From Bacteroidaceae bacterium (GTDB taxonomy: Bacteria > Bacteroidota > Bacteroidia > Bacteroidales > Bacteroidaceae): a stretch of 64,000 nucleotides of DNA. Made by a program: the position numbers and the translations under genes. The stretch covers positions 62,001 through 126,000 of the forward strand of contig JAKSIP010000002.1 of assembly GCA_024398715.1 (NCBI GenBank), read 5' to 3'. This document shows positions 1-64,000 of the stretch, piece after piece. Each line of letters opens with the position of its first letter. Within the stretch, counting starts at the first letter, position 1. The notes beneath the pieces were generated by a model that was not told the origin of the DNA, did not search any database, and worked only from the letters and a program-made list of their open reading frames with translations.

Positions 1-175
1 AGGAGGCGGGTTTTGGTACGGAATGCGGTTTGCAGTGCATTTGGTACGGCAGGAGCCGGTTTTTGGTACGGAATGCGGTTTGCGGCGCGGTTGGTACGGG
101 CGGATTCTGGTACGGAATGCGGTTTGCAGTGCGGGACGCGGTTGGTACGGTATGAGGCGGTTTTTGGTAGGGCCT
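1..175. repeat. GC-rich imperfect tandem repeat
   Basis: About three and a half units of roughly 46-55 bp. Each unit has the core TTGGTACGGAATGCGGTTTG (at about 14, 64 and 111) followed by a second, shorter TTGGTACGG. The octamer-like TTGGTACG or TGGTACGG recurs seven times. The stretch is much more G-rich than the rest of the window. A 60-codon open frame crosses it (13-195), but its protein only mirrors the repeat, so I treat it as non-coding. It may continue to the left of the window, for example as the tail of an upstream gene, which cannot be judged here. Confidence 0.7.
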
Positions 176-247
176 TTATTCCGTGCGTTTTGTAAGTGAA
201 AGACCGCCAGAGTTCCAGTGTGACGTTGAGGAGTCTCTTTCTGAAGA

Positions 248-279
248 TTTGGACTTTTGATTTATTGTTAGTATTTTTG
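248..279 (+). promoter_or_regulatory. Bacteroidetes-type promoter of aroQ
   Basis: TTTG at 248-251, then a 20-nt spacer, then TATTTTTG at 272-279. This matches the -33/-7 consensus of the Bacteroidetes primary sigma factor (TTTG, N19-21, TAnnTTTG). Transcription would begin near 286, leaving a leader of about 65 nt before the aroQ start. Confidence 0.65.
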
Positions 280-353
280 CCGTGTGAATGCGGAGTATTG
301 CTGTGCAAATGTGAATTTGTAATACAGTTGGCTTTGCATGAATTTGGAATAGT

Positions 354-797
354 ATGAAGATATTGGTTATTAATGGTCCCAACCTGAACATGCTTGGTAT
401 TCGCAATCCTAAGGTTTACGGAAATGGTACATATGCGGAACTTGTCGGGTTTATTGAAGAAAAAGCTGCAGGGTTAGGACTTCGGGTCAAAGTGTTCCAA
501 TCCAATTCGGAGAGTGAGATTGTTACCGAAATTCAGAATGCGTACGGTATCTTTGACGGTATTGTCCTGAATGCCGCGGCTTATACCCATACCAGTGTGG
601 CTATTCTGGATGCTTTGGAAGCTGTTTCAATCCCTACTGTAGAGGTCCATTTGAGTGATATAGCGAAAAGAGAGGATTTCCGTCATCATTCCTTTGTTTC
701 CATGTATGCTTTCAAAACCATAAAAGGACTGGGTTTTGAAGGGTATGCACGTGCCCTTGAGGCTTTGGTGGATTATTCCGCGGCAGATTCTGAATAG
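354..797 (+). CDS. aroQ: type II 3-dehydroquinate dehydratase
   Basis: Third step of the shikimate pathway (3-dehydroquinate to 3-dehydroshikimate), cytosolic, normally a dodecamer. The 147-aa length fits the family (about 140-155). The N-terminal NGPNLNMLG motif is at 7-15, with catalytic Arg17 and Tyr22. The substrate loop is QSNSES (49-54). NAAAYTHTSVAI (73-84) replaces the more usual NPGAYTHTS. Catalytic His99 is in EVHLSD, followed by RHHS (110-113). The stop lies two bases before the next gene, so the two are probably co-transcribed. A second shikimate gene, aroC, lies at 38487-39575 beside the polyketide cluster. Confidence 0.95.
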   Translation: MKILVINGPNLNMLGIRNPKVYGNGTYAELVGFIEEKAAGLGLRVKVFQSNSESEIVTEIQNAYGIFDGIVLNAAAYTHTSVAILDALEAVSIPTVEVHLSDIAKREDFRHHSFVSMYAFKTIKGLGFEGYARALEALVDYSAADSE

Positions 798-798
798 T

Positions 799-1674
799 AT
801 GAAACTGGATTTAAGGCATATTAAGGAGGTCGCTGTGCACAGGTTTAATGTTGCACGTATGACTTTTTCTTACTTTGCTACCCAGAAAGTTGGCTATCGG
901 GCTGTCGCACTGGCTTTTTTTACAACTATTGCCTTTATTCCCTGCCTGGCTGTAACCATTAAGATTATCAGCGGGTTCGGTTTGCAGACCTATCTTGAAA
1001 GCACTCTTTTGAATATCTTCAAAGGTCAGCCCGAACTGGTTGAGACAGCTCTGGAATATGCCGGCAATGTTTTGGATATAGGCGGACATGTGGGTCTGTT
1101 CAGTTCGATATGTTTTCTCTCTTTGGTGTTCTGGCTTCTGATGCAGATAGAAAATGCATTCAATTATATCTGGAATATTAAAAAGAACCGCAATTTCCTG
1201 AAGAGACTTGGTTTTTATTTGGCCATTATCCTTATTCTGCCTTTTGTCATCCTGATGTTCTTTTCTACAATTCTGCAGTTTTCCGCATCCGGGAACGGAA
1301 TTATGTACTATCTGGTGAATGTGGGATTCTGGAAAAATATTTCCGAACTTCTGTCCTGGATAATCATTTATATGCTTCTGGTACTGACGCTGAGCGTTAT
1401 GTACAAATATATTCCTGTCTCTCACGTTAAATTCAGATATGCTTTCCGTGCCGCTCTGTTGACAGGTCTGATGTTGGATCTGTTCCAATGGGGATATGTT
1501 GAGACTCAGATTTTTTTCAACAGAATGAACTCCGTTTTCGGTGCAATTGCCGCTATCCCGTTTGTGATGGTGTGGTTCAATGTAATATGGTTCCTTGTTC
1601 TCTTTGGAGCCGAATATACCTTTGCATTGCAGAACAACGATATTGACGGACAAGCCTCTTTCAGTGTATCTTAA
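799..1674 (+). CDS. YihY/BrkB family inner-membrane protein
   Basis: A 291-aa polytopic membrane protein of the YihY (formerly ribonuclease BN / BrkB) family. About six hydrophobic segments are visible, including the family's first membrane helix after an N-terminal amphipathic stretch (AVALAFFTTIAFIPCL). The open frame extends upstream into aroQ, but ATG at 799, one base after the aroQ stop, gives the usual N-terminus (MKLDLRHIKE). The molecular function of the family is not established; the old RNase BN assignment was wrong. A terminator-like hairpin lies about 150 bp downstream. Confidence 0.88.
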   Translation: MKLDLRHIKEVAVHRFNVARMTFSYFATQKVGYRAVALAFFTTIAFIPCLAVTIKIISGFGLQTYLESTLLNIFKGQPELVETALEYAGNVLDIGGHVGLFSSICFLSLVFWLLMQIENAFNYIWNIKKNRNFLKRLGFYLAIILILPFVILMFFSTILQFSASGNGIMYYLVNVGFWKNISELLSWIIIYMLLVLTLSVMYKYIPVSHVKFRYAFRAALLTGLMLDLFQWGYVETQIFFNRMNSVFGAIAAIPFVMVWFNVIWFLVLFGAEYTFALQNNDIDGQASFSVS

Positions 1675-1825
1675 AAAAAGTTAAAGTGTAAAAATTTGTA
1701 TGATACAGTTAAACTTTTGATTTGTTGTTGTATCAAAGGTTTGACTGCATATTAAAACAGGTTGCTTTTATTGCAAAAAGCATAGAAGCGACAATCTTTT
1801 TTTTCATAATTCACAATGTTGAAAG

Positions 1826-1857
1826 TGCTCGGCTCGTGAGAGTAGAGCATTTTTTTT
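1826..1857 (+). terminator. intrinsic terminator (plus strand)
   Basis: TGCTC ... GAGCA outer stem with an inner GCTC/GAG pairing, followed directly by eight T residues. It ends transcription from the aroQ/yihY side. The 150 bp between the yihY stop and this hairpin hold no convincing ORF. Confidence 0.6.
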
Positions 1858-1870
1858 GTCATATCGGCAT

Positions 1871-1899
1871 AAAAAAAAGGAAGGTTTCCCTTCCTTTTT
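1871..1899 (-). terminator. intrinsic terminator of the Hc1-like gene
   Basis: AAAAAGGAAGG, TTTC, CCTTCCTTTTT palindrome. On the minus strand the hairpin is followed by a T run. It lies 27 bp beyond the stop of the minus-strand Hc1-like gene and is nearly symmetric, so it could act in both directions. Confidence 0.65.
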
Positions 1900-1925
1900 A
1901 ATTTGACAGTAGTGCTATTGGTAAA

Positions 1926-2099
1926 TCACTTAACAGCTGCAATAGACAGTTTGCGGAACTCTTTCATGAGTTTCTCCAACTGAAGAGATGATTTGCGGGC
2001 ACGTGTACCAGCAGCTTTGTTACCTTTTTCTACCTGAGCGTTAGCGTCTTTTGCAAATGCTGCATAAAGTTCAGCAACTTCTTTCAAAATTTCCTCCAT
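1926..2099 (-). CDS. histone H1-like DNA-binding protein (Hc1 family)
   Basis: A 57-aa, Lys/Ala-rich, fully helical small protein starting MEEILKEVAEL and carrying GNKAAGTRARKSS and KLMKEFRKL. These match the short histone-H1-like Hc1 proteins encoded by most Bacteroidetes, thought to bind DNA in the nucleoid. ATG at 2099-2097 follows a good promoter (2156-2186) by about 50 nt and a strong hairpin follows the stop, so this is a complete monocistronic gene. Identification rests on my recognition of the family sequence. The DNA-binding role is family knowledge rather than shown here. Confidence 0.85.
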   Translation of the reverse strand: MEEILKEVAELYAAFAKDANAQVEKGNKAAGTRARKSSLQLEKLMKEFRKLSIAAVK

Positions 2100-2155
2100 A
2101 CTGATTATTGTTATTTATGTTGTTAATAAAGTTGTTCTTAATACCCTTTCGACCA

Positions 2156-2186
2156 CAAAGTTAGGTTTAATATAATAATATGCAAA
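2156..2186 (-). promoter_or_regulatory. Bacteroidetes-type promoter of the Hc1-like gene
   Basis: On the minus strand TTTG (2186-2183), 19-nt spacer, TAACTTTG (2163-2156): an essentially perfect -33/-7 pair, about 57 nt upstream of the start codon. It suggests a strong constitutive promoter. Confidence 0.75.
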
Positions 2187-2332
2187 CATTTTTGAAAATT
2201 TTTTTTGAAATAAGGTAAAAAAGATTGAAAATTTCCCGTTTTCGTTCTTGCAAGTATCAAATATACATTTTTTTTGTATCTTCGCATCATAATATAAATA
2301 TGTGTAATATCCCAATTAAACAGATACGTTGT

Positions 2333-2920
2333 ATGAAAAAGTCTTTTCTGCTTTTTGTTTTTTCTCTTGTAGCGGTATTCGGTTTTGCAAGACCTGATAC
2401 GGATTATTTCCATAATCCCAAATATGCTGCCGGTGCGGTTCCTGTAGTTGGCGGCAAGGTGGTTTTCAGCTATGATATAGAGACTGGATTTGATGAAAAT
2501 GCTACATACAAACGTGCTACTGATTGGGCAATGGGCCGTTTTGTTGAACCAAAAGTCTTGAATTCTCATGTTTTGCAGAAAAATTCACAGGACAAGCTGT
2601 TCAAATTGTTCTCTGCAGAAACTATGGTCTTCAAAAAATCCGCTTTTGTAACTGATTTTACCAAGATTTCCTATACTACCGTCATTACGGTAAAAGGCAA
2701 TGTGTGCAATATCTCGTTTACTGACATTGTCTATAATTATAATGAAAACCGTCCGGAAGTTGAGGCTACTGAATATGCGGCAGAAGATTGGATAACAGAT
2801 GCCGAATCCATTAACAAAGGCAAAACAAAGTTTCTTAAGAAAACGGGAAAGTTCAGAGTTGCTACAATTGATCTGTTCAGTAATCTTTCTGAAGAACTTA
2901 AGGCTGCATTTGAGCTCTAA
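2333..2920 (+). CDS. exported DUF4468 domain protein
   Basis: A 195-aa protein with a typical signal peptide (MKKSFLLFVFSLVAVFGFA, 1-19). The mature part carries the landmarks of the DUF4468 domain (TBP-like fold): AGAVPVVGGKVVFS near 32-45, a central basic TVITVKGNVCNISFTDIVYNY, and AEDWITDAE followed by RVATIDLF near the C-terminus. These proteins are common and secreted in Bacteroidetes; function unknown. ATG at 2333 is chosen because it begins the signal peptide; the upstream extension is not protein-like. TATCTTCG at 2277-2284 could be its -7 element. It is followed at 26 bp by the J-like gene, suggesting one transcript through 6403. Confidence 0.8.
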   Translation: MKKSFLLFVFSLVAVFGFARPDTDYFHNPKYAAGAVPVVGGKVVFSYDIETGFDENATYKRATDWAMGRFVEPKVLNSHVLQKNSQDKLFKLFSAETMVFKKSAFVTDFTKISYTTVITVKGNVCNISFTDIVYNYNENRPEVEATEYAAEDWITDAESINKGKTKFLKKTGKFRVATIDLFSNLSEELKAAFEL

Positions 2921-2946
2921 TCATTTGTACAGGCTCTAATAAATAT

Positions 2947-3357
2947 ATGTCCGTTAATCTTTATACTATTCTTGGCGTTGACAAATACGCTTCTCAAGAA
3001 CAGATTGATGCCGCATATAATGCTTTGAAAAGCAGTGCTGTGGCAGGTGGTGAACTGGCTGGGAATCTGGAACTGGCATATTCTGTGCTTGGAAATATTG
3101 AGCGCCGTGCGTATTATGACGTTTACGGGCGCATCCCCAAAAACAAACAAGCAGAACGCCGCGGCTCGAAAACAGGACATTATGGAAAAATGTCTGAGAT
3201 CCGCAAAATGCTGAATATGGTTTTTCTGTTCGGATCTGTAATAAGTATTGTACTTTTTATTGTCTATATAACAGGCGGCAGCCCCGTACCGTTTTATTGG
3301 GCATGCGGTGCATCCTTAGTTATCAAAATTACTGAGTATGTGGCACGTTTGTTCTGA
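2947..3357 (+). CDS. J-domain-like membrane protein lacking HPD
   Basis: 136 aa. Residues 4-60 resemble a J domain: NLYTILGVDKYASQEQIDAAYNAL matches helices I-II and AYSVLGNIERRAYYDVYG matches helix III and the conserved end. The His-Pro-Asp tripeptide that stimulates DnaK is missing; the loop reads KSSAVAGGELAG. A basic linker follows, then two hydrophobic segments (about 90-110 and 115-132). It is therefore probably a membrane-anchored J-like protein that cannot activate Hsp70 by the usual route. Its stop is one base from the start of the porin gene, so the two are translationally coupled. Confidence 0.7.
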   Translation: MSVNLYTILGVDKYASQEQIDAAYNALKSSAVAGGELAGNLELAYSVLGNIERRAYYDVYGRIPKNKQAERRGSKTGHYGKMSEIRKMLNMVFLFGSVISIVLFIVYITGGSPVPFYWACGASLVIKITEYVARLF

Positions 3358-3358
3358 T

Positions 3359-5425
3359 ATGAAACGCTTTCTATGTATTTGTTGTATTGCTGCCTCTCTG
3401 ACAGTCCATGTTGTGGCGCAAAGCACCGTGTCACAGAACCAGGACGGCTTTGACAGCGAATATATGGACGGCAATCTGTTTGCTTCAAACCTTAAGGATT
3501 CTACTGTTGTTGAAAGAGAGGTCTCAAAAGAATATACACAATGGCTTATTGATCCTGATTTGGGCCTTCCTGTATATCTGGATCCCGATACTTTGGCTCA
3601 TCATTTTCAGAATGTGCATCTGGCCGAGGGACTTGACAGACAATACAGCGTGCTTGGCGTAATAGGTTCTCCGCGTATCAACAGAATATGGTTTGACCGT
3701 GAAAAGACAAATGACTTTATTTTTGATTTCCCATATTCATATAATGTCAAGAATCCTGTGGATTATCGTTTTTCCGATGCCAAAACTCCTCACGTAAGTA
3801 TTGACTATTATAAATCAGGCAATAAGGAAAGCGGAGAGGACAGGATAAAGGGATACTTTGCGGCCAATTTCGGAAAGCGTGTCGGTATAGGATTTGATTT
3901 GGACTATACTTTGGGAAAAGGACGTTATACGCATCAGTCGGCATCGGGATTCACAGCCCGTGTATATACATATTATCACGGTGATGTTTATAAGATGCAT
4001 GTGTCTTATAATATGGCGGAAATAAAGCAGTGTGAAAACGGAGGTGTGACCGATGACCGTTTCATTACTGCCATTGAGCAGGTTCAGGATATGGGCAGAA
4101 GAAATATCCTGCCGGAGGATATCCCTGTCAGAATGACCGGCAACTGGAATAATTTGAAGCGTCAGCAGGGAATTCTGAATCAGACTGTAGAGATTAAAGG
4201 GAATTTCAATAGGGTAGATTCCGTGCTGGATACTGTGATTGTTTCAACAGAGAAGAGAACAGTCAGTACTATTGCCCATACCATGCAGATAGGTGAACTG
4301 GACCGCAGACATATTGTTCATTCTGATCCGGTTGATTATTATCTGAATACTGCTTTTCTGAATGGAACAGACAGAGAAAAGTACTCTAATTTCTATGTTA
4401 ACAATACGTTGAGCATAATGCTTAACGAGGGTTTCAGCAAGTGGGCTTTTGCGAGCCTTGGAGCTTACATAAGATATGAGTACCGTAATTTCAGACAGCC
4501 TTATAAGAACGATTCTGTAGATTATCGTGTGCGGACAAACGAAAACGATGTCGAAATAGGTGCCATACTGGAACGGCAGGGCGGAAAAAATCTGAATTTC
4601 AAAGCTCAGGCACTTTCTCATGTTATAGGAGCAGATCTGGGCGATTACGAGTTGAAGGGAAATCTTTCCTATGCGTTCAAACTCGGGAAACGGGAAGTCC
4701 GGGTTTATGCCGATGCGCATACTTCAGCATACTGTGCCCCTTATTTTATGGAAACGTTCCATTCCAGAAATTACTGGTGGGATGCGGATTTCAAAAAAGT
4801 ATTTTCCAATGGGGTGCATGGTGGCATCGGTATTGGAAAAACCGGTACTGAATTGTCTGTCGGTTTTGAAAACCTGAACAATTATGTGTATCTGGCAGAT
4901 ATAGGTGTCATGGACCAGAACGGTAATTATCTGACAGATTATATTGCACGCCAATCATCTTCTGCCATACAGGTGTTCAGTGCCCAACTCAAACAGAATT
5001 TTGCTTTCGGCGTTTTTCATTGGGACAATACGGTCACATATCAGGTGTCAAGCAATAAGGAAGTCTTACCTTTGCCAATGCTTGACGTTTATTCCAATCT
5101 GTATTTCAAGTTTGCATATTTCAAAAGGCTGAAATTTGAAATCGGTGCCGATGTGAGTTATTTTACAAAATATTACGGACAGGGATATGCTCCCGGTATA
5201 GGAATGTTTGTAAATCAGAATGCGTCCAACAGGGTGGAAGTGGGCAATTATCCTATGATAAATGTGTACGCGAATTGCGAGGTTGAACATGTCCGCTTCT
5301 ATTTCATGTGCTATCATCTTAACTACAATCTTATGGAAGGTATGCGCAATGCGTTCTATGTTCCTCATTATCCTATTAATCCCCGGTATTTCCAGTTGGG
5401 ATTGAGTTGGACGTTCTACGATTAA
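3359..5425 (+). CDS. putative porin (DUF4289 family), outer-membrane beta-barrel
   Basis: 688 aa with a signal peptide (MKRFLCICCIAASLTVHVVAQS). The remainder is alternating amphipathic strands rich in Tyr/Phe/Asn, ending in LGLSWTFYD, the aromatic-terminated last strand of a barrel protein. Length and the region after the signal peptide (a conserved PDL..PVYLDPDTLAHHF segment) fit the Bacteroidetes putative porin family. ATG at 3359 directly follows the J-like stop; the open frame starts 21 bases earlier, inside that gene. Substrate unknown. Confidence 0.8.
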   Translation: MKRFLCICCIAASLTVHVVAQSTVSQNQDGFDSEYMDGNLFASNLKDSTVVEREVSKEYTQWLIDPDLGLPVYLDPDTLAHHFQNVHLAEGLDRQYSVLGVIGSPRINRIWFDREKTNDFIFDFPYSYNVKNPVDYRFSDAKTPHVSIDYYKSGNKESGEDRIKGYFAANFGKRVGIGFDLDYTLGKGRYTHQSASGFTARVYTYYHGDVYKMHVSYNMAEIKQCENGGVTDDRFITAIEQVQDMGRRNILPEDIPVRMTGNWNNLKRQQGILNQTVEIKGNFNRVDSVLDTVIVSTEKRTVSTIAHTMQIGELDRRHIVHSDPVDYYLNTAFLNGTDREKYSNFYVNNTLSIMLNEGFSKWAFASLGAYIRYEYRNFRQPYKNDSVDYRVRTNENDVEIGAILERQGGKNLNFKAQALSHVIGADLGDYELKGNLSYAFKLGKREVRVYADAHTSAYCAPYFMETFHSRNYWWDADFKKVFSNGVHGGIGIGKTGTELSVGFENLNNYVYLADIGVMDQNGNYLTDYIARQSSSAIQVFSAQLKQNFAFGVFHWDNTVTYQVSSNKEVLPLPMLDVYSNLYFKFAYFKRLKFEIGADVSYFTKYYGQGYAPGIGMFVNQNASNRVEVGNYPMINVYANCEVEHVRFYFMCYHLNYNLMEGMRNAFYVPHYPINPRYFQLGLSWTFYD

Positions 5426-5437
5426 TTTCTGAGTATT

Positions 5438-6403
5438 ATGATAAAGTGGGGTTTTATTGGATGCGGTCAGGTTACTGAAACAAAGAGCGGTCCTGCATTT
5501 GCTACAGCTCAGGGTTCTATGGTTGAGGCTGTAATGAGCCGCGATGCAGAGAAAGCCGAGTCTTATGCACGGCGTCATAATATATCCAAATGGTATACGG
5601 ATGCCTGGGCTTTGATTAATGATGAGAATGTTGATGCTGTGTATATAGCTACTCCTCCTTCCAGCCATGCCACATATGCAATAATGGCTATGAAGGCCGG
5701 AAAACCTGTTTACATAGAGAAACCTATGGCTCACAGCTACTATGAGTGTCTGCGTATCAACCGTGTGGCCCAGGAGTGCGGAGTTCCGTGCTTTGTTGCC
5801 TATTACCGCCGCTATCTGCCATATTTCCATAAGGTCAAGGAACTGATAGACCAGATTGGTACCATCATTAATGTCCAGATACGTTTCTCACAGCCGGCAG
5901 ATGAATTTAATTATACCCAGAACAAACCCTGGAGGCTGGTTCCCGATATTTCCGGCGGGGGGCTGTTCTACGACCTGGCACCGCATCAGATTGATATTCT
6001 GCAATATTATTTTGGTCCTATCATACAGGCGGAAGGAATCTGTACAAACCGGAAGCATCTGTACGATGCCGAAGACAGCGTAAGCGCCTGTTTCAAGTTT
6101 GCGGGCGGATTAGTCGGCTCCGGATCGTGGTGTTTTGTCTCCAACCCTGATGTCAAGGAGGACCGTATTGAGATTATGGGAGAAAAGGGGATAATTGGTT
6201 TTTCCGTATTTACTTTCGATACCATTACTTTGAGCGATGCCACCGGTGTCCATACTTTCAATATTGAAAATCCCAAGCATGTGCAGTTTCCTTTGGTCCA
6301 GGCTGTAGTGGACCATCTGCAAAAAAAGTCCGTCTGCATGTGCGACGGACTCAGTGCAACCCCTACAAACTGGGTTATGGATAAAATTCTTGGCAAGCTC
6401 TAA
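5438..6403 (+). CDS. Gfo/Idh/MocA family NAD(P)-dependent oxidoreductase
   Basis: 321 aa. The N-terminal Rossmann domain starts with GFIGCGQVTE (about 5-14). The hallmark EKPMAHS, with the catalytic-lysine motif EKP, lies near residue 92. The C-terminal alpha/beta domain contains GGGLFYDLAPHQIDIL, typical of the sugar-oxidoreductase / 1,5-anhydrofructose-reductase-like branch. It would oxidise or reduce a sugar or related polyol in the cytosol; the substrate cannot be read from sequence. It starts 12 bp after the porin gene, and its stop abuts the stop of the convergent barrel gene with no spacer. Confidence 0.88.
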   Translation: MIKWGFIGCGQVTETKSGPAFATAQGSMVEAVMSRDAEKAESYARRHNISKWYTDAWALINDENVDAVYIATPPSSHATYAIMAMKAGKPVYIEKPMAHSYYECLRINRVAQECGVPCFVAYYRRYLPYFHKVKELIDQIGTIINVQIRFSQPADEFNYTQNKPWRLVPDISGGGLFYDLAPHQIDILQYYFGPIIQAEGICTNRKHLYDAEDSVSACFKFAGGLVGSGSWCFVSNPDVKEDRIEIMGEKGIIGFSVFTFDTITLSDATGVHTFNIENPKHVQFPLVQAVVDHLQKKSVCMCDGLSATPTNWVMDKILGKL

Positions 6404-7855
6404 TCAGAAGACCCAACCTATAGCCAGCGTAATATTGTTGCGGTTGGCTGTGTAATCTGTGTACGGTTCTGAATATGTGGCACTGTCATCTTCTTTAAGT
6501 GAGATGGAGCGATGATCCCACTGGTGCATGTAGGCCAGGTCAAGATAACCGCTCTTGAATATCTTGCCGCCGCTGATACCGATTCCCAATGTCATCACAT
6601 TGCTCTGTTTCAGTAAATCTGAGAACCAGTCCAAACGGTTTTCATTGAAAGCGGAGTTGTCTACAAATGCTTTCATTGCATTGTCCTGGAACATGGGCGA
6701 TATGTAGTTGTATCCGCAACGCAGGCTTACGTTTCCGGCGTTGAACTCGGCACCGATGCGGAATGTGTACATCTGCTTGAGGTCTGTGCCGCACTGACCG
6801 TTCATTTTGCTGCCACCTACATATATATTGGAGTGCTTGCAGTTCTGGTATTCAAATTCCGCACCTAAGGCCATGAACGTACCAATAGTAATACCGGTGC
6901 TGGCGTTTATGGTCCACGGTGTGTATATTTTGTATTTGCTGTACAGGTTCTGTGCGTCACCTCCCGGATAATCAGTCAATTGGTAGTTGTACAGCTTATA
7001 GTTGTAGTCGCTTGTCAGATTGTACATGGTAGGGGTCTTGACAGATAATCCCACTCTCCATGATGATTCCTGGATAGGTCGTATTATGGTTCCCAGACCG
7101 AAAGATATGCCGGCTCCTCTCATTCTGTGCGCAACATCGTAGTCAGTACGGATAAGGGGGTATTCTGCAGTGTTGTTGTCCTGGTCAATTACCTGTTTTT
7201 TGTAATCGGGATAATCCGATGTGAACACGGCATTGCTCAGGTAATCGACAGTATTTACGCCCAATGTGAGTCCAAAGAAGAAACGGTTGTCTATTGCACG
7301 CGATATGTTGAAATCGAAACTGTGAATACTCCCGCTTTCCTTGTTATTGAAGCACTGTCTTTCATTAGGACTGGTGATTGTTGTTTGTGTGCCGTCAGGA
7401 TTGTCAATAACCAGATCATAAGGTTTGCCGGTAAGCAAAGTGTTGTATTCCGTATATCTGTCAAAAGATTTGGTGCGCTTGTATGAGAATGCAAAGTTGA
7501 CGGCATCGTTCAAACCGGTACGCAGATTGGAAACAAAACCTGTATTGTTGAATGCTACCAGTGGAGCACCTTCCTGATTTCTGTTCATCTCTCCAGGGAT
7601 TTTTGAGTTTCCCCATAATGCTGACAGAGAAAGCTCAACTGCCGAAGATCGGTATGTCGCTATTCCGGCCGGATTTTTCTCTATGGTGGAAAGATCGCTG
7701 CCGAAAGCTCCCATGGCACCGCCCATACCAACATAGCGGGCACTGCCCACAAGCTGGTTCTCGATAAGGTGTCCTACCTCGAAAGATGTCTGGGCAACAG
7801 CTGTTGTTGCCAGCAGTCCGGTCAGGACAAATAATGTATTTATTCTATTGTTCAT
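6404..7855 (-). CDS. OMPP1/FadL/TodX-like outer-membrane protein
   Basis: 483 aa from ATG 7855, which begins a signal peptide (MNNRINTLFVLTGLLATTAVAQ). The mature N-terminus SARYVGMGGAMGAFGSDLSTIEKNPAGIA is characteristic of the FadL-like transporters of Bacteroidetes, whose small N-terminal hatch carries a conserved NPAG. Repeated amphipathic strands follow, and the C-terminus NNITLAIGWVF is a barrel end. The family moves hydrophobic compounds across the outer membrane; substrate unknown. The frame is open 33 codons further upstream, into the next gene, but that stretch is not a leader. Confidence 0.8.
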   Translation of the reverse strand: MNNRINTLFVLTGLLATTAVAQTSFEVGHLIENQLVGSARYVGMGGAMGAFGSDLSTIEKNPAGIATYRSSAVELSLSALWGNSKIPGEMNRNQEGAPLVAFNNTGFVSNLRTGLNDAVNFAFSYKRTKSFDRYTEYNTLLTGKPYDLVIDNPDGTQTTITSPNERQCFNNKESGSIHSFDFNISRAIDNRFFFGLTLGVNTVDYLSNAVFTSDYPDYKKQVIDQDNNTAEYPLIRTDYDVAHRMRGAGISFGLGTIIRPIQESSWRVGLSVKTPTMYNLTSDYNYKLYNYQLTDYPGGDAQNLYSKYKIYTPWTINASTGITIGTFMALGAEFEYQNCKHSNIYVGGSKMNGQCGTDLKQMYTFRIGAEFNAGNVSLRCGYNYISPMFQDNAMKAFVDNSAFNENRLDWFSDLLKQSNVMTLGIGISGGKIFKSGYLDLAYMHQWDHRSISLKEDDSATYSEPYTDYTANRNNITLAIGWVF

Positions 7856-7889
7856 AGTTGTACTCTTTCCGTATTGAATGAAATTCCAG

Positions 7890-8891
7890 TTAGCGGCTGC
7901 GCCCGGCGTTGAAACCTCCACCGCCTCCGCCTGTTCTTGCTCCTCCGCCTGCATTTCCGCCTGCTGATATGGCGGTACGCGGAGCCGATGCGGCCGGAGT
8001 GGCCGATCTGGTAGGAGTGGTTCGGTTAACGTTCTGGGTGCTGGTAGAAGTGTTGCTTGGAACTACTCTTACAATTGTAGCTCTTTCAATAGGTGTACCT
8101 ACTGTATTGACGTTCTGACCTCTGTTTACAATACCTGCATTGGGCTGCTGAGGCTGCTGAGGCTGTTGCTGTGGTCTGGCAACCTGGGAACGGTTGGGGT
8201 TGTCCGGCCTTTGCGGATTACGCGGCATCTCCGATATGTAACGGTCATATCTCTGTGGCGGTCTGTTGCCTCCGTGTTCTGGTCCTGGTCCTGGCCCTGG
8301 TCTGTGATGTGCCGGTGTGTAACCGTATCTCCATGAGAAACTGTAATGGTAAGAACCATAGTAGAACGGATCGTAATAGAACGGGTCATAGTACCACGGA
8401 TCGTAGTAGAAAGGACTGTATATGGAATATGAAAAACGCCATGGACGGAAATGCAGATCGTAGTAGTAGTCAAGGTCCGAGTAGTAATTCAGAGCATAGG
8501 CGAATGTATGAAAACGCGAAAACCGGCTTGTGTAAAGGAAATCTGTGCTGTAATCATACAAAGCGTCGTTATATCCTTCAAGATAACTGTTGGTTCTGAT
8601 TTGGTCAATTGTCTGGCTGTTTGCTGCAACCTGCTGAGCCGCAGCTGTGGTATTGGCTGTTGTCTGCGCTGATGTGCCACGGCGATTATAGGTATCCACA
8701 TCCCAATACTCTGTACTTACAATAGGCTCCGTCTCAATTTTTGTTCCAGTCACTGCCTGTACAGGTGCGTTTACCGGTAATTTTGATGTCTGTTTTACGT
8801 CTGTGTAGATGTCCAGTCTTCTGGCACTCATAGCAACCGGGACAGCTGCCAACAGGATTAGAGTCAAGTTAATCTTTTTCATAGCTTTCAT
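7890..8891 (-). CDS. exported low-complexity Tyr/Pro/Gly-rich protein
   Basis: 333 aa (ATG at 8891, or at 8882 giving MKKINLTLILLAAVPVAMSA). After the signal peptide comes a region of ordinary composition (to about 110), with SYLEGYNDALYDYSTDFLYTSR. Next is a striking aromatic stretch (about 145-200) built from YYDP(W/F) units and ending in Tyr-His-Ser, then GPGPGPEHGG, a Pro/Gln tract and a Gly-rich C-terminus. Similar Tyr-rich exported proteins occur in other Bacteroidales, but I know no function. It lies 34 bp upstream of the FadL-like gene on the same strand, so co-expression is likely. A cell-envelope structural role is a guess. Confidence 0.65.
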   Translation of the reverse strand: MKAMKKINLTLILLAAVPVAMSARRLDIYTDVKQTSKLPVNAPVQAVTGTKIETEPIVSTEYWDVDTYNRRGTSAQTTANTTAAAQQVAANSQTIDQIRTNSYLEGYNDALYDYSTDFLYTSRFSRFHTFAYALNYYSDLDYYYDLHFRPWRFSYSIYSPFYYDPWYYDPFYYDPFYYGSYHYSFSWRYGYTPAHHRPGPGPGPEHGGNRPPQRYDRYISEMPRNPQRPDNPNRSQVARPQQQPQQPQQPNAGIVNRGQNVNTVGTPIERATIVRVVPSNTSTSTQNVNRTTPTRSATPAASAPRTAISAGGNAGGGARTGGGGGGFNAGRSR

Positions 8892-8958
8892 TGATTAAAA
8901 GTTATACTTATTTCACCACTCTCTATCTTTATATATACAGTTCCCGTCCTCCAGTTAA

Positions 8959-9006
8959 ATTGTCCAAAGTATATTGCATTCCGCATGCGCATATACCTTG
9001 GACAAT
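8959..9006 (-). terminator. long hairpin after the GH3 gene
   Basis: A 16-bp inverted repeat, ATTGTCCAAAGTATAT and ATATACCTTGGACAAT, with one mismatch. It encloses a loop that itself contains GCAT/ATGC. It begins 15 bp after the GH3 stop on the minus strand. No strong T run follows, so it may be an mRNA-stabilising or attenuating structure rather than a classical terminator. Confidence 0.5.
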
Positions 9007-9020
9007 AACATGGTGTCTTA

Positions 9021-11648
9021 TTATTTTACGGTAAGGTCAAGTGACTGGAGATCCATGTCACGTGATGAGTTACCGTACATGATTTTGTACTGGCCTGCAA
9101 AAGGTTTCAGATCCTGTGCATCTGCGCTGTAGTAAGAGAATGCATCGGCATCGAGAGTAAGTTTTACAACCTGCTGTGCACCTGCGGCTACTTCAACGCG
9201 TTTGTAAGCCTTGAGAGATTTGATAGGAGCTTCGGGGTTGGTAAGACTCTTGACATATACCTGAACAACTTCTGCACCGTCCATAGCACCGTTGTTGGTG
9301 ACAGGAATGGAGATTGTTACGCTCTTCCCGGCCTTGATTGCCTTCTTTGAAAGTTTGGCAGCACCGAACTGGAAGTCTGTGTAGCTGAGACCGTAACCGA
9401 ATGCATACTGCGGCTCGCCGCGGAAGTAACGGTATGTGTGGCCTTCCATGTTGTAGTCTTCAATGTCGGGAAGCTGGTCTGTAGATTTGTAGAATGTAAC
9501 AGGAAGCTTGCCGCATGGGTTGTAGTCACCAAAGAGAATGTCAGCAATTGCAATACCGCCTTCCTGACCTGCATACCAAGCCTGGAGCAGAGCATCGTAA
9601 TATGGCTCAACATTTGCAAAACCGATACATGAACCTGAGCAGTTTACGTAAACAACAGGTTTGCCGGTTTCACGCAGAGCCTTGAGATAGCGCTGCTGTA
9701 CTGCTGGAAGTTCAATAGTCTGACGCTCGTGACCCTCGCCCTCCTGTGAAGGTGTGATACCGCCAACGTATATGATAACTTCAGCATCTTTGTACTTTTC
9801 TGCAAGATTGTCGAATTCTGCTACTTTTCTTGCGCTCAGATTGACTGTAAGGCTTGAAAGGACACCTTCTTCTGTTGCAGATTTGTATGCAATTTCAATT
9901 GCGTATGTTTTGCCTTCTTCAACATCTACGTTGATTCCGGAACCGCCGCGGCGGCCCCAGCCTCCGAATCCGAATGCCGGACGCTCACCGAATTTGCGTT
10001 TGATTTCTCCGTTTACTGTCAACTGGTAGTCATTGCCGTTACCGTTTGCGGTGCGGATGTCGAATGTAACCTGACCTGTAAAGTTAGGAATATATTCAGC
10101 AGTGTAGAGTGCTGAGAAATTGAATGTAGGAACGCCTGCACCGAATCCGTAACCGCCTTCTGTTGCGAATTCAATCTTTTCGTCATGGCGTGAAACAATT
10201 GCTTTGCCTTCAAAATTGCTGTTGCCATAGTATTTTGCAGCGAATCCCAATTTTCCGTCTGCCTTTACGTTCTGGCTCTGTGCAACCTGAACGTATTCGT
10301 TTTCAATCTCGCAACCCTTTTCGGCAATGATCTTTGTGTTAGGCAACTTGTTCCGGATACCTTTCAGAATAGTGGTGCAGTGTGTAGGTGTACCGCTGTA
10401 GTTACCGCGCATCATAACCTCGTCATCAATGTTTGGACCAACTACTGCAATGGTTTTGAGGTCTTTGCTCAAAGGCAGTATGTTATTGTTGTTCTTAAGA
10501 AGAACAGAGCTTTCATGAGCCATAAGCAGGGCCTGGTCACGGTGCTCCTGACAGTCAATGACTTCTTTAGGAATGTTGTAGAAAGGTGAACATTCATCAG
10601 GATCAAGAAGACCAAGTGTAAAGCGGCCGCGGAGTACATAACGCAGAGCTGCATCAAGATCGGACTCTTTGATTTTGCCCTGCTGCAGACCTGCAACAAG
10701 GTTGTTGTATGCGCGTCCGCACTCAAGGTTGGCTCCGCTGATAACGGCATCGGACGATGCATCTACAGCATTTGCGTGTGTGCCGTGAGCACGCTGGTTG
10801 AACAGGTCGTTGATGGCATCGCAGTCTGTAAGAACAATACCCTCGTAACCCCATTTGTCACGCAGAATCTGAATCTGCAGACGTTCGTTGGAGCAGCACG
10901 GGTCTCCGTCAACTGCAGAATAGGCGCACATGACTTCCTGTACATTGCCTTCCTGTACCAGTGCCTTGAATGCCGGCAGGTAAGACTCCCACAGGTCACG
11001 TTCTGATACAACTGCATTGAACTGGTGGCGTTTAGGTTCCGGACCGGAGTGTACTGCGTAGTGTTTTGCACATGCATGGGTCTTGTACTGACCGTCCTTA
11101 GGATTCTGCATGCCCTTTACAACGTTCACGCCCATACGGCCAAGCAGGTACGGATCTTCTCCGAAACTCTCCTGACCACGGCCCCAGCGCGGGTCACGGA
11201 TAAGGTTTACGTTCGGTGCCCAGAATGAGAGGTTGTACTGTGCTACGTACGGATCAAGTTCTCTGTCTTTGGGACGGTTGTTCCAACGTGCGCGTGCCTC
11301 GTCGGAAACCTGGTTGTATGTGTTGAATATATTCTCGTCATCAAAAGACGATGCCATAGCGATTGATTGCGGGTAAACGGTGACATCGGCCATGCCCATA
11401 AGTCCGTGGCAAGCCTCGCCCCACCAGTTGTATCCCGGAATCTCAAGACGCTCAATTGGCATTGAACGGTTCATCATCATGCTGACTTTCTCTTCCGGTG
11501 TAAGGAGTGAAAGCAGGTTCTCAATACGGTTTTCCAGTTTCTCATCAGGATCCTGGAACGGATACTTGTAGGCGGTTTTGTCTGCAGCAATACCATTCAG
11601 GGCTATTGATGCAGCAGCCAGACCTAATGCAAAATTCTTTACTTTCAT
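9021..11648 (-). CDS. GH3 beta-glycosidase (probable beta-xylosidase/glucosidase) with PA14 insert
   Basis: 875 aa with a signal peptide (MKVKNFALGLAAASIALNGIAA), so periplasmic. The N-terminal TIM-barrel has WWGEACHG (75-82), WAPNVNLIRDPRWGRGQE (143-160), AKHYAVHSG (194-202) and the nucleophile region LTDCDA with Asp275. The alpha/beta sandwich domain is split by a PA14-like carbohydrate-binding insert (about 468-575). The fibronectin-III-like C-terminal domain ends in SLDLTVK. The WWGEACHG and TDCD signatures resemble GH3 xylosidases. Together with GH115, GH31 and GH51 in this window it points to xylan or arabinoxylan use, though no SusC/SusD pair is near. Confidence 0.9.
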   Translation of the reverse strand: MKVKNFALGLAAASIALNGIAADKTAYKYPFQDPDEKLENRIENLLSLLTPEEKVSMMMNRSMPIERLEIPGYNWWGEACHGLMGMADVTVYPQSIAMASSFDDENIFNTYNQVSDEARARWNNRPKDRELDPYVAQYNLSFWAPNVNLIRDPRWGRGQESFGEDPYLLGRMGVNVVKGMQNPKDGQYKTHACAKHYAVHSGPEPKRHQFNAVVSERDLWESYLPAFKALVQEGNVQEVMCAYSAVDGDPCCSNERLQIQILRDKWGYEGIVLTDCDAINDLFNQRAHGTHANAVDASSDAVISGANLECGRAYNNLVAGLQQGKIKESDLDAALRYVLRGRFTLGLLDPDECSPFYNIPKEVIDCQEHRDQALLMAHESSVLLKNNNNILPLSKDLKTIAVVGPNIDDEVMMRGNYSGTPTHCTTILKGIRNKLPNTKIIAEKGCEIENEYVQVAQSQNVKADGKLGFAAKYYGNSNFEGKAIVSRHDEKIEFATEGGYGFGAGVPTFNFSALYTAEYIPNFTGQVTFDIRTANGNGNDYQLTVNGEIKRKFGERPAFGFGGWGRRGGSGINVDVEEGKTYAIEIAYKSATEEGVLSSLTVNLSARKVAEFDNLAEKYKDAEVIIYVGGITPSQEGEGHERQTIELPAVQQRYLKALRETGKPVVYVNCSGSCIGFANVEPYYDALLQAWYAGQEGGIAIADILFGDYNPCGKLPVTFYKSTDQLPDIEDYNMEGHTYRYFRGEPQYAFGYGLSYTDFQFGAAKLSKKAIKAGKSVTISIPVTNNGAMDGAEVVQVYVKSLTNPEAPIKSLKAYKRVEVAAGAQQVVKLTLDADAFSYYSADAQDLKPFAGQYKIMYGNSSRDMDLQSLDLTVK

Positions 11649-11734
11649 ATTATGTTATTGTTTTTAGTGATAACTCTTTTTGTTAGACTGGGTTCAGTGT
11701 GCTAAGTTAATGAAATTTGTACACATAAATAAAA

Positions 11735-11763
11735 AAAGACTGCCATTTTTTTTGACAGTCTTT
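11735..11763 (-). terminator. intrinsic terminator of the outer-membrane protein gene
   Basis: On the minus strand, an AAAGACTG / CAGTCTTT stem is followed by seven T residues. It lies 30 bp after the stop of the barrel gene at 11793 and separates it from GH3, which must therefore have its own promoter. Confidence 0.75.
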
Positions 11764-11792
11764 CTCTATTTGACAATAAAAATGATTTATAA

Positions 11793-12818
11793 TCAGTTCT
11801 TGCTGAAAATTTTAAGGAAATCAACGTTCCAGTTGATGCCGATGTTGGCAGACAAACACTTAGGAGTGTTGATTGCATAACTTCCGTTTGTCTGCTCTCC
11901 GAAAGAATCGCTTACAAAACAGAACAGACGCAGGTCTGAATAGTTCTTTATAGGTCTGAAATCTACTCTTGCAGATACTGTGTGAAGCTTTGTTCCGTCC
12001 AAAACCATGTAGTCAACTTGGTTTCCGTCGTTGTAGTCAAATGAGTATTTGAGACCTAATTCAACGCGGTCGTTCTCTCCAAAGCGCAATCTGAAATCGG
12101 CAACTGCTGTAAAGTCCTTGAAGAACTTGTAGTTTTCCATGTCTGCTCTGTTGATAAAGTCAAGGTCCAGATAGCCGTTTTCGAATTCAAAACGGTTACC
12201 CAAAGCTATGTAGTTCATGAATTTGCCTTTTTCATAACCTACAAAGTTTGCAGAATATGCGGTCTGGAACCAGTCGTGCTCACCGTACCACATAATATTG
12301 TATTGCATAAGGTCTCTGTTGTCACTAGTAAGGAATCTGAAAGGACTTGAAGTTACCTGAAAATTAATCTGGTCTGTTTCGTTGTTGAAGTTATATGCAA
12401 CCAAGGCTCCCAGCTGATAAACTTCTGACTGCTGCCAGAATTCAGATCCGTGATAAACTTCAATATCATCTGAATCAAATTCCCATGTTCCAATCAGGCT
12501 GAACATTTGACCTGCAGAGAAAGACCAGTTGTTAAGGTCATAATTGAGTGTCAAATCATCGATAGTATTCCAAAAGCCATAATAGATTTCTGAAAGATTG
12601 TGCTCGTATTTAAATGTGAGACCGTCAAAAAGAGTGGCCTCAACTCCCAATATGGCGTAATCTGCAAAGAATCCAGCAGCTTCCGGCAAGCGTTCCTTAC
12701 CTTCGAAACTCTGGTTGTAACCAAAGCGTGTTCTCAAACTTAAGTCATCTAAAGATGCTGCACTGACTGTAATTGCGGTAAGTGCAAAAAACAAAATGAC
12801 GCTAAGAAATTTCTTCAT
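11793..12818 (-). CDS. outer-membrane porin-like beta-barrel protein
   Basis: 341 aa with a signal peptide (MKKFLSVILFFALTAITVSA). The rest is alternating polar/hydrophobic strands with many Tyr, Phe, Asp and Asn. Features such as FSAGQMFSLIG and RFGENDRVELGLKYSF resemble phosphate-selective-porin-like (OprO/OprP) barrels; the fit is at fold level only. The C-terminus is LKIFSKN rather than the usual aromatic end. It lies downstream of pfkA on the same strand with a 48-bp spacer, and is terminated at 11735-11763. Confidence 0.65.
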   Translation of the reverse strand: MKKFLSVILFFALTAITVSAASLDDLSLRTRFGYNQSFEGKERLPEAAGFFADYAILGVEATLFDGLTFKYEHNLSEIYYGFWNTIDDLTLNYDLNNWSFSAGQMFSLIGTWEFDSDDIEVYHGSEFWQQSEVYQLGALVAYNFNNETDQINFQVTSSPFRFLTSDNRDLMQYNIMWYGEHDWFQTAYSANFVGYEKGKFMNYIALGNRFEFENGYLDLDFINRADMENYKFFKDFTAVADFRLRFGENDRVELGLKYSFDYNDGNQVDYMVLDGTKLHTVSARVDFRPIKNYSDLRLFCFVSDSFGEQTNGSYAINTPKCLSANIGINWNVDFLKIFSKN

Positions 12819-12866
12819 TTTTCGTTAAAATTTTTTTTGATTGTTATTAATAGTGTTATCGGTTAT

Positions 12867-13856
12867 TTATCTGCTTATAATGTTTGAAATTTCGTACAGA
12901 TTGTGCGGAATGGAGTTGTGCTTTGAACAGGCATCGTCAAACGGTACATATGCTATTTTTCCTGCTGTGTACCCGATCATCTGCCCTGATATGCCATTCA
13001 GCAAAGCTTCTACCGCTTTGTTCCCCAGTATGCTTGCAAGGACACGGTCTGTTGCGGTAGGGGAGCCTCCACGCTGGATGTGACCAAGATTGGTAGAACG
13101 GATATCATATTCCGGAAGTATCTTTTTTACCTTTTCCGCAACCTCCTGGGCCCCGCCTTCACTGCCCCCTTCAGCAACCAGAATAATGCCGCTGGTCTTG
13201 TTCTTGCGGCGTTCATGCTGCAGGTAGTGGCAAAGTTTGTCTATGTCAATAGGTTCTTCGGGAACAAGAATTGACTCAGCGCCTGTTGCAAGACCTGTCT
13301 GAACCGCAATGAAACCGGAATGACGCCCCATGACCTCCACAAAAAACAGCAGATTATGGCTTTCTGCAGTATCTCTTATCTTGTCAATGGCTTCCATAGC
13401 CGTGTTGGTGGCGGTGTCGTAACCTATTGTCATATCGGTACCGTATATGTCATTGTCAATAGTACCCGGAATGCCTACAACAGGCAGTCCGAATCTGTTG
13501 TACAATTCTCTGGCACCGCGGAATGAACCGTCTCCACCTATTACCACAAGGGCTTCAATCCCTTCTTCTTTAAGATTATTGTATGCAGTCTGCTGGCATT
13601 CGGGTAATTTGAATTCCAGACAACGTGCAGACTTGAGCATGGTACCTCCCTGAGATATTATTTTTGAGACTGTGTGGCGTTCCATTGGAAGAAACATCTT
13701 GTCCAGCAGACCCTTATATCCTCTGCGGATTCCGACAACCTCCATACCATAGTGAATTGCGGTACGGACCACTGCGCGGATTGCAGCATTCATGCCGGGA
13801 GCATCGCCTCCCGATGTCAGAACTCCAATTTTTTTGAAATCAGTCATTTGTGCCAT
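12867..13856 (-). CDS. pfkA: ATP-dependent 6-phosphofructokinase
   Basis: Phosphorylates fructose 6-phosphate to the 1,6-bisphosphate, the committed step of glycolysis. ATG at 13856 gives 329 aa, MAQMTDFKKIGVLTSGGDAPGMN; ATG at 13847 is an alternative. GGDGS has Gly110 and PGTIDND has Gly131 and catalytic Asp134. These two glycines mark the ATP-using enzymes; PPi-using enzymes carry Asp and Lys there. MGRHSGF and the C-terminal HIQRGG are also present. The upstream region shared with GH115 holds a divergent -7 element (13877-13884). Confidence 0.93.
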   Translation of the reverse strand: MAQMTDFKKIGVLTSGGDAPGMNAAIRAVVRTAIHYGMEVVGIRRGYKGLLDKMFLPMERHTVSKIISQGGTMLKSARCLEFKLPECQQTAYNNLKEEGIEALVVIGGDGSFRGARELYNRFGLPVVGIPGTIDNDIYGTDMTIGYDTATNTAMEAIDKIRDTAESHNLLFFVEVMGRHSGFIAVQTGLATGAESILVPEEPIDIDKLCHYLQHERRKNKTSGIILVAEGGSEGGAQEVAEKVKKILPEYDIRSTNLGHIQRGGSPTATDRVLASILGNKAVEALLNGISGQMIGYTAGKIAYVPFDDACSKHNSIPHNLYEISNIISR

Positions 13857-13876
13857 ACCATTCCGGAATTGTTGCG

Positions 13877-13884
13877 CAAAAGTA
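13877..13884 (-). promoter_or_regulatory. -7 element of pfkA
   Basis: TACTTTTG on the minus strand matches TAnnTTTG and lies 21 nt before the chosen start codon. No clear TTTG -33 box is seen at the right distance. Confidence 0.45.
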
Positions 13885-13926
13885 CTATTTTTTTTATTAT
13901 GTATGTGGATTTGAAAATACTTTTCG

Positions 13927-13934
13927 TATATTCG
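13927..13934 (+). promoter_or_regulatory. probable -7 element of the GH115 gene (TATATTCG)
   Basis: TATATTCGCAA lies 31 nt before the ATG. The same string occurs before the acetolactate decarboxylase gene (50705-50712), and TATCTTCGCA before the DUF4468 gene (2277-2284). It looks like a TAnnTTCG variant of the usual TAnnTTTG. No good -33 box was found. Confidence 0.4.
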
Positions 13935-13964
13935 CAAGCTAAAGTGTTTATAAACAACGTCAAT

Positions 13965-16544
13965 ATGAAAAAGTTCTTTTTATTGGGCCTTTTTGCAATA
14001 TGCACTGTTTTTTGCGCATATGCAATGGATAACAAAGGTATCAGTTTCAACAGTCCGTCAGCGGACAGGTTTTCAGTTATCGAGAATGGAATAGCATTGC
14101 CAATTCTTATTGATCCGTCAGACAACTCTGCAGTACAGATTGCGGCAAAAGCCTTGCAGAAAGATTTGTGGACTGTATGTGGGAAAAGACGTAAACCTGC
14201 CATACTGAACGAACCCAAACAGGGTACAAAAAATCTGATTATTGTAGGCTCAATGGAGAGCAAGTTCATCAAACAGCTGGTCAAGGCAAAAAAAATCAAC
14301 GGCAAGGACTTGAACGGCAAGTGTGAAAAATACATCATGACTATGGTCAAGAACCCTATGGAGGGTGTTGAAGAAGCCCTTGTCATTGCGGGCAGTGACC
14401 GTCGCGGTGCCGTTTACGGTATATATGAACTCAGTGAGCAGATAGGTGTATCTCCATGGTATTTCTGGGCCGATGTGCCGGTTGCAAAACAGCGCAATGT
14501 ATCTCTTGTACGCGGTACTTATACTGCCGGTGAACCTGCAGTCCGCTACCGTGGTATTTTCCTCAACGACGAGGCTCCCTGTCTTACAAGCTGGGTCAAG
14601 AACCATTATGGGACAGACTTTGGAGGTCACGAGTTCTATGCAGACTGCTTTGAACTGATTCTGCGCTTGCGCGGCAACTTCATGTGGCCGGCCATGTGGG
14701 GTTGGGCTTTCTATGCCGATGATCCTGAAAACAGCAAGACTGCAGATGAAATGGGTGTAATCATGGGAACAAGCCACCATGAACCCATGGCACGCAACCA
14801 TCAGGAATATGCCCGCAACCGTGGCGCGTACGGTGCATGGGACTACAATACAAATCCCGAAGGTCTGGACCGTTTCTTCCGCGAGGGTATTGAACGCTCC
14901 ATCGACAACGAGGATCTTGTGACAATCGGTATGCGCGGTGATGGTGATGCCGCTCTTGGTGGCGACGGTGTGAATTCCGATGAGGAAAACATTGCTTCTC
15001 TTGAGAAGGTAATAGCAGCACAGCGCAATATAATCAAAGAGGTTACAGGCAAACCGGCTGAAAAGCGCCAGCAGGTATGGGCTCTCTACAAAGAGGTTCA
15101 GATTTACTACGAAAAGGGCTTGCGTGTTCCCGACGATGTCATTATTCTTCTGAGCGATGACAACTGGGGCGATGTACGCCGTTTGCCGAATGCAGAAGAA
15201 CGTAAGCGCAAAGGAGGCTGGGGTATGTATTACCATGTTGACTATGTTGGTGCTCCGCGTAACTCAAAGTGGCTCAATATCACTCCAATACAGCACATGT
15301 GGGAGCAGATGCAACTTACATACAAGTATGGTGTTGACAAGATCTGGGTTCTCAATGTTGGTGATCTGAAACCTATGGAATATCCTATTACCCTGTTCCT
15401 GAACATGGCATGGAATCCTACAGAGTTCACTGCTGAGAATCTTCTTGACCACACCGTTGAGTTCTGTGCCCAGCAGTTCGGTGCCGACCAGGCTGCAGAG
15501 GCTGCACGCATTCTCAATCTGTACAGCAAATATGCCGGACGTGTAACGGCAGAGATGCTCGATGCCCGCACCTATAACCTTGAAACAGGGGAGTGGGCTC
15601 AGGTCTGCAACGATTTTGTACGTCTTGAGGCAGAGGCATTGCGCCAGTATCTGAAACTTGATGAAGGTTGCCGTGATGCTTACCAGCAGATTATTCTGTT
15701 CCCTATACAGGCTCTGGGCAATGTTTACGACATGTATTATGCACAGGCCATGAACCAGAAACTTGCCCGGAACAATGACCCCGATGCCAACATCTGGGCA
15801 GACCGTGTTCATGCCGATTTCCTGCGCGATGCTGAACTCATGAAATATTACAACAAAGAGATGGCAGGCGGCAAATGGGATGGCATGATGACTCAGAAAC
15901 ATATTGGTTACCGCAGCTGGAATGATAATTTCCGCGCTGATACCGAACCTGCTACAACGCGTGTTGCAGATACCATCCAAGGTGGATTTGTATTCTCTCC
16001 GTCAAACGGATATTTAGCAATGGAAGCCGAGCATTTCTTTGCAAAGACCGATGCCGCTGCCTCAAAGGGCAAGACTGCTGCCCAGTGGCAGGCAATTCCG
16101 TTCCACGGACGTACCCGCAGCGGTATGGCTCTGTTCCCGTACGATGCTCCGCGTGACGGTGCAAGCCTTACCTACAAGTTCTCTCTTCCGGAAGACGTCA
16201 GCAAGGTTACGCTGCATGCCATAGTCAATGCAACGCTTCCGTTCTACCGTGCCGAGGGTCACCGCTACATGGTCTCTGTTGACGGCGGACAGGCTGTTGA
16301 GGTCAATTTCAACTCACGCCTCAACGAGGATCCAGCCAATGTCTATAGCATATACTATCCTACGGTTGCTGGCCGTGTTGTAGAGACAACTCTTGAACTG
16401 GATTTGGGCAGCGCCCAGGATGGTTTGCACACCATGACAATCTCTCCAATTGAGCCGGGTACCGTATTCCAGAAGTTTGTGCTGGACTTTGGCGGTTATC
16501 AGAAGAGTTTCCTCTTTATGGACGAATCTCCGCTCAAACGCTGA
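13965..16544 (+). CDS. GH115 xylan alpha-1,2-glucuronidase
   Basis: 859 aa from ATG 13965, which starts a signal peptide (MKKFFLLGLFAICTVFCAYA). The long upstream open frame runs through the pfkA promoter and is not real. After a short beta domain the catalytic part carries GH115 landmarks: AVYGIYELSEQIGVSPWYFWADV, VRYRGIFLNDE, LRGNFMWPAMWGWAF, MGTSHHEPM, and YHVDYVGAPRN. A C-terminal beta-sandwich region (about 690-850) begins at GYLAMEAEHF. The enzyme removes (4-O-methyl)glucuronic acid side chains from xylan, probably in the periplasm. A strong terminator follows, so it appears monocistronic. Confidence 0.92.
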   Translation: MKKFFLLGLFAICTVFCAYAMDNKGISFNSPSADRFSVIENGIALPILIDPSDNSAVQIAAKALQKDLWTVCGKRRKPAILNEPKQGTKNLIIVGSMESKFIKQLVKAKKINGKDLNGKCEKYIMTMVKNPMEGVEEALVIAGSDRRGAVYGIYELSEQIGVSPWYFWADVPVAKQRNVSLVRGTYTAGEPAVRYRGIFLNDEAPCLTSWVKNHYGTDFGGHEFYADCFELILRLRGNFMWPAMWGWAFYADDPENSKTADEMGVIMGTSHHEPMARNHQEYARNRGAYGAWDYNTNPEGLDRFFREGIERSIDNEDLVTIGMRGDGDAALGGDGVNSDEENIASLEKVIAAQRNIIKEVTGKPAEKRQQVWALYKEVQIYYEKGLRVPDDVIILLSDDNWGDVRRLPNAEERKRKGGWGMYYHVDYVGAPRNSKWLNITPIQHMWEQMQLTYKYGVDKIWVLNVGDLKPMEYPITLFLNMAWNPTEFTAENLLDHTVEFCAQQFGADQAAEAARILNLYSKYAGRVTAEMLDARTYNLETGEWAQVCNDFVRLEAEALRQYLKLDEGCRDAYQQIILFPIQALGNVYDMYYAQAMNQKLARNNDPDANIWADRVHADFLRDAELMKYYNKEMAGGKWDGMMTQKHIGYRSWNDNFRADTEPATTRVADTIQGGFVFSPSNGYLAMEAEHFFAKTDAAASKGKTAAQWQAIPFHGRTRSGMALFPYDAPRDGASLTYKFSLPEDVSKVTLHAIVNATLPFYRAEGHRYMVSVDGGQAVEVNFNSRLNEDPANVYSIYYPTVAGRVVETTLELDLGSAQDGLHTMTISPIEPGTVFQKFVLDFGGYQKSFLFMDESPLKR

Positions 16545-16575
16545 TTGCTGAATAAGTGATTGCAGAAAAATGTGG

Positions 16576-16619
16576 CAGGTTCCGTTAGTTTGACTACTGA
16601 CGGAACCTGTCTCTTTTTT
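16576..16619 (+). terminator. intrinsic terminator of the GH115 gene
   Basis: A 14-bp stem, CAGGTTCCGTTAGT with ACTGACGGAACCTG, and a short loop, followed by CTCTTTTTT. The next 100 bp (16620-16723) hold no ORF or motif that I recognise. Confidence 0.85.
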
Positions 16620-16723
16620 CACTCCGCCAAAAGCCAGTGTTCAATTCAATTCGGAACGTGCATTTGCCGCACGGTCTTAGTAGATAACCATACAGCTAAC
16701 TGCGAGCGTCTGAGGTCATCAGA

Positions 16724-17395
16724 TTAGCGGTAGTGGTTGAACAGGATGCCAAGATGGAGGCGCGGACCTGTTGTAAAGTCGTTGGACCAATGCGTAACAT
16801 TGAGAATAACGTCCAGCATGCAATTCAAGGAAATCTTATCTGTCAGCGGAAACTCAATGCCTATATAAGGAGTAATAGCCATGAAACCGTATTTGCGGTA
16901 AGAGGCATTTTCTTCTACAATATAATCGTCAAGATTTTTTGAATAGAGGGTCAAATTACTGTAAGAACCGCCGCCGATGGCACCGCCTGCATAAAAACTT
17001 ACATAACTGAAGTCATATATCCAGTCTGCAAGAAAGCCTCCCCATGTTATGCGGCAGAAACTGCCGTTGCCGGCATAATTGCGAGCAGAAAAGTATCCTT
17101 CGCCACCTACGCGGAAGTTTGGCAACAGATAGACACGTGCAACACCGCCTATACCGAACGGCAATCCGGCTGTGCGGTTAATGGTAAGGATTTCGTTCTG
17201 ACTGTTGTTAATGTTGAATTCCTTACTTGAAATAAAGCCTGAATGAATCATCATTCCGCCCGAGCAGCCGTAATACATGAACGGTTCTCTTGCATTCAGT
17301 ACAGTGCATTTAAGACAGAGTATGAATGCAATAAATGCAATTATGGTAAAACGGTGAATAATAGACGGTATAATAGACTTTGTTGTCACATTCAT
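16724..17395 (-). CDS. small outer-membrane beta-barrel protein
   Basis: 223 aa. The N-terminus has a long hydrophobic segment (about 14-33) acting as signal peptide (cleavage near LNAREP). The mature part shows short glycine-rich amphipathic strands (VGGEGYFSARNY, FYAGGAIGGGSYSNL, ITPYIGIEFPL) and ends in LHLGILFNHYR. This fits an eight-strand barrel of the OmpA/OmpW fold class; no specific family recognised. It is followed by no convincing terminator. TATCTTCG at 17428-17421 may be its -7 element. Confidence 0.55.
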   Translation of the reverse strand: MNVTTKSIIPSIIHRFTIIAFIAFILCLKCTVLNAREPFMYYGCSGGMMIHSGFISSKEFNINNSQNEILTINRTAGLPFGIGGVARVYLLPNFRVGGEGYFSARNYAGNGSFCRITWGGFLADWIYDFSYVSFYAGGAIGGGSYSNLTLYSKNLDDYIVEENASYRKYGFMAITPYIGIEFPLTDKISLNCMLDVILNVTHWSNDFTTGPRLHLGILFNHYR

Positions 17396-17437
17396 ATAGA
17401 GTGCTGTTGGGAATCCGCCGCGAAGATAATGAATAAT

Positions 17438-18895
17438 TTACTGATTTTCTAATGCCATGGCTTTTTTATACGTAGTAACTGCAAGATTCAGATTGCACAT
17501 GGCAGAAATGCATTCTACCTCTGCCTTCTGCAACTCTGTCTGCGCCTTCAGCTTTTCTGATACGGTCGCACCTCCCAACTCATATCTGTCATTCACAACT
17601 TTCATGTTCTCCCGGGCATAAGAAAGAATCAGTTCCGCATTCTGGCATTCAAAGTAAGATTCTTCCAACGCATTGAGACTTTGGGTAGCCTGCAACTGCA
17701 TTTTGCTTACGGCCTCGTTACGCTCCATTTCCATGATTGCAAGCTTGGCTTTTTCCGCGCGGACTTTGTTTGCTCCCTCGCCCCATTGGAACAAAGGTAT
17801 AGAGCCTGTAACCATTACTCCGGCCTGACCGCTGTTGTCAAATAATTTGGAATCGTTCAGTCTGAGACCGTTCATGTAACTGTATGAGCCTACTGCGGCA
17901 ATCTGCGGAAGAAAATCAGCACGGGTAACATTAACCTGTTGGCGCTGCATCTCGATTTGGGTTTCAAGCATTTGATATTCCGTGCGCTCCGTTACATTGA
18001 ATTCCTGACCGGACATCAAAACTTCTGCATTGGCCGATGGATTTACGGGATTGGATAAGTCTATTGAAGTAGTCAGCGGCAAACCAATAAGACGGCACAG
18101 ATTCATTGTTGCCAGATTACACATATTTCTGGCTTTTCGCAAATCAAGGCTGGCTTGGGCACATTTGCTGTCAACCTCCAGTTTGTCTGTAGTAGAAAGC
18201 AAACCCAGCTCCACTCCATTGGCCACGTCTTGTCTGAAACTTTCAAGAGTCTGTACGTAATCCTGCAGAACAGAAGTCATCTGCTTGGCTTTCAAACAGT
18301 TCCAATAAGCCTCTTCTACACTGTAAGAAATTTCTCTGGACTGTATGTCAACGTTCATTTCTGCCAGTTCCGTTCCGCGTTTTGCCATTTTGTATCCTGA
18401 CACAATCTTGCCTCCCATGAAAATGGGCTGTTTGACAAGAGCACCGGCTCCATAGACGGAACCTACTTCCAGACCAAGTGTGAGCCCGGGAAAATATGCC
18501 GATTGTGAAAACAGGAAGTTCCCGTCTGCACTGAACATTGGAAGTCCGGTTGTAGGATTGAGGGCAAGGTTAGGAATCTGTGTACCGGTTGTCGGGTCGT
18601 AGGTGAATGTAGGCAGATAACCGCCCTCAGCACTGTATTCCAATTTGCTGTCGCTATACAGATAGCCTGCCATAGCGGAGAACTTTGGGAAAAAGTTGGA
18701 GCGTATGCTGCGCATTGTATATTGGGCCTGCCTGCTTGTCATTTTGGCAACGTTTGTCTGCGATGAATTCTCTATTGCCATGCAGATGCATTCCTCAAGT
18801 GAAAGCAGCGTGTCAGCCTTTTGTTCTGCAGTCTGCGCTGAAGCTATGCAAACGGGTAATACTGTCAGAATTATGGAAAGTCTATGCCTTTTCAT
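17438..18895 (-). CDS. TolC-family outer-membrane efflux protein
   Basis: 485 aa with a signal peptide (to about SAQTAEQK). The mature protein has the two long alpha-helical repeats of TolC proteins. Each repeat contains a helix of the type SREISYSVEEAYWNCLKAKQ and MQLQATQSLNALEESYFECQNA, and SLEECICMAIENS starts the first. It forms the outer-membrane exit duct. Its ATG overlaps the stop of the pump gene by four bases (ATGA), so it is the last gene of the adaptor-pump-duct operon. Confidence 0.9.
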   Translation of the reverse strand: MKRHRLSIILTVLPVCIASAQTAEQKADTLLSLEECICMAIENSSQTNVAKMTSRQAQYTMRSIRSNFFPKFSAMAGYLYSDSKLEYSAEGGYLPTFTYDPTTGTQIPNLALNPTTGLPMFSADGNFLFSQSAYFPGLTLGLEVGSVYGAGALVKQPIFMGGKIVSGYKMAKRGTELAEMNVDIQSREISYSVEEAYWNCLKAKQMTSVLQDYVQTLESFRQDVANGVELGLLSTTDKLEVDSKCAQASLDLRKARNMCNLATMNLCRLIGLPLTTSIDLSNPVNPSANAEVLMSGQEFNVTERTEYQMLETQIEMQRQQVNVTRADFLPQIAAVGSYSYMNGLRLNDSKLFDNSGQAGVMVTGSIPLFQWGEGANKVRAEKAKLAIMEMERNEAVSKMQLQATQSLNALEESYFECQNAELILSYARENMKVVNDRYELGGATVSEKLKAQTELQKAEVECISAMCNLNLAVTTYKKAMALENQ

Positions 18896-21800
18896 TTTGA
18901 TATCTTGATTTTAAAGAACAGTGAATAAAGAACAGGAATAGCAATAAGCGTAATCAGAGTTCCTACAAACAATCCTCCAATAATTGTTACCGCCAGAGAA
19001 CCGAACAGACTGTCTCTCAATAATGGTATCATTCCCAATATTGTTGTAAGCGATGCCATCATAACCGGTCTGAAACGGCGCATGGAACTGTCAATCAGTG
19101 CCTTTAACGGTTCGATGCCGGATGCCATCTGAGCATCTATCTCGTCTATCAGAATGATGGCATTCTTGATAAGCATGCCGATAAGACCAAGACAACCGCA
19201 TATTGCTACGAATCCGAATGCTTTGCCGCTGATCATTACTCCGTAAACAATACCTATGGCAAGCAATGGCAAACACATGAATATTATTATAGGACGCTTG
19301 TAATCCTTGAACAAAGCAATGATAAGGGCAAGAATTATGAAAATGGCTACAGGAATCTTCTTGATAAGTTCAGACATGGATTCTTCACTTGCCGCTTTCT
19401 CTCCCTGCCAGCTCATTGTGTAACCCTGGGGCAGTTCAATTTTGCCTTCAAGATGCTTTTCAACGCTTTGGCGTGCCGTTTCCGTACTTACTCCGAATAC
19501 GGGATCGCATTGTGCGCGCATTGTGCGTTCCTGCTCCTTGCGGAATACTACAGGCTCTTCAAAATCCACATCGATATCTGAACATACGGCATCGACAGTG
19601 CGGCCGGTAAGCAGTTTTTCAAGAATGTCATCTTTGGTCTCTGTACCGGTCAGAAGACCTTTGATATCGTTTCCGTCTATTGACGTTACTGGTGGAATTG
19701 CTGTCAGAACCGGTGTCTGGTCAAAATATTCCAAAGGCTGGCCGTCTTCTACAATCCTGATGTATATAGGCATGGTGTAGTCTCTGTCATAGAATGTACC
19801 TACCGGCAGACCTTCTGTAGCGGCAAGGAACGAATAAGAGAGTTCCGTACGGCTTACTCCGGCCAGACGGGCTTTGCTCTGGTCATATCGGGCTTTAAGC
19901 ACCGGAGACTGTCTGTCCCAGTTTGAAGATACGCTGCGAACGTTCGGGTCCTCTTGCATGACCTGCATGGCAGTTGCCGTAAGAGATTTCAGAACAGCGG
20001 GATCCGGTCCTTTGAATTCCAGTTCTATGGCATATGGCTTGAACATCAGATTGTATCGTTTGGCGCGTGCCTTTGCCTGCGGGTAGTTGGTTGAGATGTA
20101 ATCCTGGACAGAGGGTAGTGCAGCCAGTACAGCTTTGTTGCTCTCAAATCTGACAATCAGTTCGCCATATGCAAGAGAAGGATGTGCAATAGGTCTTACA
20201 AGGTTGTAACGGCTTGGGGTGCCACCCAATGCCATGGTAACGGATGTAACGTCTCCGCGTTTTTTCAGATAATCGGAAATCTGGTTCAAATCCTCTTCAA
20301 CCTGATATTGCGATGTCCCTTCCGGCATTTTGTACTCTATGAAAATCTGGTCATATTCCATGTCCGGGAAAAACTCCTGAGGCAGATTCTTGTAGTGGTA
20401 TATACTCAGACCTACCAATGCAATTGCTGCAATGCAGAATAAAGTCCTGTTATGCAATGTCCAGTCCAGAACTTTGTATAACAGCTTGTATGCCTTATTG
20501 CCGTACAGTGCGGATTGGTCTTCAACCGGTCTGATTCTAAGATAATGTTCGCTTATAATGGGAACGTACGTAATTGCAAGTATCCAACTGAGCATAAGGG
20601 ATACTGCCAAAACGATAAACAGATCATGGAGATATTCGCCAACGGTATCGCCGGTAATGTATGGGGGCATGAACGCGAATATTGCAATCAATGTGGCGCA
20701 CAACAGCGGCCATGATGTCTTTTTGCATATGGACGTAAGCGCCTCCTGTCTTGGCTTTCCCATCTGCAAATCTGTTATTATGCCGTCAACAATCACTATG
20801 GCGTTATCGACAAGCATGCCCATGGCAAGGACGAATGTTGCAAGAGATACTCTCTGAAGCGAACCACCGGTCATGAAAAGGGCAAGCAGTGAGCCCAAAA
20901 TGGATATTATCAGAACCTGTCCTATAATGACACCGCTGCGGAATCCCATTGTGAGCATGAGAATTGCAATGACTATGATTACGGATTCAATCAGGTTGGT
21001 TGCAAATACAGTGAGTGCGTTTACAACCTCTTCCGGTTGGGAGAATACGCTTTCAAGCTGCATGCCTGCCGGGAGTTCCACATCTTCCAGAACCTTACGT
21101 ACTTCCTTATCCAGGCGGACTATGTCTGTGCCGTCTTTTCCTGAAATTGATATAGCTATGCCGTGCTTGCCGTTGTGTGTGATAGTCTGTCTGGCAGGTT
21201 CCTCTATGCCAACCTCGATGGTTGCTATATCGGACAGTTTTATCTGGTCGTCCTGATGTCCCTGGACAATCAGATCCCCAATGGAACCTACATCTGAGAA
21301 TTTTCCGTCAACCGTAATGCGTATGCGGTTTCCGCCGGTGTTCATATAGCCGGCATACGATGTGGCGTCCTGACCGTTAAGCAAACTGAGCAATTCTGCC
21401 GGCAGAATACCCAAATTGGCCATTCTTGCGCGGTCCACAAGAATATTCACGCATTCCTGATGTTCTCCGAACAGTTCAATGTTGCTTACTCCCGGAATCA
21501 TCTGCAGTCTGCGTTTTATATGGTTTGCATACCTTGACATTTCACGTGGTGAATAGCTGTCTCCGGTAAGTACATAGAACATTCCGTAAACATCGCCGAA
21601 CGAGTCATTTACCATAAGACTGGCTCCTTGCGGCAAATTGGACCGGTAGTCTTCTATTGTTTTCCGGAGCAGGTCGAAACTTTGCGGAATGTCTTTTTTA
21701 GGGGTGGTTCTGTCAAAAGAAACCTGAATAAGTGCAAGATCGTTGTAGCATGTTGACTCGACGGAACTTACATTGCTTATCGTTTTTATTGCCAGTTCAA

Positions 21801-22002
21801 CCGGATCTACAATGTCAAGCTCTATCTGGTGGGCACCGGCTCCCGGATAAACAACGGCAACCAAAGCTTGTTTTATTGCAATTTTAGGGTCTTCAAGTTT
21901 GCTTATGAAAATGGTCCCCAATATGCCTCCAATACAGATGGACAAAACAAGAAAATATATCAGTTTCCTGTTTCTCAATGAATAACCTCCAATATCGAAC
22001 AT
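18892..22002 (-). CDS. RND efflux pump inner-membrane subunit (AcrB-like)
   Basis: 1036 aa, full length for the hydrophobic-amphiphilic efflux family, with about 12 membrane helices and two large periplasmic loops. The start MFDIGGYSLRNRKLIYFLVL is unusual but membrane-directed. In helix 4 the proton-relay motif reads GMLVDNAIVIVD, so the second Asp of the AcrB pair is Asn, unlike the second pump of this window, which has VVDDT. C-terminal IGMLIKNAIILIDEI is the helix-10 counterpart. It acts with the adaptor (22017-23087) and TolC (17438-18895). Substrate unknown. Confidence 0.92.
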   Translation of the reverse strand: MFDIGGYSLRNRKLIYFLVLSICIGGILGTIFISKLEDPKIAIKQALVAVVYPGAGAHQIELDIVDPVELAIKTISNVSSVESTCYNDLALIQVSFDRTTPKKDIPQSFDLLRKTIEDYRSNLPQGASLMVNDSFGDVYGMFYVLTGDSYSPREMSRYANHIKRRLQMIPGVSNIELFGEHQECVNILVDRARMANLGILPAELLSLLNGQDATSYAGYMNTGGNRIRITVDGKFSDVGSIGDLIVQGHQDDQIKLSDIATIEVGIEEPARQTITHNGKHGIAISISGKDGTDIVRLDKEVRKVLEDVELPAGMQLESVFSQPEEVVNALTVFATNLIESVIIVIAILMLTMGFRSGVIIGQVLIISILGSLLALFMTGGSLQRVSLATFVLAMGMLVDNAIVIVDGIITDLQMGKPRQEALTSICKKTSWPLLCATLIAIFAFMPPYITGDTVGEYLHDLFIVLAVSLMLSWILAITYVPIISEHYLRIRPVEDQSALYGNKAYKLLYKVLDWTLHNRTLFCIAAIALVGLSIYHYKNLPQEFFPDMEYDQIFIEYKMPEGTSQYQVEEDLNQISDYLKKRGDVTSVTMALGGTPSRYNLVRPIAHPSLAYGELIVRFESNKAVLAALPSVQDYISTNYPQAKARAKRYNLMFKPYAIELEFKGPDPAVLKSLTATAMQVMQEDPNVRSVSSNWDRQSPVLKARYDQSKARLAGVSRTELSYSFLAATEGLPVGTFYDRDYTMPIYIRIVEDGQPLEYFDQTPVLTAIPPVTSIDGNDIKGLLTGTETKDDILEKLLTGRTVDAVCSDIDVDFEEPVVFRKEQERTMRAQCDPVFGVSTETARQSVEKHLEGKIELPQGYTMSWQGEKAASEESMSELIKKIPVAIFIILALIIALFKDYKRPIIIFMCLPLLAIGIVYGVMISGKAFGFVAICGCLGLIGMLIKNAIILIDEIDAQMASGIEPLKALIDSSMRRFRPVMMASLTTILGMIPLLRDSLFGSLAVTIIGGLFVGTLITLIAIPVLYSLFFKIKISK

Positions 22003-22016
22003 AACTGATTCTCAGA

Positions 22017-23087
22017 TTAAAGAATGTTTCCAATGTTTGTTTCCGAACTCTGCGCAATAGGCTTTACCTTTTGTCCCGGGTGCAGATAGCTTACGCCTGC
22101 AGATACAATCACATCGCCGCTCTGAAGACCTGACACAACTACGGCCAAATCATTTTTCTGTATTTGTGATATGGTAATGTGGCGCAGTCTGACTGTGTCA
22201 TCTTCAAGTATCCATACGCAACTTTCACCTTTTGAATCTGTGAACAGGGCGGAAACGGGAATATATACATTTTTGGTTTTTGAGGCATTGAGAGTGAATT
22301 TGATATTTGCTGCAAGGCCTACAGAAGGGTATTCTGCGCTTGTCTGTGTTCCTTTGGAATCAAATACCAGATCCAATTGGTACAACTGGTTCAAATTGAC
22401 CTTTTCAGAACAGTTCCTGATTTTCATGGTGTAGCATTCTCCGCCTACCATAGCAGAGATGTCTTCTATGTTGTCAATGTTATCTTTTATATGTTGCGGT
22501 ACTGCTACCTCAATGACTGGAACATCGCTTGAAATAAGTGAAATGACAGGATAGCCGGCGCCTACGGTCTCACCGCTGCGGTAGTGTATCTTTTCAACCA
22601 CAGAATTGAACGGAGCTGTCAGTCTGGTGTCATTCAATGAATTCCTGTGGGCGTTCAGTTTGGCTGTTATCTGCTGGAGTCCGTATGTGGCTTTCTCATA
22701 ATCGCTCTGATTCGCGCTGCCGCGTCTGTAAAGTTCAATGACACGGTCGGCTTGAGCTTTTATGCCGTCATATTCCGCCTGGGTTGCAGACAGCTGTATC
22801 TTGTAGTCACGGTCATCCATCTGTGCCAGAAGGTCCCCCTTTTTTACATGGTCTCCAACATTTACGGGAATATTTACAACCGGACCGCTTATGCGGAATG
22901 CAACATTGGCCTGACTGTTTGCTTTTACTTTCCCACTGTATGTGATAATCTTTGCAAGACTGTATGATTTGCATTCATATGTCTTGACACTTATCTCTTT
23001 TGTCTGGGATTTCTGTTCTGTTCTGCATGAAGACAAACATGCAGCAACTGTCAGAAGTGAACACAGTGTAAATACTTTATAATTCAT
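22017..23087 (-). CDS. RND periplasmic adaptor, lipoprotein
   Basis: 356 aa. A lipoprotein signal ends in the lipobox CLSSC (Cys21). The biotinyl-lipoyl half motifs SGPVVNIPVNVGDHVKKGDLLAQMD and LTAPFNSVVEKIHYRSGETV flank an alpha-hairpin (about 100-150). A beta-barrel and membrane-proximal domain follow. It bridges pump and TolC duct. It is the first gene of the operon; the 103-bp gap to the polyketide cluster contains a candidate promoter with an overlapping palindrome. Confidence 0.9.
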   Translation of the reverse strand: MNYKVFTLCSLLTVAACLSSCRTEQKSQTKEISVKTYECKSYSLAKIITYSGKVKANSQANVAFRISGPVVNIPVNVGDHVKKGDLLAQMDDRDYKIQLSATQAEYDGIKAQADRVIELYRRGSANQSDYEKATYGLQQITAKLNAHRNSLNDTRLTAPFNSVVEKIHYRSGETVGAGYPVISLISSDVPVIEVAVPQHIKDNIDNIEDISAMVGGECYTMKIRNCSEKVNLNQLYQLDLVFDSKGTQTSAEYPSVGLAANIKFTLNASKTKNVYIPVSALFTDSKGESCVWILEDDTVRLRHITISQIQKNDLAVVVSGLQSGDVIVSAGVSYLHPGQKVKPIAQSSETNIGNIL

Positions 23088-23099
23088 AATTTGTCAATT

Positions 23100-23118
23100 A
23101 TATTTGCTGACAAATATA
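23100..23118 (-). promoter_or_regulatory. candidate promoter -7 element with overlapping palindrome for the efflux operon
   Basis: TATATTTG (23118-23111, minus strand) matches TAnnTTTG. It forms half of a 7-bp inverted repeat ATATTTG-CTGA-CAAATAT (23100-23117). A palindrome over the -7 box could be an operator, but no regulator gene is adjacent and the AT-rich repeat may be chance. Confidence 0.35.
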
Positions 23119-23190
23119 CTGCAAATTATGTGCCTGCTTTCTGGAATTTGTTTTATTATTACAATAATTAACTTAAATTAATTGTAATTC

Positions 23191-24309
23191 TTAATGCATT
23201 AACATATTCTTGACAGGATTGGCATATATTCCAAGGAATATTGCTGTCAGTTCGTCTTTGTCTCCCATTATTTTGTCAATTCCGCTATGCATGTATTCAA
23301 TAAAGTTGTTTTTTTCTGCAGCAGTGTAATTGTTGGAAAAGACAGGACTGTCCTGAAGCAGATCATATGCTATGTAGTTGTTCTTGTAAAGTTTGTAGTT
23401 TCTGATAATTCTTTTGTCTATGATTTTTGCCAATATGTTGTACTTTTCAGACTTTTGGAAAAGGTCACATTTTTCAAGTTCTTCTTTTGTTATTGATGGT
23501 GTTATGACCATGGAGACCTGTCCTTTGGGCTGTGTTATGCCGCGCAGGATGCTGTTGAAGTCTTCGTTTGGGGCTTTCTGATACTGCTGGTAACGTGATA
23601 CATACAGTTCCTGTGTTTTCAAAAAATCGCAGGACTCGTACTCGTACGATATTGCAACTGGAGTCAGATTCAGTTCTGTCAGGTTATCTACAAAATCCTT
23701 GTCAGAACTCATTGCAAGCATTTTGAGTACTCCAGGTTCTGTCTTGTCAAGACCGTCTTTTGTGCGTCCGTTACGTTGGGCAATCCATGTTGACTGGTTC
23801 TTTTCCGTAATGGCATACCGCATATATGACGATACTTCCATGGAATTCTTGTAGAAATCCCTGATATTGCCGCCGCGGACTATGCGGAACATTTTGTTTA
23901 TCTTTCCGAAATCCGTAACAAAATCGCCTTTCATCAGGTTGTCTCCAAAGGTTATCTCCGATGTGTCCAGATTGCTGCAGTATAGTGCGTACTGTAAAAG
24001 GCTTGCATCCAGAACTATATCGCGGTGATTGCCTATGAATGTGCATTTGTTACTGTCAGACAGCCCTTCTGTACCGCTGTAGGAAAAGCCTGCGGTTGTC
24101 TTTTCTATGGTGGCAGTAAGCAGTTTGTACATGACCTTGTCCTGAAATTCCTTGACAGAAGTGATCTTGCTGAATTCGGTACGCAAATAACCAATTTCCT
24201 GATGGGGAAACAGATATGAGCATACTATCGGAAAATACGGATGTGATGCCAACCTGCTGATGGCTGCCGGAATCTCGCTGTCATTGTACGGTCTGGTCTC
24301 TTCAAACAT
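23191..24309 (-). CDS. PlsC-like acyltransferase of the aryl-polyene cluster
   Basis: 372 aa. GNHRDIVLDASLL (about 93-105) is the acyltransferase block I of the Bacteroidetes 1-acyl-glycerol-3-phosphate acyltransferase-like branch, with NHRD and HX5D spacing instead of the usual HX4D. IAQRNGRTKDGLD is the later block. The C-terminal 150 residues are family-specific. No signal peptide; membrane-associated cytosolic enzyme. It is the last gene of the cluster, 3 bp after the ligase gene. Likely role, by inference: acylation step that places the polyene or a fatty acid on the lipid carrier. Confidence 0.75.
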   Translation of the reverse strand: MFEETRPYNDSEIPAAISRLASHPYFPIVCSYLFPHQEIGYLRTEFSKITSVKEFQDKVMYKLLTATIEKTTAGFSYSGTEGLSDSNKCTFIGNHRDIVLDASLLQYALYCSNLDTSEITFGDNLMKGDFVTDFGKINKMFRIVRGGNIRDFYKNSMEVSSYMRYAITEKNQSTWIAQRNGRTKDGLDKTEPGVLKMLAMSSDKDFVDNLTELNLTPVAISYEYESCDFLKTQELYVSRYQQYQKAPNEDFNSILRGITQPKGQVSMVITPSITKEELEKCDLFQKSEKYNILAKIIDKRIIRNYKLYKNNYIAYDLLQDSPVFSNNYTAAEKNNFIEYMHSGIDKIMGDKDELTAIFLGIYANPVKNMLMH

Positions 24310-24312
24310 GGA

Positions 24313-25608
24313 TCAATTGCGTTTGTCAATAAATTTGTTGGGCTTGCGCTTGGTAGGCGGCATCTGTATTGCTGTAATATGGTCAATGTCTTCAAATTCT
24401 ATGTCCGGAGTCACGCGTATCTTTGCGCGGAACATATCTTTAAGTTCCTTGACCATGTTGATTCTGTCCGTTCTCTTTGTTCCAATGAACACTTTCACAC
24501 TGTCTGTGCCCAATTCATTTGTATAGACCTCTACCAGATAGTTGACTACGTAAGGAACATTGTCAAGCAGTTCAAAGAGTGTGGCAGGGTAAAGTGTTGT
24601 ACCTTTCAGTTTGATCATGTGGTTTTTGCGGCCTACAAGCGGACTGACGCGCATTGTGTTCCTTCCGCAGGGACACGGCTCGGTATGGAAACTTGTGATG
24701 TCGCCAGTGCGGAAACGCAGAAGAGGCATACCCTCAACACCAAGACTGGTGATGGTAAGTTCTCCAGTTTCTCCAGCAGGAAGCACATTCCCGTTTTCAT
24801 CAAGAATCTCGCAAATAAGCAGTTCCGGATGGTGGTGACCTCCATGACCGTATTTGCATTCTGTGAAAGAGTGCCCCATTTCCGTTGACGCATATGTTGA
24901 AAACAGTTCAATAGGCCATTTTTCTGTAATCTTGCATCCCAACTGATTGAGGGAGAAATCCTGATTACGCAAATTTTCTCCTATGCAGATGGCTTTTTTG
25001 ACGGAGCTGTTTCTATAGTCAATGCCGTGTTCCTCCGCATACTGGATAAGTCTTGTTATGAAAGACGGTACGCATATTATGCCTGTAGGATTCAAACGGT
25101 TGATTGTATCCCATTGCAATTCAGGAATGCCGTTACCTACGCGGATAACGCTGCTCCCCAGTTTGATGACTCCCATAAAGTAAGCCAGACCTGCCATAAA
25201 GCTTTTGTCTATGGTAGTCATGAGCTGGTATATTTCTCCGGGATGACCGCCAGCGCATTCAAAGGCAATCTGTTCGTTATATGCCAGACGCTCAAGGTCT
25301 TTTACGGTAAGAGCGAATGTGGTTGGAACGCTGAGTGTTCCCGATGTGCAGACATAATCCGCTATCTTGTCTTTCGGCACGCACAGGAAATCGTTGTTGT
25401 GCATCTGCAAGTCCTGTTTTGTTGTGCACGGAATATATGAAAGATCTTCCAGCTTTCTTATTTTGGATACATCTATGTGATTGTCTGAAAAAAGTTTGCG
25501 GTAGTATGGAGATTTGGCATTCATATACTGAAGCATTTCCTGCATACGTTCCTCCTGAAACTTTTTTATGACATCTGCCGGTTCAAATTCAATCTGTGGT
25601 GTAAACAT
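24313..25608 (-). CDS. PaaK-like AMP-forming acyl/aryl ligase
   Basis: 431 aa, phenylacetate-CoA-ligase-like adenylate-forming enzyme. The nucleotide loop is TSGTLSVPTTF (about 88-98), YASTEMG is the core motif (about 236-242), FRTGDI is the hinge-proximal motif, and the C-terminal lysine region is KRKPNKFID. A Cys-rich EPCPCGRN segment follows RTGD, as in coenzyme-F390-synthetase-like ligases. In aryl polyene clusters such a ligase activates the aryl starter acid for loading on the ACP. Here that is inferred from context; the substrate (coumarate or hydroxybenzoate) is not readable. Confidence 0.82.
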   Translation of the reverse strand: MFTPQIEFEPADVIKKFQEERMQEMLQYMNAKSPYYRKLFSDNHIDVSKIRKLEDLSYIPCTTKQDLQMHNNDFLCVPKDKIADYVCTSGTLSVPTTFALTVKDLERLAYNEQIAFECAGGHPGEIYQLMTTIDKSFMAGLAYFMGVIKLGSSVIRVGNGIPELQWDTINRLNPTGIICVPSFITRLIQYAEEHGIDYRNSSVKKAICIGENLRNQDFSLNQLGCKITEKWPIELFSTYASTEMGHSFTECKYGHGGHHHPELLICEILDENGNVLPAGETGELTITSLGVEGMPLLRFRTGDITSFHTEPCPCGRNTMRVSPLVGRKNHMIKLKGTTLYPATLFELLDNVPYVVNYLVEVYTNELGTDSVKVFIGTKRTDRINMVKELKDMFRAKIRVTPDIEFEDIDHITAIQMPPTKRKPNKFIDKRN

Positions 25609-25641
25609 TGCTTTTTGTTTTGATATTGCAAAAATACTCTA

Positions 25642-28600
25642 TTATTCCGACTGCAAGACTATATTGCTTATGTTTTTTGTTGCAGTACTGATTATGTCAA
25701 ATTTATTGCTGTCTGTATGTTTGACTCTGAATGTGACATCAGGCCGTACAAGAGCGCTTATCAGGATCTTTTCACCATATCCTGAACAGGTCTCTGAAAT
25801 TTCCGAACCGGACGGTATCTGTTCAAGTTCTCTTTGCAGGTTTTCAAAACCGATATGTGAGAGTGTGCTGCAGGTGCTGCGGTAAACATCCGCACCTTTG
25901 TACAGGTATGTGCGCCTGACGTATTCCTTATAGTAGGAACAGGTCTCGGTGCGACGGCATATTTCCTGATATTTTTCCCTATACAGTCTTTGTGCTGTCT
26001 GTGCGCATGCCAGAGCGCTCTGTTCTTTGGAAACAGTTGTGGCGGGTAGAACGGTGATGTCTATTCTGCCTTTGCGCAGCACGAATTCTTTTTTGGCAAG
26101 AACGTGTCCAATTCCGTGTACAATTACAGGTCTGATGTCAAGATCCAGCTCTTTGGCAAGATGATATGCACCCTGATAGAAATGTGTAATGGAACAGTCT
26201 GCAGAACGGCTCCCTTCAGGAAATACAAGAACGGAATAACCGCGTGCTACCATTTTCTTTATGCGCGGCATGGCGGCATCAAGACCGTTGGATACGGGAA
26301 TGAAGTCTGCCATTCTGATAATCCATCCGTAGAACGGACAGTTCCATACCCATCTGTTTGTCAGAACTGTTATTCTGGGATTCAGCATCAGTGTGTATAA
26401 CAGATCAAGGTGAGACTGGTGGTTGCATGTAATTATGCATGGCTTGTCAAACGTGCTGCCTGTAAGACCGTGTACGTCAAAAGGTACTCCAGGCATGGCT
26501 TTTGCCAACAGGCGGAAAACTTTGCATAACAGTTTGTGGTATGCCATGGTATGCATTGTGAACAGTCCTGCAATGTCCATGACAATAGTGGCAAGAACAA
26601 ATACCGTAAAGACGAATATTGTCTTGAGAATATCCCACAGTGTTACGGGCATACGTCTCTGCTCTCCTTTTTTATATGTCAGAATCCTGAAGAGATACGG
26701 CGGAATGATATAGGACATGAGAACAACGGAGAACATTCCTATTATGGTAACCTGCGCCAGTGAACGCATGGCCGGATGTTCGGCAAGAATAAGCGTACCT
26801 ATTCCGGCAAACATTATCAGTGCGGACAGCAGTATGCTGTTTTTGTAGAATGCCAAACGTTTCTTTCCTGTGCCGTATTCGTAAACAAGACCTTCTGTTA
26901 CAAAAATGGAATAATCGTCTCCCTGTCCGAATATGAATGTGGCAAGTATTATGTTGACAATATTGAACTGAATACCTGTCATCCCCATTATTCCAAGAAT
27001 CCATATCCAGGCAACGGCAAGCGGAGTGAATGCAATCAGTGCCAGCTCGATGCGTCCGAAAGATATAAGAAGGAATGCGAATACAAGGAATCCGCAAATG
27101 TACAGTACAAGATTGAAATCCTGGGACAGCGCATTGCTCATGCGCCCCGCCACAGATTTGTTCTCAAATGTGAATATGTTGCCGTTGATATTGTCCAATA
27201 TCTGTGTTACCTGTTCCAGATGTCTGTTGTCAACTGTCAGAATGTTGTAAATGATGGTGTTGTCACGGTCACTGTAGATATAGTTCCCGGAAATCTGCTG
27301 TATGGCCCTTGCAAAATATTCCGTCTCGTGCGTAGAAACCTGATTCTGCAGCATACCTGCAAATCCGCTGAATGCTGACTCTCTGAATCCGAGTTCCGAT
27401 GCCGTAGCAAGTACTCTTTCCAAAAGTCCTTTCCCGTTTGTCTCTATGAATGCGTTCCAACGTTCCAATTGCTTCTGTTGCATCCGACGGCTCGGAATAA
27501 AGTTGCCTATGCCGCTGTGAGATTCAATAAGACCTTGTCCGGCAAGTTCTTTTATCGCACGGTCAGCATCGTGCTGCAGGTCCAGTGCATGCTCCATGTT
27601 TTCTCCGTATGCTACGCAGTACAATGTGGTGCGGTCAGCATCGTTATCGGTGGCGTATTCACTGAAGAACGCACTTTGCTGTGGAGTCATGTAGTTTATA
27701 TTGTGCATGTCCGTGTCAAAACCGGTGCGACCCGCAAAAATGTAGAATACAATTGACAGTATTATTACGGCAGGCATGACAAACCGTTGCCGCTCCAGTT
27801 GGATGGACACTATTTTTCCAAAAGCAAGATTGCGGTTCGCGGAAGTTCCCCTACCCAACATGTGCGGCAGGAAGATTACAACAAACAGAATGGTGCCGAC
27901 AAGAAGCAGGGCGGCTGTCAGTCCAAGATCCTTCATTGCTGGAGAACTTATGAACAGCAGACTTATGAAAGCTCCTACAGTGGTTATGTTCCCGGTTACC
28001 ATAGGCTTGACAACCGTTTCCATAATACTGATCTTATCAGGATCCTTTTTGAATGCTGACAATATGTGGATAGGGTAGTTGACAGCAAGACCCATTATTA
28101 TTGAAGCCACGCCTATGGCAATGATGCTCACATCGGTTTTTACAAGACTCAGCAGACCTATGGCGAATATCGCTCCGCACAGTATGGAAAGGGCAATAAG
28201 CAGAATGCTGCGAACATTACGGTAGTAGTATACCAGTAATGCAATAATGATTACCAGCGCTATGGCAATTGCCTTTATGGAGTCTTTCTTTATCCGGTCC
28301 GCATTGGTGTGGGCTACGGAAATTGCTCCGAAATGTGAGATTGCAACAGTATTGTCAAACTGCGCGGAAACGTCAGATGAACATTGCTCTATCATGGATA
28401 GCAGACGCCCGTTGTTCATTGTCTCGCTTACGGGGTAGGCCGATGTCACTACCACTACAGCTTTGGTTGTGTCTTGAGAGAATATGTAGTCTCCAACCCG
28501 CTCAAACTTGTCTCCCGCCTTGAAATTTTCCAGTTCTGACATAATCCTGCCCGAAAAATGAAGAGGATCGGACAATATTATGTTTCTTGCCGCTCCCAAA

Positions 28601-29097
28601 GGCGATGACAGCAGTATTTTGTCATTCAGAAGAGCCTGTCTTATCTTATCTGGCTGGATTATTGTATCTATCCTGCTGTAATCGGTACTGTCAAGATAGA
28701 ACGGCATATTGGCTGCTACAAATCCCGCAACCTGGGCAACACTGTTGTTGTCAATATGTGCGGTTATTCTTTTGATTACCCCTATTGTGTCTGCATGATA
28801 CAGGGAGAGTTCCATGGCATCGGCCGCCTGCTCCAGCAGCCATGTATCTTCTTTGTCAAAAACAGAACCGGTATGTTCTATCAGAATTACAACGGTGTTG
28901 TCTCCGCCAAGATGGGTGTATGCATTGTTGATGCGTTTGTACTGGGCACTGTTTGGGAAAAAACCGGAAATGTCTTCTGTAAACCGGAATCTTGAAGCAC
29001 TGGATATTGAAAGCACTATGCATATGGCAAAAATGAGCCACATTATCTTTTTGTGCCCGTCAAGATAGTTGTATATTGCTTTGGCTATTTTTTCCAT
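25642..29097 (-). CDS. MMPL-type exporter fused to PlsC acyltransferase and a remnant methyltransferase domain
   Basis: 1151 aa. Residues 1 to about 780 form an RND/MMPL exporter: helix at 17-35, first periplasmic domain to about 265, a helix cluster, second periplasmic domain, second helix cluster with ATFIFGQGDDYSIFVTEG. After two linking helices (about 800-850) comes an acyltransferase with NHQSHLD (His893, Asp898) and FPEGS (959-963). The last 85 residues (YLYKGADVYRSTCSTL; then SGYGEKILISAL and a TDSNKFDIIS segment) resemble the first part of a class I methyltransferase, motif I degenerated, ending after motif II. Probable role: moving the (acylated) polyene across the inner membrane. 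Its ATG overlaps the GT2 stop by one base. Confidence 0.85.
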   Translation of the reverse strand: MEKIAKAIYNYLDGHKKIMWLIFAICIVLSISSASRFRFTEDISGFFPNSAQYKRINNAYTHLGGDNTVVILIEHTGSVFDKEDTWLLEQAADAMELSLYHADTIGVIKRITAHIDNNSVAQVAGFVAANMPFYLDSTDYSRIDTIIQPDKIRQALLNDKILLSSPLGAARNIILSDPLHFSGRIMSELENFKAGDKFERVGDYIFSQDTTKAVVVVTSAYPVSETMNNGRLLSMIEQCSSDVSAQFDNTVAISHFGAISVAHTNADRIKKDSIKAIAIALVIIIALLVYYYRNVRSILLIALSILCGAIFAIGLLSLVKTDVSIIAIGVASIIMGLAVNYPIHILSAFKKDPDKISIMETVVKPMVTGNITTVGAFISLLFISSPAMKDLGLTAALLLVGTILFVVIFLPHMLGRGTSANRNLAFGKIVSIQLERQRFVMPAVIILSIVFYIFAGRTGFDTDMHNINYMTPQQSAFFSEYATDNDADRTTLYCVAYGENMEHALDLQHDADRAIKELAGQGLIESHSGIGNFIPSRRMQQKQLERWNAFIETNGKGLLERVLATASELGFRESAFSGFAGMLQNQVSTHETEYFARAIQQISGNYIYSDRDNTIIYNILTVDNRHLEQVTQILDNINGNIFTFENKSVAGRMSNALSQDFNLVLYICGFLVFAFLLISFGRIELALIAFTPLAVAWIWILGIMGMTGIQFNIVNIILATFIFGQGDDYSIFVTEGLVYEYGTGKKRLAFYKNSILLSALIMFAGIGTLILAEHPAMRSLAQVTIIGMFSVVLMSYIIPPYLFRILTYKKGEQRRMPVTLWDILKTIFVFTVFVLATIVMDIAGLFTMHTMAYHKLLCKVFRLLAKAMPGVPFDVHGLTGSTFDKPCIITCNHQSHLDLLYTLMLNPRITVLTNRWVWNCPFYGWIIRMADFIPVSNGLDAAMPRIKKMVARGYSVLVFPEGSRSADCSITHFYQGAYHLAKELDLDIRPVIVHGIGHVLAKKEFVLRKGRIDITVLPATTVSKEQSALACAQTAQRLYREKYQEICRRTETCSYYKEYVRRTYLYKGADVYRSTCSTLSHIGFENLQRELEQIPSGSEISETCSGYGEKILISALVRPDVTFRVKHTDSNKFDIISTATKNISNIVLQSE

Positions 29098-29861
29098 CAG
29101 TTTACATCTTTACGGAATAATCTGCGCAACAGCATGCGCGGATATCCGTATATTACTGCAAAGATACACAATATAGTGTTAAGTATGCTGATTCTTATAA
29201 AGTCTATTGTAGGGCGGAAGTGTGTAACACGCTGGTCAGGCGCGGGATAATATACATCTATTGATATCGGTACAAGTCTGATACCGCGCCATGCGGAGCG
29301 TACCAGCAGTTCAAGTTCGGCCTCGTAGCGGCTGCTGACAAGATGTATCCTGCCCAAACGTTCCAACGGGTAAAGACGGTATCCTGTCTGTGTATCCGGC
29401 AAATGTTTCAGAGTCTGGACGGCAAACCAGAAATTTGAAAATCTGTTTGCGAATGTGTTTTTCTGTGGCATGTTGAGAGCATTCAGATTCCTTGAACCTA
29501 TAATGAGCGCTCCGGGATTCTGTCTGATGGATTGCTCAAAGAAAGTCAGGTTATGTGCATAGTGCTGTCCGTCAGCATCCAATGTCACGGCATATCTGTA
29601 ACCTTTTTGCAATGCCGCACGGAACCCCTGTGTTATGGCATGTCCTTTGCCTCTGTTCTTTCCATAGCTTACAACTGTTACGCGTTTCGGATGGGAAAGA
29701 TGTGCGGTTTCTGTTACGGAACCTGTGGCATCGGTTGAACCGTCATTGACCACAATCACATCTTTCACGTATGCCAAAACCTGCTCTATTACGGAACCGA
29801 TACTTCTCTGATTGTTGAAAACAGGAATGATGACACAAAAAGTTTCCGTAATATTTTCCAT
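29097..29861 (-). CDS. GT2 family glycosyltransferase (dolichyl-P-mannose-synthase-like)
   Basis: 254 aa. The GT-A fold starts IIPVFNNQRSIG, with the nucleotide-binding DGSTD near 41-45, the metal-binding DADGQH near 97-102, and the acceptor-side segment QTGYRLYPLERL. A C-terminal hydrophobic stretch (ILNTILCIFAVIYGYP) may tether it to the membrane. Similar GT2 proteins are regular members of aryl polyene and flexirubin clusters, where they would glycosylate the lipid-linked product or carrier; the exact acceptor is unknown. Confidence 0.85.
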   Translation of the reverse strand: MENITETFCVIIPVFNNQRSIGSVIEQVLAYVKDVIVVNDGSTDATGSVTETAHLSHPKRVTVVSYGKNRGKGHAITQGFRAALQKGYRYAVTLDADGQHYAHNLTFFEQSIRQNPGALIIGSRNLNALNMPQKNTFANRFSNFWFAVQTLKHLPDTQTGYRLYPLERLGRIHLVSSRYEAELELLVRSAWRGIRLVPISIDVYYPAPDQRVTHFRPTIDFIRISILNTILCIFAVIYGYPRMLLRRLFRKDVN

Positions 29862-29883
29862 TTTCAGACAGTGTTTTATAAAG

Positions 29884-30255
29884 TTAAATGAGCTTGAGAT
29901 TCATTTTGGCCAGTGTGATGCCGTCATGCTCTACAGTGACTTTTGTAACTCCGTTATCTGACGGGGTGAACGTGTAACGTATGCTGGGAATCTCTTCCGG
30001 ATTGATGCTTCTGAAAAATTTGACGCCGGAAACCTGTCTGAGAGAGAGTTCATTTTTATCTCCCCAAGCGTTCTGGCTTGCAGCCGATGCCAGCTCTACA
30101 GCCATCTGGACCAGAGCTACACCGGGCGTTATTGGCTGGGAAGGAAAATGCCCCCTGTAAATGTCAGACTCTCTGATAAGCCCAATGTCAACCTGACTCT
30201 GCTGGGGATTGGCTGAGATGTTTCTTATGTGGTATAGCCTATCTTTCAGAACCAT
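29884..30255 (-). CDS. FabZ-like 3-hydroxyacyl-ACP dehydratase (hotdog fold), Gln at the Glu site
   Basis: 123 aa hotdog protein. HFPSQPITPGVALVQ carries the catalytic His36 of FabZ/ApeI-type dehydratases. The position of the second catalytic residue, normally Glu (FabZ) or Asp (FabA), is Gln50. It would dehydrate the 3-hydroxyacyl intermediate in each round of polyene extension, perhaps only together with the second hotdog domain of the cluster (C-terminus of 36447-37730). Start and stop abut the LolA-like gene with no spacer. Confidence 0.8.
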   Translation of the reverse strand: MVLKDRLYHIRNISANPQQSQVDIGLIRESDIYRGHFPSQPITPGVALVQMAVELASAASQNAWGDKNELSLRQVSGVKFFRSINPEEIPSIRYTFTPSDNGVTKVTVEHDGITLAKMNLKLI

Positions 30256-30753
30256 TTATTCAACATTTAGTTTCTGGTTGGAGAACTGTATGGTGGTAAT
30301 GTCTCCGTTCTGTTCGCAGATGATTATCCGGTTGGCTATGCGGACATCTTTCTGGGTTAAGATTTCCATACTCTTGAATATGCCGCGTGCACGTTGTGAG
30401 CGTGGAGTTACGGTAATCTTACTTGTGCCGTCCTCTGCCGGAACTGAATTCACGGTGAAATCCTTCCGCTTTGAATCAAAGTCTCCTTTTATGATGGAAG
30501 TGATCAGCTCTTTGATGTCGGAAAAGGCATTGCCTGATTTGCCTGAGAACTCTACCTTCATTTCCACAGGGTAGGTGTAACACCACACAAGAGAGTCTGG
30601 CGAAATAAAGCGTACGTAACCTTTCTGGGTGGACCCGCCTTCAAAAATGACAGACTCCTTGGTCTGTACAAAATCGGCATACAATTCCAGTTTCTGTGCC
30701 GACAGCGAAATGCAGCACAATACCAGCAGGAATGTGAATAAGTATCTTTTCAT
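30256..30753 (-). CDS. LolA-like outer-membrane lipoprotein carrier
   Basis: 165 aa from ATG 30753, which begins the signal peptide MKRYLFTFLLVLCCISLSAQ; a start nine codons upstream is possible but unnatural. The mature part has the LolA pattern: FVQTKESVIFEGGSTQKGYVRFISPDSLVW near the N-terminus, then a half-barrel of strands (SKITVTPRSQRARGIFKSM). LolA-like proteins occur in aryl polyene clusters and are thought to carry the hydrophobic product through the periplasm. One base separates it from the EamA gene. Confidence 0.8.
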   Translation of the reverse strand: MKRYLFTFLLVLCCISLSAQKLELYADFVQTKESVIFEGGSTQKGYVRFISPDSLVWCYTYPVEMKVEFSGKSGNAFSDIKELITSIIKGDFDSKRKDFTVNSVPAEDGTSKITVTPRSQRARGIFKSMEILTQKDVRIANRIIICEQNGDITTIQFSNQKLNVE

Positions 30754-30754
30754 T

Positions 30755-31108
30755 TTACTTTGCAACAAGAACACAGCCAATCATAATAATGGCAACTCCA
30801 ATCCATCTTGAAACAGGAACAGACTCGTGAAATACTATAACAGAGGTAATCAAACCTGCTATGTAGCTGATTGAAAGCATGGGATATGCCTGGCTGAACG
30901 GATATTTCTTCAAAACGTACATCCAAAGAACTACCGAACTTAAAGCAAATATTCCGGAAACCGGAAACTGCCATGTGGTAAAGGCTTTTCTGAAGAAATC
31001 CCATGTCCATGAAAACTTCCCGAACAGTTCTACTGAAATTTTCAAAAAAGATTGCGCTCCAATCAGAAGAACGGACTGTATCAATACAAGTATTATCAGT
31101 CTAAGCAT
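30755..31108 (-). CDS. small EamA/EmrE-like four-helix membrane protein
   Basis: 117 aa with four membrane segments (about 3-22, 42-62, 70-90, 97-115), the size and layout of small multidrug-resistance/ArnE-type half transporters; PMLSISYIAGLITSVIVFHE is the typical EamA core segment. It may flip a lipid-linked intermediate, by analogy with ArnE/F. It overlaps the Cys-less KS gene by 13 bp, which ties it to the cluster. Confidence 0.72.
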   Translation of the reverse strand: MLRLIILVLIQSVLLIGAQSFLKISVELFGKFSWTWDFFRKAFTTWQFPVSGIFALSSVVLWMYVLKKYPFSQAYPMLSISYIAGLITSVIVFHESVPVSRWIGVAIIMIGCVLVAK

Positions 31109-32133
31109 TGTAACAAATATATTGAATGTTGTTTATTGTAACTGTTATATACGGCAATTGTTTTTGGAACATCGGTACAGCGTACCGAACCGTTCCTGTA
31201 TTGCAGGTTTGCCGGAATGAATCTGTTTTTCAGACAAACTGCGGCAACATATATGCCAAACGCACTGGAACACGGATTTTCTCCGAATATATGTTTGTAC
31301 CATAGCATCGGCCTGTTGCCAAGACATTTGCTGTTCAAATTCATTATCTGCCGGTTGTCCGGTGCTGATGCATTTATTACGGTGGCATCAATACGGTCTG
31401 CTGAAAGATTGTTGCGTTCCAACAGTCTGTCAAATACTTTTGCCAATGATTCTTCCGAATTGCAACGGATTATTTCTCCGTCAACCAGCCTGCAATATGA
31501 ATTGTCATTTTTGCGGTCTGAAAGCAGCATGCTCAGAGATGTCTGTCCTGTAACGGCAGATTCCAGCATATCAGTCTTGTTGAGAATTGTGTAAAACCGC
31601 TCTGTTATGTAGTCGTCGGCGCAGACCAGCACATTGTTCAGACGGTTGTTCCTGAACTGAAGAAGGCTATCCAGCAGGGCGCTGTCAAAAGACATTCCTC
31701 CGTGTGAATAGGTGGTATTGTAGCCTTGACACTGGAGTGTAAGGGCAATCAGTGTGCAAAGCGTGTTGTGCGTGGAATTGGTGAAAGCTGTAGGCTGTAG
31801 AAATTCCTCGTTGTTCCCAATCATGGAGAGCAGAAATTTTTCTGTCATCTCTATGCTTCCAAGTCCGGTTCCAAGTATTATCCCCTGTAGGGATTCCGCA
31901 CCGTTTTCAAGTGCTGCTCCTGCATTCTCTATCGCTTTTTTTGCCGTAACAACTGAAACTTTCAGCAGATTGTCCAGACGGCGTGCCGCAATGGGAGTGA
32001 AATACGGTTTGAAATCGGGATAGATGAACCCGTTATATGTATCTGTCTGATAGGGAATAGGAGACAGGAACCATTTTTCCGACAACGGCTCCTGAATGGA
32101 AATCTGTTCTATTGACTGTATATATATTCCCAT
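31096..32133 (-). CDS. Cys-less ketosynthase homologue (chain-length-factor-like)
   Basis: 345 aa, thiolase fold, shorter than a full KS (about 400-420). The KS active-site segment (TACSS) is replaced by TTYSHGGMS (140-148), so the nucleophilic Cys is absent. The HGTGT histidine motif is replaced by NASAPDN. A relic of the third motif remains in KHIFGENPCSSAFG. This is the pattern of KS-beta/chain-length factors, which pair with an active KS. The partner would be the KS directly upstream (32140-33339, 6-bp gap), as in described aryl polyene systems where an active KS pairs with a CLF-like subunit. Catalytic inactivity is inferred from the missing residues. Confidence 0.8.
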   Translation of the reverse strand: MGIYIQSIEQISIQEPLSEKWFLSPIPYQTDTYNGFIYPDFKPYFTPIAARRLDNLLKVSVVTAKKAIENAGAALENGAESLQGIILGTGLGSIEMTEKFLLSMIGNNEEFLQPTAFTNSTHNTLCTLIALTLQCQGYNTTYSHGGMSFDSALLDSLLQFRNNRLNNVLVCADDYITERFYTILNKTDMLESAVTGQTSLSMLLSDRKNDNSYCRLVDGEIIRCNSEESLAKVFDRLLERNNLSADRIDATVINASAPDNRQIMNLNSKCLGNRPMLWYKHIFGENPCSSAFGIYVAAVCLKNRFIPANLQYRNGSVRCTDVPKTIAVYNSYNKQHSIYLLQCLD

Positions 32134-32139
32134 GTTCCT

Positions 32140-33339
32140 TTATCGTGAAAAAAGAAGTGAAGTGTCGTTCCCGCCGAACCCGAATGCGTTGCAGAGCACA
32201 TTGTCCAGCCTGACACGGGTGATTGTTTCGGCTGTAGGCAGGAATGTCAGTTCATCTATTCTGTTTGTGAATCTCAGCGATGCCGGAACAAAACTGTTCT
32301 GCATTGCCAATATGCATATCACGCTCTCTACGCCACCGCTGGCACTTGTGGTGTGGCCGGTGAAAGATTTTGTGGACGATATGTATGGCACCTTGTCTCC
32401 GAAAAGACGCATTACAGCCATACCTTCACTCAAATCATTGTTGGGCGTACCTGTTCCGTGTGCGTTTATGTAGTCAATGTCGCCTGGCTTGAGATGGGCC
32501 ATATCCAATGCCTGTTCCATTGCTGCGTATGCACCGCGGCCGTCAGGCGATGATGCTGTCTGGTGGAAAGCATCGCATGCGTTGCCGTATCCTGCAAGAG
32601 TGCAGAGCGGGGTGGATTTGTGTGCTTCTGTCCATTCTTCACTTTCAATGACAAGGTAACCTGCGCCCTCGCCAAGATTCAGACCAGCCCTGGTCGCATC
32701 GAACGGACGGCATAAATCCTTGTCAAGAATCATCAGGGAGTTGAATCCGTTCAGGTGGAATTTTGAAAGACACTCGCAACCGCCGGCAACCGCAATGTCA
32801 ACATATCCGGATTTTATCAGTTCAGCACCCAGAATGATGGCTCCCGAAGCCGACGAACATGCCGTTGACGGAGTTGTTGCCATGCAGAACATATCTCCAA
32901 AATAATCTGCAATCACATCTGCGCAATTGCCGCACAGGAATTGCGGAATCTGGTCTTTGCGGTTATCCTGCGGATCTGTGAATGCGGTATAGAGCTGTTC
33001 GCAAATTTCCATGCCGCCTACGGTTGTGCCGCTTATGAATGCAATCCTTGCTCCCTGCTTGCGTGCCTCTTCAAGATGGGCCTGTTCCACTGCCTGTCTT
33101 ACGGCAATTGCTCCTAGCATGGCACTGCGTGAGAATTCAGTGTTGTTCCCTATACCCAGCATGGAGTGCAACTGTCCGTTGCTGTACTTTACTTCGCCGC
33201 AGGGAATCTCTTTATGAATGGTCTGCAGATATCGGATGGAGCTGATTCCGTGTTTTTTATCCAACAGATTCATCAGGGTCTGGCCTGTGCCGTTCCCTAT
33301 TGCGGAAATTATGCCTGTTCCTGTAATCTGCAAACTCAT
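32140..33339 (-). CDS. beta-ketoacyl-ACP synthase (FabF-type, elongating KS)
   Basis: 399 aa with the complete Cys-His-His triad: STACSSASG (Cys161), NAHGTGTPNND (His294) and TGHTTSASGG (His329). FNSLM, DATRAGLNLGEGAG and a C-terminal GFGGNDTSLLF complete the family pattern. It should catalyse decarboxylative condensation with malonyl-ACP on the polyene chain, probably as a heterodimer with the Cys-less protein downstream. It follows the ACP gene with an 18-bp gap. Confidence 0.92.
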   Translation of the reverse strand: MSLQITGTGIISAIGNGTGQTLMNLLDKKHGISSIRYLQTIHKEIPCGEVKYSNGQLHSMLGIGNNTEFSRSAMLGAIAVRQAVEQAHLEEARKQGARIAFISGTTVGGMEICEQLYTAFTDPQDNRKDQIPQFLCGNCADVIADYFGDMFCMATTPSTACSSASGAIILGAELIKSGYVDIAVAGGCECLSKFHLNGFNSLMILDKDLCRPFDATRAGLNLGEGAGYLVIESEEWTEAHKSTPLCTLAGYGNACDAFHQTASSPDGRGAYAAMEQALDMAHLKPGDIDYINAHGTGTPNNDLSEGMAVMRLFGDKVPYISSTKSFTGHTTSASGGVESVICILAMQNSFVPASLRFTNRIDELTFLPTAETITRVRLDNVLCNAFGFGGNDTSLLFSR

Positions 33340-33357
33340 GAGACTTGTCCGGATTTG

Positions 33358-33615
33358 TTACTTTGTACGGTTCTTTGAAATATAATCTGCCATAACTGCA
33401 ACGGACTGGAATATCTTTTTCCCTTCTGCGGCATTGGCTAATTTTATTCCATAGTTCTTCTCTAAAAGAACAATCAGTTCCAAAGCGTCTATGGAGTCAA
33501 GTCCAAGACCTTCTCCAAAAAGCGGCGCATTGGCATCTATCTCATCGGGATTCATGTCTTCAAGGTTAAGTGCCTCGATAATCTGTTCTTTAAGAGTCTG
33601 AATTAATTCTTCCAT
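33358..33615 (-). CDS. acyl carrier protein
   Basis: 85 aa, acidic and helical, with the phosphopantetheine attachment site GLDSID (Ser41) and helix-III segment LELIVLLEKNYGIKL. It carries starter and growing chain. It is the only ACP found in the cluster; described aryl polyene clusters commonly have two. It is preceded by a 2-bp gap from the half-KS gene. Confidence 0.93.
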   Translation of the reverse strand: MEELIQTLKEQIIEALNLEDMNPDEIDANAPLFGEGLGLDSIDALELIVLLEKNYGIKLANAAEGKKIFQSVAVMADYISKNRTK

Positions 33616-33617
33616 AA

Positions 33618-34259
33618 TTATTGTTTTGAGTATAAAATTTCTGTCAACTGTTTTCTGAAATAGGACATTTCCTCCTCATTTTCCGCTGTACTGCATGCGG
33701 GGCAGATTTCTACATGCAAAAGTAATACTTTACATTCATCTTTCAAAATATCGCACCAGCCGCATATTGCGTGACGGGTGTTGCGTTCCCGTTCAAGATA
33801 CAGCAGCTGGCTGTACAACTGTTCCGCAGACAGACTTTCTGCTATATAGCACATAGTTTCTCCGAATATCCTGTGGCGTATTGCAATTTCTCCGCATACT
33901 ATGTTGGCAAGGGTATATACAAATACGTGTGGGGAAGGGTAGTAGTTGTTATTGTCTGCAATTGTTTCCATGTGCTGCAGGTCAGTGTCAAGTGAACCTG
34001 CACCGGAAAAAAGAACAACGGCAGTATCCTCTTTTGGCTGAACATCTTCATTCTCCGGCAATACCTGTTCGGCGGCAAGGAATCCGGCCTTGGACAGATT
34101 GTCCATTTTGTAGAACTTGGGGTAGGACAGACCGCTTTCCTTGTGAACGTTTGTGAACCAGTCTTTAAGAGATTGCCCGTCTGGACGTTCAGAAACGGTT
34201 TCTCCATTGGCCGAAATAGTTCTTCCGTCTATTTTACAATATGATTTTACAGTTATCAT
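33618..34259 (-). CDS. half-length ketosynthase-like protein
   Basis: 213 aa, no signal peptide. Residues about 45-150 follow the N-terminal half of a ketosynthase: LSKAGFLAAEQVLP, VVLFSGAGSLDTDLQHM, PSPHVFVYTLANIVCGEIAIRH and FGETMCYIAES correspond to KS helix 3, the GTGxGG strand, the PYxLPNMAxGxIAI helix and the strand before the nucleophilic elbow. The catalytic Cys, both His motifs and the whole second half are missing; instead a short Cys-containing tail follows (CGWCDILKDECK, ICPACS). It overlaps the upstream KS gene by four bases. Function unknown; a structural partner of a KS is a reasonable guess. Confidence 0.65.
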   Translation of the reverse strand: MITVKSYCKIDGRTISANGETVSERPDGQSLKDWFTNVHKESGLSYPKFYKMDNLSKAGFLAAEQVLPENEDVQPKEDTAVVLFSGAGSLDTDLQHMETIADNNNYYPSPHVFVYTLANIVCGEIAIRHRIFGETMCYIAESLSAEQLYSQLLYLERERNTRHAICGWCDILKDECKVLLLHVEICPACSTAENEEEMSYFRKQLTEILYSKQ

Positions 34260-35413
34260 AATACCTCAAACAATGCGGCGGCATTGCTGCCTCCGAATCC
34301 GGAAATCAATTTAACAAAACAGTTTCTGCTGCTGTCTGTCTGGGCAGTCAGTTCCATGCAGGGATTGATCTTTCCTACAGTTCCCGGTGTAACAGTACCT
34401 TTGCATGGCAGAATAATGCCCTTTTTTATTGAATTGTAGGAAAGTATGGTCTCTACCACTCCTGCAGCCCCCAAAGTGTGACCCAAATATCCTTTAAGGG
34501 AATTGACAGGAATACTGCTCCATCCGGCCCGCTCAATGGCAACAGATTCCATATCGTCATTATACTGGGTTGCGGTGCCATGGGCGTTTATGAAAGAAAT
34601 CCTGTCCTTTTCTGCGCCCAATGCCTGAATGGCGCGCAACAGTCCTTCCGCTGTGCGGCTTGGAGCGGAAATGTGGTTGGCATCGTTCCTTATGGCTCCG
34701 CTTTTCATAACGAGGGAACCCTTTGGAATATCGGTACCTATAGTGTACACAATTGCAGCTGCTGATTCGCCAAGATTCAGCCCTTTACGGTTGGCGTCGA
34801 AAGGCATGCAGTGTTCTGTTGACAGAGCGCGGAATGACTGGAACCCTGATACTATGAATTTTGACAACTCTTCCGCACCGACCACTACCGCATATCTGTA
34901 TGTCTGCCTGTTGCCGGATGCACCGATACCGCCATATTTCAAGGCTCTCATGGCTGCTATCTGTGCCACAATTCCCGATGTGCATGCCAGAGATACCGTT
35001 ACTGGCATGTTTCTGTTCCCAAAATAACCGGCAATGCGGTTGGCGGTATGCCATACGTATGGAGTCATATCCTGTAATCCATGCGCAGCATTGTTGATAT
35101 TCCCCTTTGTGGATGATATTACAAACAGAACATTGTCCTGTGACGGATCGATGCCGGCCTGACGTATTGCGCGTGCTGCGGCAAGAATGGCGGCCTGTTC
35201 AACGGTTGTATATCTGCACTCACAGTTGAATTCCTTATCAAGATTTTCTCTGTCAAAAAGAGACGCGAAAAAAGGTTCCGGCAAGTCAAATGTACCCTTG
35301 TGAAGAGACAGCATGCTTGTGCCGTTCACAATAGAGTTGAAAGTCTGGTCAGATGTGTATCCAAGAGGAGAAACTATGCAGTTCCCGATAGCATATACTT
35401 GCTGTTCTGTCAT
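34256..35413 (-). CDS. beta-ketoacyl-ACP synthase (second KS, initiating type)
   Basis: 385 aa with an intact triad: SLACTSG (Cys144), NAHGTATQYND (His278) and LGHTLGAAG (His312); GFGGSNAAALFEVL ends the protein. It differs clearly from the other active KS, and by position corresponds to the extra KS found at the edge of aryl polyene clusters, proposed there to start or support extension. A good -7 element (35439-35446) lies in the 40-bp gap upstream, so this may begin the core transcript through 23191. Confidence 0.9.
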   Translation of the reverse strand: MTEQQVYAIGNCIVSPLGYTSDQTFNSIVNGTSMLSLHKGTFDLPEPFFASLFDRENLDKEFNCECRYTTVEQAAILAAARAIRQAGIDPSQDNVLFVISSTKGNINNAAHGLQDMTPYVWHTANRIAGYFGNRNMPVTVSLACTSGIVAQIAAMRALKYGGIGASGNRQTYRYAVVVGAEELSKFIVSGFQSFRALSTEHCMPFDANRKGLNLGESAAAIVYTIGTDIPKGSLVMKSGAIRNDANHISAPSRTAEGLLRAIQALGAEKDRISFINAHGTATQYNDDMESVAIERAGWSSIPVNSLKGYLGHTLGAAGVVETILSYNSIKKGIILPCKGTVTPGTVGKINPCMELTAQTDSSRNCFVKLISGFGGSNAAALFEVL

Positions 35414-35438
35414 GTTCCTGACTTTTGTTCTTATTGTG

Positions 35439-35446
35439 CAAAGGTA
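35439..35446 (-). promoter_or_regulatory. -7 element before the core polyene operon
   Basis: TACCTTTG on the minus strand, a perfect TAnnTTTG, 26 nt before the KS start at 35413. No TTTG box at the expected spacing. It lies at the only non-trivial gap between the TonB-like gene and the KS. Confidence 0.5.
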
Positions 35447-35453
35447 CTGCTTT

Positions 35454-36434
35454 TTATTGGATTCTGTAAATTTTGCCCAGCGTTTTTATTTCTTTGGAAG
35501 TGCGACCTTTTTTTACAATTGCCCAGAATTGTTTCTGCAGTTCCGTACTGAATGTGGTGGCAATGGGAGCAAGTGTTTCCAGATTGCTGTCTGTGAATGA
35601 CTTTAATGATCTGGCAAAAAGACCAATCAGATCAGGATCTTCTTTCAGACCATCAGATACGCACAGGGCTTTTTTCAGGAATTCTTCTGTAGAAACATAT
35701 CCGTTACTCTGCAGTTTGAAGAACTCCGTTATCCAATATTCGTTCGGAGACCAGATGTTGGATGTGCCTGGTAAATATCCGAATATTATGTTCATTTCTT
35801 CTGCGGAGTGAGGAAACAGTTCAAAATAGCGTTTTGCATCTTTCTCACCAGATAATCCCGCTTTCAGTTTGTTCTCCATGGAAAACAGGTTGTCAACACG
35901 TTTGTCCATTGTGCTTTCCAGAATAAATTCAACATCAAACTCATAACGGACTCTTGACGGTTTGCCGGCAGTAATTCCGGCAGACCAACCGGTACATCTG
36001 TCAATGGCTTTGACTACGCTTTCCGCCAATAACGGACTTATTCCGCTGTTGACTCCCACACGCCCCAGCGAGCCGTCGGCATTGACTATGAACTGGGCCT
36101 TGACAACACCGCTTATGTTCCGTTCAACAGCTTTCTGCGGATATCTGATATTCTGTTTAAGTTTTCTGACAAGTTCAGTCTGACCTCCCGGATACTGCGG
36201 CATTACGTCTGCCTTGTCTGCTGCAACACCTTTGCTTTTAAGCAGATACGGATTCGATGCTGTATCCTGTACTGTGTACAGGTTGCGTCTTATCAGCGCA
36301 ATGGTGTCAATTGTCTTGGAAATTTTGATGCCGGTAACTTTTTTGACTGGACTTTTAATCTTGTCCATTCCGTTCTGTGCCATGGCAGACAGGCAGAAAA
36401 GACACAAGGTCATATATGTGAATATCTTTTTCAT
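35454..36434 (-). CDS. exported TonB C-terminal-domain protein
   Basis: 326 aa. A signal peptide (MKKIFTYMTLCLFCLSAMAQ) is present instead of the membrane anchor expected for an energy transducer. Residues about 78-175 form a TonB C-terminal domain: MPQYPGGQTELVRKLKQNIRYP, GVVKAQFIVNADGSLGRVGV and SRVRYEFDVEF. The last 150 residues are helical and unassigned. Without an anchor it cannot be a classical TonB; it may bind envelope components in the periplasm. It sits inside the polyene cluster on the same strand, 12 bp after the acyltransferase-hotdog gene, so a link to product transfer is possible but unproven. Confidence 0.75.
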   Translation of the reverse strand: MKKIFTYMTLCLFCLSAMAQNGMDKIKSPVKKVTGIKISKTIDTIALIRRNLYTVQDTASNPYLLKSKGVAADKADVMPQYPGGQTELVRKLKQNIRYPQKAVERNISGVVKAQFIVNADGSLGRVGVNSGISPLLAESVVKAIDRCTGWSAGITAGKPSRVRYEFDVEFILESTMDKRVDNLFSMENKLKAGLSGEKDAKRYFELFPHSAEEMNIIFGYLPGTSNIWSPNEYWITEFFKLQSNGYVSTEEFLKKALCVSDGLKEDPDLIGLFARSLKSFTDSNLETLAPIATTFSTELQKQFWAIVKKGRTSKEIKTLGKIYRIQ

Positions 36435-36446
36435 ACGTAAAATGTT

Positions 36447-37730
36447 TCAACCCTGGATGAAAACTTTCAGACTTCTGCATGTGGCAAGAGTATGTCCGCC
36501 CGAGTCCGTAATTTCTCCATCAAGTACCAGAGCTCCTTCAATGTCTGACAATACGCTGATTGTACAGAATACACTTTGTCCCGCTTTTGCCTGTCCTGAA
36601 ACGGTCATACCGGAAACGCCTCCTATTGTACCGATCCTGATATGATCTTTGTTGAGCCAACCTATCCTGGCGGCTGCTGTCTGCGCAAAGACTTCAAGGT
36701 ATCCCGCTTCTGCAAACACGCCGTTGCTTACAAACAGAGAATCTTCTCTGATAATGTATTCGGCCACTGTCGTTTGCGGATTGCAGCTTATCAGGTTGTC
36801 TATCATAACCATAGGATCCTTTTGCGGCAACAGGCTTCTTGCAGGCATCGGTTTCCAGAACCGGTAGTAGTTGAACCATTGCAGCGGGTACCGCATTACA
36901 ATATTTTCCAGAGACTTTACATATTGCGCGCAGATGTATTCCGCTTTGGAACGTATTGTCTTTTTATCAGAATATTCGCTGCTTGAGGTATCCAGTTTCT
37001 CAATATACAGTCTGTATAGCAGTCCTTTCTCTTTGACAATATTTATGGAATATATATTGCATTCCGCCTTGGCTGCCAAAGCAAACGGGCCCATGGGAAA
37101 TTCTGCCAGCCTGCCGCAGAATTGCATGGAGAAACATTTGGAACTGCCGAAAGCCCTGTCGCAGGCCATGGCGGCGAAGTTCCCCTCTGAAAGTGCATTG
37201 CTCAAGGTGAAGATATGGCTCATATCAGGCTGTACTGATATAAGTTCAACGCCAAAGTTGCTTATTGCCTGAGTTCGTTTCTGTTGTAGAACCATGCTTT
37301 CGCCACCATAGACAAGACTGTAAATCTTTTTCCCGCAATGGTTTACGCAGTGTCCGCACAACTCAAAGTTACCTGTGTGCGCTCCGGCAATCACTGCCGC
37401 TTTGTCTATATCTACGGGGTTGTAGTTATTGGCAAATTCAACAGGAAAGTTTCTTCCGGCCAAAAGTGCGAATTTGTCAAGCACAACCTTACCGAATACA
37501 ACATGGTTCAGGTATGTGCTGAAAAAAGCTTTGAATGTTCCGAAACCGTGAATCTGTCTGAAATACTGGTATGTGACAATATAACCTTTATGGGCAAAGA
37601 GCATGTAGAACGGAATGATCAGGTAGAGCAGTGGGTACAGAAAATCCGGTCTGACTGTTTTGAATATCCAAATCAGCACCGTTTGTCCAAACTTACCGCC
37701 CCCGGTTGTCCCTTTCCAATTCCTCTCCAT
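36447..37730 (-). CDS. fusion of lipid-A-type acyltransferase (LpxL/HtrB-like) and hotdog dehydratase
   Basis: 427 aa. Residues 1 to about 295 are an LpxL/HtrB-like acyltransferase: hydrophobic anchor (about 29-47), catalytic AHTGNFE (His118, Glu123; HX4E), ACDRAFGSSK, and QWFNYYRFW near its end. Residues about 297-427 form a hotdog domain of the kind seen as separate ApeP-like dehydratases or thioesterases: LLPQKDPMVMIDNLI, FAEAGYLEVFAQTAAAR and a C-terminal strand LKVFIQG. The fusion suggests that the second dehydratase function of polyene extension and transfer of the finished chain to a lipid are physically linked. It overlaps nothing and precedes the TonB-like gene. Confidence 0.8.
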   Translation of the reverse strand: MERNWKGTTGGGKFGQTVLIWIFKTVRPDFLYPLLYLIIPFYMLFAHKGYIVTYQYFRQIHGFGTFKAFFSTYLNHVVFGKVVLDKFALLAGRNFPVEFANNYNPVDIDKAAVIAGAHTGNFELCGHCVNHCGKKIYSLVYGGESMVLQQKRTQAISNFGVELISVQPDMSHIFTLSNALSEGNFAAMACDRAFGSSKCFSMQFCGRLAEFPMGPFALAAKAECNIYSINIVKEKGLLYRLYIEKLDTSSSEYSDKKTIRSKAEYICAQYVKSLENIVMRYPLQWFNYYRFWKPMPARSLLPQKDPMVMIDNLISCNPQTTVAEYIIREDSLFVSNGVFAEAGYLEVFAQTAAARIGWLNKDHIRIGTIGGVSGMTVSGQAKAGQSVFCTISVLSDIEGALVLDGEITDSGGHTLATCRSLKVFIQG

Positions 37731-37739
37731 AGGTTACTG

Positions 37740-38471
37740 TCAGGTATAGAGACCGCCGTTGATTGAAATTACCTGACCAGTTATGTAGGCGGCATCGGGC
37801 GATGCAAGGAATCCTACCAGTGCCGCAACCTCTTCGGGCTTGCCAAAGCGGCCGGCCGGAATGTTCTTTGTAAGCTCATCGTGGTCAAGGTCTTTGGTCA
37901 TATCCGTCTCAATAAAGCCCGGTGCAACTGCATTGACTGTAATCTTGCGTTTGCCTACTTCTTGTGCCAAAGCCTTTGTGATACCTATCAGAGCAGCTTT
38001 TGCAGCGGAATAGTTGACCTGTCCAGGAAGTCCTTTCAGACCTGAAAGCGATGCAATATTGATTATGCGGCCGTTGCGTTTCAGCAGCATATTCTTGAGC
38101 AGGAATTTTGTTATGTAGAAGGTGCTGTTAAGGTTGGTGTCTATTACACTTTCCCAGTCCTGGTCCGGCATCATGATCATAATATTGTCACGGCGTATGC
38201 CGGCGTTGTTTACAAGACAACTTATATATTCTCCCGGGTTGGCCTGCTGCCATTCTTCCAGTTTCTTTATAAAATCTGCGCTGTCTGCCACATTTCCTGC
38301 AAGCAGCTCTGCACTGCCTCCTGCCGCCTCAATCTGTGCAAGCGTATCCTGTGCAGCCTCGAGGTTCGAGTTGTAATTGATTAATACGTGGTAGCCCATG
38401 GCGGCAAGCTTGATGCTGATGCTTTTGCCAATGCCGCGTGAACCGCCTGTTACCAATGCGTTATTTGCCAT
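37740..38471 (-). CDS. 3-oxoacyl-ACP reductase (FabG-like, cluster ketoreductase)
   Basis: 243-aa short-chain dehydrogenase. GGSRGIG (9-15) binds NADPH, NNAGIRRD follows, Ser/Tyr/Lys are in SLSGLKG and YSAAKAA, and the C-terminus ITGQVISINGGLYT is typical of FabG. It reduces the 3-keto group in each extension round. It lies 15 bp after aroC. A cluster-specific role rather than housekeeping FabG is inferred from its neighbours. Confidence 0.9.
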   Translation of the reverse strand: MANNALVTGGSRGIGKSISIKLAAMGYHVLINYNSNLEAAQDTLAQIEAAGGSAELLAGNVADSADFIKKLEEWQQANPGEYISCLVNNAGIRRDNIMIMMPDQDWESVIDTNLNSTFYITKFLLKNMLLKRNGRIINIASLSGLKGLPGQVNYSAAKAALIGITKALAQEVGKRKITVNAVAPGFIETDMTKDLDHDELTKNIPAGRFGKPEEVAALVGFLASPDAAYITGQVISINGGLYT

Positions 38472-38486
38472 AATTCATAAATGTTT

Positions 38487-39575
38487 TTATTTTCCCTGTA
38501 AAACCAAATCCAATGTGACAAGCGATGCCACCGCCTCTACCACTGCTACCGCGCGCGGTACAATGCAAGGGTCATGACGTCCGTTGACAGTGAGCTCAGC
38601 ACTCTCGCCGGCCTGAAGATCAACGCTTTGCTGCGTGCGGCTTATCGATGGGGTGGGCTTGACTGCTACGCGGAATATTATTGGCATTCCGCTGCTGATC
38701 CCCCCTAAAATTCCACCATGATTGTTGGTAGCTGTAACAACACGGCCGTTTTCAAATGCAAACGGGTCATTGTTCTGTGAACCGCGCATGCGTGATACCG
38801 CAAAACCGGCACCGAATTCCACTCCCTTGACTGCCGGGATTCCGAACAGTGCCTGTGACAGCTGCCCTTCTATGCCATCGAACAATGCTCCGCCGTAACC
38901 GGCTTCAAGACCTGTTACAGCACATTCAATAGTGCCTCCTATGCTATCCTGGTCCATACGGCACTCTTCAATCAGAGCTTGCATTTTCACCCCCTGTTCC
39001 TGGCTTATTACCGGGAAACCAAGGTAGTCAATCTGTCCTGTCTGTCCTGTCGGGTCAAGCGGGTTGAACGCCGTGTCTTCTATGTTTCCTATCGATGCAA
39101 TGTGTGCATCAATCCGTATTCCTTTGCTTTCAAGTATCTGTTTGCAGATACCGCCTGCAATACAAACGGGAGCTGTCATACGTCCCGAAAAACGGCCTCC
39201 GCCGCTGGTAAAGTTCTCTGCTCCGTATTTGACGTACGCAGTATAGTCGGCGTGCCCCGGACGTGGAACAAAACGGGTGTTTCCGTAATCCTGAGGTCTG
39301 ATATTCGTATTGACAATAATGGCTTTTACTCTACTGCCATTTATGGTGAAATTGCCGTTGTCATCAAAGTCCACGCCTTCTGTAAATTGTGGCACATCAG
39401 GCTCTTTGCGTGGTGTTGACCATGCGTTGCGACCCGGTGCACGGCGCTGCATAAAGGTATTCAATGCATCGGCATTGATGGTAATTCCTTGTGGAAGACC
39501 ATTAATTTCACAACCTATCTGTACTGAGTGTGATTCTCCGAATACATTGAGTTTTATTATGTTTCCTATATCCAT
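38487..39575 (-). CDS. aroC: chorismate synthase
   Basis: 362 aa; converts 5-enolpyruvylshikimate 3-phosphate to chorismate with reduced FMN. Signatures: NVFGESHSVQIG near the N-terminus, RRAPGRNAWSTPRKEPD, SGGGRFSGRMTAP and NNHGGILGGISSGMP. Length matches the family. Its position, 6 bp after the CDF gene and 15 bp before the cluster ketoreductase, puts supply of aromatic precursors in the same transcript as the aryl polyene genes. Confidence 0.95.
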   Translation of the reverse strand: MDIGNIIKLNVFGESHSVQIGCEINGLPQGITINADALNTFMQRRAPGRNAWSTPRKEPDVPQFTEGVDFDDNGNFTINGSRVKAIIVNTNIRPQDYGNTRFVPRPGHADYTAYVKYGAENFTSGGGRFSGRMTAPVCIAGGICKQILESKGIRIDAHIASIGNIEDTAFNPLDPTGQTGQIDYLGFPVISQEQGVKMQALIEECRMDQDSIGGTIECAVTGLEAGYGGALFDGIEGQLSQALFGIPAVKGVEFGAGFAVSRMRGSQNNDPFAFENGRVVTATNNHGGILGGISSGMPIIFRVAVKPTPSISRTQQSVDLQAGESAELTVNGRHDPCIVPRAVAVVEAVASLVTLDLVLQGK

Positions 39576-39581
39576 CTGCTG

Positions 39582-40718
39582 TTATACGTATTCTGTTTCT
39601 ATTGTAAGTTCAATCTTATTGTCAGGGTACAGGCCGTGCATATATTCAGTGAAGTCTGTACGCAATCTATTCCAATCCTTCAACTCATAATCCACTACAA
39701 GGTCAACGTAGATAACATCGGTCTGCGGTTCCAGATAGAGCGCATGGTAGCTTATCACATGTTCTTTGCCGCGTACATACTGTGCTATCTGCTGGCGCAT
39801 CTGTTTTATTTCGGAATGGTCACGGTCCACGGCGTAGATGCCGAATACCATTGTAATGCCTTTCTGATGCATTATGTCAAGCTGCAACTTGTGAATTGTT
39901 GAATAGAGCTGTTCAACTGTCATCTGGTGATCCATTTCAATGTTGACTGAACCGGAGTAGCGGTCCGGACCGTAGTTGTGCAGAATCATGTCTGCGGCAT
40001 TCAGAACTCCCGGTGTGGAGCGGATAATGCTGTAAAGTTCGTCTGCAGTCTCTTTCTCTACAGGCTGTCCAAGCAGGTTGGCAAGAGTGTCTTTCAATAT
40101 GTCGAAACCGGCTTTGAAAATGAACAGCGATGTTATGATACCGGCGTAGGCATCGACAGAAAATCTGAATACTATGAAAACTACTGCAGAAACGATAGTA
40201 ACGGCAGAAACAATGCAGTCGTTGCGGCTGTCTGTTCCCATTGCAACAAGTATTCCGCTGTTGACCTGTTTCCCCTTTTTTATTGTGTACCATGCCAGCC
40301 AAAGCTTGACAAGTGCCGATGCCGCAATAATTATCAGTGTAAGGGTGTTGACAGTCAGATCTTGGGGCTCAATAATAAGCTTTATGGAACTTTTGAGCAA
40401 TTCAACCGCCGTTGCAATGATAAGGCCTGCAATGATAAGACTCGTAATATACTCTATGCGACCATATCCGAACGGATGCTTTTTTGTTGGCCGTTTGTTT
40501 GACAGTTTTGCTCCCACCATTGTAATTACGGAAGACAATGAGTCTGTGGCGTTGTTTATACCTTCCGAAATTACGGCAATGGAGTTTGCCAGTACACCGA
40601 TTGCAACCTTTATTGAAGCCAAAAGCACGTTTACAATGATTCCTACTGCTGATGTGGCCATAACCACTCCCTGGCGGGTCTCGGGATCCTGTTTGAGTAT
40701 TTTGTACAACAGTTTCAT
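39582..40718 (-). CDS. cation diffusion facilitator (probable Mn/Fe-type metal exporter)
   Basis: 378 aa, about six membrane segments in the first 210 residues and a long cytosolic C-terminal domain. The helix-2 metal site reads NNATD (Asn/Asp) and the helix-5 site DSRND (Asp/Asp). The (N/D)-D, D-D pattern is associated with the manganese-type CDF branch, whereas zinc exporters usually have His-Asp. It exports divalent metal from the cytosol in exchange for protons. Metal choice is an inference. First gene of the minus-strand run that continues into aroC and the polyene cluster. Confidence 0.85.
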   Translation of the reverse strand: MKLLYKILKQDPETRQGVVMATSAVGIIVNVLLASIKVAIGVLANSIAVISEGINNATDSLSSVITMVGAKLSNKRPTKKHPFGYGRIEYITSLIIAGLIIATAVELLKSSIKLIIEPQDLTVNTLTLIIIAASALVKLWLAWYTIKKGKQVNSGILVAMGTDSRNDCIVSAVTIVSAVVFIVFRFSVDAYAGIITSLFIFKAGFDILKDTLANLLGQPVEKETADELYSIIRSTPGVLNAADMILHNYGPDRYSGSVNIEMDHQMTVEQLYSTIHKLQLDIMHQKGITMVFGIYAVDRDHSEIKQMRQQIAQYVRGKEHVISYHALYLEPQTDVIYVDLVVDYELKDWNRLRTDFTEYMHGLYPDNKIELTIETEYV

Positions 40719-40736
40719 AAACTGACAATATTTCTA

Positions 40737-40744
40737 CAAAGATA
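40737..40744 (-). promoter_or_regulatory. -7 element before the CDF-aroC transcript
   Basis: TATCTTTG on the minus strand, 18 nt before the CDF start, implying a leader of about ten nt. No matching TTTG box was found. Confidence 0.45.
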
Positions 40745-40829
40745 GGCATATTTTCGTTATGCAGGTTACGCTATGTGGGTATAATTAAGTATGAACTTTT
40801 AGTAAAGAATACATTTTATTTGTCATGTG

Positions 40830-40860
40830 TTGCAGAATTGGAAAGTAAACTATATTTTTG
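40830..40860 (+). promoter_or_regulatory. promoter of the RelA/SpoT-like gene
   Basis: TTG (40830-40832), 20-nt spacer, TATTTTTG (40853-40860). The predicted transcription start near 40867 lies downstream of the first ATG of the frame (40775). This is why 40883 is chosen as the real start. Confidence 0.6.
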
Positions 40861-40882
40861 GAAAACGTATGTTGATGTTGGT

Positions 40883-42223
40883 ATGGAACTTGATTTTGAT
40901 TTGAAAAAATATATCTCTCCGGCAGATTTTGAAGCTGTTGGACGTTTGTCAGAAGCCGCTGCGTGTTGCGCAAGAACCGATGCTGACGGTTTTGATATTT
41001 TTGATGTGTCATTGCAGACTGCGCAGGTACTTGCTACGGAAATCGGAATAGGCGATAATACTGTTATGCTGGCTTTGCTGTGGCCTTATGTCCAGACAGG
41101 TCTGATTAGTATTGATCAGGTGGAACGGGATTTTTCTGCTGAGGTTGCAGAGCTGCTGCGAAATGTTGAAAAGGTAAAGGGATTTGCAATAACGTTGCAG
41201 AATCTGAAGGACCAGGCTTTTTCAAATTTCATAATCAGTTTTGCACACGATATACGTATAATCATTTATTTCATTGCAGAACAGTATGTTCGCATGAAAA
41301 ATGCAGAATTTCACAGCAATGAAGATGTGAAAAAACGTCTTGCGCAGGAATCACGGGCTTTCTTTGCACCTTTGGCGCATCGTTTGGGCTTTTATGAAAT
41401 CAAACGTGAACTTGAAGACCTGTCTGTAAAATATCTTGATCCGGATGTATATCACAAGATAGTGAATGATCTGCAGCAGACACGCAGCGAACGTGACGAG
41501 TATATGGAGCACTTTGTCAAACAGCTCTGCGAACGTATTGACGATATCGGTTTTCCGTATGTAGTAAAGTGGCGTACAAAGAGTATAAACAGTATCTATG
41601 CAAAGATGCAGAACAAGGGCATCGGTGTTGATGAAATATTTGATCTGTTTGCCCTGCGCATTATTCTTGACGTTCCGGAAAAACTGGAAAAAGCTGCCTG
41701 TTGGGCAATGTTCGGCATAACATCTTCCGTTTATCTGCCAAACACGCTGCGTACCAAAGACTGGATAAGCAAACCGCGTCCCAGCGGCTACGAAAGTCTG
41801 CATACAACGGTGCTGGGCCCTGACAACCATTGGGTGGAGGTTCAGATACGCACCAAACGTATGGACGAGATTGCAGAGCACGGACAGGCTGCACACTGGC
41901 GTTACAAGGGCATCAAGAGCAACGACGAACAGTTGAATGACGCTCTGCTTTCAATACGTACGGCTTTGGAGCAGAACCGTAGCATAGACGATATGGTACA
42001 CAACCTGTCAAACGAATTGTACAAGGATGAGATCTTTGTTTTTGATAACAAGGACCAACTGCACAAGATACCTGCAGGAGCACGCATTATTGATTACATT
42101 ATCAACATAGCTCCGGAACCTGACTGGGTTGAGTTGTTCAGCGGTGCCAACGTGAACGGCGAGTTCAAAACACTTGACACTGTACTCAAAAACGGAGACC
42201 GCGTGGAGCTTGTGGTTATATAA
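40883..42223 (+). CDS. short RelA/SpoT-like (p)ppGpp synthetase with degenerate HD domain
   Basis: 446 aa from ATG 40883. The N-terminal 150 residues align with the hydrolase domain but have lost its metal motif: the LLHD position reads LLWP and no DRLHN block remains. The synthetase domain is intact: RTKSINSIYAKM, GVDEIFDLFALRIIL, SGYESLHTTV, and VEVQIRTKRMDEIAEHGQAAHWRYK. A TGS domain (DEIFVFDNKDQLHKIPAGA ... VLKNGDRVELVVI) ends the protein; the helical, zinc-finger/coiled-coil and ACT domains of long RelA/SpoT (about 730 aa) are absent. It should make but not degrade (p)ppGpp. A full-length relative is expected elsewhere in the genome. Confidence 0.85.
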   Translation: MELDFDLKKYISPADFEAVGRLSEAAACCARTDADGFDIFDVSLQTAQVLATEIGIGDNTVMLALLWPYVQTGLISIDQVERDFSAEVAELLRNVEKVKGFAITLQNLKDQAFSNFIISFAHDIRIIIYFIAEQYVRMKNAEFHSNEDVKKRLAQESRAFFAPLAHRLGFYEIKRELEDLSVKYLDPDVYHKIVNDLQQTRSERDEYMEHFVKQLCERIDDIGFPYVVKWRTKSINSIYAKMQNKGIGVDEIFDLFALRIILDVPEKLEKAACWAMFGITSSVYLPNTLRTKDWISKPRPSGYESLHTTVLGPDNHWVEVQIRTKRMDEIAEHGQAAHWRYKGIKSNDEQLNDALLSIRTALEQNRSIDDMVHNLSNELYKDEIFVFDNKDQLHKIPAGARIIDYIINIAPEPDWVELFSGANVNGEFKTLDTVLKNGDRVELVVI

Positions 42224-42498
42224 TTGTTGACCAGGCGCCAGTTGTTGACCAGACGCTGGCGGTTAGTGCGTATGGTTACCTGCACTCAGGATATTTCCCG
42301 CGTTATACGCTACTCGTTTGTTCCGTTCCCTAAAGCCGTGAACTCCTCCTTTTATCCATGCCGGTGGCATGTATAACGTCGTCAAACATCACGGCATTGT
42401 TCCGGTCACTTCACTGCACTCGCTTAATGCTACGCGGTGGATATCCTTTTGCACAGCTAACCATACTCCTTAACATTTGGGATTAGATTTGTTACCTA

Positions 42499-42883
42499 TG
42501 CCAATATTGCACGAAATCGCTTCAACCTTCGCAAATCAGGCCCAAAACGCGAAGGGTGGCGGCAAAAAACGGCTCAACCTTCGCAAAACAGGCCCAAAAC
42601 GCGAATGTTGAAATGCACTTAGCAATGGAACCATCGCCAGAAAGGTCTGTGAGCGGGGTACGAACAGCGGCGACAAATCAACCTTCGCAAAAACCCCGCA
42701 ATTTGCGCAGGGTGGCAAGGAAAATCGCTTCAACCTTCGCAAAACAGGCCCAAAACGCGAAGGTTCCACAAATAGACAGCAACTGCAATTGAAATGATTT
42801 TGCAACCCCGCCCAAAGTGGTTGTAGATAGTGTACTAGATTCCACGCCTTGGTACAATTTTATCACCAGTGCCAATATTGCAG
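42499..42883. repeat. 13-bp direct repeats flanking the palindromic repeat block
   Basis: TGCCAATATTGCA occurs at 42499-42511 and 42871-42883, 359 bp apart, each followed by a related CGAAA(T/C)C sequence. They bracket all four repeat copies. A duplicated target or a recombination footprint is possible; there is no transposase between them. Confidence 0.45.
42515..42765. repeat. four copies of an extragenic palindromic repeat
   Basis: Consensus CAACCTTCGCAAAACAGG then CCCAAAACGCGAAGG(G/T)T, a hairpin of AACCTTCGC against GCGAAGGTT with a 16-nt loop. Copies at 42515-42560, 42573-42610, 42675-42715 (divergent) and 42723-42765; two are preceded by AATCGCTT and two are followed by GGTGGC. Spacers differ in length and sequence, so this is not a CRISPR array. 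Confidence 0.75.
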
Positions 42884-42971
42884 CGAAACCACCACCGTAT
42901 GTAATGAGGTGTCCCGAACAGAGACATCATATCTCTACCAGTGAAATGGTAGCCCAGAGTCGGTATGACAC

Positions 42972-43022
42972 AAAAAAAGAGGATGACCTTAAGTCTGATG
43001 GACTTTCAGTCACCCTCTTTTA
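42972..43022 (-). terminator. intrinsic terminator of the GH31 gene
   Basis: Three-part stem on the minus strand, AAAAGAGG/CCTCTTTT, TGAC/GTCA and AAGTC/GACTT, with a T run at its 3' side, starting 17 bp after the GH31 stop. Confidence 0.8.
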
Positions 43023-43038
43023 TAAGATGAGATGAAGA

Positions 43039-45453
43039 TTACATCTTGACCTTGAGGGCTTTGCCGGTGTAGGTAACGGTCTTTTCTCTGCCTTCCGGAC
43101 TTACAATGCGGAATTTGCGTGTCGAAATCATACCATCGTATTTGCCTGTGCGGTTACCTATAGTCAGGGTGCGGCTCTTGTCATTCCAGGTCATTGGAAT
43201 TTCTGTATATGCACCGTTCTCGTAGTTGTAGTTGTCAAACTCGTCTTCGTAAAGAACGAAGGTTCCGTCTGCACCCGGATAGATGCGGATTTCAAGCTCG
43301 TCCCAAGACTTTTCTGTAGAGTACTGTACATCGGGACCTATCGGCAGAATGGCACCGGCACGTACAAACAGCGGAATCTGGTCAAAGTGTGTTGTATAGT
43401 CTATTGTCTGACCGCCTTTGAAGGTCTTGCTGCTGAAGTAATCATACCATGTTGTTCCTGCAGGAAGGTAAATCTCTTTCTTTGCTGTCTTTGTAAAGTC
43501 AACAGAATCACGGTACATGGCTGCGCGGTCGAATGTGTACTGATAGTTGCATACTGGCGCAACCAGCAGGTTCTGACCGAACATATACTCCTGTCCAATG
43601 TTCCAGACGTTGCTGTCACCTGCAAAGTCCATCATGAGCGGACGCATAAAACTGTAGTCGTTTTTGGAAACCTGCCATGCGGTGGAGTAGATGTATGGTA
43701 ACAGCGCATAACGCAGACGGATGGCGCTTTCAATGGCATCAAAGACTGGAGTACCTTTTTCTCCAAAGTAGTATATCTCTCGTGGAGAATCGGCACCGTG
43801 TGAACGCATCATAGGGTTGAAGACAGCCTGCTGAATCCAGCGTACGTAGATTTCCTGATATGCAGGATTCTGTGCGGCAAGTCCGCGTGGTGCACCGTTC
43901 TTGTAACCGCTGATAAAGAAACCTCCGCCATCGCTGTTGAAGTTGGGGTTACCTGTCAGGGTGAAGTTCAGACCGGCTGCAATCTGACTGCGAAGGCAAC
44001 TCCACGATGTGGTGACATCGCCTGACCATGTGTTGGAACCGTAGCGCTGCTGACCGGTAAAGCATGAACGGGTAAGAATAAGCAGACGCTTGTCTCCTGA
44101 AACAGAACGCTGGTTCTGATATACACCGCCAACTGCCATAAGAGGATATGCGTTGCATACACGGCGGAAAGAACCCATTGCTGTCGGAAGGTCCATGTCC
44201 GACTCCTTGTAATCAAGGTGGTCAGGTTCTGTTGAATCCATCCACCATCCGTCAAGACCAAAGTCGAACAGACGGGTAAGGTGTTTCCAGTAGATATCGC
44301 GGGCTTCCTGGCTGAACGGGTCGTAAGGACGTACACCTGAAGGATAGTCTCTTCTTGGCGGCCAGTCTGTAAGACCGCTCTGCGGCCATGTGCTGAAGTC
44401 TATCAGCAGACCTTTGGGCTGCAGTTCACGGTATTGCTTGGTCATAGGACCAAAGCTGGACCAGATGGAAATCATCATCTTTCCGTTCATTGCATGAATG
44501 CGGTCAAGCATTCCGCGTGCATTTGAAAAGTCAGGGCTGTTGAATTCCATTGCATTCCACAGATAATTGTTGCCCCAGTACTGCCAGTCCTGAATGATTA
44601 CATCAATAGGTACCTGCAGCTCGCGGTGGCGTGACAGTACTTCTACCGGTTCCTGATCTGTCTTGTAACGCTCGCGGCTCTGCATAAAACCGTATGCCCA
44701 CAGAGGAATCATAGGAACTTTGCCGGACAGGTGGCGGATGCCTGCAACGACACCATCGGCGTTACCTCCGTAAATGAAGTAGTAGTCGGCGGCATCGCCT
44801 ACCTGAGAGTCAAAACTCAGATCTGTCTCTTTCTGAGAATAGCGGGTAGGAGAGTAGTTGTCCCAGAAAATACCCCAGCCTTTGATTGACTGGAGAACGG
44901 GTGATGCATCGTCCTGGTTACCCTGGGTAAGGTTGTACGATGTGTTGTTGCGTGTCATTGTTTCACGTTGGCTTATGCCCAGTCCGTAAACTGTTTCTCC
45001 GTCTTCAATGCTGAAGGACTGTTTAACGGTGTATGACGGGCGTCCGGCATCGTCAATAGCCTTGAACTGTGCAGCTCCGTTTTCGGCAAGCAGTGCCTTG
45101 CCGTCTGTTGAAAGGAATGTTACCTGACCATTGTTTTTGTTAATCTCAACAATTAGTTTGTCAGATTTGAGAGTTGCTTTATCAGCACTTTCCTTCAATG
45201 TGAATTTTACATTTTCGGGCTGTGCAGTTACAACAAGGTTAAGCAATTCCGGTTCTGTTCCTGTAGGAATTTTCTTTACCCGTACAATGGAATTGGTGAA
45301 GAACTCTACAGAAACAACCGGAGAGGTGGCATCAAGGCTCTGCTCCAAGCCGGATACTACTACTCCCTGCTGTGTCTTCAATACTGTTGCTCCCTGAACC
45401 ATACTGCACATCAGCAGTCCGGAAACCAGGAATGAATGTAATTTAAAATTCAT
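43039..45453 (-). CDS. GH31 alpha-glycosidase (probable alpha-xylosidase)
   Basis: 804 aa with a signal peptide (to about VQGA). An N-terminal beta-sandwich (to about 240) precedes the catalytic barrel: IPLWAYGFMQSRERY, VPIDVIIQDWQYWG, and DGWWMDSTEPD with nucleophile Asp406. WSGDV has the likely acid/base Asp479, and MRSHGADSPRE is near 555. C-terminal beta domains complete the family length. WMDSTEPD and the barrel entry resemble bacterial alpha-xylosidases that trim xyloglucan or xylan fragments; alpha-glucosidase activity cannot be excluded. It lies 46 bp downstream of GH51 on the same strand, so both may share a transcript. Confidence 0.88.
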   Translation of the reverse strand: MNFKLHSFLVSGLLMCSMVQGATVLKTQQGVVVSGLEQSLDATSPVVSVEFFTNSIVRVKKIPTGTEPELLNLVVTAQPENVKFTLKESADKATLKSDKLIVEINKNNGQVTFLSTDGKALLAENGAAQFKAIDDAGRPSYTVKQSFSIEDGETVYGLGISQRETMTRNNTSYNLTQGNQDDASPVLQSIKGWGIFWDNYSPTRYSQKETDLSFDSQVGDAADYYFIYGGNADGVVAGIRHLSGKVPMIPLWAYGFMQSRERYKTDQEPVEVLSRHRELQVPIDVIIQDWQYWGNNYLWNAMEFNSPDFSNARGMLDRIHAMNGKMMISIWSSFGPMTKQYRELQPKGLLIDFSTWPQSGLTDWPPRRDYPSGVRPYDPFSQEARDIYWKHLTRLFDFGLDGWWMDSTEPDHLDYKESDMDLPTAMGSFRRVCNAYPLMAVGGVYQNQRSVSGDKRLLILTRSCFTGQQRYGSNTWSGDVTTSWSCLRSQIAAGLNFTLTGNPNFNSDGGGFFISGYKNGAPRGLAAQNPAYQEIYVRWIQQAVFNPMMRSHGADSPREIYYFGEKGTPVFDAIESAIRLRYALLPYIYSTAWQVSKNDYSFMRPLMMDFAGDSNVWNIGQEYMFGQNLLVAPVCNYQYTFDRAAMYRDSVDFTKTAKKEIYLPAGTTWYDYFSSKTFKGGQTIDYTTHFDQIPLFVRAGAILPIGPDVQYSTEKSWDELEIRIYPGADGTFVLYEDEFDNYNYENGAYTEIPMTWNDKSRTLTIGNRTGKYDGMISTRKFRIVSPEGREKTVTYTGKALKVKM

Positions 45454-45468
45454 AATAACGAATGTGTT

Positions 45469-45508
45469 AAAGTTTTATCAAAGTTTTATCAAAGTTTTAT
45501 CAAAGTTT
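45469..45508. repeat. 11-bp tandem repeat between GH31 and GH51
   Basis: AAAGTTTTATC three times in perfect tandem (45469-45501) plus AAAGTTT, filling the space before GH31 and running into the last codons of GH51, whose stop codon lies in the repeat. Confidence 0.8.
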
Positions 45509-47530
45509 GATTGTAAGCATTGTGAATGAGTACGGAGCAATGTCAAGAGTCATCTTTTTGGCTATCTTGATCTGCTCTGAAACCGGAGCGACAGGTTGTG
45601 CGTCAAAGTTGTTTTCAGCCTGAGGATCACCGCTGAGAACTGTCTTGACAGCTGTGCTCTTGATTTTGAAACGTGAAAGGTCAAGCTGTGCCTTCTTTGC
45701 ATTCTCAGTTGCATTGCAAACCTTGACATAGAGAGTGCGTGTCTTTACGTTGAGTACAACGCTCTGCTCCTGAAGGAATCCGTCTCCATTGCTCTTGTCC
45801 TGATTCTCTATTGTAACGCAGTCTCCGTAGTAGTACTGGCCGGCAGACTGGCCGAACATCTGCTGAACGTAGTAACTGCATGTCAGATACGGACGTTCGT
45901 TGTCAAAGTAAATCAGATCAGGATTCCAGTTTGTAGCGTTCTTGCGTGCAAACAATGGTGCATAAGATGTCATGCTTACAACATCGCCGTTACGTTCAAC
46001 GTGAATCAGATAAAGACCTTCTGAAAGAGCGTCGATGAGTTTCTTGTCTTTTGCGGCATATTCACCAAGATATACCTTTGTCTTGCGGTCGCGCGGGTAG
46101 TTGTCATACTGGCGGCTCTGCTGGAAGTATGTGCGCTGCTCATAATAGTGCTCGTCAAGAATAGGCATGCCAAGTTCGGTTGCTATTCTCCAACCGTTCT
46201 CAAAGTCTGAACTTCCCGGATGTGAGCCCGGACCATCTGTACCTACAATCTGGATTTCGGGATATTTCTCCATAATCCTGTTGTACATGAGTTTGTAGCG
46301 GACCTCGAATTCCGGAGAGATACGTTCCTCGTTACCGATGCCCAGATATTTGAGGTTAAACGGCTCCGGGTGACCTGCATCGGCACGTACCTTGCCCCAT
46401 TTGCTGTCTGCAGGACCGTTTGCCCATTCTATAAGATCAAGTGCATCCTGAATCCATTCGTCCATATCTTCCATAGGAGCAACATCCTGTGCCTGATCAC
46501 GCATGCTCCAGCCACCGTTTGCACCCTGGCAGCTTACGCCGCAAGGTAAAATAGGAAGCGGCTCCATGCCAAGGTCCTCGCACAGCTGGAAGTATTCATA
46601 GTAGCCTACACCCAGTGACTGGTGGTAACCCCATGTATTCTTCTGCTGTTTGCGGGTTTCTTTGGGACCTACTGAGAGTTTCCAGCGATATGTATTCCAG
46701 AAACCATCACCGCCACCGTGTACTACGCAACCGCCGGGGAAACGCATGAATTTCGGATTCATGTCTTTCAGTGCCTGTGCAAGGTCTTTGCGTATGCCGT
46801 GACCCATGTAAGTGTCCTGCGGAATTAGTGATACCATATCTACATCCATCACACCTACTGTAAGGACAAGCAGTTGCAGTGATGCTGCGGCTACATCTTC
46901 TTTTGATTCAACAGTTACGCAATATTTTTTCCATTCGCTGCCACTGATTGTGATTGTGGTGTCTGCAACTGCGTTCGGAGCTGCCGGACGTCCAAAACCG
47001 AATCCGCCCTGTCCGCGCTGTGCGGGAGCAATAAGTGCAATGCGCAACTGTTTGTCAATTCCGTCGGTGTTGCGGGCAAAAATACTGAAATCGTATTTGG
47101 CGCCTTTTTTGAGTGTGATGCCGTCCCAACCGTCGTTCTGGATTCCGAATCCTGTCCAACCGTTGTAGTCATAATACTCTTTTGCGCGTTCAATGTTCAG
47201 ACGCATGTAGTTGGGGTTGTTGGGGTGGATAGGATCCTGCTGCTTGGGCTCAATATATCCGAGTGAGTGACCCGGACGGAGTGTCTTCCAGCAAGTTCCG
47301 GCTCCCCAGCCGTCTCTTTCGTTGGGACTGAACTCAAAGGAACCGTTCTGAACAAGTTCTGCGTTAAGACCGCCGTCTGCAGACGAACTGATGTCTTCAA
47401 AGAAAATTCCTATTAACTGATCGCTGATTTGTTTGCCTCCGGCAGGTGCGTTCATAGGTTTCTGGGCAAATGAACTCATAGAACCAGCCATAAGAAGCGC
47501 TGCTGATGCAGCAAGAATGCCATGTTTCAT
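45500..47530 (-). CDS. GH51 alpha-L-arabinofuranosidase
   Basis: 676 aa from ATG 47530, which opens the signal peptide (MKHGILAASAALLMAGSMSSFAQ); the frame is open 66 codons further but runs into the yccF promoter. N-terminal IGIFFEDISSSADGGLNAELVQNGSFE is typical. A carbohydrate-binding-like insert (about 80-235) precedes the barrel. GIGNEE holds the acid/base Glu401 and VYLGEYA the nucleophile Glu490. A C-terminal beta domain ends FTMLTIKL. It releases arabinose side chains from arabinoxylan or arabinan. -7 element at 47609-47616. Confidence 0.92.
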   Translation of the reverse strand: MKHGILAASAALLMAGSMSSFAQKPMNAPAGGKQISDQLIGIFFEDISSSADGGLNAELVQNGSFEFSPNERDGWGAGTCWKTLRPGHSLGYIEPKQQDPIHPNNPNYMRLNIERAKEYYDYNGWTGFGIQNDGWDGITLKKGAKYDFSIFARNTDGIDKQLRIALIAPAQRGQGGFGFGRPAAPNAVADTTITISGSEWKKYCVTVESKEDVAAASLQLLVLTVGVMDVDMVSLIPQDTYMGHGIRKDLAQALKDMNPKFMRFPGGCVVHGGGDGFWNTYRWKLSVGPKETRKQQKNTWGYHQSLGVGYYEYFQLCEDLGMEPLPILPCGVSCQGANGGWSMRDQAQDVAPMEDMDEWIQDALDLIEWANGPADSKWGKVRADAGHPEPFNLKYLGIGNEERISPEFEVRYKLMYNRIMEKYPEIQIVGTDGPGSHPGSSDFENGWRIATELGMPILDEHYYEQRTYFQQSRQYDNYPRDRKTKVYLGEYAAKDKKLIDALSEGLYLIHVERNGDVVSMTSYAPLFARKNATNWNPDLIYFDNERPYLTCSYYVQQMFGQSAGQYYYGDCVTIENQDKSNGDGFLQEQSVVLNVKTRTLYVKVCNATENAKKAQLDLSRFKIKSTAVKTVLSGDPQAENNFDAQPVAPVSEQIKIAKKMTLDIAPYSFTMLTIKL

Positions 47531-47608
47531 TTTTTGTTTTGTATTGTTTATTATTGTTAGTGTCGTATTTGAGTTGTTACGTTTGCCAAGACGTATTTTT
47601 GCAACTTG

Positions 47609-47616
47609 CAAAGTTA
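47609..47616 (-). promoter_or_regulatory. -7 element of the GH51 gene
   Basis: TAACTTTG on the minus strand, perfect TAnnTTTG, about 79 nt before the start codon. It is divergent from and 43 bp away from the yccF -7 element. Confidence 0.5.
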
Positions 47617-47658
47617 ATGTTTTTTTTATTGGAATTCTGATTTGTAGAAAAATCTCTT

Positions 47659-47666
47659 TAATTTTG
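47659..47666 (+). promoter_or_regulatory. -7 element of the yccF gene
   Basis: TAATTTTG on the plus strand, 13 nt before the start codon; no clear -33 box. Confidence 0.4.
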
Positions 47667-47678
47667 CAAAAAAAACTT

Positions 47679-48047
47679 ATGAGTCTGCTATTAAATGTTT
47701 TGTGGATTATTCTTGGCGGTTTGTTCATTGCCTTGTATTATGTAGTTGTAGGATTGCTGTTCTGCATTACTATTGTAGGAATTCCGTTCGGTGTACAATG
47801 CTTCAAGATGGCCGGTCTGGCGCTTTGTCCATTCGGTAAGGATATTCAGCCGGGACCTGGCAATACAGGTTGTCTGTCAATTTTTTTCAATATAGTCTGG
47901 ATATTGCTGGCAGGATGGGAAATTGCGGTTGCACATTTTGTGCTGGGATTGTTCTTCTGTATAACAATAATAGGAATCCCGTTCGGAAAACAGCATTTCA
48001 AACTTGCTTTGCTTGCTTTTCTGCCTTTCGGGAACAGAATTGGCTGA
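47679..48047 (+). CDS. yccF: YccF-family inner-membrane protein
   Basis: 122 aa built from two copies of the YccF domain: NVLWIILGGLFIALYYVVVGLLFCITIVGIPFGVQCFKMAGLALCPFG and NIVWILLAGWEIAVAHFVLGLFFCITIIGIPFGKQHFKLALLAFLPFG (each quoted piecewise here as the N-terminal and C-terminal halves). The repeated GIPFG and CPFG/LPFG motifs are diagnostic. Start 47679 is chosen because the upstream part of the frame lies inside the GH51 gene region. Function unknown in any organism. A 47-bp gap separates it from ugd. Confidence 0.88.
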   Translation: MSLLLNVLWIILGGLFIALYYVVVGLLFCITIVGIPFGVQCFKMAGLALCPFGKDIQPGPGNTGCLSIFFNIVWILLAGWEIAVAHFVLGLFFCITIIGIPFGKQHFKLALLAFLPFGNRIG

Positions 48048-48094
48048 AATATTGCTACCTTTGTGAATCACTAATAACAAAAGACTTGTAAAAG

Positions 48095-49441
48095 ATGAAT
48101 ATTGCAGTAGCGGGAACAGGTTATGTGGGCCTGTCAATAGCAACTTTGCTTGCGCAGCATAACCATGTGGTAGCGGTAGATGTTATTCCTGAAAAGGTTG
48201 ATCTGATCAATCAGCGCAAATCTCCCATTCAGGATGAGTGTATAGAAAAATATCTGGCAGGAAAAGATGCTGACGGTAATCCTGTCAAACTGGATCTGGT
48301 GGCAACGCTTGACGGTAAAGAAGCTTACAGGAATGCCGATTTTGTGGTGATAGCGGCTCCTACCAACTATGATCCCCAGAAGAATTATTTTGACACCAGT
48401 CATGTGGAAGAGGTGATTGATCTTGTAATCCAGGTCAATCCCGATGCCGTAATGGTTATCAAATCTACTATCCCAGTAGGTTATTGCCGTTCTCTCTTTG
48501 TCAAGTATGCGCTGCAGTTCCTTTACAAGCCGGAACTGAAAGGGAAAAAGTTCAATCTGCTTTTTTCTCCGGAATTTCTGCGGGAGAGCAAGGCTCTGTA
48601 TGACAATCTGTATCCTTCCAGAATAATAGTTGGTTTCCCTAAACTGATAAATATAGATCAGAAAAACTTTACGGAAGAGAATGCCGCGATTACAGCCATT
48701 GGAAATCCCGATTCGGAGAAACATGCACGCCGGTTTGCGGAACTGCTGCAGGAGGGTGCCATAAAAAAGGATGTGGAAACGCTCTTTATGGGTATGAAAG
48801 AGGCCGAGGCTGTCAAACTGTTCGCCAATACATATCTGGCCCTCAGAGTCAGTTACTTTAACGAACTTGATACGTATGCCGAAATAAAGGGCCTTGATGC
48901 ACAGGCTATCATCAGCGGAGTGGGTTTGGACCCCCGTATTGGAATGCATTACAATAACCCGAGTTTCGGATATGGCGGATATTGTCTGCCAAAGGATACA
49001 AAACAGTTGCTTGCAAACTATGATCAGGTACCGCAGAATATGATGACTGCCATTGTTGAAAGCAACCGTACCCGTAAGGACTTTATTGCTGACCGTGTGC
49101 TTCAGTTGGCCGGTGCCTATGAAAGCAACAGCCAGTACGATGCCTCCAAGGAACATCAGGTTACAATAGGCGTGTTCCGCCTTACAATGAAATCAAACAG
49201 CGACAATTTCCGCCAGAGTTCCATCCAGGGCGTAATGAAACGTGTCAAGGCAAAAGGTGCTACGGTAATCATATATGAACCTACACTTGAAAACGGCACT
49301 ACATTTTTTGGTAGTCAGGTGGTGAACAACCTTGAAGAATTCAAACAGAAATCGCAGGCAATAATTGCGAATCGTTATGATTCCGTGTTGGACGATGTCC
49401 GCCAGAAGGTTTATACCCGTGATCTGTTCCAACGGGATTGA
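48095..49441 (+). CDS. ugd: UDP-glucose 6-dehydrogenase
   Basis: 448 aa; oxidises UDP-glucose to UDP-glucuronate with two NAD+, supplying capsule or exopolysaccharide precursors. N-terminal GTGYVGLS (7-14) binds [18 protein letters not shown] (158-164) and the catalytic [12 protein letters not shown] with Cys297 are all present, and the C-terminal nucleotide-binding domain is complete. No polysaccharide cluster is adjacent. It is convergent with rnhB. Confidence 0.92.
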
Positions 49442-49464
49442 CAATCTGGTCAGGATCCGGACTT

Positions 49465-50073
49465 TCAGAAATCCAGTTCCAGTTGCTCAGCTTCCGGTTT
49501 CAGCAGAGTGAAACTCATGCGGTGATAAGGAGTTGCTCCGAACGATGCAATGGCAGCGCGATGTTTTGCCGTTGGATATCCTTTGTTTGACAACCAGTCG
49601 TATTGCGGATATTCCAAAGCTATGCCGTTCATAAAGTCGTCTCTGTAAGTTTTTGCAAGGATGGAGGCTGCGGCTATTGACATCATGGTGGCATCGCCTT
49701 TTATTATGGTTTTGTGCGGAATGCCGGGGTAGGGCTTGAACCTGTTCCCGTCCACCAACAGAAACTCCGGGCGTACTTTAAGCGCGTCAACGGCGCGGTG
49801 CATGGCCAGGATTGATGCGTTCAGTATATTGATGCTGTCAATTTCTTTGTTGTCTGCCACACCAACAGCCCATGCAACGGCAGACTGTTCAATGATAGGG
49901 CGCAGTGCGTATCTCTGTTTTTCTGAAAGTTGCTTGGAATCGTTCAACAGTCCGTTCCTGAAATTGGGCGGCAGAATGACCGCTGCTGCAAATACAGGTC
50001 CGGCCAGACAGCCCCGTCCGGCCTCGTCCAGCCCTGCTTCTATCATCTCCGGGTTAAGAAATTCCTTGAGCAT
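49465..50073 (-). CDS. rnhB: ribonuclease HII
   Basis: 202 aa; cleaves the RNA strand of RNA-DNA hybrids. [13 protein letters not shown] (15-27) holds the first acidic active-site pair (Asp16, Glu17); SKQLSEKQR and the later VDGNRF and [20 protein letters not shown] (aspartates of the DEDD site) follow. The start ATG lies only 16 bp after the stop of the truncated GH127 gene; the frame has a stop about ten codons upstream, so the GH127 deletion has placed this gene behind a foreign leader. Confidence 0.93.
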
Positions 50074-50089
50074 ATCCTTCTGCAGAATG

Positions 50090-50644
50090 TTATAGGGCCA
50101 TTTTTAATTCGTGACTGCCGTTTTCTTCGTTGCTCCAGCGTGTGGAACCTGACCATGAATGGGGATGCTCTGGATTCATGGTACGGGCTGTGTAAAGATA
50201 CCCGTCCGGTTCCTGAGCTGCCGCAACAATATCAAGAATACTGTCAATATACGCTTCCAACTGCTTGTCAGGGTATGTCTGCAGGAGGTAACTGGCCCCT
50301 TCTATGGTCTTGTAAACGTCTGTATCGTCAAAAGGGAATTGGGTGGGTATGAAATAGGGCGCCTCTTCTCCGGCGGCATCGGCTTTCATGCGTGCGGCTG
50401 CATTCTGGAAATTGGTGTAGCGGTTCGTCTCCTGACATTTGCTGAATGCAAGCGGAACGGTTACATCTCTCGATGCCGCCAGTCTCTCTCCCCAGAAACT
50501 GTCTGCACTTATTTTGACTTGGGTAAAAGGTATCCCGTTTATCGGATAAGATATTTGTGAATTGGCATTATTTGCACTCCAAACGTTTGCTAGGGGCAAT
50601 AATGTGAAAACCGACAACAGAAATCCAGAAAAGTTTGTGTTCAT
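50090..50644 (-). pseudogene. truncated GH127 beta-L-arabinofuranosidase (5' fragment)
   Basis: 184 codons encoding a signal peptide (MNTNFSGFLLSVFTLLPLANVWSA) and the beginning of a GH127/DUF1680 enzyme: VKISADSFWGERLAASRDVTVPLAF, DDTDVYKTIEGASYLL, AAAQEPDGYLYTARTMNPEHP and RWSNEENGSHEL. Family members are about 650-800 aa; this one stops four codons after SHEL (KMAL), where the family continues with YNAGHL and then the catalytic Glu and Cys residues. It is therefore almost certainly inactive. The rest of the gene was lost and rnhB now follows at once. The intact 5' end, signal peptide and upstream region suggest a recent deletion. Confidence 0.82.
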
Positions 50645-50704
50645 ATTCCAAAAAATTGTGCAATAATTTTCAATAGCAAATGTAATAACATAAATTTAAT
50701 TGTG

Positions 50705-50712
50705 TATATTCG
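50705..50712 (+). promoter_or_regulatory. probable -7 element of the acetolactate decarboxylase operon (TATATTCG)
   Basis: TATATTCGCAA, identical to the string before the GH115 gene, 22 nt before the start codon. It lies in the 90-bp divergent region shared with the GH127 fragment. Confidence 0.4.
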
Positions 50713-50734
50713 CAAATAACAAAATGACAGAAAA

Positions 50735-51544
50735 ATGAAAATATGTGGTTCTTTAGCGGGAACAATACTCCCGATATATGTGTCATTCTGCATATCTTGT
50801 TCTTCTAACCGCTCCGCCGGGAGTACAGATAACGATTGTCTGTACCAGTTCTCCACAATACAATCGCTGGCTGCCGGAAATTTTTACGGGACGGTGTCTG
50901 TTGCCGATTTTGTCAAGTACGGTACTCTTGGATTGGGAACGTTTGTTGGTGCAAACGGAGAAATGATTGTGCTTGACGGTGTCTGTTACCAGGCTCTTGG
51001 AAACGGACAAGTGCAGAAAGCCTCTCTTTCAGATTCAGTGCCTTTTGGTGCCGTTACATATTTTGACAACGATTATTCATATTCCTTTGACAATATTACT
51101 TTTGTGGAAATACAGGACTCCCTGACAGGAATAATTAAGGAAAAAGGTGCCAATTCATTCTACGCCTGCCGTATTGACGGCGAATTCCCATATATGAAAG
51201 TACGTTCCGTTCTGAAGCAGGAACCTCCATACTGTACTCTTGCTGAGGCTGTAAAGACAAGCCAACGCGAATATGAATACAGCAATGTCAAAGGTACAGT
51301 AGTAGCGCTGTACTGCCCGGAATATGCCGGAAATGTCAATGCTGCCGGCTGGCACATGCATTTCATTTCTGATGACAGGACAAAAGGAGGTCATATTATG
51401 GATTTTGTAATGTCAGAAGTGCAGGTACAGATTGACAGGACAAATATGTTCATGATGACTCTTCCGGAAACAGAATCTTTCAACAGACTGAATCTCTCCG
51501 GATTGGATGACGATATAGACAAAATAGAAAAAGGTAAAAAATAA
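50735..51544 (+). CDS. acetolactate decarboxylase, predicted lipoprotein
   Basis: 269 aa. After a hydrophobic leader (about 7-22) ending in ISCSSN (possible lipidated Cys22), the protein follows the acetolactate decarboxylase (BudA/AlsD) family: LYQFSTIQSLAAGNFYGTVSVADFVKYGTLGLGTFVGANGEMIVLDGVCYQ (family core, in pieces), FGAVTYFDND, and the zinc-ligand segment GWHMHFISDDRTKGGHIMDF with three His. It converts acetolactate to acetoin. An exported, lipid-anchored form in Bacteroidetes is unusual. It is the first gene of an operon with a complete RND pump (11-bp gap to the adaptor). The lipobox is weak (Cys at -3). Confidence 0.82.
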   Translation: MKICGSLAGTILPIYVSFCISCSSNRSAGSTDNDCLYQFSTIQSLAAGNFYGTVSVADFVKYGTLGLGTFVGANGEMIVLDGVCYQALGNGQVQKASLSDSVPFGAVTYFDNDYSYSFDNITFVEIQDSLTGIIKEKGANSFYACRIDGEFPYMKVRSVLKQEPPYCTLAEAVKTSQREYEYSNVKGTVVALYCPEYAGNVNAAGWHMHFISDDRTKGGHIMDFVMSEVQVQIDRTNMFMMTLPETESFNRLNLSGLDDDIDKIEKGKK

Positions 51545-51555
51545 ATATTTGTAAT

Positions 51556-52677
51556 ATGAAAAGAATTGCTGATTCTTGTGTATTGGTCATGGGATTGTTT
51601 GCTGTGGCCGGTTGTAAACAGACTCCTGTCCAAGTTCCCAGTGTGAGTTACCAGATAACTCAGGTTACCACATCCGATGTCACCGTCAATGAAATGGCTG
51701 TTGCCAGTCTGACCGGTCAACAGGATATTGCCATTATTCCGCAGGTAAGCGGATTTATTACCAAGGTTAATGTTGTGGAAGGCCAGAAAGTAAAGAAAGG
51801 GGACATTTTGTTTGAATTGGATCAGGTCCAGTATGAAGCTGCGCTTGCGGTAGCAGTAGCAAATGTTGCTTCCGCAAAGGCCAATGTCTCAACGCAGGAA
51901 CTGAATGTGGAGACAAGACTTGCGCTGTATAATGACAGTATTATTTCCCAATACGAACTGCAAATGGCAGAAAATGCCCTTATGCAGGCAAAAGCTTCAC
52001 TTGCACAGGCTCAAGCAGGAGTTGTGAATGCAAATAAGGATTTGTCCTATACAGTGCTGACCGCTCCCTGTAATGGTGTAATAGGTTCTCTTCCTTATCG
52101 CGAAGGATCTCTGGTTGGCCCTTCAATCCAGACTCCGCTTACAACTGTCTCAAACAATGCGAACATGTTTGCATACTTTGGTCTTACAGAGAGTGTGTAT
52201 ATTGAATTGATAAACAATTACGGTTCGGTAAGCGATGCCCTGAAGATGTGCCCGGATGTCCAGCTTGAACTTGTTGACAAATCAATCTACAGCAAAAGCG
52301 GCCGTATTGAGAGTATCAGTGGTGTGATAGATAAGTCTACAGGAACATTAAGTTCAAAAGCTGTGTTCCCAAACCAGGACGGAAAACTGGTAAGCGGCGG
52401 TTCTGCACGCGTTATATTGCCAATCAAATACTCAAATATAATTGTAATCCCGAATTCAGCCACATACGAGATTCAGGACAAAACCTATGTGTGGGTTGTT
52501 GAAGACAAGCGTGCGCATTCACGTATAGTTGAGGCTGTTGATCTTGGCAACGGCACCCAGTGCGCTATTCTTTCCGGTCTTAAGACAGGTGAACGTATTA
52601 TTGCAGACGGTGCCGGTTATGTAACCGAGAACGAAATTGTAGAAGATGTGGATTTATTGAAAAAAATGGGGTATTGA
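51556..52677 (+). CDS. RND periplasmic adaptor, lipoprotein
   Basis: 373 aa with lipobox AVAGC (Cys20). The first lipoyl half is IPQVSGFITKVNVVEGQKVKKGDILFELD; an alpha-hairpin of Ala/Gln-rich heptads (about 95-150) follows, then the second lipoyl half TAPCNGVIGSLPYREGSLV, and the C-terminal barrel and membrane-proximal domain. AcrA/MexA type. Three bases separate its stop from the pump start. Confidence 0.92.
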   Translation: MKRIADSCVLVMGLFAVAGCKQTPVQVPSVSYQITQVTTSDVTVNEMAVASLTGQQDIAIIPQVSGFITKVNVVEGQKVKKGDILFELDQVQYEAALAVAVANVASAKANVSTQELNVETRLALYNDSIISQYELQMAENALMQAKASLAQAQAGVVNANKDLSYTVLTAPCNGVIGSLPYREGSLVGPSIQTPLTTVSNNANMFAYFGLTESVYIELINNYGSVSDALKMCPDVQLELVDKSIYSKSGRIESISGVIDKSTGTLSSKAVFPNQDGKLVSGGSARVILPIKYSNIIVIPNSATYEIQDKTYVWVVEDKRAHSRIVEAVDLGNGTQCAILSGLKTGERIIADGAGYVTENEIVEDVDLLKKMGY

Positions 52678-52680
52678 ATT

Positions 52681-55600
52681 ATGAACATCAAAAAATTTAT
52701 TGACCGTCCAGTCTTATCAATTGTCATAAGTGTATTTATTGTATTGCTGGGCGTAATAAGTCTGATAGGACTTCCTATTGAAAAATATCCGAATATCGCA
52801 CCTCCTACTGTCACCATTTCAACAAATTATTACGGCGCCAGTGCAGATGCTATCCAGAATTCCGTAATAATGCCTATTGAAGAGGCTGTCAATGGTGTTG
52901 ATGATATGATTTATATTACATCAAATGCTTCAAACAGCGGCGATGTTGATATTAGCGTATATTTCAAACAGGGTACAAATGCGGATATGGCTGCGGTTAA
53001 CGTACAGAACCGCGTGTCTCAGGTGTTGGGCCTGTTACCTGCAGAAGTAACTAAGGTCGGTGTTTCCGTCAACAAACGCCAACCGTCCATGTTGCGTGTG
53101 TTTACGCTTTACAGCCCGGGACACACATACGATGAGGCTTTTATTGCCAATTACCTGGATATAAATGTAGTCCCTGCACTAAAACGTATAAGCGGTGTTG
53201 GTATGACACAGCTGCTTGCATCGAAATACGGAATGCGCGTGTGGGTTGACCCGGTGATGATGGCGCAGTACAATCTTGTTCCAAACGATATCATTGCAGT
53301 ACTTGCAGAACAGAATATTGAGGCTCCGGTCGGTGCATTCGGAAACAATGCTGATCAGACATTCTTGCGCTCAATGAAATACCGCGGCCGCAATGTAACT
53401 GAAGATGAGTTTGAAAAAATTGTGATAAAGACACTGCCTGACGGTGGAGAACTGTATTTGCGTGACGTAGCCCGTCTTGAACTGGGCATGGAGTCATACA
53501 ATTTCAGAGATCTGGCAAACGGTGCTCCGGGCGTTTGCGTTATGGTATTTCAGGTTGCCGGTTCAAATGCTACGGAAATCAATATCAAAATCGACAAACT
53601 GTTTGAAGAGTTGAAGGCCACAATGCCTGCCGATCTTGAATTTGCCACTTTGCAGAACTCCAATGATTTCCTGTTCGCTTCAATACATAACGTAACTGAA
53701 TCTCTGGTAATAGCGATAATACTGGTCATTCTGGTTGTATTTTTCTTTTTGCAGGACATACGCGCAACAATCATTCCTTCAATAAGCATAATAGTATCGC
53801 TCCTTGGAACATTTGTCTTTTTACAGGTTGCAGGCTATACATTGAACCTTCTTACTCTCTTTGCTCTGGTTCTTGTAATCGGAACTGTGGTCGATGACAC
53901 CATAGTTATTGTTGAGGCTGTTCAGGAACGCTTTGATGTTGGCTATAAATCGGCCCACAAGGCCATATGCGATGCCGTTGACGGTCTTGTAGGTTCTCTG
54001 TTTACTACAACACTGGTATTCATGATGGTGTTTATACCGGTATCGTTCATGGGTGGTACAACCGGTGTCTTTTACCGTCAGTTCGGTCTGTCAATGGCAG
54101 TCGCAGTAGGAATTTCATTATTGTGCGCATTGACTCTTGCTCCGGCACTTTGTGCCATTATGATGAAACCGCAGGAAAATGTAAGCGGAGTGACAGCGTG
54201 GGTGAAGAAAGTTTATAAAACAAGTTATGATGCCTTATTACAGCGTTATTCAAAAGGTGTGGGATTCTTTATCAAACGCCGTTTTATGGTTGTGATAATA
54301 CTTGTCGTGGGTTTCGCCATGTTGGTTGCAATGCTCAAGACAACAAAAACAGGCATGGTTCCGGAAGAAGACAAGGGTGTAATATTTGTTGATTATTCAT
54401 GTCCTGCCGGATACAATGTGTCTGAAACATACAGGGTAATGTCACAGATAGACAGTTGTGTCAGAACAATTCCTGAGGTGGAAAACGTGCTTGCTGTCAG
54501 CGGCTACGGATTGTTGGGCGGCGTTGCGTCAAATTCCGGTCTGATGTTTGTCAAGCTGAAACCATGGGAGGAACGTACTGAGGCAAATACCGATGTTAAC
54601 AGTGTAATGACAAAGATATATCTGGCAACCGCTCACATCAAGGCTGCACAACTGTTCTGTATGGCTCCGCCTATGATTGACGGCTACGGCAGCGGAAACG
54701 GTTTTGAGTTCTGGGTTCAGGATAAGAAGGGTGGAACTACGCGTGAATTGTTTGAAGTTACCAAAAAGTTTGTTGCCGAATTGTCTGCACGTCCTGAAAT
54801 AGGTGCGGCTTATTGCTCTTTCGACGTTGATTATCCACAGTATGTAGTCGATGTAGATGCAGTCAAGTGCCGCAAACTTGGAGTAAGCCCTCAGGCTGTA
54901 CTTTCTTGCATGAGCGGATATTTCGGCGGTACGTATGCCTCAAATTTCAACCGTTTCAGCAAAGTGTATAAAGTAATGGTACAGGGCGAACCCAATCAGA
55001 CGAATACAGAAGAAAGTCTGCGTAACATTTACGTCCGTCTTGATAATGGGAATATGGCTCCAGTAAGCCAGTTCATATCAATGAAAAAGGTATATGAACC
55101 TATCAAACTGTACCGTTTCAATCTGTATAACGCAATAAACATTTCCGGTCAGCCTGCCGGCAACTGTTCAAGCGGTCAGGCCATCAATACCATAAAAGAA
55201 GTAGCCAAAGCATCACTCCCAATGGGATATGGCATCGATTTTGCGGGTATGACCAGAGAAGAGGAAGAAAACGGCGGTGGAAATCTTGGATTTGTATTTG
55301 CCATCTGTTTCCTGTTCATTTATCTTATTATGGCCGCCTTGTATGAGTCATTCCTGACTCCGTTTGCAATTATCTTAAGTGTTCCAATCGGTTTGCTTGG
55401 AGCGTTTGTTTTTGCAAAATTCATGGGACTGCAGAATGATATATATCTGCAGGTGGGTATGGTTATGCTTATAGGTCTGTTGTCAAAAACGGCCATTCTG
55501 CTTACAGAATATGCTACACAATGCCGAAAGGCGGGTATGTCATTGGCACAGGCCGCATTCTTTTCTGCAAAAATGCGTTTGCGTCCTATTTTGATGACAG

Positions 55601-55854
55601 TGCTTACCATGATATTCGGTATGTTGCCAATGATTGTCAGCACAGGTTCCGGTGCAAATGCCAACAGAACAATCGGTGCGGGTACCATAGGCGGTATGAT
55701 ATTCGGTACTCTGGCGCTTCTGTTCCTTGTACCTACAATGTTTATTTTCTTCCAGTCTTTGCAGGAAAAGGTAAAACCTGTTGTTTTTGAAACAACACAG
55801 GACCCTGTTATCCAGGCGGAAATTGACAGATTGAATAATGAATCCAATGCATAA
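52681..55854 (+). CDS. RND efflux pump inner-membrane subunit (AcrB/MexB-type)
   Basis: 1057 aa, full length. N-terminal MNIKKFIDRPVLSIVISVFI is the classical first helix; GLPIEKYPNIAPPTV follows. The helix-4 proton relay GTVVDDTIVIVEAV keeps both Asp. Two periplasmic porter domains and a second set of helices (LGFVFAICFLFIYLIMAALYESF, IGLLSKTAILLTEYA with Lys) are complete. It belongs to the multidrug (HAE1) branch and works with 51556-52677 and 55867-57192. Confidence 0.95.
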   Translation: MNIKKFIDRPVLSIVISVFIVLLGVISLIGLPIEKYPNIAPPTVTISTNYYGASADAIQNSVIMPIEEAVNGVDDMIYITSNASNSGDVDISVYFKQGTNADMAAVNVQNRVSQVLGLLPAEVTKVGVSVNKRQPSMLRVFTLYSPGHTYDEAFIANYLDINVVPALKRISGVGMTQLLASKYGMRVWVDPVMMAQYNLVPNDIIAVLAEQNIEAPVGAFGNNADQTFLRSMKYRGRNVTEDEFEKIVIKTLPDGGELYLRDVARLELGMESYNFRDLANGAPGVCVMVFQVAGSNATEINIKIDKLFEELKATMPADLEFATLQNSNDFLFASIHNVTESLVIAIILVILVVFFFLQDIRATIIPSISIIVSLLGTFVFLQVAGYTLNLLTLFALVLVIGTVVDDTIVIVEAVQERFDVGYKSAHKAICDAVDGLVGSLFTTTLVFMMVFIPVSFMGGTTGVFYRQFGLSMAVAVGISLLCALTLAPALCAIMMKPQENVSGVTAWVKKVYKTSYDALLQRYSKGVGFFIKRRFMVVIILVVGFAMLVAMLKTTKTGMVPEEDKGVIFVDYSCPAGYNVSETYRVMSQIDSCVRTIPEVENVLAVSGYGLLGGVASNSGLMFVKLKPWEERTEANTDVNSVMTKIYLATAHIKAAQLFCMAPPMIDGYGSGNGFEFWVQDKKGGTTRELFEVTKKFVAELSARPEIGAAYCSFDVDYPQYVVDVDAVKCRKLGVSPQAVLSCMSGYFGGTYASNFNRFSKVYKVMVQGEPNQTNTEESLRNIYVRLDNGNMAPVSQFISMKKVYEPIKLYRFNLYNAINISGQPAGNCSSGQAINTIKEVAKASLPMGYGIDFAGMTREEEENGGGNLGFVFAICFLFIYLIMAALYESFLTPFAIILSVPIGLLGAFVFAKFMGLQNDIYLQVGMVMLIGLLSKTAILLTEYATQCRKAGMSLAQAAFFSAKMRLRPILMTVLTMIFGMLPMIVSTGSGANANRTIGAGTIGGMIFGTLALLFLVPTMFIFFQSLQEKVKPVVFETTQDPVIQAEIDRLNNESNA

Positions 55855-55866
55855 TTTGAAACAGAT

Positions 55867-57192
55867 ATGAGAAAAATATTATCATTGTCCATATTGACGG
55901 TTCTGCTTGCCGGATGCGGTGTATTCGGCAAGTACGAACGTCCGGAATCCATAAAAACCGATAATCTTTATGGTGCAGTCATTGATACAACAGGTGTATC
56001 AATGGGCACATTTTCATATAGGGAAATCTTTACTGACGCTTTCCTGCAAGCATTGATTGATACTGCAGTTGTAAGGAATACCGATATCAATGTTGCACGT
56101 TCTTCCATAACGCAGGCAAAAAATGCTCTCAAGGCGGACAGAATGTCTTTTGCTCCGGGTGTAGCTGTGAATCCGCAGTACGGATACAATATCAATCAGT
56201 CAGCAGGCTGGAGTTATATGCTACCTGTTGCACTTGACTGGGAAATAGATCTGTTCGGTAAAAAACTGAACCGGGAACGTATATCGAAAGCTAATTACAA
56301 TATGGCTCTTGATGTGTATCAGGCTGTTCAGACAGGTGTTGTTGCACATGTGTCAGCTCTATATTACCAATTGGTTTATCTTGATGCCAGGAAAACACTG
56401 GTAGTGGCATTCAAACAAAGTTGGGATGAACAGCTGCGTGTTGTTGAGTCTCTCAAATCAAGCGGAATGAGCAATGGCGTTGCAGTAGAGCAGACGCGTG
56501 GCCAGTATTATGACCTTGAAGCGGCTCTGATTGATGTGGACAAGGCAATAGGCGATGTGGAAAATGCCATCTGTGCTCTTTTGTGCCAGGAACCGCAGCA
56601 TATCGTTCGTACAACTTTGGAGAATATGGAATTTTCAGACGATTTTTCTGTCGGTGCCAGTATGCTGCTTCTTGAAAACAGACCCGATGTACGTGCTGCC
56701 GAAAGAAATCTTGAGGCTTGTTTCTATAACGTCAATTATGCAAAATCACAATTCTATCCTAGTGTAAATATAAGTGCAACAGCCGCATTTGACGGTAATG
56801 TTATAAAGACGGCTATGGCATCGCTTTTACAACCCATATTCGCACAGGGGCAGTTAAGAGCGAATTCCAAAATTGCACAGTCAAAACTTGATCAGGCCAG
56901 CGCCCAGTTCCAACAGAAACTGATTGATGCAGGAATAGAAGTGAATAACGCCTTGAGAGCCTGTTATGCGGCAAAAGACAAATCTGCAGGAAGAACTCTG
57001 CAAATACAGTCTATGGCGAAAGCAGAAAAATATGCCCGCAAGCTTATGCTTAACGGCGATGCCAACTATCTTGAGGTTATCATTGCCAAACAACAGTTGC
57101 TTTCTGCACAATCTGCCGCTTTGGATGATTGGTTACAATTGGCTCAGGGTTATGTTACACTTTATCAGGCGTTAGGTGGTGGAACAAAGTGA
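55867..57192 (+). CDS. OprM/NodT-type outer-membrane efflux lipoprotein
   Basis: 441 aa, lipobox LLAGC (Cys17). MSFAPGVAVNPQYGYN and LPVALDWEIDLFGKKLNRE are the typical first strands and helix entry of the OprM branch, and ENRPDVRAAERNLEACFYNVNYAKSQFYPSVNI marks the second repeat. QRVTLYQALGGG-like ending (YVTLYQALGGGTK) is characteristic. Third component of the pump. Confidence 0.93.
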   Translation: MRKILSLSILTVLLAGCGVFGKYERPESIKTDNLYGAVIDTTGVSMGTFSYREIFTDAFLQALIDTAVVRNTDINVARSSITQAKNALKADRMSFAPGVAVNPQYGYNINQSAGWSYMLPVALDWEIDLFGKKLNRERISKANYNMALDVYQAVQTGVVAHVSALYYQLVYLDARKTLVVAFKQSWDEQLRVVESLKSSGMSNGVAVEQTRGQYYDLEAALIDVDKAIGDVENAICALLCQEPQHIVRTTLENMEFSDDFSVGASMLLLENRPDVRAAERNLEACFYNVNYAKSQFYPSVNISATAAFDGNVIKTAMASLLQPIFAQGQLRANSKIAQSKLDQASAQFQQKLIDAGIEVNNALRACYAAKDKSAGRTLQIQSMAKAEKYARKLMLNGDANYLEVIIAKQQLLSAQSAALDDWLQLAQGYVTLYQALGGGTK

Positions 57193-57224
57193 AAATTATA
57201 AGACGGATATTACAAAATAACTAT

Positions 57225-58163
57225 ATGAAACAACTTGGAACTTATTCTTCTGCTCTGCTGATGATGTTGCTATGCAGTTGCGGTGTAAGTAAAATGCAAG
57301 TGGATATGGTGCAGAATCTGGCGCTCAAAAGCGATACAATTACGCACAGTCCAGTGCAGATTTTTGTAAACATGCAACAGGTGAACCGTGAGCGCGGTCT
57401 GTATTATGCGGCATCGCTCAGTTCTCCGTCCCTGCATGTGAATGAACTGGAGTCTATGGTAAAAACCGATGCCCAGAATATTACTGCGCAGAACAAGGCA
57501 CAGACATATGTTCTTGCGCTCAATTCATATTGCAGGGCGTTGAGAAACCTCTCTTCCGAGACCCGTTGGAAACAGATTGGTACTGAATTGCGCGGCTTGG
57601 GCAATAAGACAGATTCGGTTATTCTTTATCTGAATAAATCAGACTGGATGGACAAAACTGTTCCGGAAGGATATGCACGTCTCAGTGGCCGCTATTCGGG
57701 TTGGATAGCCCAACGTTACATGAAAGTGCGTCAGAAAAAGGCCTTGGTACAGTTTGTTACAGAGAGCGATACTCTGGTAAGCGTCTGTACGGAAGCTTTG
57801 ATTGATGTTTTGAAAAGTCCTGAACTTGACGCTCTCCTTGCCAACGAAAGAGAAGGACTTAAAGACAACTATACGGCATATCTGCAATATCTGGAACGTT
57901 CGGGTGCGGTAAACCTGATAGAAAATGACAAACTGTTTATCGACTTGTATTCAAAGAGTGCGAATGCTGAAAAAATAAGGACCAATTGCGTATCGGCTCT
58001 CAGGTATTTTGCCAAGGCACACCATAATCTGGCCTTGCGTCTTCTTGGAGATGGCAGTAAAAAGAATAAGAGGAAAGACCGCATTGAACAGCTGAAAGAT
58101 ATTGCTGATGACTTGGCAACACTGTCTTTATACACAAAACAATTGATTGAACTGATTGATTGA
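57225..58163 (+). CDS. helical lipoprotein of unknown function
   Basis: 312 aa from ATG 57225, which begins a lipoprotein signal (MKQLGTYSSALLMMLLCSC; Cys19). The mature protein is almost wholly alpha-helical with many charged heptads, and has a Lys/Arg-rich stretch near the end (GDGSKKNKRKDRIEQLKD). I do not recognise the family. It starts 33 bp after the efflux duct gene and its stop overlaps the first possible start of the next gene (ATGA), so it is part of the pump operon. Confidence 0.7.
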   Translation: MKQLGTYSSALLMMLLCSCGVSKMQVDMVQNLALKSDTITHSPVQIFVNMQQVNRERGLYYAASLSSPSLHVNELESMVKTDAQNITAQNKAQTYVLALNSYCRALRNLSSETRWKQIGTELRGLGNKTDSVILYLNKSDWMDKTVPEGYARLSGRYSGWIAQRYMKVRQKKALVQFVTESDTLVSVCTEALIDVLKSPELDALLANEREGLKDNYTAYLQYLERSGAVNLIENDKLFIDLYSKSANAEKIRTNCVSALRYFAKAHHNLALRLLGDGSKKNKRKDRIEQLKDIADDLATLSLYTKQLIELID

Positions 58164-58171
58164 AGATAATT

Positions 58172-58522
58172 ATGGCAACAAAAAAAATTGAAGTTACAAC
58201 AGATACACTTTCAGAGATCCGCAAATCCATACAGAAGATAGATGCGCAGCGTGCAGACCGTTCGCTGACAGATGAGCAGCGGATCCTGCTGGAAGAAACC
58301 GCTATCGTCCTGCGTGATAGCGAACGCTATGCAATACAAGTATTGACAAAACGTATCGGAACCCAGTTGGAGGAACAACTTGAACCAATCAGGGAACGCA
58401 GTAAAGAAATTCGTGAACGTATTACCGGAATGTCAAAGGTCCCAAAGGCAATAGACGCAATAGAGCAGATTGTTGCTGTTGTTGTACCTCTTCTGCGCCA
58501 GATATCAGATTGGAAAATTTAG
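58172..58522 (+). CDS. small cytosolic helical protein of unknown function
   Basis: 116 aa (MATKKIEVTT start at 58172; ATG at 58160 overlapping the upstream stop is an alternative giving four more residues). It has no signal peptide. It is predicted coiled-coil from about 10 to 85 (long Glu/Arg/Lys heptads: EQLEPIRERSKEIRERITG) with a hydrophobic C-terminal helix (IDAIEQIVAVVVPLLRQI). Family not recognised. It is the last small gene before the giant surface protein (25-bp gap). Confidence 0.65.
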   Translation: MATKKIEVTTDTLSEIRKSIQKIDAQRADRSLTDEQRILLEETAIVLRDSERYAIQVLTKRIGTQLEEQLEPIRERSKEIRERITGMSKVPKAIDAIEQIVAVVVPLLRQISDWKI

Positions 58523-58547
58523 AATTTGTTTTTATTTTATACATGTT

Positions 58548-61500
58548 ATGAAAAAAATATTCTTTTTTTTAGTAATGATGCTGACAGTCGGCATGAACGC
58601 ATGGGCACAGGATGCCGATTATCTTTGTTTCACTGCTGAGGAAGACGAGGCATACTTTCAGCTGTATAAATACGGCAATCCTACGAAAGTTGCTCTTGAA
58701 TACAGCACCAACGGCGGTTCCAGTTGGACAGACTACACGTATACTGCTGCCGATGGTTATGAGTATGGTCCTGTCATCATATTGCAGAATGCAGGTGACA
58801 AGGTCTATTTCCGCAACAAGTCAGACAAAGTCACTAACTTTTCCACCAGCGCAGAGAATTATTACAGGTTCAGTATTCGTAATAATAAAATCTCAGTCAG
58901 TGGAAACGTTATGTCGCTTGTTGACAAGAGATGTGCCAAAACGACCATACCGAACAATTATTGTTTTGCCAAGCTGTTTGAATATTGCACTAGTATAACA
59001 TCGGCTCCAAAGCTTCCTGCGACTGAGTTGAAGGAAGGGTGCTATTACAGAATGTTTACTGGTTGCAATAACCTGACGAATGCCCCGACGCTTCCTGCCA
59101 GGACATTGAAAAGCTACTGTTATTATGAAATGTTCCAAGGTTGCACCAGTCTTTCGCATGTTGAGGTGGGCTTTACCGAATGGGTTCCATCAGGGACGAC
59201 AGATGCTTTAAAATGGTGGATGCAAGGCGTATCGCAAACCGGAACATTTGAATGTCCGAAGGATTTAGATACATCTTCCAGAAGTAATTACATTCCAGAT
59301 GGCTGGACTATATCACAATATATGCCTGACTATCTCTGCTTCACGACAGAGAAAGATGCATCGATATGTTTGGAGAAGGAGGGAAGCCCTACGGCGGTGA
59401 CCATCGAATACAGCAAGGACGGTATGAAATGGAACACTCTTACTTTGTATGAATATGTAGAATTTCAATCAGGCGAAACGCTCTACCTCCGCAATGCATC
59501 TGAAACCGTGACAGAATTCTCGAAAGGCGGGAGAGACTACTACCACTTCCGATTATCGTCAAGTGATGATAGCAACAGAATCTCCGCTTCCGGCAACATC
59601 ATGTCGCTTGTAGATAAAAGTTGTAACACTAAAACCATTCCTTGCAATTATTGTTTCTATGAGCTGTTTTCAGGTAACCGCAATCTCACATCAGCTCCAA
59701 AGCTTCCTGCTACGACATTGGCTATTGAGTGTTATGAAAATATGTTCGAGGACTGTACAGGACTTACCGAGGCTCCTGCACTTCCTGCCACTTCATTGAG
59801 CCACGCTTGTTATTCAAATATGTTCTCAGGTTGTACAGGTCTTGTCAATGCACCTGAACTTGCAACCACCACATTGGCAGAGGGTTGCTATCGCAGTATG
59901 TTCCAAGGCTGTACGGGGCTTACCGTGGCTCCTGAACTACCAGCCACTACACTTGTCAGGGGTTGTTATGAAAATATGTTCGGGGACTGTACAGGTCTTA
60001 CCGAGGCTCCAGAGCTTCCTGCCCCTACATTGGTTGAGAAGTGTTATTACGGAATGTTCGATAACTGTAGCAACCTGAGGAAGGTAAACGTCAGTTTCAA
60101 GGAATGGTTCAAACTTGATAAAAATGGCGCGACAGCGGGCTGGCTTGGTGACGTTGCAGAGGAAGGTGAGTTTATATGCCCTCCAGGATTACCAAAACTT
60201 ACCGGTAGTAGTTCTTATATACCAGAGAACTGGACAGTAAAAGCTCCTGATTATTTGTGCTTCACTGCCAACACAACATCATCGTCAAAGGTAAGTCTGA
60301 GCAAGGTCGGCTCACCTGCTGATGTTGCCCTCGAATACAGTAAAGATGCATCTGTCTGGAAGCCTTATACATTAGGCGAAGAAATATCACTGTCTCCATT
60401 CGCATCGGTATATTTCCGCAACCCATCACGCACTCCAACTGCCTTCTCTACCGACGGAGCCAACTATTACCGTTTTTCTGTAGAAGGCGATGTTGCCGCA
60501 AGCGGAAACATCATGACCTTGGTTGAAAAGTCGGGATCAATTACGGAGATACCTAATGATTATTGTTTCTATGGCTTGTTCTCAGGCTGTACAGGTCTGA
60601 CTGCGTCACCGGAACTCCCTGCCACGACTCTGGCAAATTATTGCTATTATGGAATGTTCAAGGATTGCAGCAGTCTCAATTATATCAAGGTCGGTTTTTC
60701 ACAGTGGCATGAAAACGCTACAAGAGATTGGGTTTCAGGTGTTGCTGCCAAGGGTACTTTTGACTCCCCTGTTGAACTGGATAAGACAAAGCTTGGCACA
60801 AGTTACATTCCTGTCGGCTGGACACTGGGTATTTACCATCCAACAAAAGAGCCAACCTATCGGACTCTCGGCTACACGCAAGATTGTTGGGAAGACAGGG
60901 CTACCGGCAAATTCTATTCTGATGCCGAATGCACGCAGGAACTCAATCCGGCACAAGTATTTACATACAAAAAACTAATCACCAACCCTGTTACAGCTAA
61001 CAACGGATTTACTCTTAAGGATGCAACATACGAAGGTGTGCAGTTCAACTGGGCAGCAGAGACAACTTACAAGACAACATCTGCTGAACACTCTGAAACA
61101 GGCACCCGTTCCGTTGAGTTTATAGTATATGGCAAAGATGTCGCCAACGCACGCGTGAAGTGGTATAAGGACAGTGGAGATTACCGATATGGTAAATTTA
61201 CCATTACAGTGTATGTAAACGGTACTCAGGTATATTCCGTAAACCAGAATGATAATAAATCCTTAAGCGGCTTCTTTGCCGTACCTTTGCAAGGATTGAA
61301 GACGGGTGATGTGGTGAAGTTTGAAGTCAAAAAACCTGAGACCTCAGAATGGAAAGGCAACGTTACCATAGCCGCCTGTCTGGAATACACCAGCAGCGAC
61401 GGAGGAGAGAGAGAAGTTATTCATCATGACGCAGTAGAACCGACAGACGAAACAGTGGGATTCAATCAAGAGTGCTGGGAAGCATTTAATGTTTACAAAT

Positions 61501-64000
61501 TTTATTCGGATGCCGCTTGCACTCAAGAACTAAATCCAGCACAGTTGATTACATACAAAAAACTAATCTCTCTCCCTGTTACAGCTAACAACGGATTTAC
61601 TCTTAAGGAAGATGCAACATACGACGGCGTACAGTTCGACTGGGCAGCAGAGACATCTTATGGTAATGCTGCCACAGACACTCGTTCCGTTGAGTTTATA
61701 GTATATGGCAAAGATGTTGATAACGCACGCGTGAAGTGGTATAAGAACAATGGAGATTACCATTGTGGTAAATTTACCATTATAGTGTATGTAAACGGTA
61801 CGAAGGTATATTCCGTAAACCAGGATGATAATAAATCATTAGACGGCTTATTTGCCGTACCTTTGCAAGGGTTGAAGATGGGTGATGTGGTGAAGTTTGA
61901 AGTCAAAAAACCTGAGATCTTAGATTGGGATGGCAACGTTACCATAGCCGCCTGTCTGGAATACACCAGCAGTAACGAAGGTGAAGCAGAAACTATTCAT
62001 CATGACGCAGTAGCCCCAACCGATCGGACTGTCGGCTACACGCAAGAGTGCTGGGAAGCATTTAATTTTTACAAATTTTATTCGGATGCCGCTTGCACTC
62101 AAGAACTAAATCCAGCACAGTTGATTACATACAAAAAACTAATCTCTCTCCCTGTTACAGCTAACAACGGATTTACTATCAAGGATGCAGCATACGGTGG
62201 CGTGCAGTTCGACTGGGCAGCAGAGACAACTTACAAGACAACATCTGTAACATCTGTTATTGACTCTGAAACAGGCACCCGTTCCGTTGAGTTTACGGTA
62301 TATGGCACAGATGTCGATAACGCACGCGTGAAGTGGAATAAGACCAGTGGAGATTACCGATATGGTAAATTTACCATTACAGTGTATGTAAATGGTACTC
62401 AGGTATATTCTATAAATCAGGATGATAATAAATCATTAAGTGGCTTCTTTGCCGTACCTTTGCAAGGGTTGAAGAAGGGTGATAAGGTTAAGTTTGAAGT
62501 CAAAAAACCTGAGAAATCAAAATGGTCTGGCAACGTTACCATAGCCGCCTGTCTGGAATACACCAGCAGTAACGGAGGCTTGAATGAGGATATTATTCAT
62601 CATGACGCAACAGAACCGGAATATGAAACTGTAGGAAATATAGAGTATTGGGAAAACAAGGAGACAGGCAAATACTATTCTGATGCCTTTCTTAAGAATG
62701 AACTCAATCCAGAAATGTTGATTACATACAAAAAACTAATCTCTCTCCCTGTTACAGCTAACAACGGCTTTACTATCAAGGATGCAGCATACGGTGGTGT
62801 GCAGTTCGACTGGGCAGCAGAGACATCTTATGGAGATAAAGATAGAGACATTCGTTCCGTTGAGTTTATAGTATATGGCAAAGATGTCGATAACGCACGC
62901 GTGAAATGGACAAAGAATAACCCAGATTGGCGATATGGCCAATTTACCATCAATGTATATGTAAACGGTACTCAGGTATATTCTATAAATCAGGATAACG
63001 GTGAATCTTTGGGCGGCCTATTTGCCGTACCTTTGCAAGGATTGAAGACGGGTGATGTGGTTAAGTTTGAAGTCCAAAAACCTTATTCCTCATATTGGAC
63101 TAGCAACGTTACCATAGCCGCCTGTCTGGAATACACCAGCAGCAACGGAGGTGAAGCAGAAACTATTCATCATGACGCAGTAGAACCGACATACGAAACT
63201 GTGGGATTCAATCAAGAGTGCTGGGAAGCATTTAATGTTTACAAATTTTATTCGGATGCCGCTTGCACTCAAGAACTAAATCCAGCACAGTTGATTACAT
63301 ACGCAAAATTCATCACCACCCCTATTATAGCTAACGACGGCTTTACTATCAAGGATGTAGCATACAGTGACGTACAGTTCGACTGGGCAGCAGAGACATC
63401 TTATGACACTTATGCCAAAGGAACCCGTTCCGTTGAGTTTATGGTGTTCGGCAAAGATGTAGGTAACGCACGCGTGAAATGGACAAAGAATAACCCAGAT
63501 TGGGCATATGGCCAATTTACCATCAATGTATATGTAAACGGTACTCAGGTATATTCTATAAATCAGGATAACGGTGAATCTTTGGGCGGCCTATTTGCCG
63601 TACCTTTGCAAGGATTGAAGACGGGTGATGTGGTTAAGTTTGAAGTCCAAAAACCTTATTCCTCATATGTGACTAGCAACGTTACCATAGCCGCTTGTCT
63701 GGAATACACCAGCAGCAACGGAGGTGCAGGTGTCATTTTAACAGCAGATGACAAATTCAAGAACAAAGGAGATGATGACCCTGAACTGACATGGAAAGTT
63801 ACAAAGGGCGAATTGATGGAAGGTGACGAACTTACTGGTATCAAAATCTGGCGTGAAGAAGGCGAAGAGATTGGTTCATACACAATTCACGTCTCGCAGG
63901 AAGAAGGATCCAATCCGAAGTACTACATTACCTTTGTTGAGGGAACTTTCAGAATATCAGACATTATACATCATGATGTGACAGAACCTACGTATGAGAC
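58548..64000 (+). CDS. giant BspA-like repeat surface protein (3' end beyond the window)
   Basis: At least 1817 codons, open to the window edge. The signal peptide MKKIFFFLVMMLTVGMNAWAQ is followed by three related modules (residues about 22-258, 260-562, 566-768). Each has a DYLCFT-type beta domain ending in SGNIMSLV, then 2-6 BspA/LRR-type repeats of about 24 aa (CYxxMFxxCTxLTxAPxLPATTL). From residue 770 come five units of 180-200 aa, each beginning with ETVGFNQECWE-like and KFYSDAACTQELN segments and ending in TIHHDAVEPT. A MBG-like domain (about 1729-1805: TADDKFKNKGDDDPELTW, GSYTIHVSQEEGSNPKYYI) follows, and another HHD...EPTYET unit begins. It is probably an adhesin or surface-displayed protein; the sorting signal is not visible. 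Confidence 0.85.
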   Translation, partial: MKKIFFFLVMMLTVGMNAWAQDADYLCFTAEEDEAYFQLYKYGNPTKVALEYSTNGGSSWTDYTYTAADGYEYGPVIILQNAGDKVYFRNKSDKVTNFSTSAENYYRFSIRNNKISVSGNVMSLVDKRCAKTTIPNNYCFAKLFEYCTSITSAPKLPATELKEGCYYRMFTGCNNLTNAPTLPARTLKSYCYYEMFQGCTSLSHVEVGFTEWVPSGTTDALKWWMQGVSQTGTFECPKDLDTSSRSNYIPDGWTISQYMPDYLCFTTEKDASICLEKEGSPTAVTIEYSKDGMKWNTLTLYEYVEFQSGETLYLRNASETVTEFSKGGRDYYHFRLSSSDDSNRISASGNIMSLVDKSCNTKTIPCNYCFYELFSGNRNLTSAPKLPATTLAIECYENMFEDCTGLTEAPALPATSLSHACYSNMFSGCTGLVNAPELATTTLAEGCYRSMFQGCTGLTVAPELPATTLVRGCYENMFGDCTGLTEAPELPAPTLVEKCYYGMFDNCSNLRKVNVSFKEWFKLDKNGATAGWLGDVAEEGEFICPPGLPKLTGSSSYIPENWTVKAPDYLCFTANTTSSSKVSLSKVGSPADVALEYSKDASVWKPYTLGEEISLSPFASVYFRNPSRTPTAFSTDGANYYRFSVEGDVAASGNIMTLVEKSGSITEIPNDYCFYGLFSGCTGLTASPELPATTLANYCYYGMFKDCSSLNYIKVGFSQWHENATRDWVSGVAAKGTFDSPVELDKTKLGTSYIPVGWTLGIYHPTKEPTYRTLGYTQDCWEDRATGKFYSDAECTQELNPAQVFTYKKLITNPVTANNGFTLKDATYEGVQFNWAAETTYKTTSAEHSETGTRSVEFIVYGKDVANARVKWYKDSGDYRYGKFTITVYVNGTQVYSVNQNDNKSLSGFFAVPLQGLKTGDVVKFEVKKPETSEWKGNVTIAACLEYTSSDGGEREVIHHDAVEPTDETVGFNQECWEAFNVYKFYSDAACTQELNPAQLITYKKLISLPVTANNGFTLKEDATYDGVQFDWAAETSYGNAATDTRSVEFIVYGKDVDNARVKWYKNNGDYHCGKFTIIVYVNGTKVYSVNQDDNKSLDGLFAVPLQGLKMGDVVKFEVKKPEILDWDGNVTIAACLEYTSSNEGEAETIHHDAVAPTDRTVGYTQECWEAFNFYKFYSDAACTQELNPAQLITYKKLISLPVTANNGFTIKDAAYGGVQFDWAAETTYKTTSVTSVIDSETGTRSVEFTVYGTDVDNARVKWNKTSGDYRYGKFTITVYVNGTQVYSINQDDNKSLSGFFAVPLQGLKKGDKVKFEVKKPEKSKWSGNVTIAACLEYTSSNGGLNEDIIHHDATEPEYETVGNIEYWENKETGKYYSDAFLKNELNPEMLITYKKLISLPVTANNGFTIKDAAYGGVQFDWAAETSYGDKDRDIRSVEFIVYGKDVDNARVKWTKNNPDWRYGQFTINVYVNGTQVYSINQDNGESLGGLFAVPLQGLKTGDVVKFEVQKPYSSYWTSNVTIAACLEYTSSNGGEAETIHHDAVEPTYETVGFNQECWEAFNVYKFYSDAACTQELNPAQLITYAKFITTPIIANDGFTIKDVAYSDVQFDWAAETSYDTYAKGTRSVEFMVFGKDVGNARVKWTKNNPDWAYGQFTINVYVNGTQVYSINQDNGESLGGLFAVPLQGLKTGDVVKFEVQKPYSSYVTSNVTIAACLEYTSSNGGAGVILTADDKFKNKGDDDPELTWKVTKGELMEGDELTGIKIWREEGEEIGSYTIHVSQEEGSNPKYYITFVEGTFRISDIIHHDVTEPTYE
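60855..63726 (+). repeat. five in-frame tandem repeats of 540-600 bp
   Basis: Units start near 60855, 61440, 62016, 62616 and 63186. Blocks such as GGCAACGTTACCATAGCC and GTTACAGCTAACAACGG are identical or nearly so between units, while the variable joints differ by indels of whole codons. Several blocks are more alike at DNA level than synonymous drift would allow, which points to recent duplication or gene conversion. Confidence 0.85.

Follow-up and report, generated by a model that had tools for sequence, protein, structure and literature searches.

A half-length ketosynthase-like protein as a proposed chain length factor-like partner of a ketosynthase in flexirubin-type clusters of Bacteroidota

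Within a 64,000-nucleotide stretch of Bacteroidaceae DNA (hereafter, the window), a gene at 33618..34259 of the minus strand encodes a 213-aa, half-length ketosynthase (KS)-like protein, half-KS, that appears to be non-catalytic. We propose that half-KS is a chain length factor (CLF)-like subunit with a single thiolase domain, which probably docks on the product of the adjoining KS gene, KS1, as the other half of a dimer and shapes the acyl tunnel of its partner. Its predicted fold of a KS half, its natural fusion with KS1, its invariant co-occurrence, the purifying selection acting on its family and the precedent of ApeC all argue for such a role.

The half-KS gene and the surrounding cluster

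A sequence-only reading of this DNA had described a 213-aa open reading frame that lies beside an acyl carrier protein (ACP) gene and is coupled by a 4-bp overlap to an active KS. This description proved accurate, the coding strand being the minus strand; the plus strand at 33618-34259 is full of stops. The overlap is ATGA, in which the 3′ end of the KS1 gene (TTATGA) supplies the ATG start of half-KS. KS1 (34256..35413, minus strand, 385 aa) is an intact ketosynthase with Cys-His-His and is fused to half-KS in many relatives. The ATG of the ACP (33358..33615, minus strand, 85 aa, above the NF006617 cut-off) is positioned 2 bp past the half-KS stop. Half-KS is not a chance open reading frame, because orthologues are present in 50 of 150 related genomes and 583 candidate loci encoding a relative were found in GTDB species genomes.

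The genes that follow the ACP, those with coordinates on the same minus strand, are those of KS2 (32140..33339), an intact ketosynthase of 399 aa; a 345-aa KS-like protein (31096..32133), which matches PF13723 and is a proposed CLF of KS2; an EamA/SMR-like membrane protein; a LolA-like protein (30256..30780), whose closest curated model is flexirubin LolA2, although it falls below the cut-off of that model; an ApeI/FabZ-like dehydratase (29884..30255); a glycosyltransferase; an MMPL exporter fused to an acyltransferase domain (25642..29097); and a FlxY-type acyl-CoA ligase of flexirubin biosynthesis (24313..25608). On the other side of KS1, also on the minus strand, are genes for a lipid A acyltransferase-like protein (36447..37730) and a FabG-like ketoreductase (37740..38471). 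FlxY was assigned by its curated cut-off (671 bits against 520) and the other cluster genes by Pfam/NCBIfam matches. With FlxY, ACP, KSs, dehydratase, LolA and the MMPL exporter together, the cluster is, as judged from its gene content, of the flexirubin/aryl-polyene type. It resembles the flexirubin cluster (flxA-flxY) of Chitinophaga pinensis and Flavobacterium johnsoniae in having FlxY, LolA, an MMPL exporter and several KSs (PMC3992019). The main text of that report names FlxC, I, L, N and O as putative ketosynthases and assigns no half-length CLF.

A difference from the flxA-flxY cluster is that the window's genome yielded no aromatic ammonia-lyase (PF00221). A chorismate synthase gene (38487-39575, minus strand) precedes the FabG gene on that strand, with 15 bp between the end of the one and the start of the other. 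One interpretation of these two observations is that the aryl starter may be derived from chorismate instead of tyrosine, although FlxY is present. A gene for a TonB C-terminal domain protein (35454-36434, minus strand) lies inside the cluster, flanked by KS1 and the acyltransferase gene. Just beyond FlxY, and on the same strand, is an RND efflux system (17438-23087) composed of a membrane fusion protein, an AcrB-type pump and an outer membrane factor, which might belong to pigment export. In many Prevotella-related genomes, a housekeeping FabF gene is located near the cluster, approximately 4-6 kb upstream of KS1 (loci L036, L056, L078, L098-L100, L104, L106 and L112 among them); the housekeeping FabF of the window's genome is on a different contig from the pigment cluster.

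Fold, conservation and selection

The sequence similarity of half-KS to ketosynthases is weak and confined to their N-terminal half, as the sequence-only reading had stated. Residues 64-159 of the FabF model match it with an E value of 1e-5, FabF 4ddo was a PDB sequence match (E 5e-5), and Pfam PF00109 remained sub-threshold (E 0.053). The AlphaFold2 model, for which 34 natural sequences served as input, has a pLDDT of 87.8 and a pTM of 0.85 and consists of an N-terminal domain and a short C-terminal element, not of two thiolase-fold domains in one chain. Over residues 1-213, the model gave Z scores of 11-13 to many KS and CLF chains, among them the ishigamide CLF 6kxf_B and FabF 4qav (13.1 each), the Xenorhabdus doucetiae ApeC 6qsp_B (238 residues; 11.6 over 180 residues) and the Acinetobacter baumannii ApeC 7f28_C (198 residues; 11.5 over 168 residues), and KS/CLF matches were obtained with Foldseek as well. 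Fold prediction, which had been suggested as a check, thus returned a thiolase-type fold, and we regard this fold as secure for the modeled protein. In an alignment to E. coli FabF, the column of the catalytic Cys is occupied by Ser142 of half-KS and both His columns are absent, in agreement with the earlier claim that these motifs are lost; half-KS accordingly lacks the Cys-His-His triad of a catalytic beta-ketoacyl-ACP synthase, which KS1 and KS2 retain in the same alignment. Half-KS is thus like FabF (beta-ketoacyl-ACP synthase II), to which it has its best sequence similarity, in representing the N-terminal half of the same fold, but differs from it in having neither the triad nor the C-terminal thiolase domain.

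The conserved residues of the half-KS family lie in two stretches, PKFxKMDxLxKxGF and PSPxxFVYTLPNIVTGEIAIR, with a GE pair after the second, and in a GW close to the C-terminus; the invariant motifs span the phylum Bacteroidota. The most conserved segment, PSPxxFVYTLPNIVTGEIAIR, is aligned with FabF 129-150, which we take to be part of the KS dimer interface and to contribute to the acyl pocket. Strong matches to the family occur in 48 of the 150 related genomes and in 34 of 395 genomes sampled across the phylum, the window's own genome included; the other matches listed among the 395 are weak and lie in open frames of KS size. Among the 150 relatives, strong half-KS matches and strong matches to the 345-aa family share genomes, with the exceptions of G026, where the contig ends, and G003, where the half-KS gene is at a contig edge. 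Of the 48 genomes with a strong half-KS match, all but one also have the 345-aa protein, and the contig of that one is cut.

Two explanations of half-KS that dispense with a CLF-like role were considered in the light of these comparisons. One is that half-KS binds metal or acts in redox chemistry through two CxxC-like pairs, CGWC and CPAC, which the sequence-only reading had described as kept. Both pairs do occur in the window protein, but it is alone in this among 53 family members compared, and CGWC is found in just one close relative (L003). The pairs are, on this comparison, a peculiarity of the window sequence, and we rejected a CxxC function as scarcely credible. The other explanation, that half-KS is the remnant of a decaying ketosynthase, would be in keeping with its half length and its lost triad. 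The median pairwise dN/dS, which had been proposed as a check, is 0.10 for half-KS, compared with 0.073 for KS1 and 0.036 for the ACP, values that are descriptive because the pairs overlap in ancestry; KS2 values were not used because short loci hold one complete KS, so that they partly repeat those of KS1. Between the window half-KS and its nearest relative, L003, dN is 0.30 and dS is 1.25. These ratios indicate that the family is under purifying selection. Furthermore, no complete cluster without half-KS was found among the 150 relatives, so that complete clusters have not lost the gene, and its motifs are invariant across the phylum. Because of the low dN/dS and the retention of the gene in complete clusters, half-KS is therefore not decaying, and we consider this explanation, which the sequence-only reading had offered as one option, to be highly improbable.

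Proposed pairing with KS1

The order KS1-half-ACP-KS2 is constant across Bacteroidales and in other classes or orders of the phylum, where the half-KS family also occurs; a small gene separates KS1 from half-KS in some loci that do not belong to Bacteroidales. In 42 of 80 named loci, KS1 and half-KS form one open reading frame of 544-675 aa. On a tree of 135 half-KS sequences, the fusion label changes eight times, and at least three of the changes are forced by well-supported branches. One natural fusion (L083, 559 aa) is predicted to consist of a KS followed by the half-KS domain (pLDDT 90.7; the pTM, 0.73, is not a decisive value for domain placement); in structure searches with this model (Foldseek/VIA), the KS part alone was aligned. 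In five of the 80 loci, half-KS is in frame with the ACP and not with KS1, and these loci fall in a single clade on the tree. These frames, of 300-312 aa and with an irregular linker (L051:7956-8894, L055:7992-8900, L059:7992-8900, L063:4332-5234 and L074:7992-8900), could be genuine fusions, or the stop may have been lost while the ACP still starts internally.

There is a precedent for a CLF of such small size. In the ApeO-ApeC system, the CLF is about half the size of a KS and has one thiolase domain (PMC8358021), and ApeC acts as a CLF through its complex with ApeO (PMC8253772). Half-KS shares with ApeC (6QSP, 7F28) its approximate length, the single thiolase domain, the lack of a triad and the occurrence together with an active KS in a cluster of the aryl-polyene type and, like ApeC, would be expected to have no condensing activity of its own. 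We infer that half-KS would form a heterodimer with KS1 and line its pocket, with control over chain length or starter. According to this model, half-KS would use its equivalent of the KS dimer interface to dock on KS1, thereby taking the position of the second monomer, and the PSPxxFVYTLPNIVTGEIAIR segment would sit at the position of the FabF dimer interface and acyl pocket. Half-KS, which would catalyze no condensation without its own Cys-His-His, would close off the acyl tunnel of KS1 and give it its shape while the aryl-polyene (flexirubin-type) chain is extended, and might thereby shape or limit the growing pigment chain. Among the best structural matches of half-KS is also Iga12 of the ishigamide KS-CLF (6KXD), the CLF of a polyene-making type II PKS; the profile match is weak (E 0.02), the identity is only about 15-17%, and Iga12, unlike half-KS, is nearly full length (about 360 residues).

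Certain observations do not sit easily with a CLF-like partner of KS1. Canonical CLFs have Gln at the position equivalent to the KS Cys, whereas this position is variable in the half-KS family (mostly E, D, A, N, H, R or K). Half-KS covaries with KS1 only marginally more than with KS2, and the five loci in which half-KS is in frame with the ACP fit ACP docking equally well. One could envision that half-KS is a scaffold, an option of the sequence-only reading, or an ACP-docking platform, which binds KS1 and the ACP and neither lines the tunnel nor sets chain length. The half-KS gene always adjoins that of the ACP, the two are in frame in the one clade, and surface arginines of AbApeC have been proposed to contact ACPs (PMC8358021). 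The most conserved part of half-KS, however, is the equivalent of the KS dimer interface and not an exposed basic patch, and fusion to KS1 is far commoner than fusion to the ACP (42 versus 5 of the 80 loci); we think, for these reasons, that a scaffold is unlikely, although it deserves more weight than the other alternatives. A further hypothesis is that half-KS is the Bacteroidota orthologue of ApeC (the ApeC/PF13723 family), and KS1 that of ApeO. The shared size class, single thiolase domain and kind of cluster favor it, as do the structural matches to ApeC (Z 11.5-11.6) and the presence of ApeO 6qsp_A among the best PDB matches of KS1. PF13723, on the other hand, matches none of 20 half-KS family members (E up to 1), whereas it does match E. 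coli ApeC (9e-67) and the short, 206-aa relatives of the 345-aa protein (3e-15). The half-KS profile did not align to ApeC, but this is a weak test, since hhalign gave signals too faint for a decision when this profile was set against ApeC or FabF as single sequences, and FabF itself was barely found. Orthology with ApeC was rejected because the PF13723 cut-off was not reached, and we consider it quite improbable. The gatekeeper option of the sequence-only reading, in the form of a CLF-like partner of KS1, is the best supported.

The ApeC-family protein and a proposed second KS pair

Although half-KS lies outside PF13723, the cluster does have a member of this family, namely, the 345-aa protein beside KS2. 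PF13723 matches the window protein with an E value of 5e-7, and the profile of the 345-aa family aligned to ApeC with a probability of 94% (E 2e-7). The protein has neither the Cys nor the His motifs. Family members fall into two length classes, of about 318-367 aa and about 205-209 aa, and few are intermediate in length; from the window and loci L053, L077, L090, L094, L101 and L107, it looks as if truncation had occurred inside one type of cluster. KS2 and its ApeC-family neighbor are encoded by separate genes or, in many relatives, by a fused open reading frame of 573-787 aa, the one-frame loci including L034, L035, L037, L044, L045, L051 and L055. The adjoining or fused arrangement of half-KS and KS1 also differs from that of apeC and apeO in E. 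coli, which are far apart. In a KS tree, KS1, KS2 and housekeeping FabF are separate; ApeO and ApeR sit on branches so long that the tree places neither of them and does not tell which of KS1 and KS2 corresponds to ApeO. The best PDB match of KS2 was 9S5H.

Because the 345-aa protein belongs to PF13723 and the half-KS family falls outside it, the cluster appears to contain two KS/pseudo-KS pairs, whose CLF-like members come from two families of distinct sequence, and both pairs occur in fused form. A more general interpretation, which we advance tentatively and would hold to be nearly as probable as its opposite, is that flexirubin-type clusters of Bacteroidota encode a KS1/half-KS heterodimer and a KS2/ApeC-family heterodimer, and that the half-KS family became a single-domain CLF independently of ApeC. 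Given that long and half-length forms of the ApeC-family protein are found in the same clusters, truncation of CLFs would then be recurrent and selected.

To our knowledge, ApeC is the only half-length CLF known. Half-length CLFs have been described already, and the half-KS family is, by its profile matches, another sequence family. No description of it was found in the open-access literature, in which flexirubin combined with chain length factor led to the E. coli aryl polyene paper alone, and it lacks an NCBIfam model (of 34 members scanned, 33 had no match of any kind). If the proposed role is correct, half-KS would add to ApeC a half-length partner of different sequence, retained in pigment clusters throughout the phylum and naturally fused to its KS, and would reveal the minimal part of a KS that is needed to control a partner KS. 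The natural fusions would be single-chain KS-CLF proteins, which should be easier to express and to solve, and the half-KS gene, so far unassigned in flexirubin-type clusters, would have a likely role.
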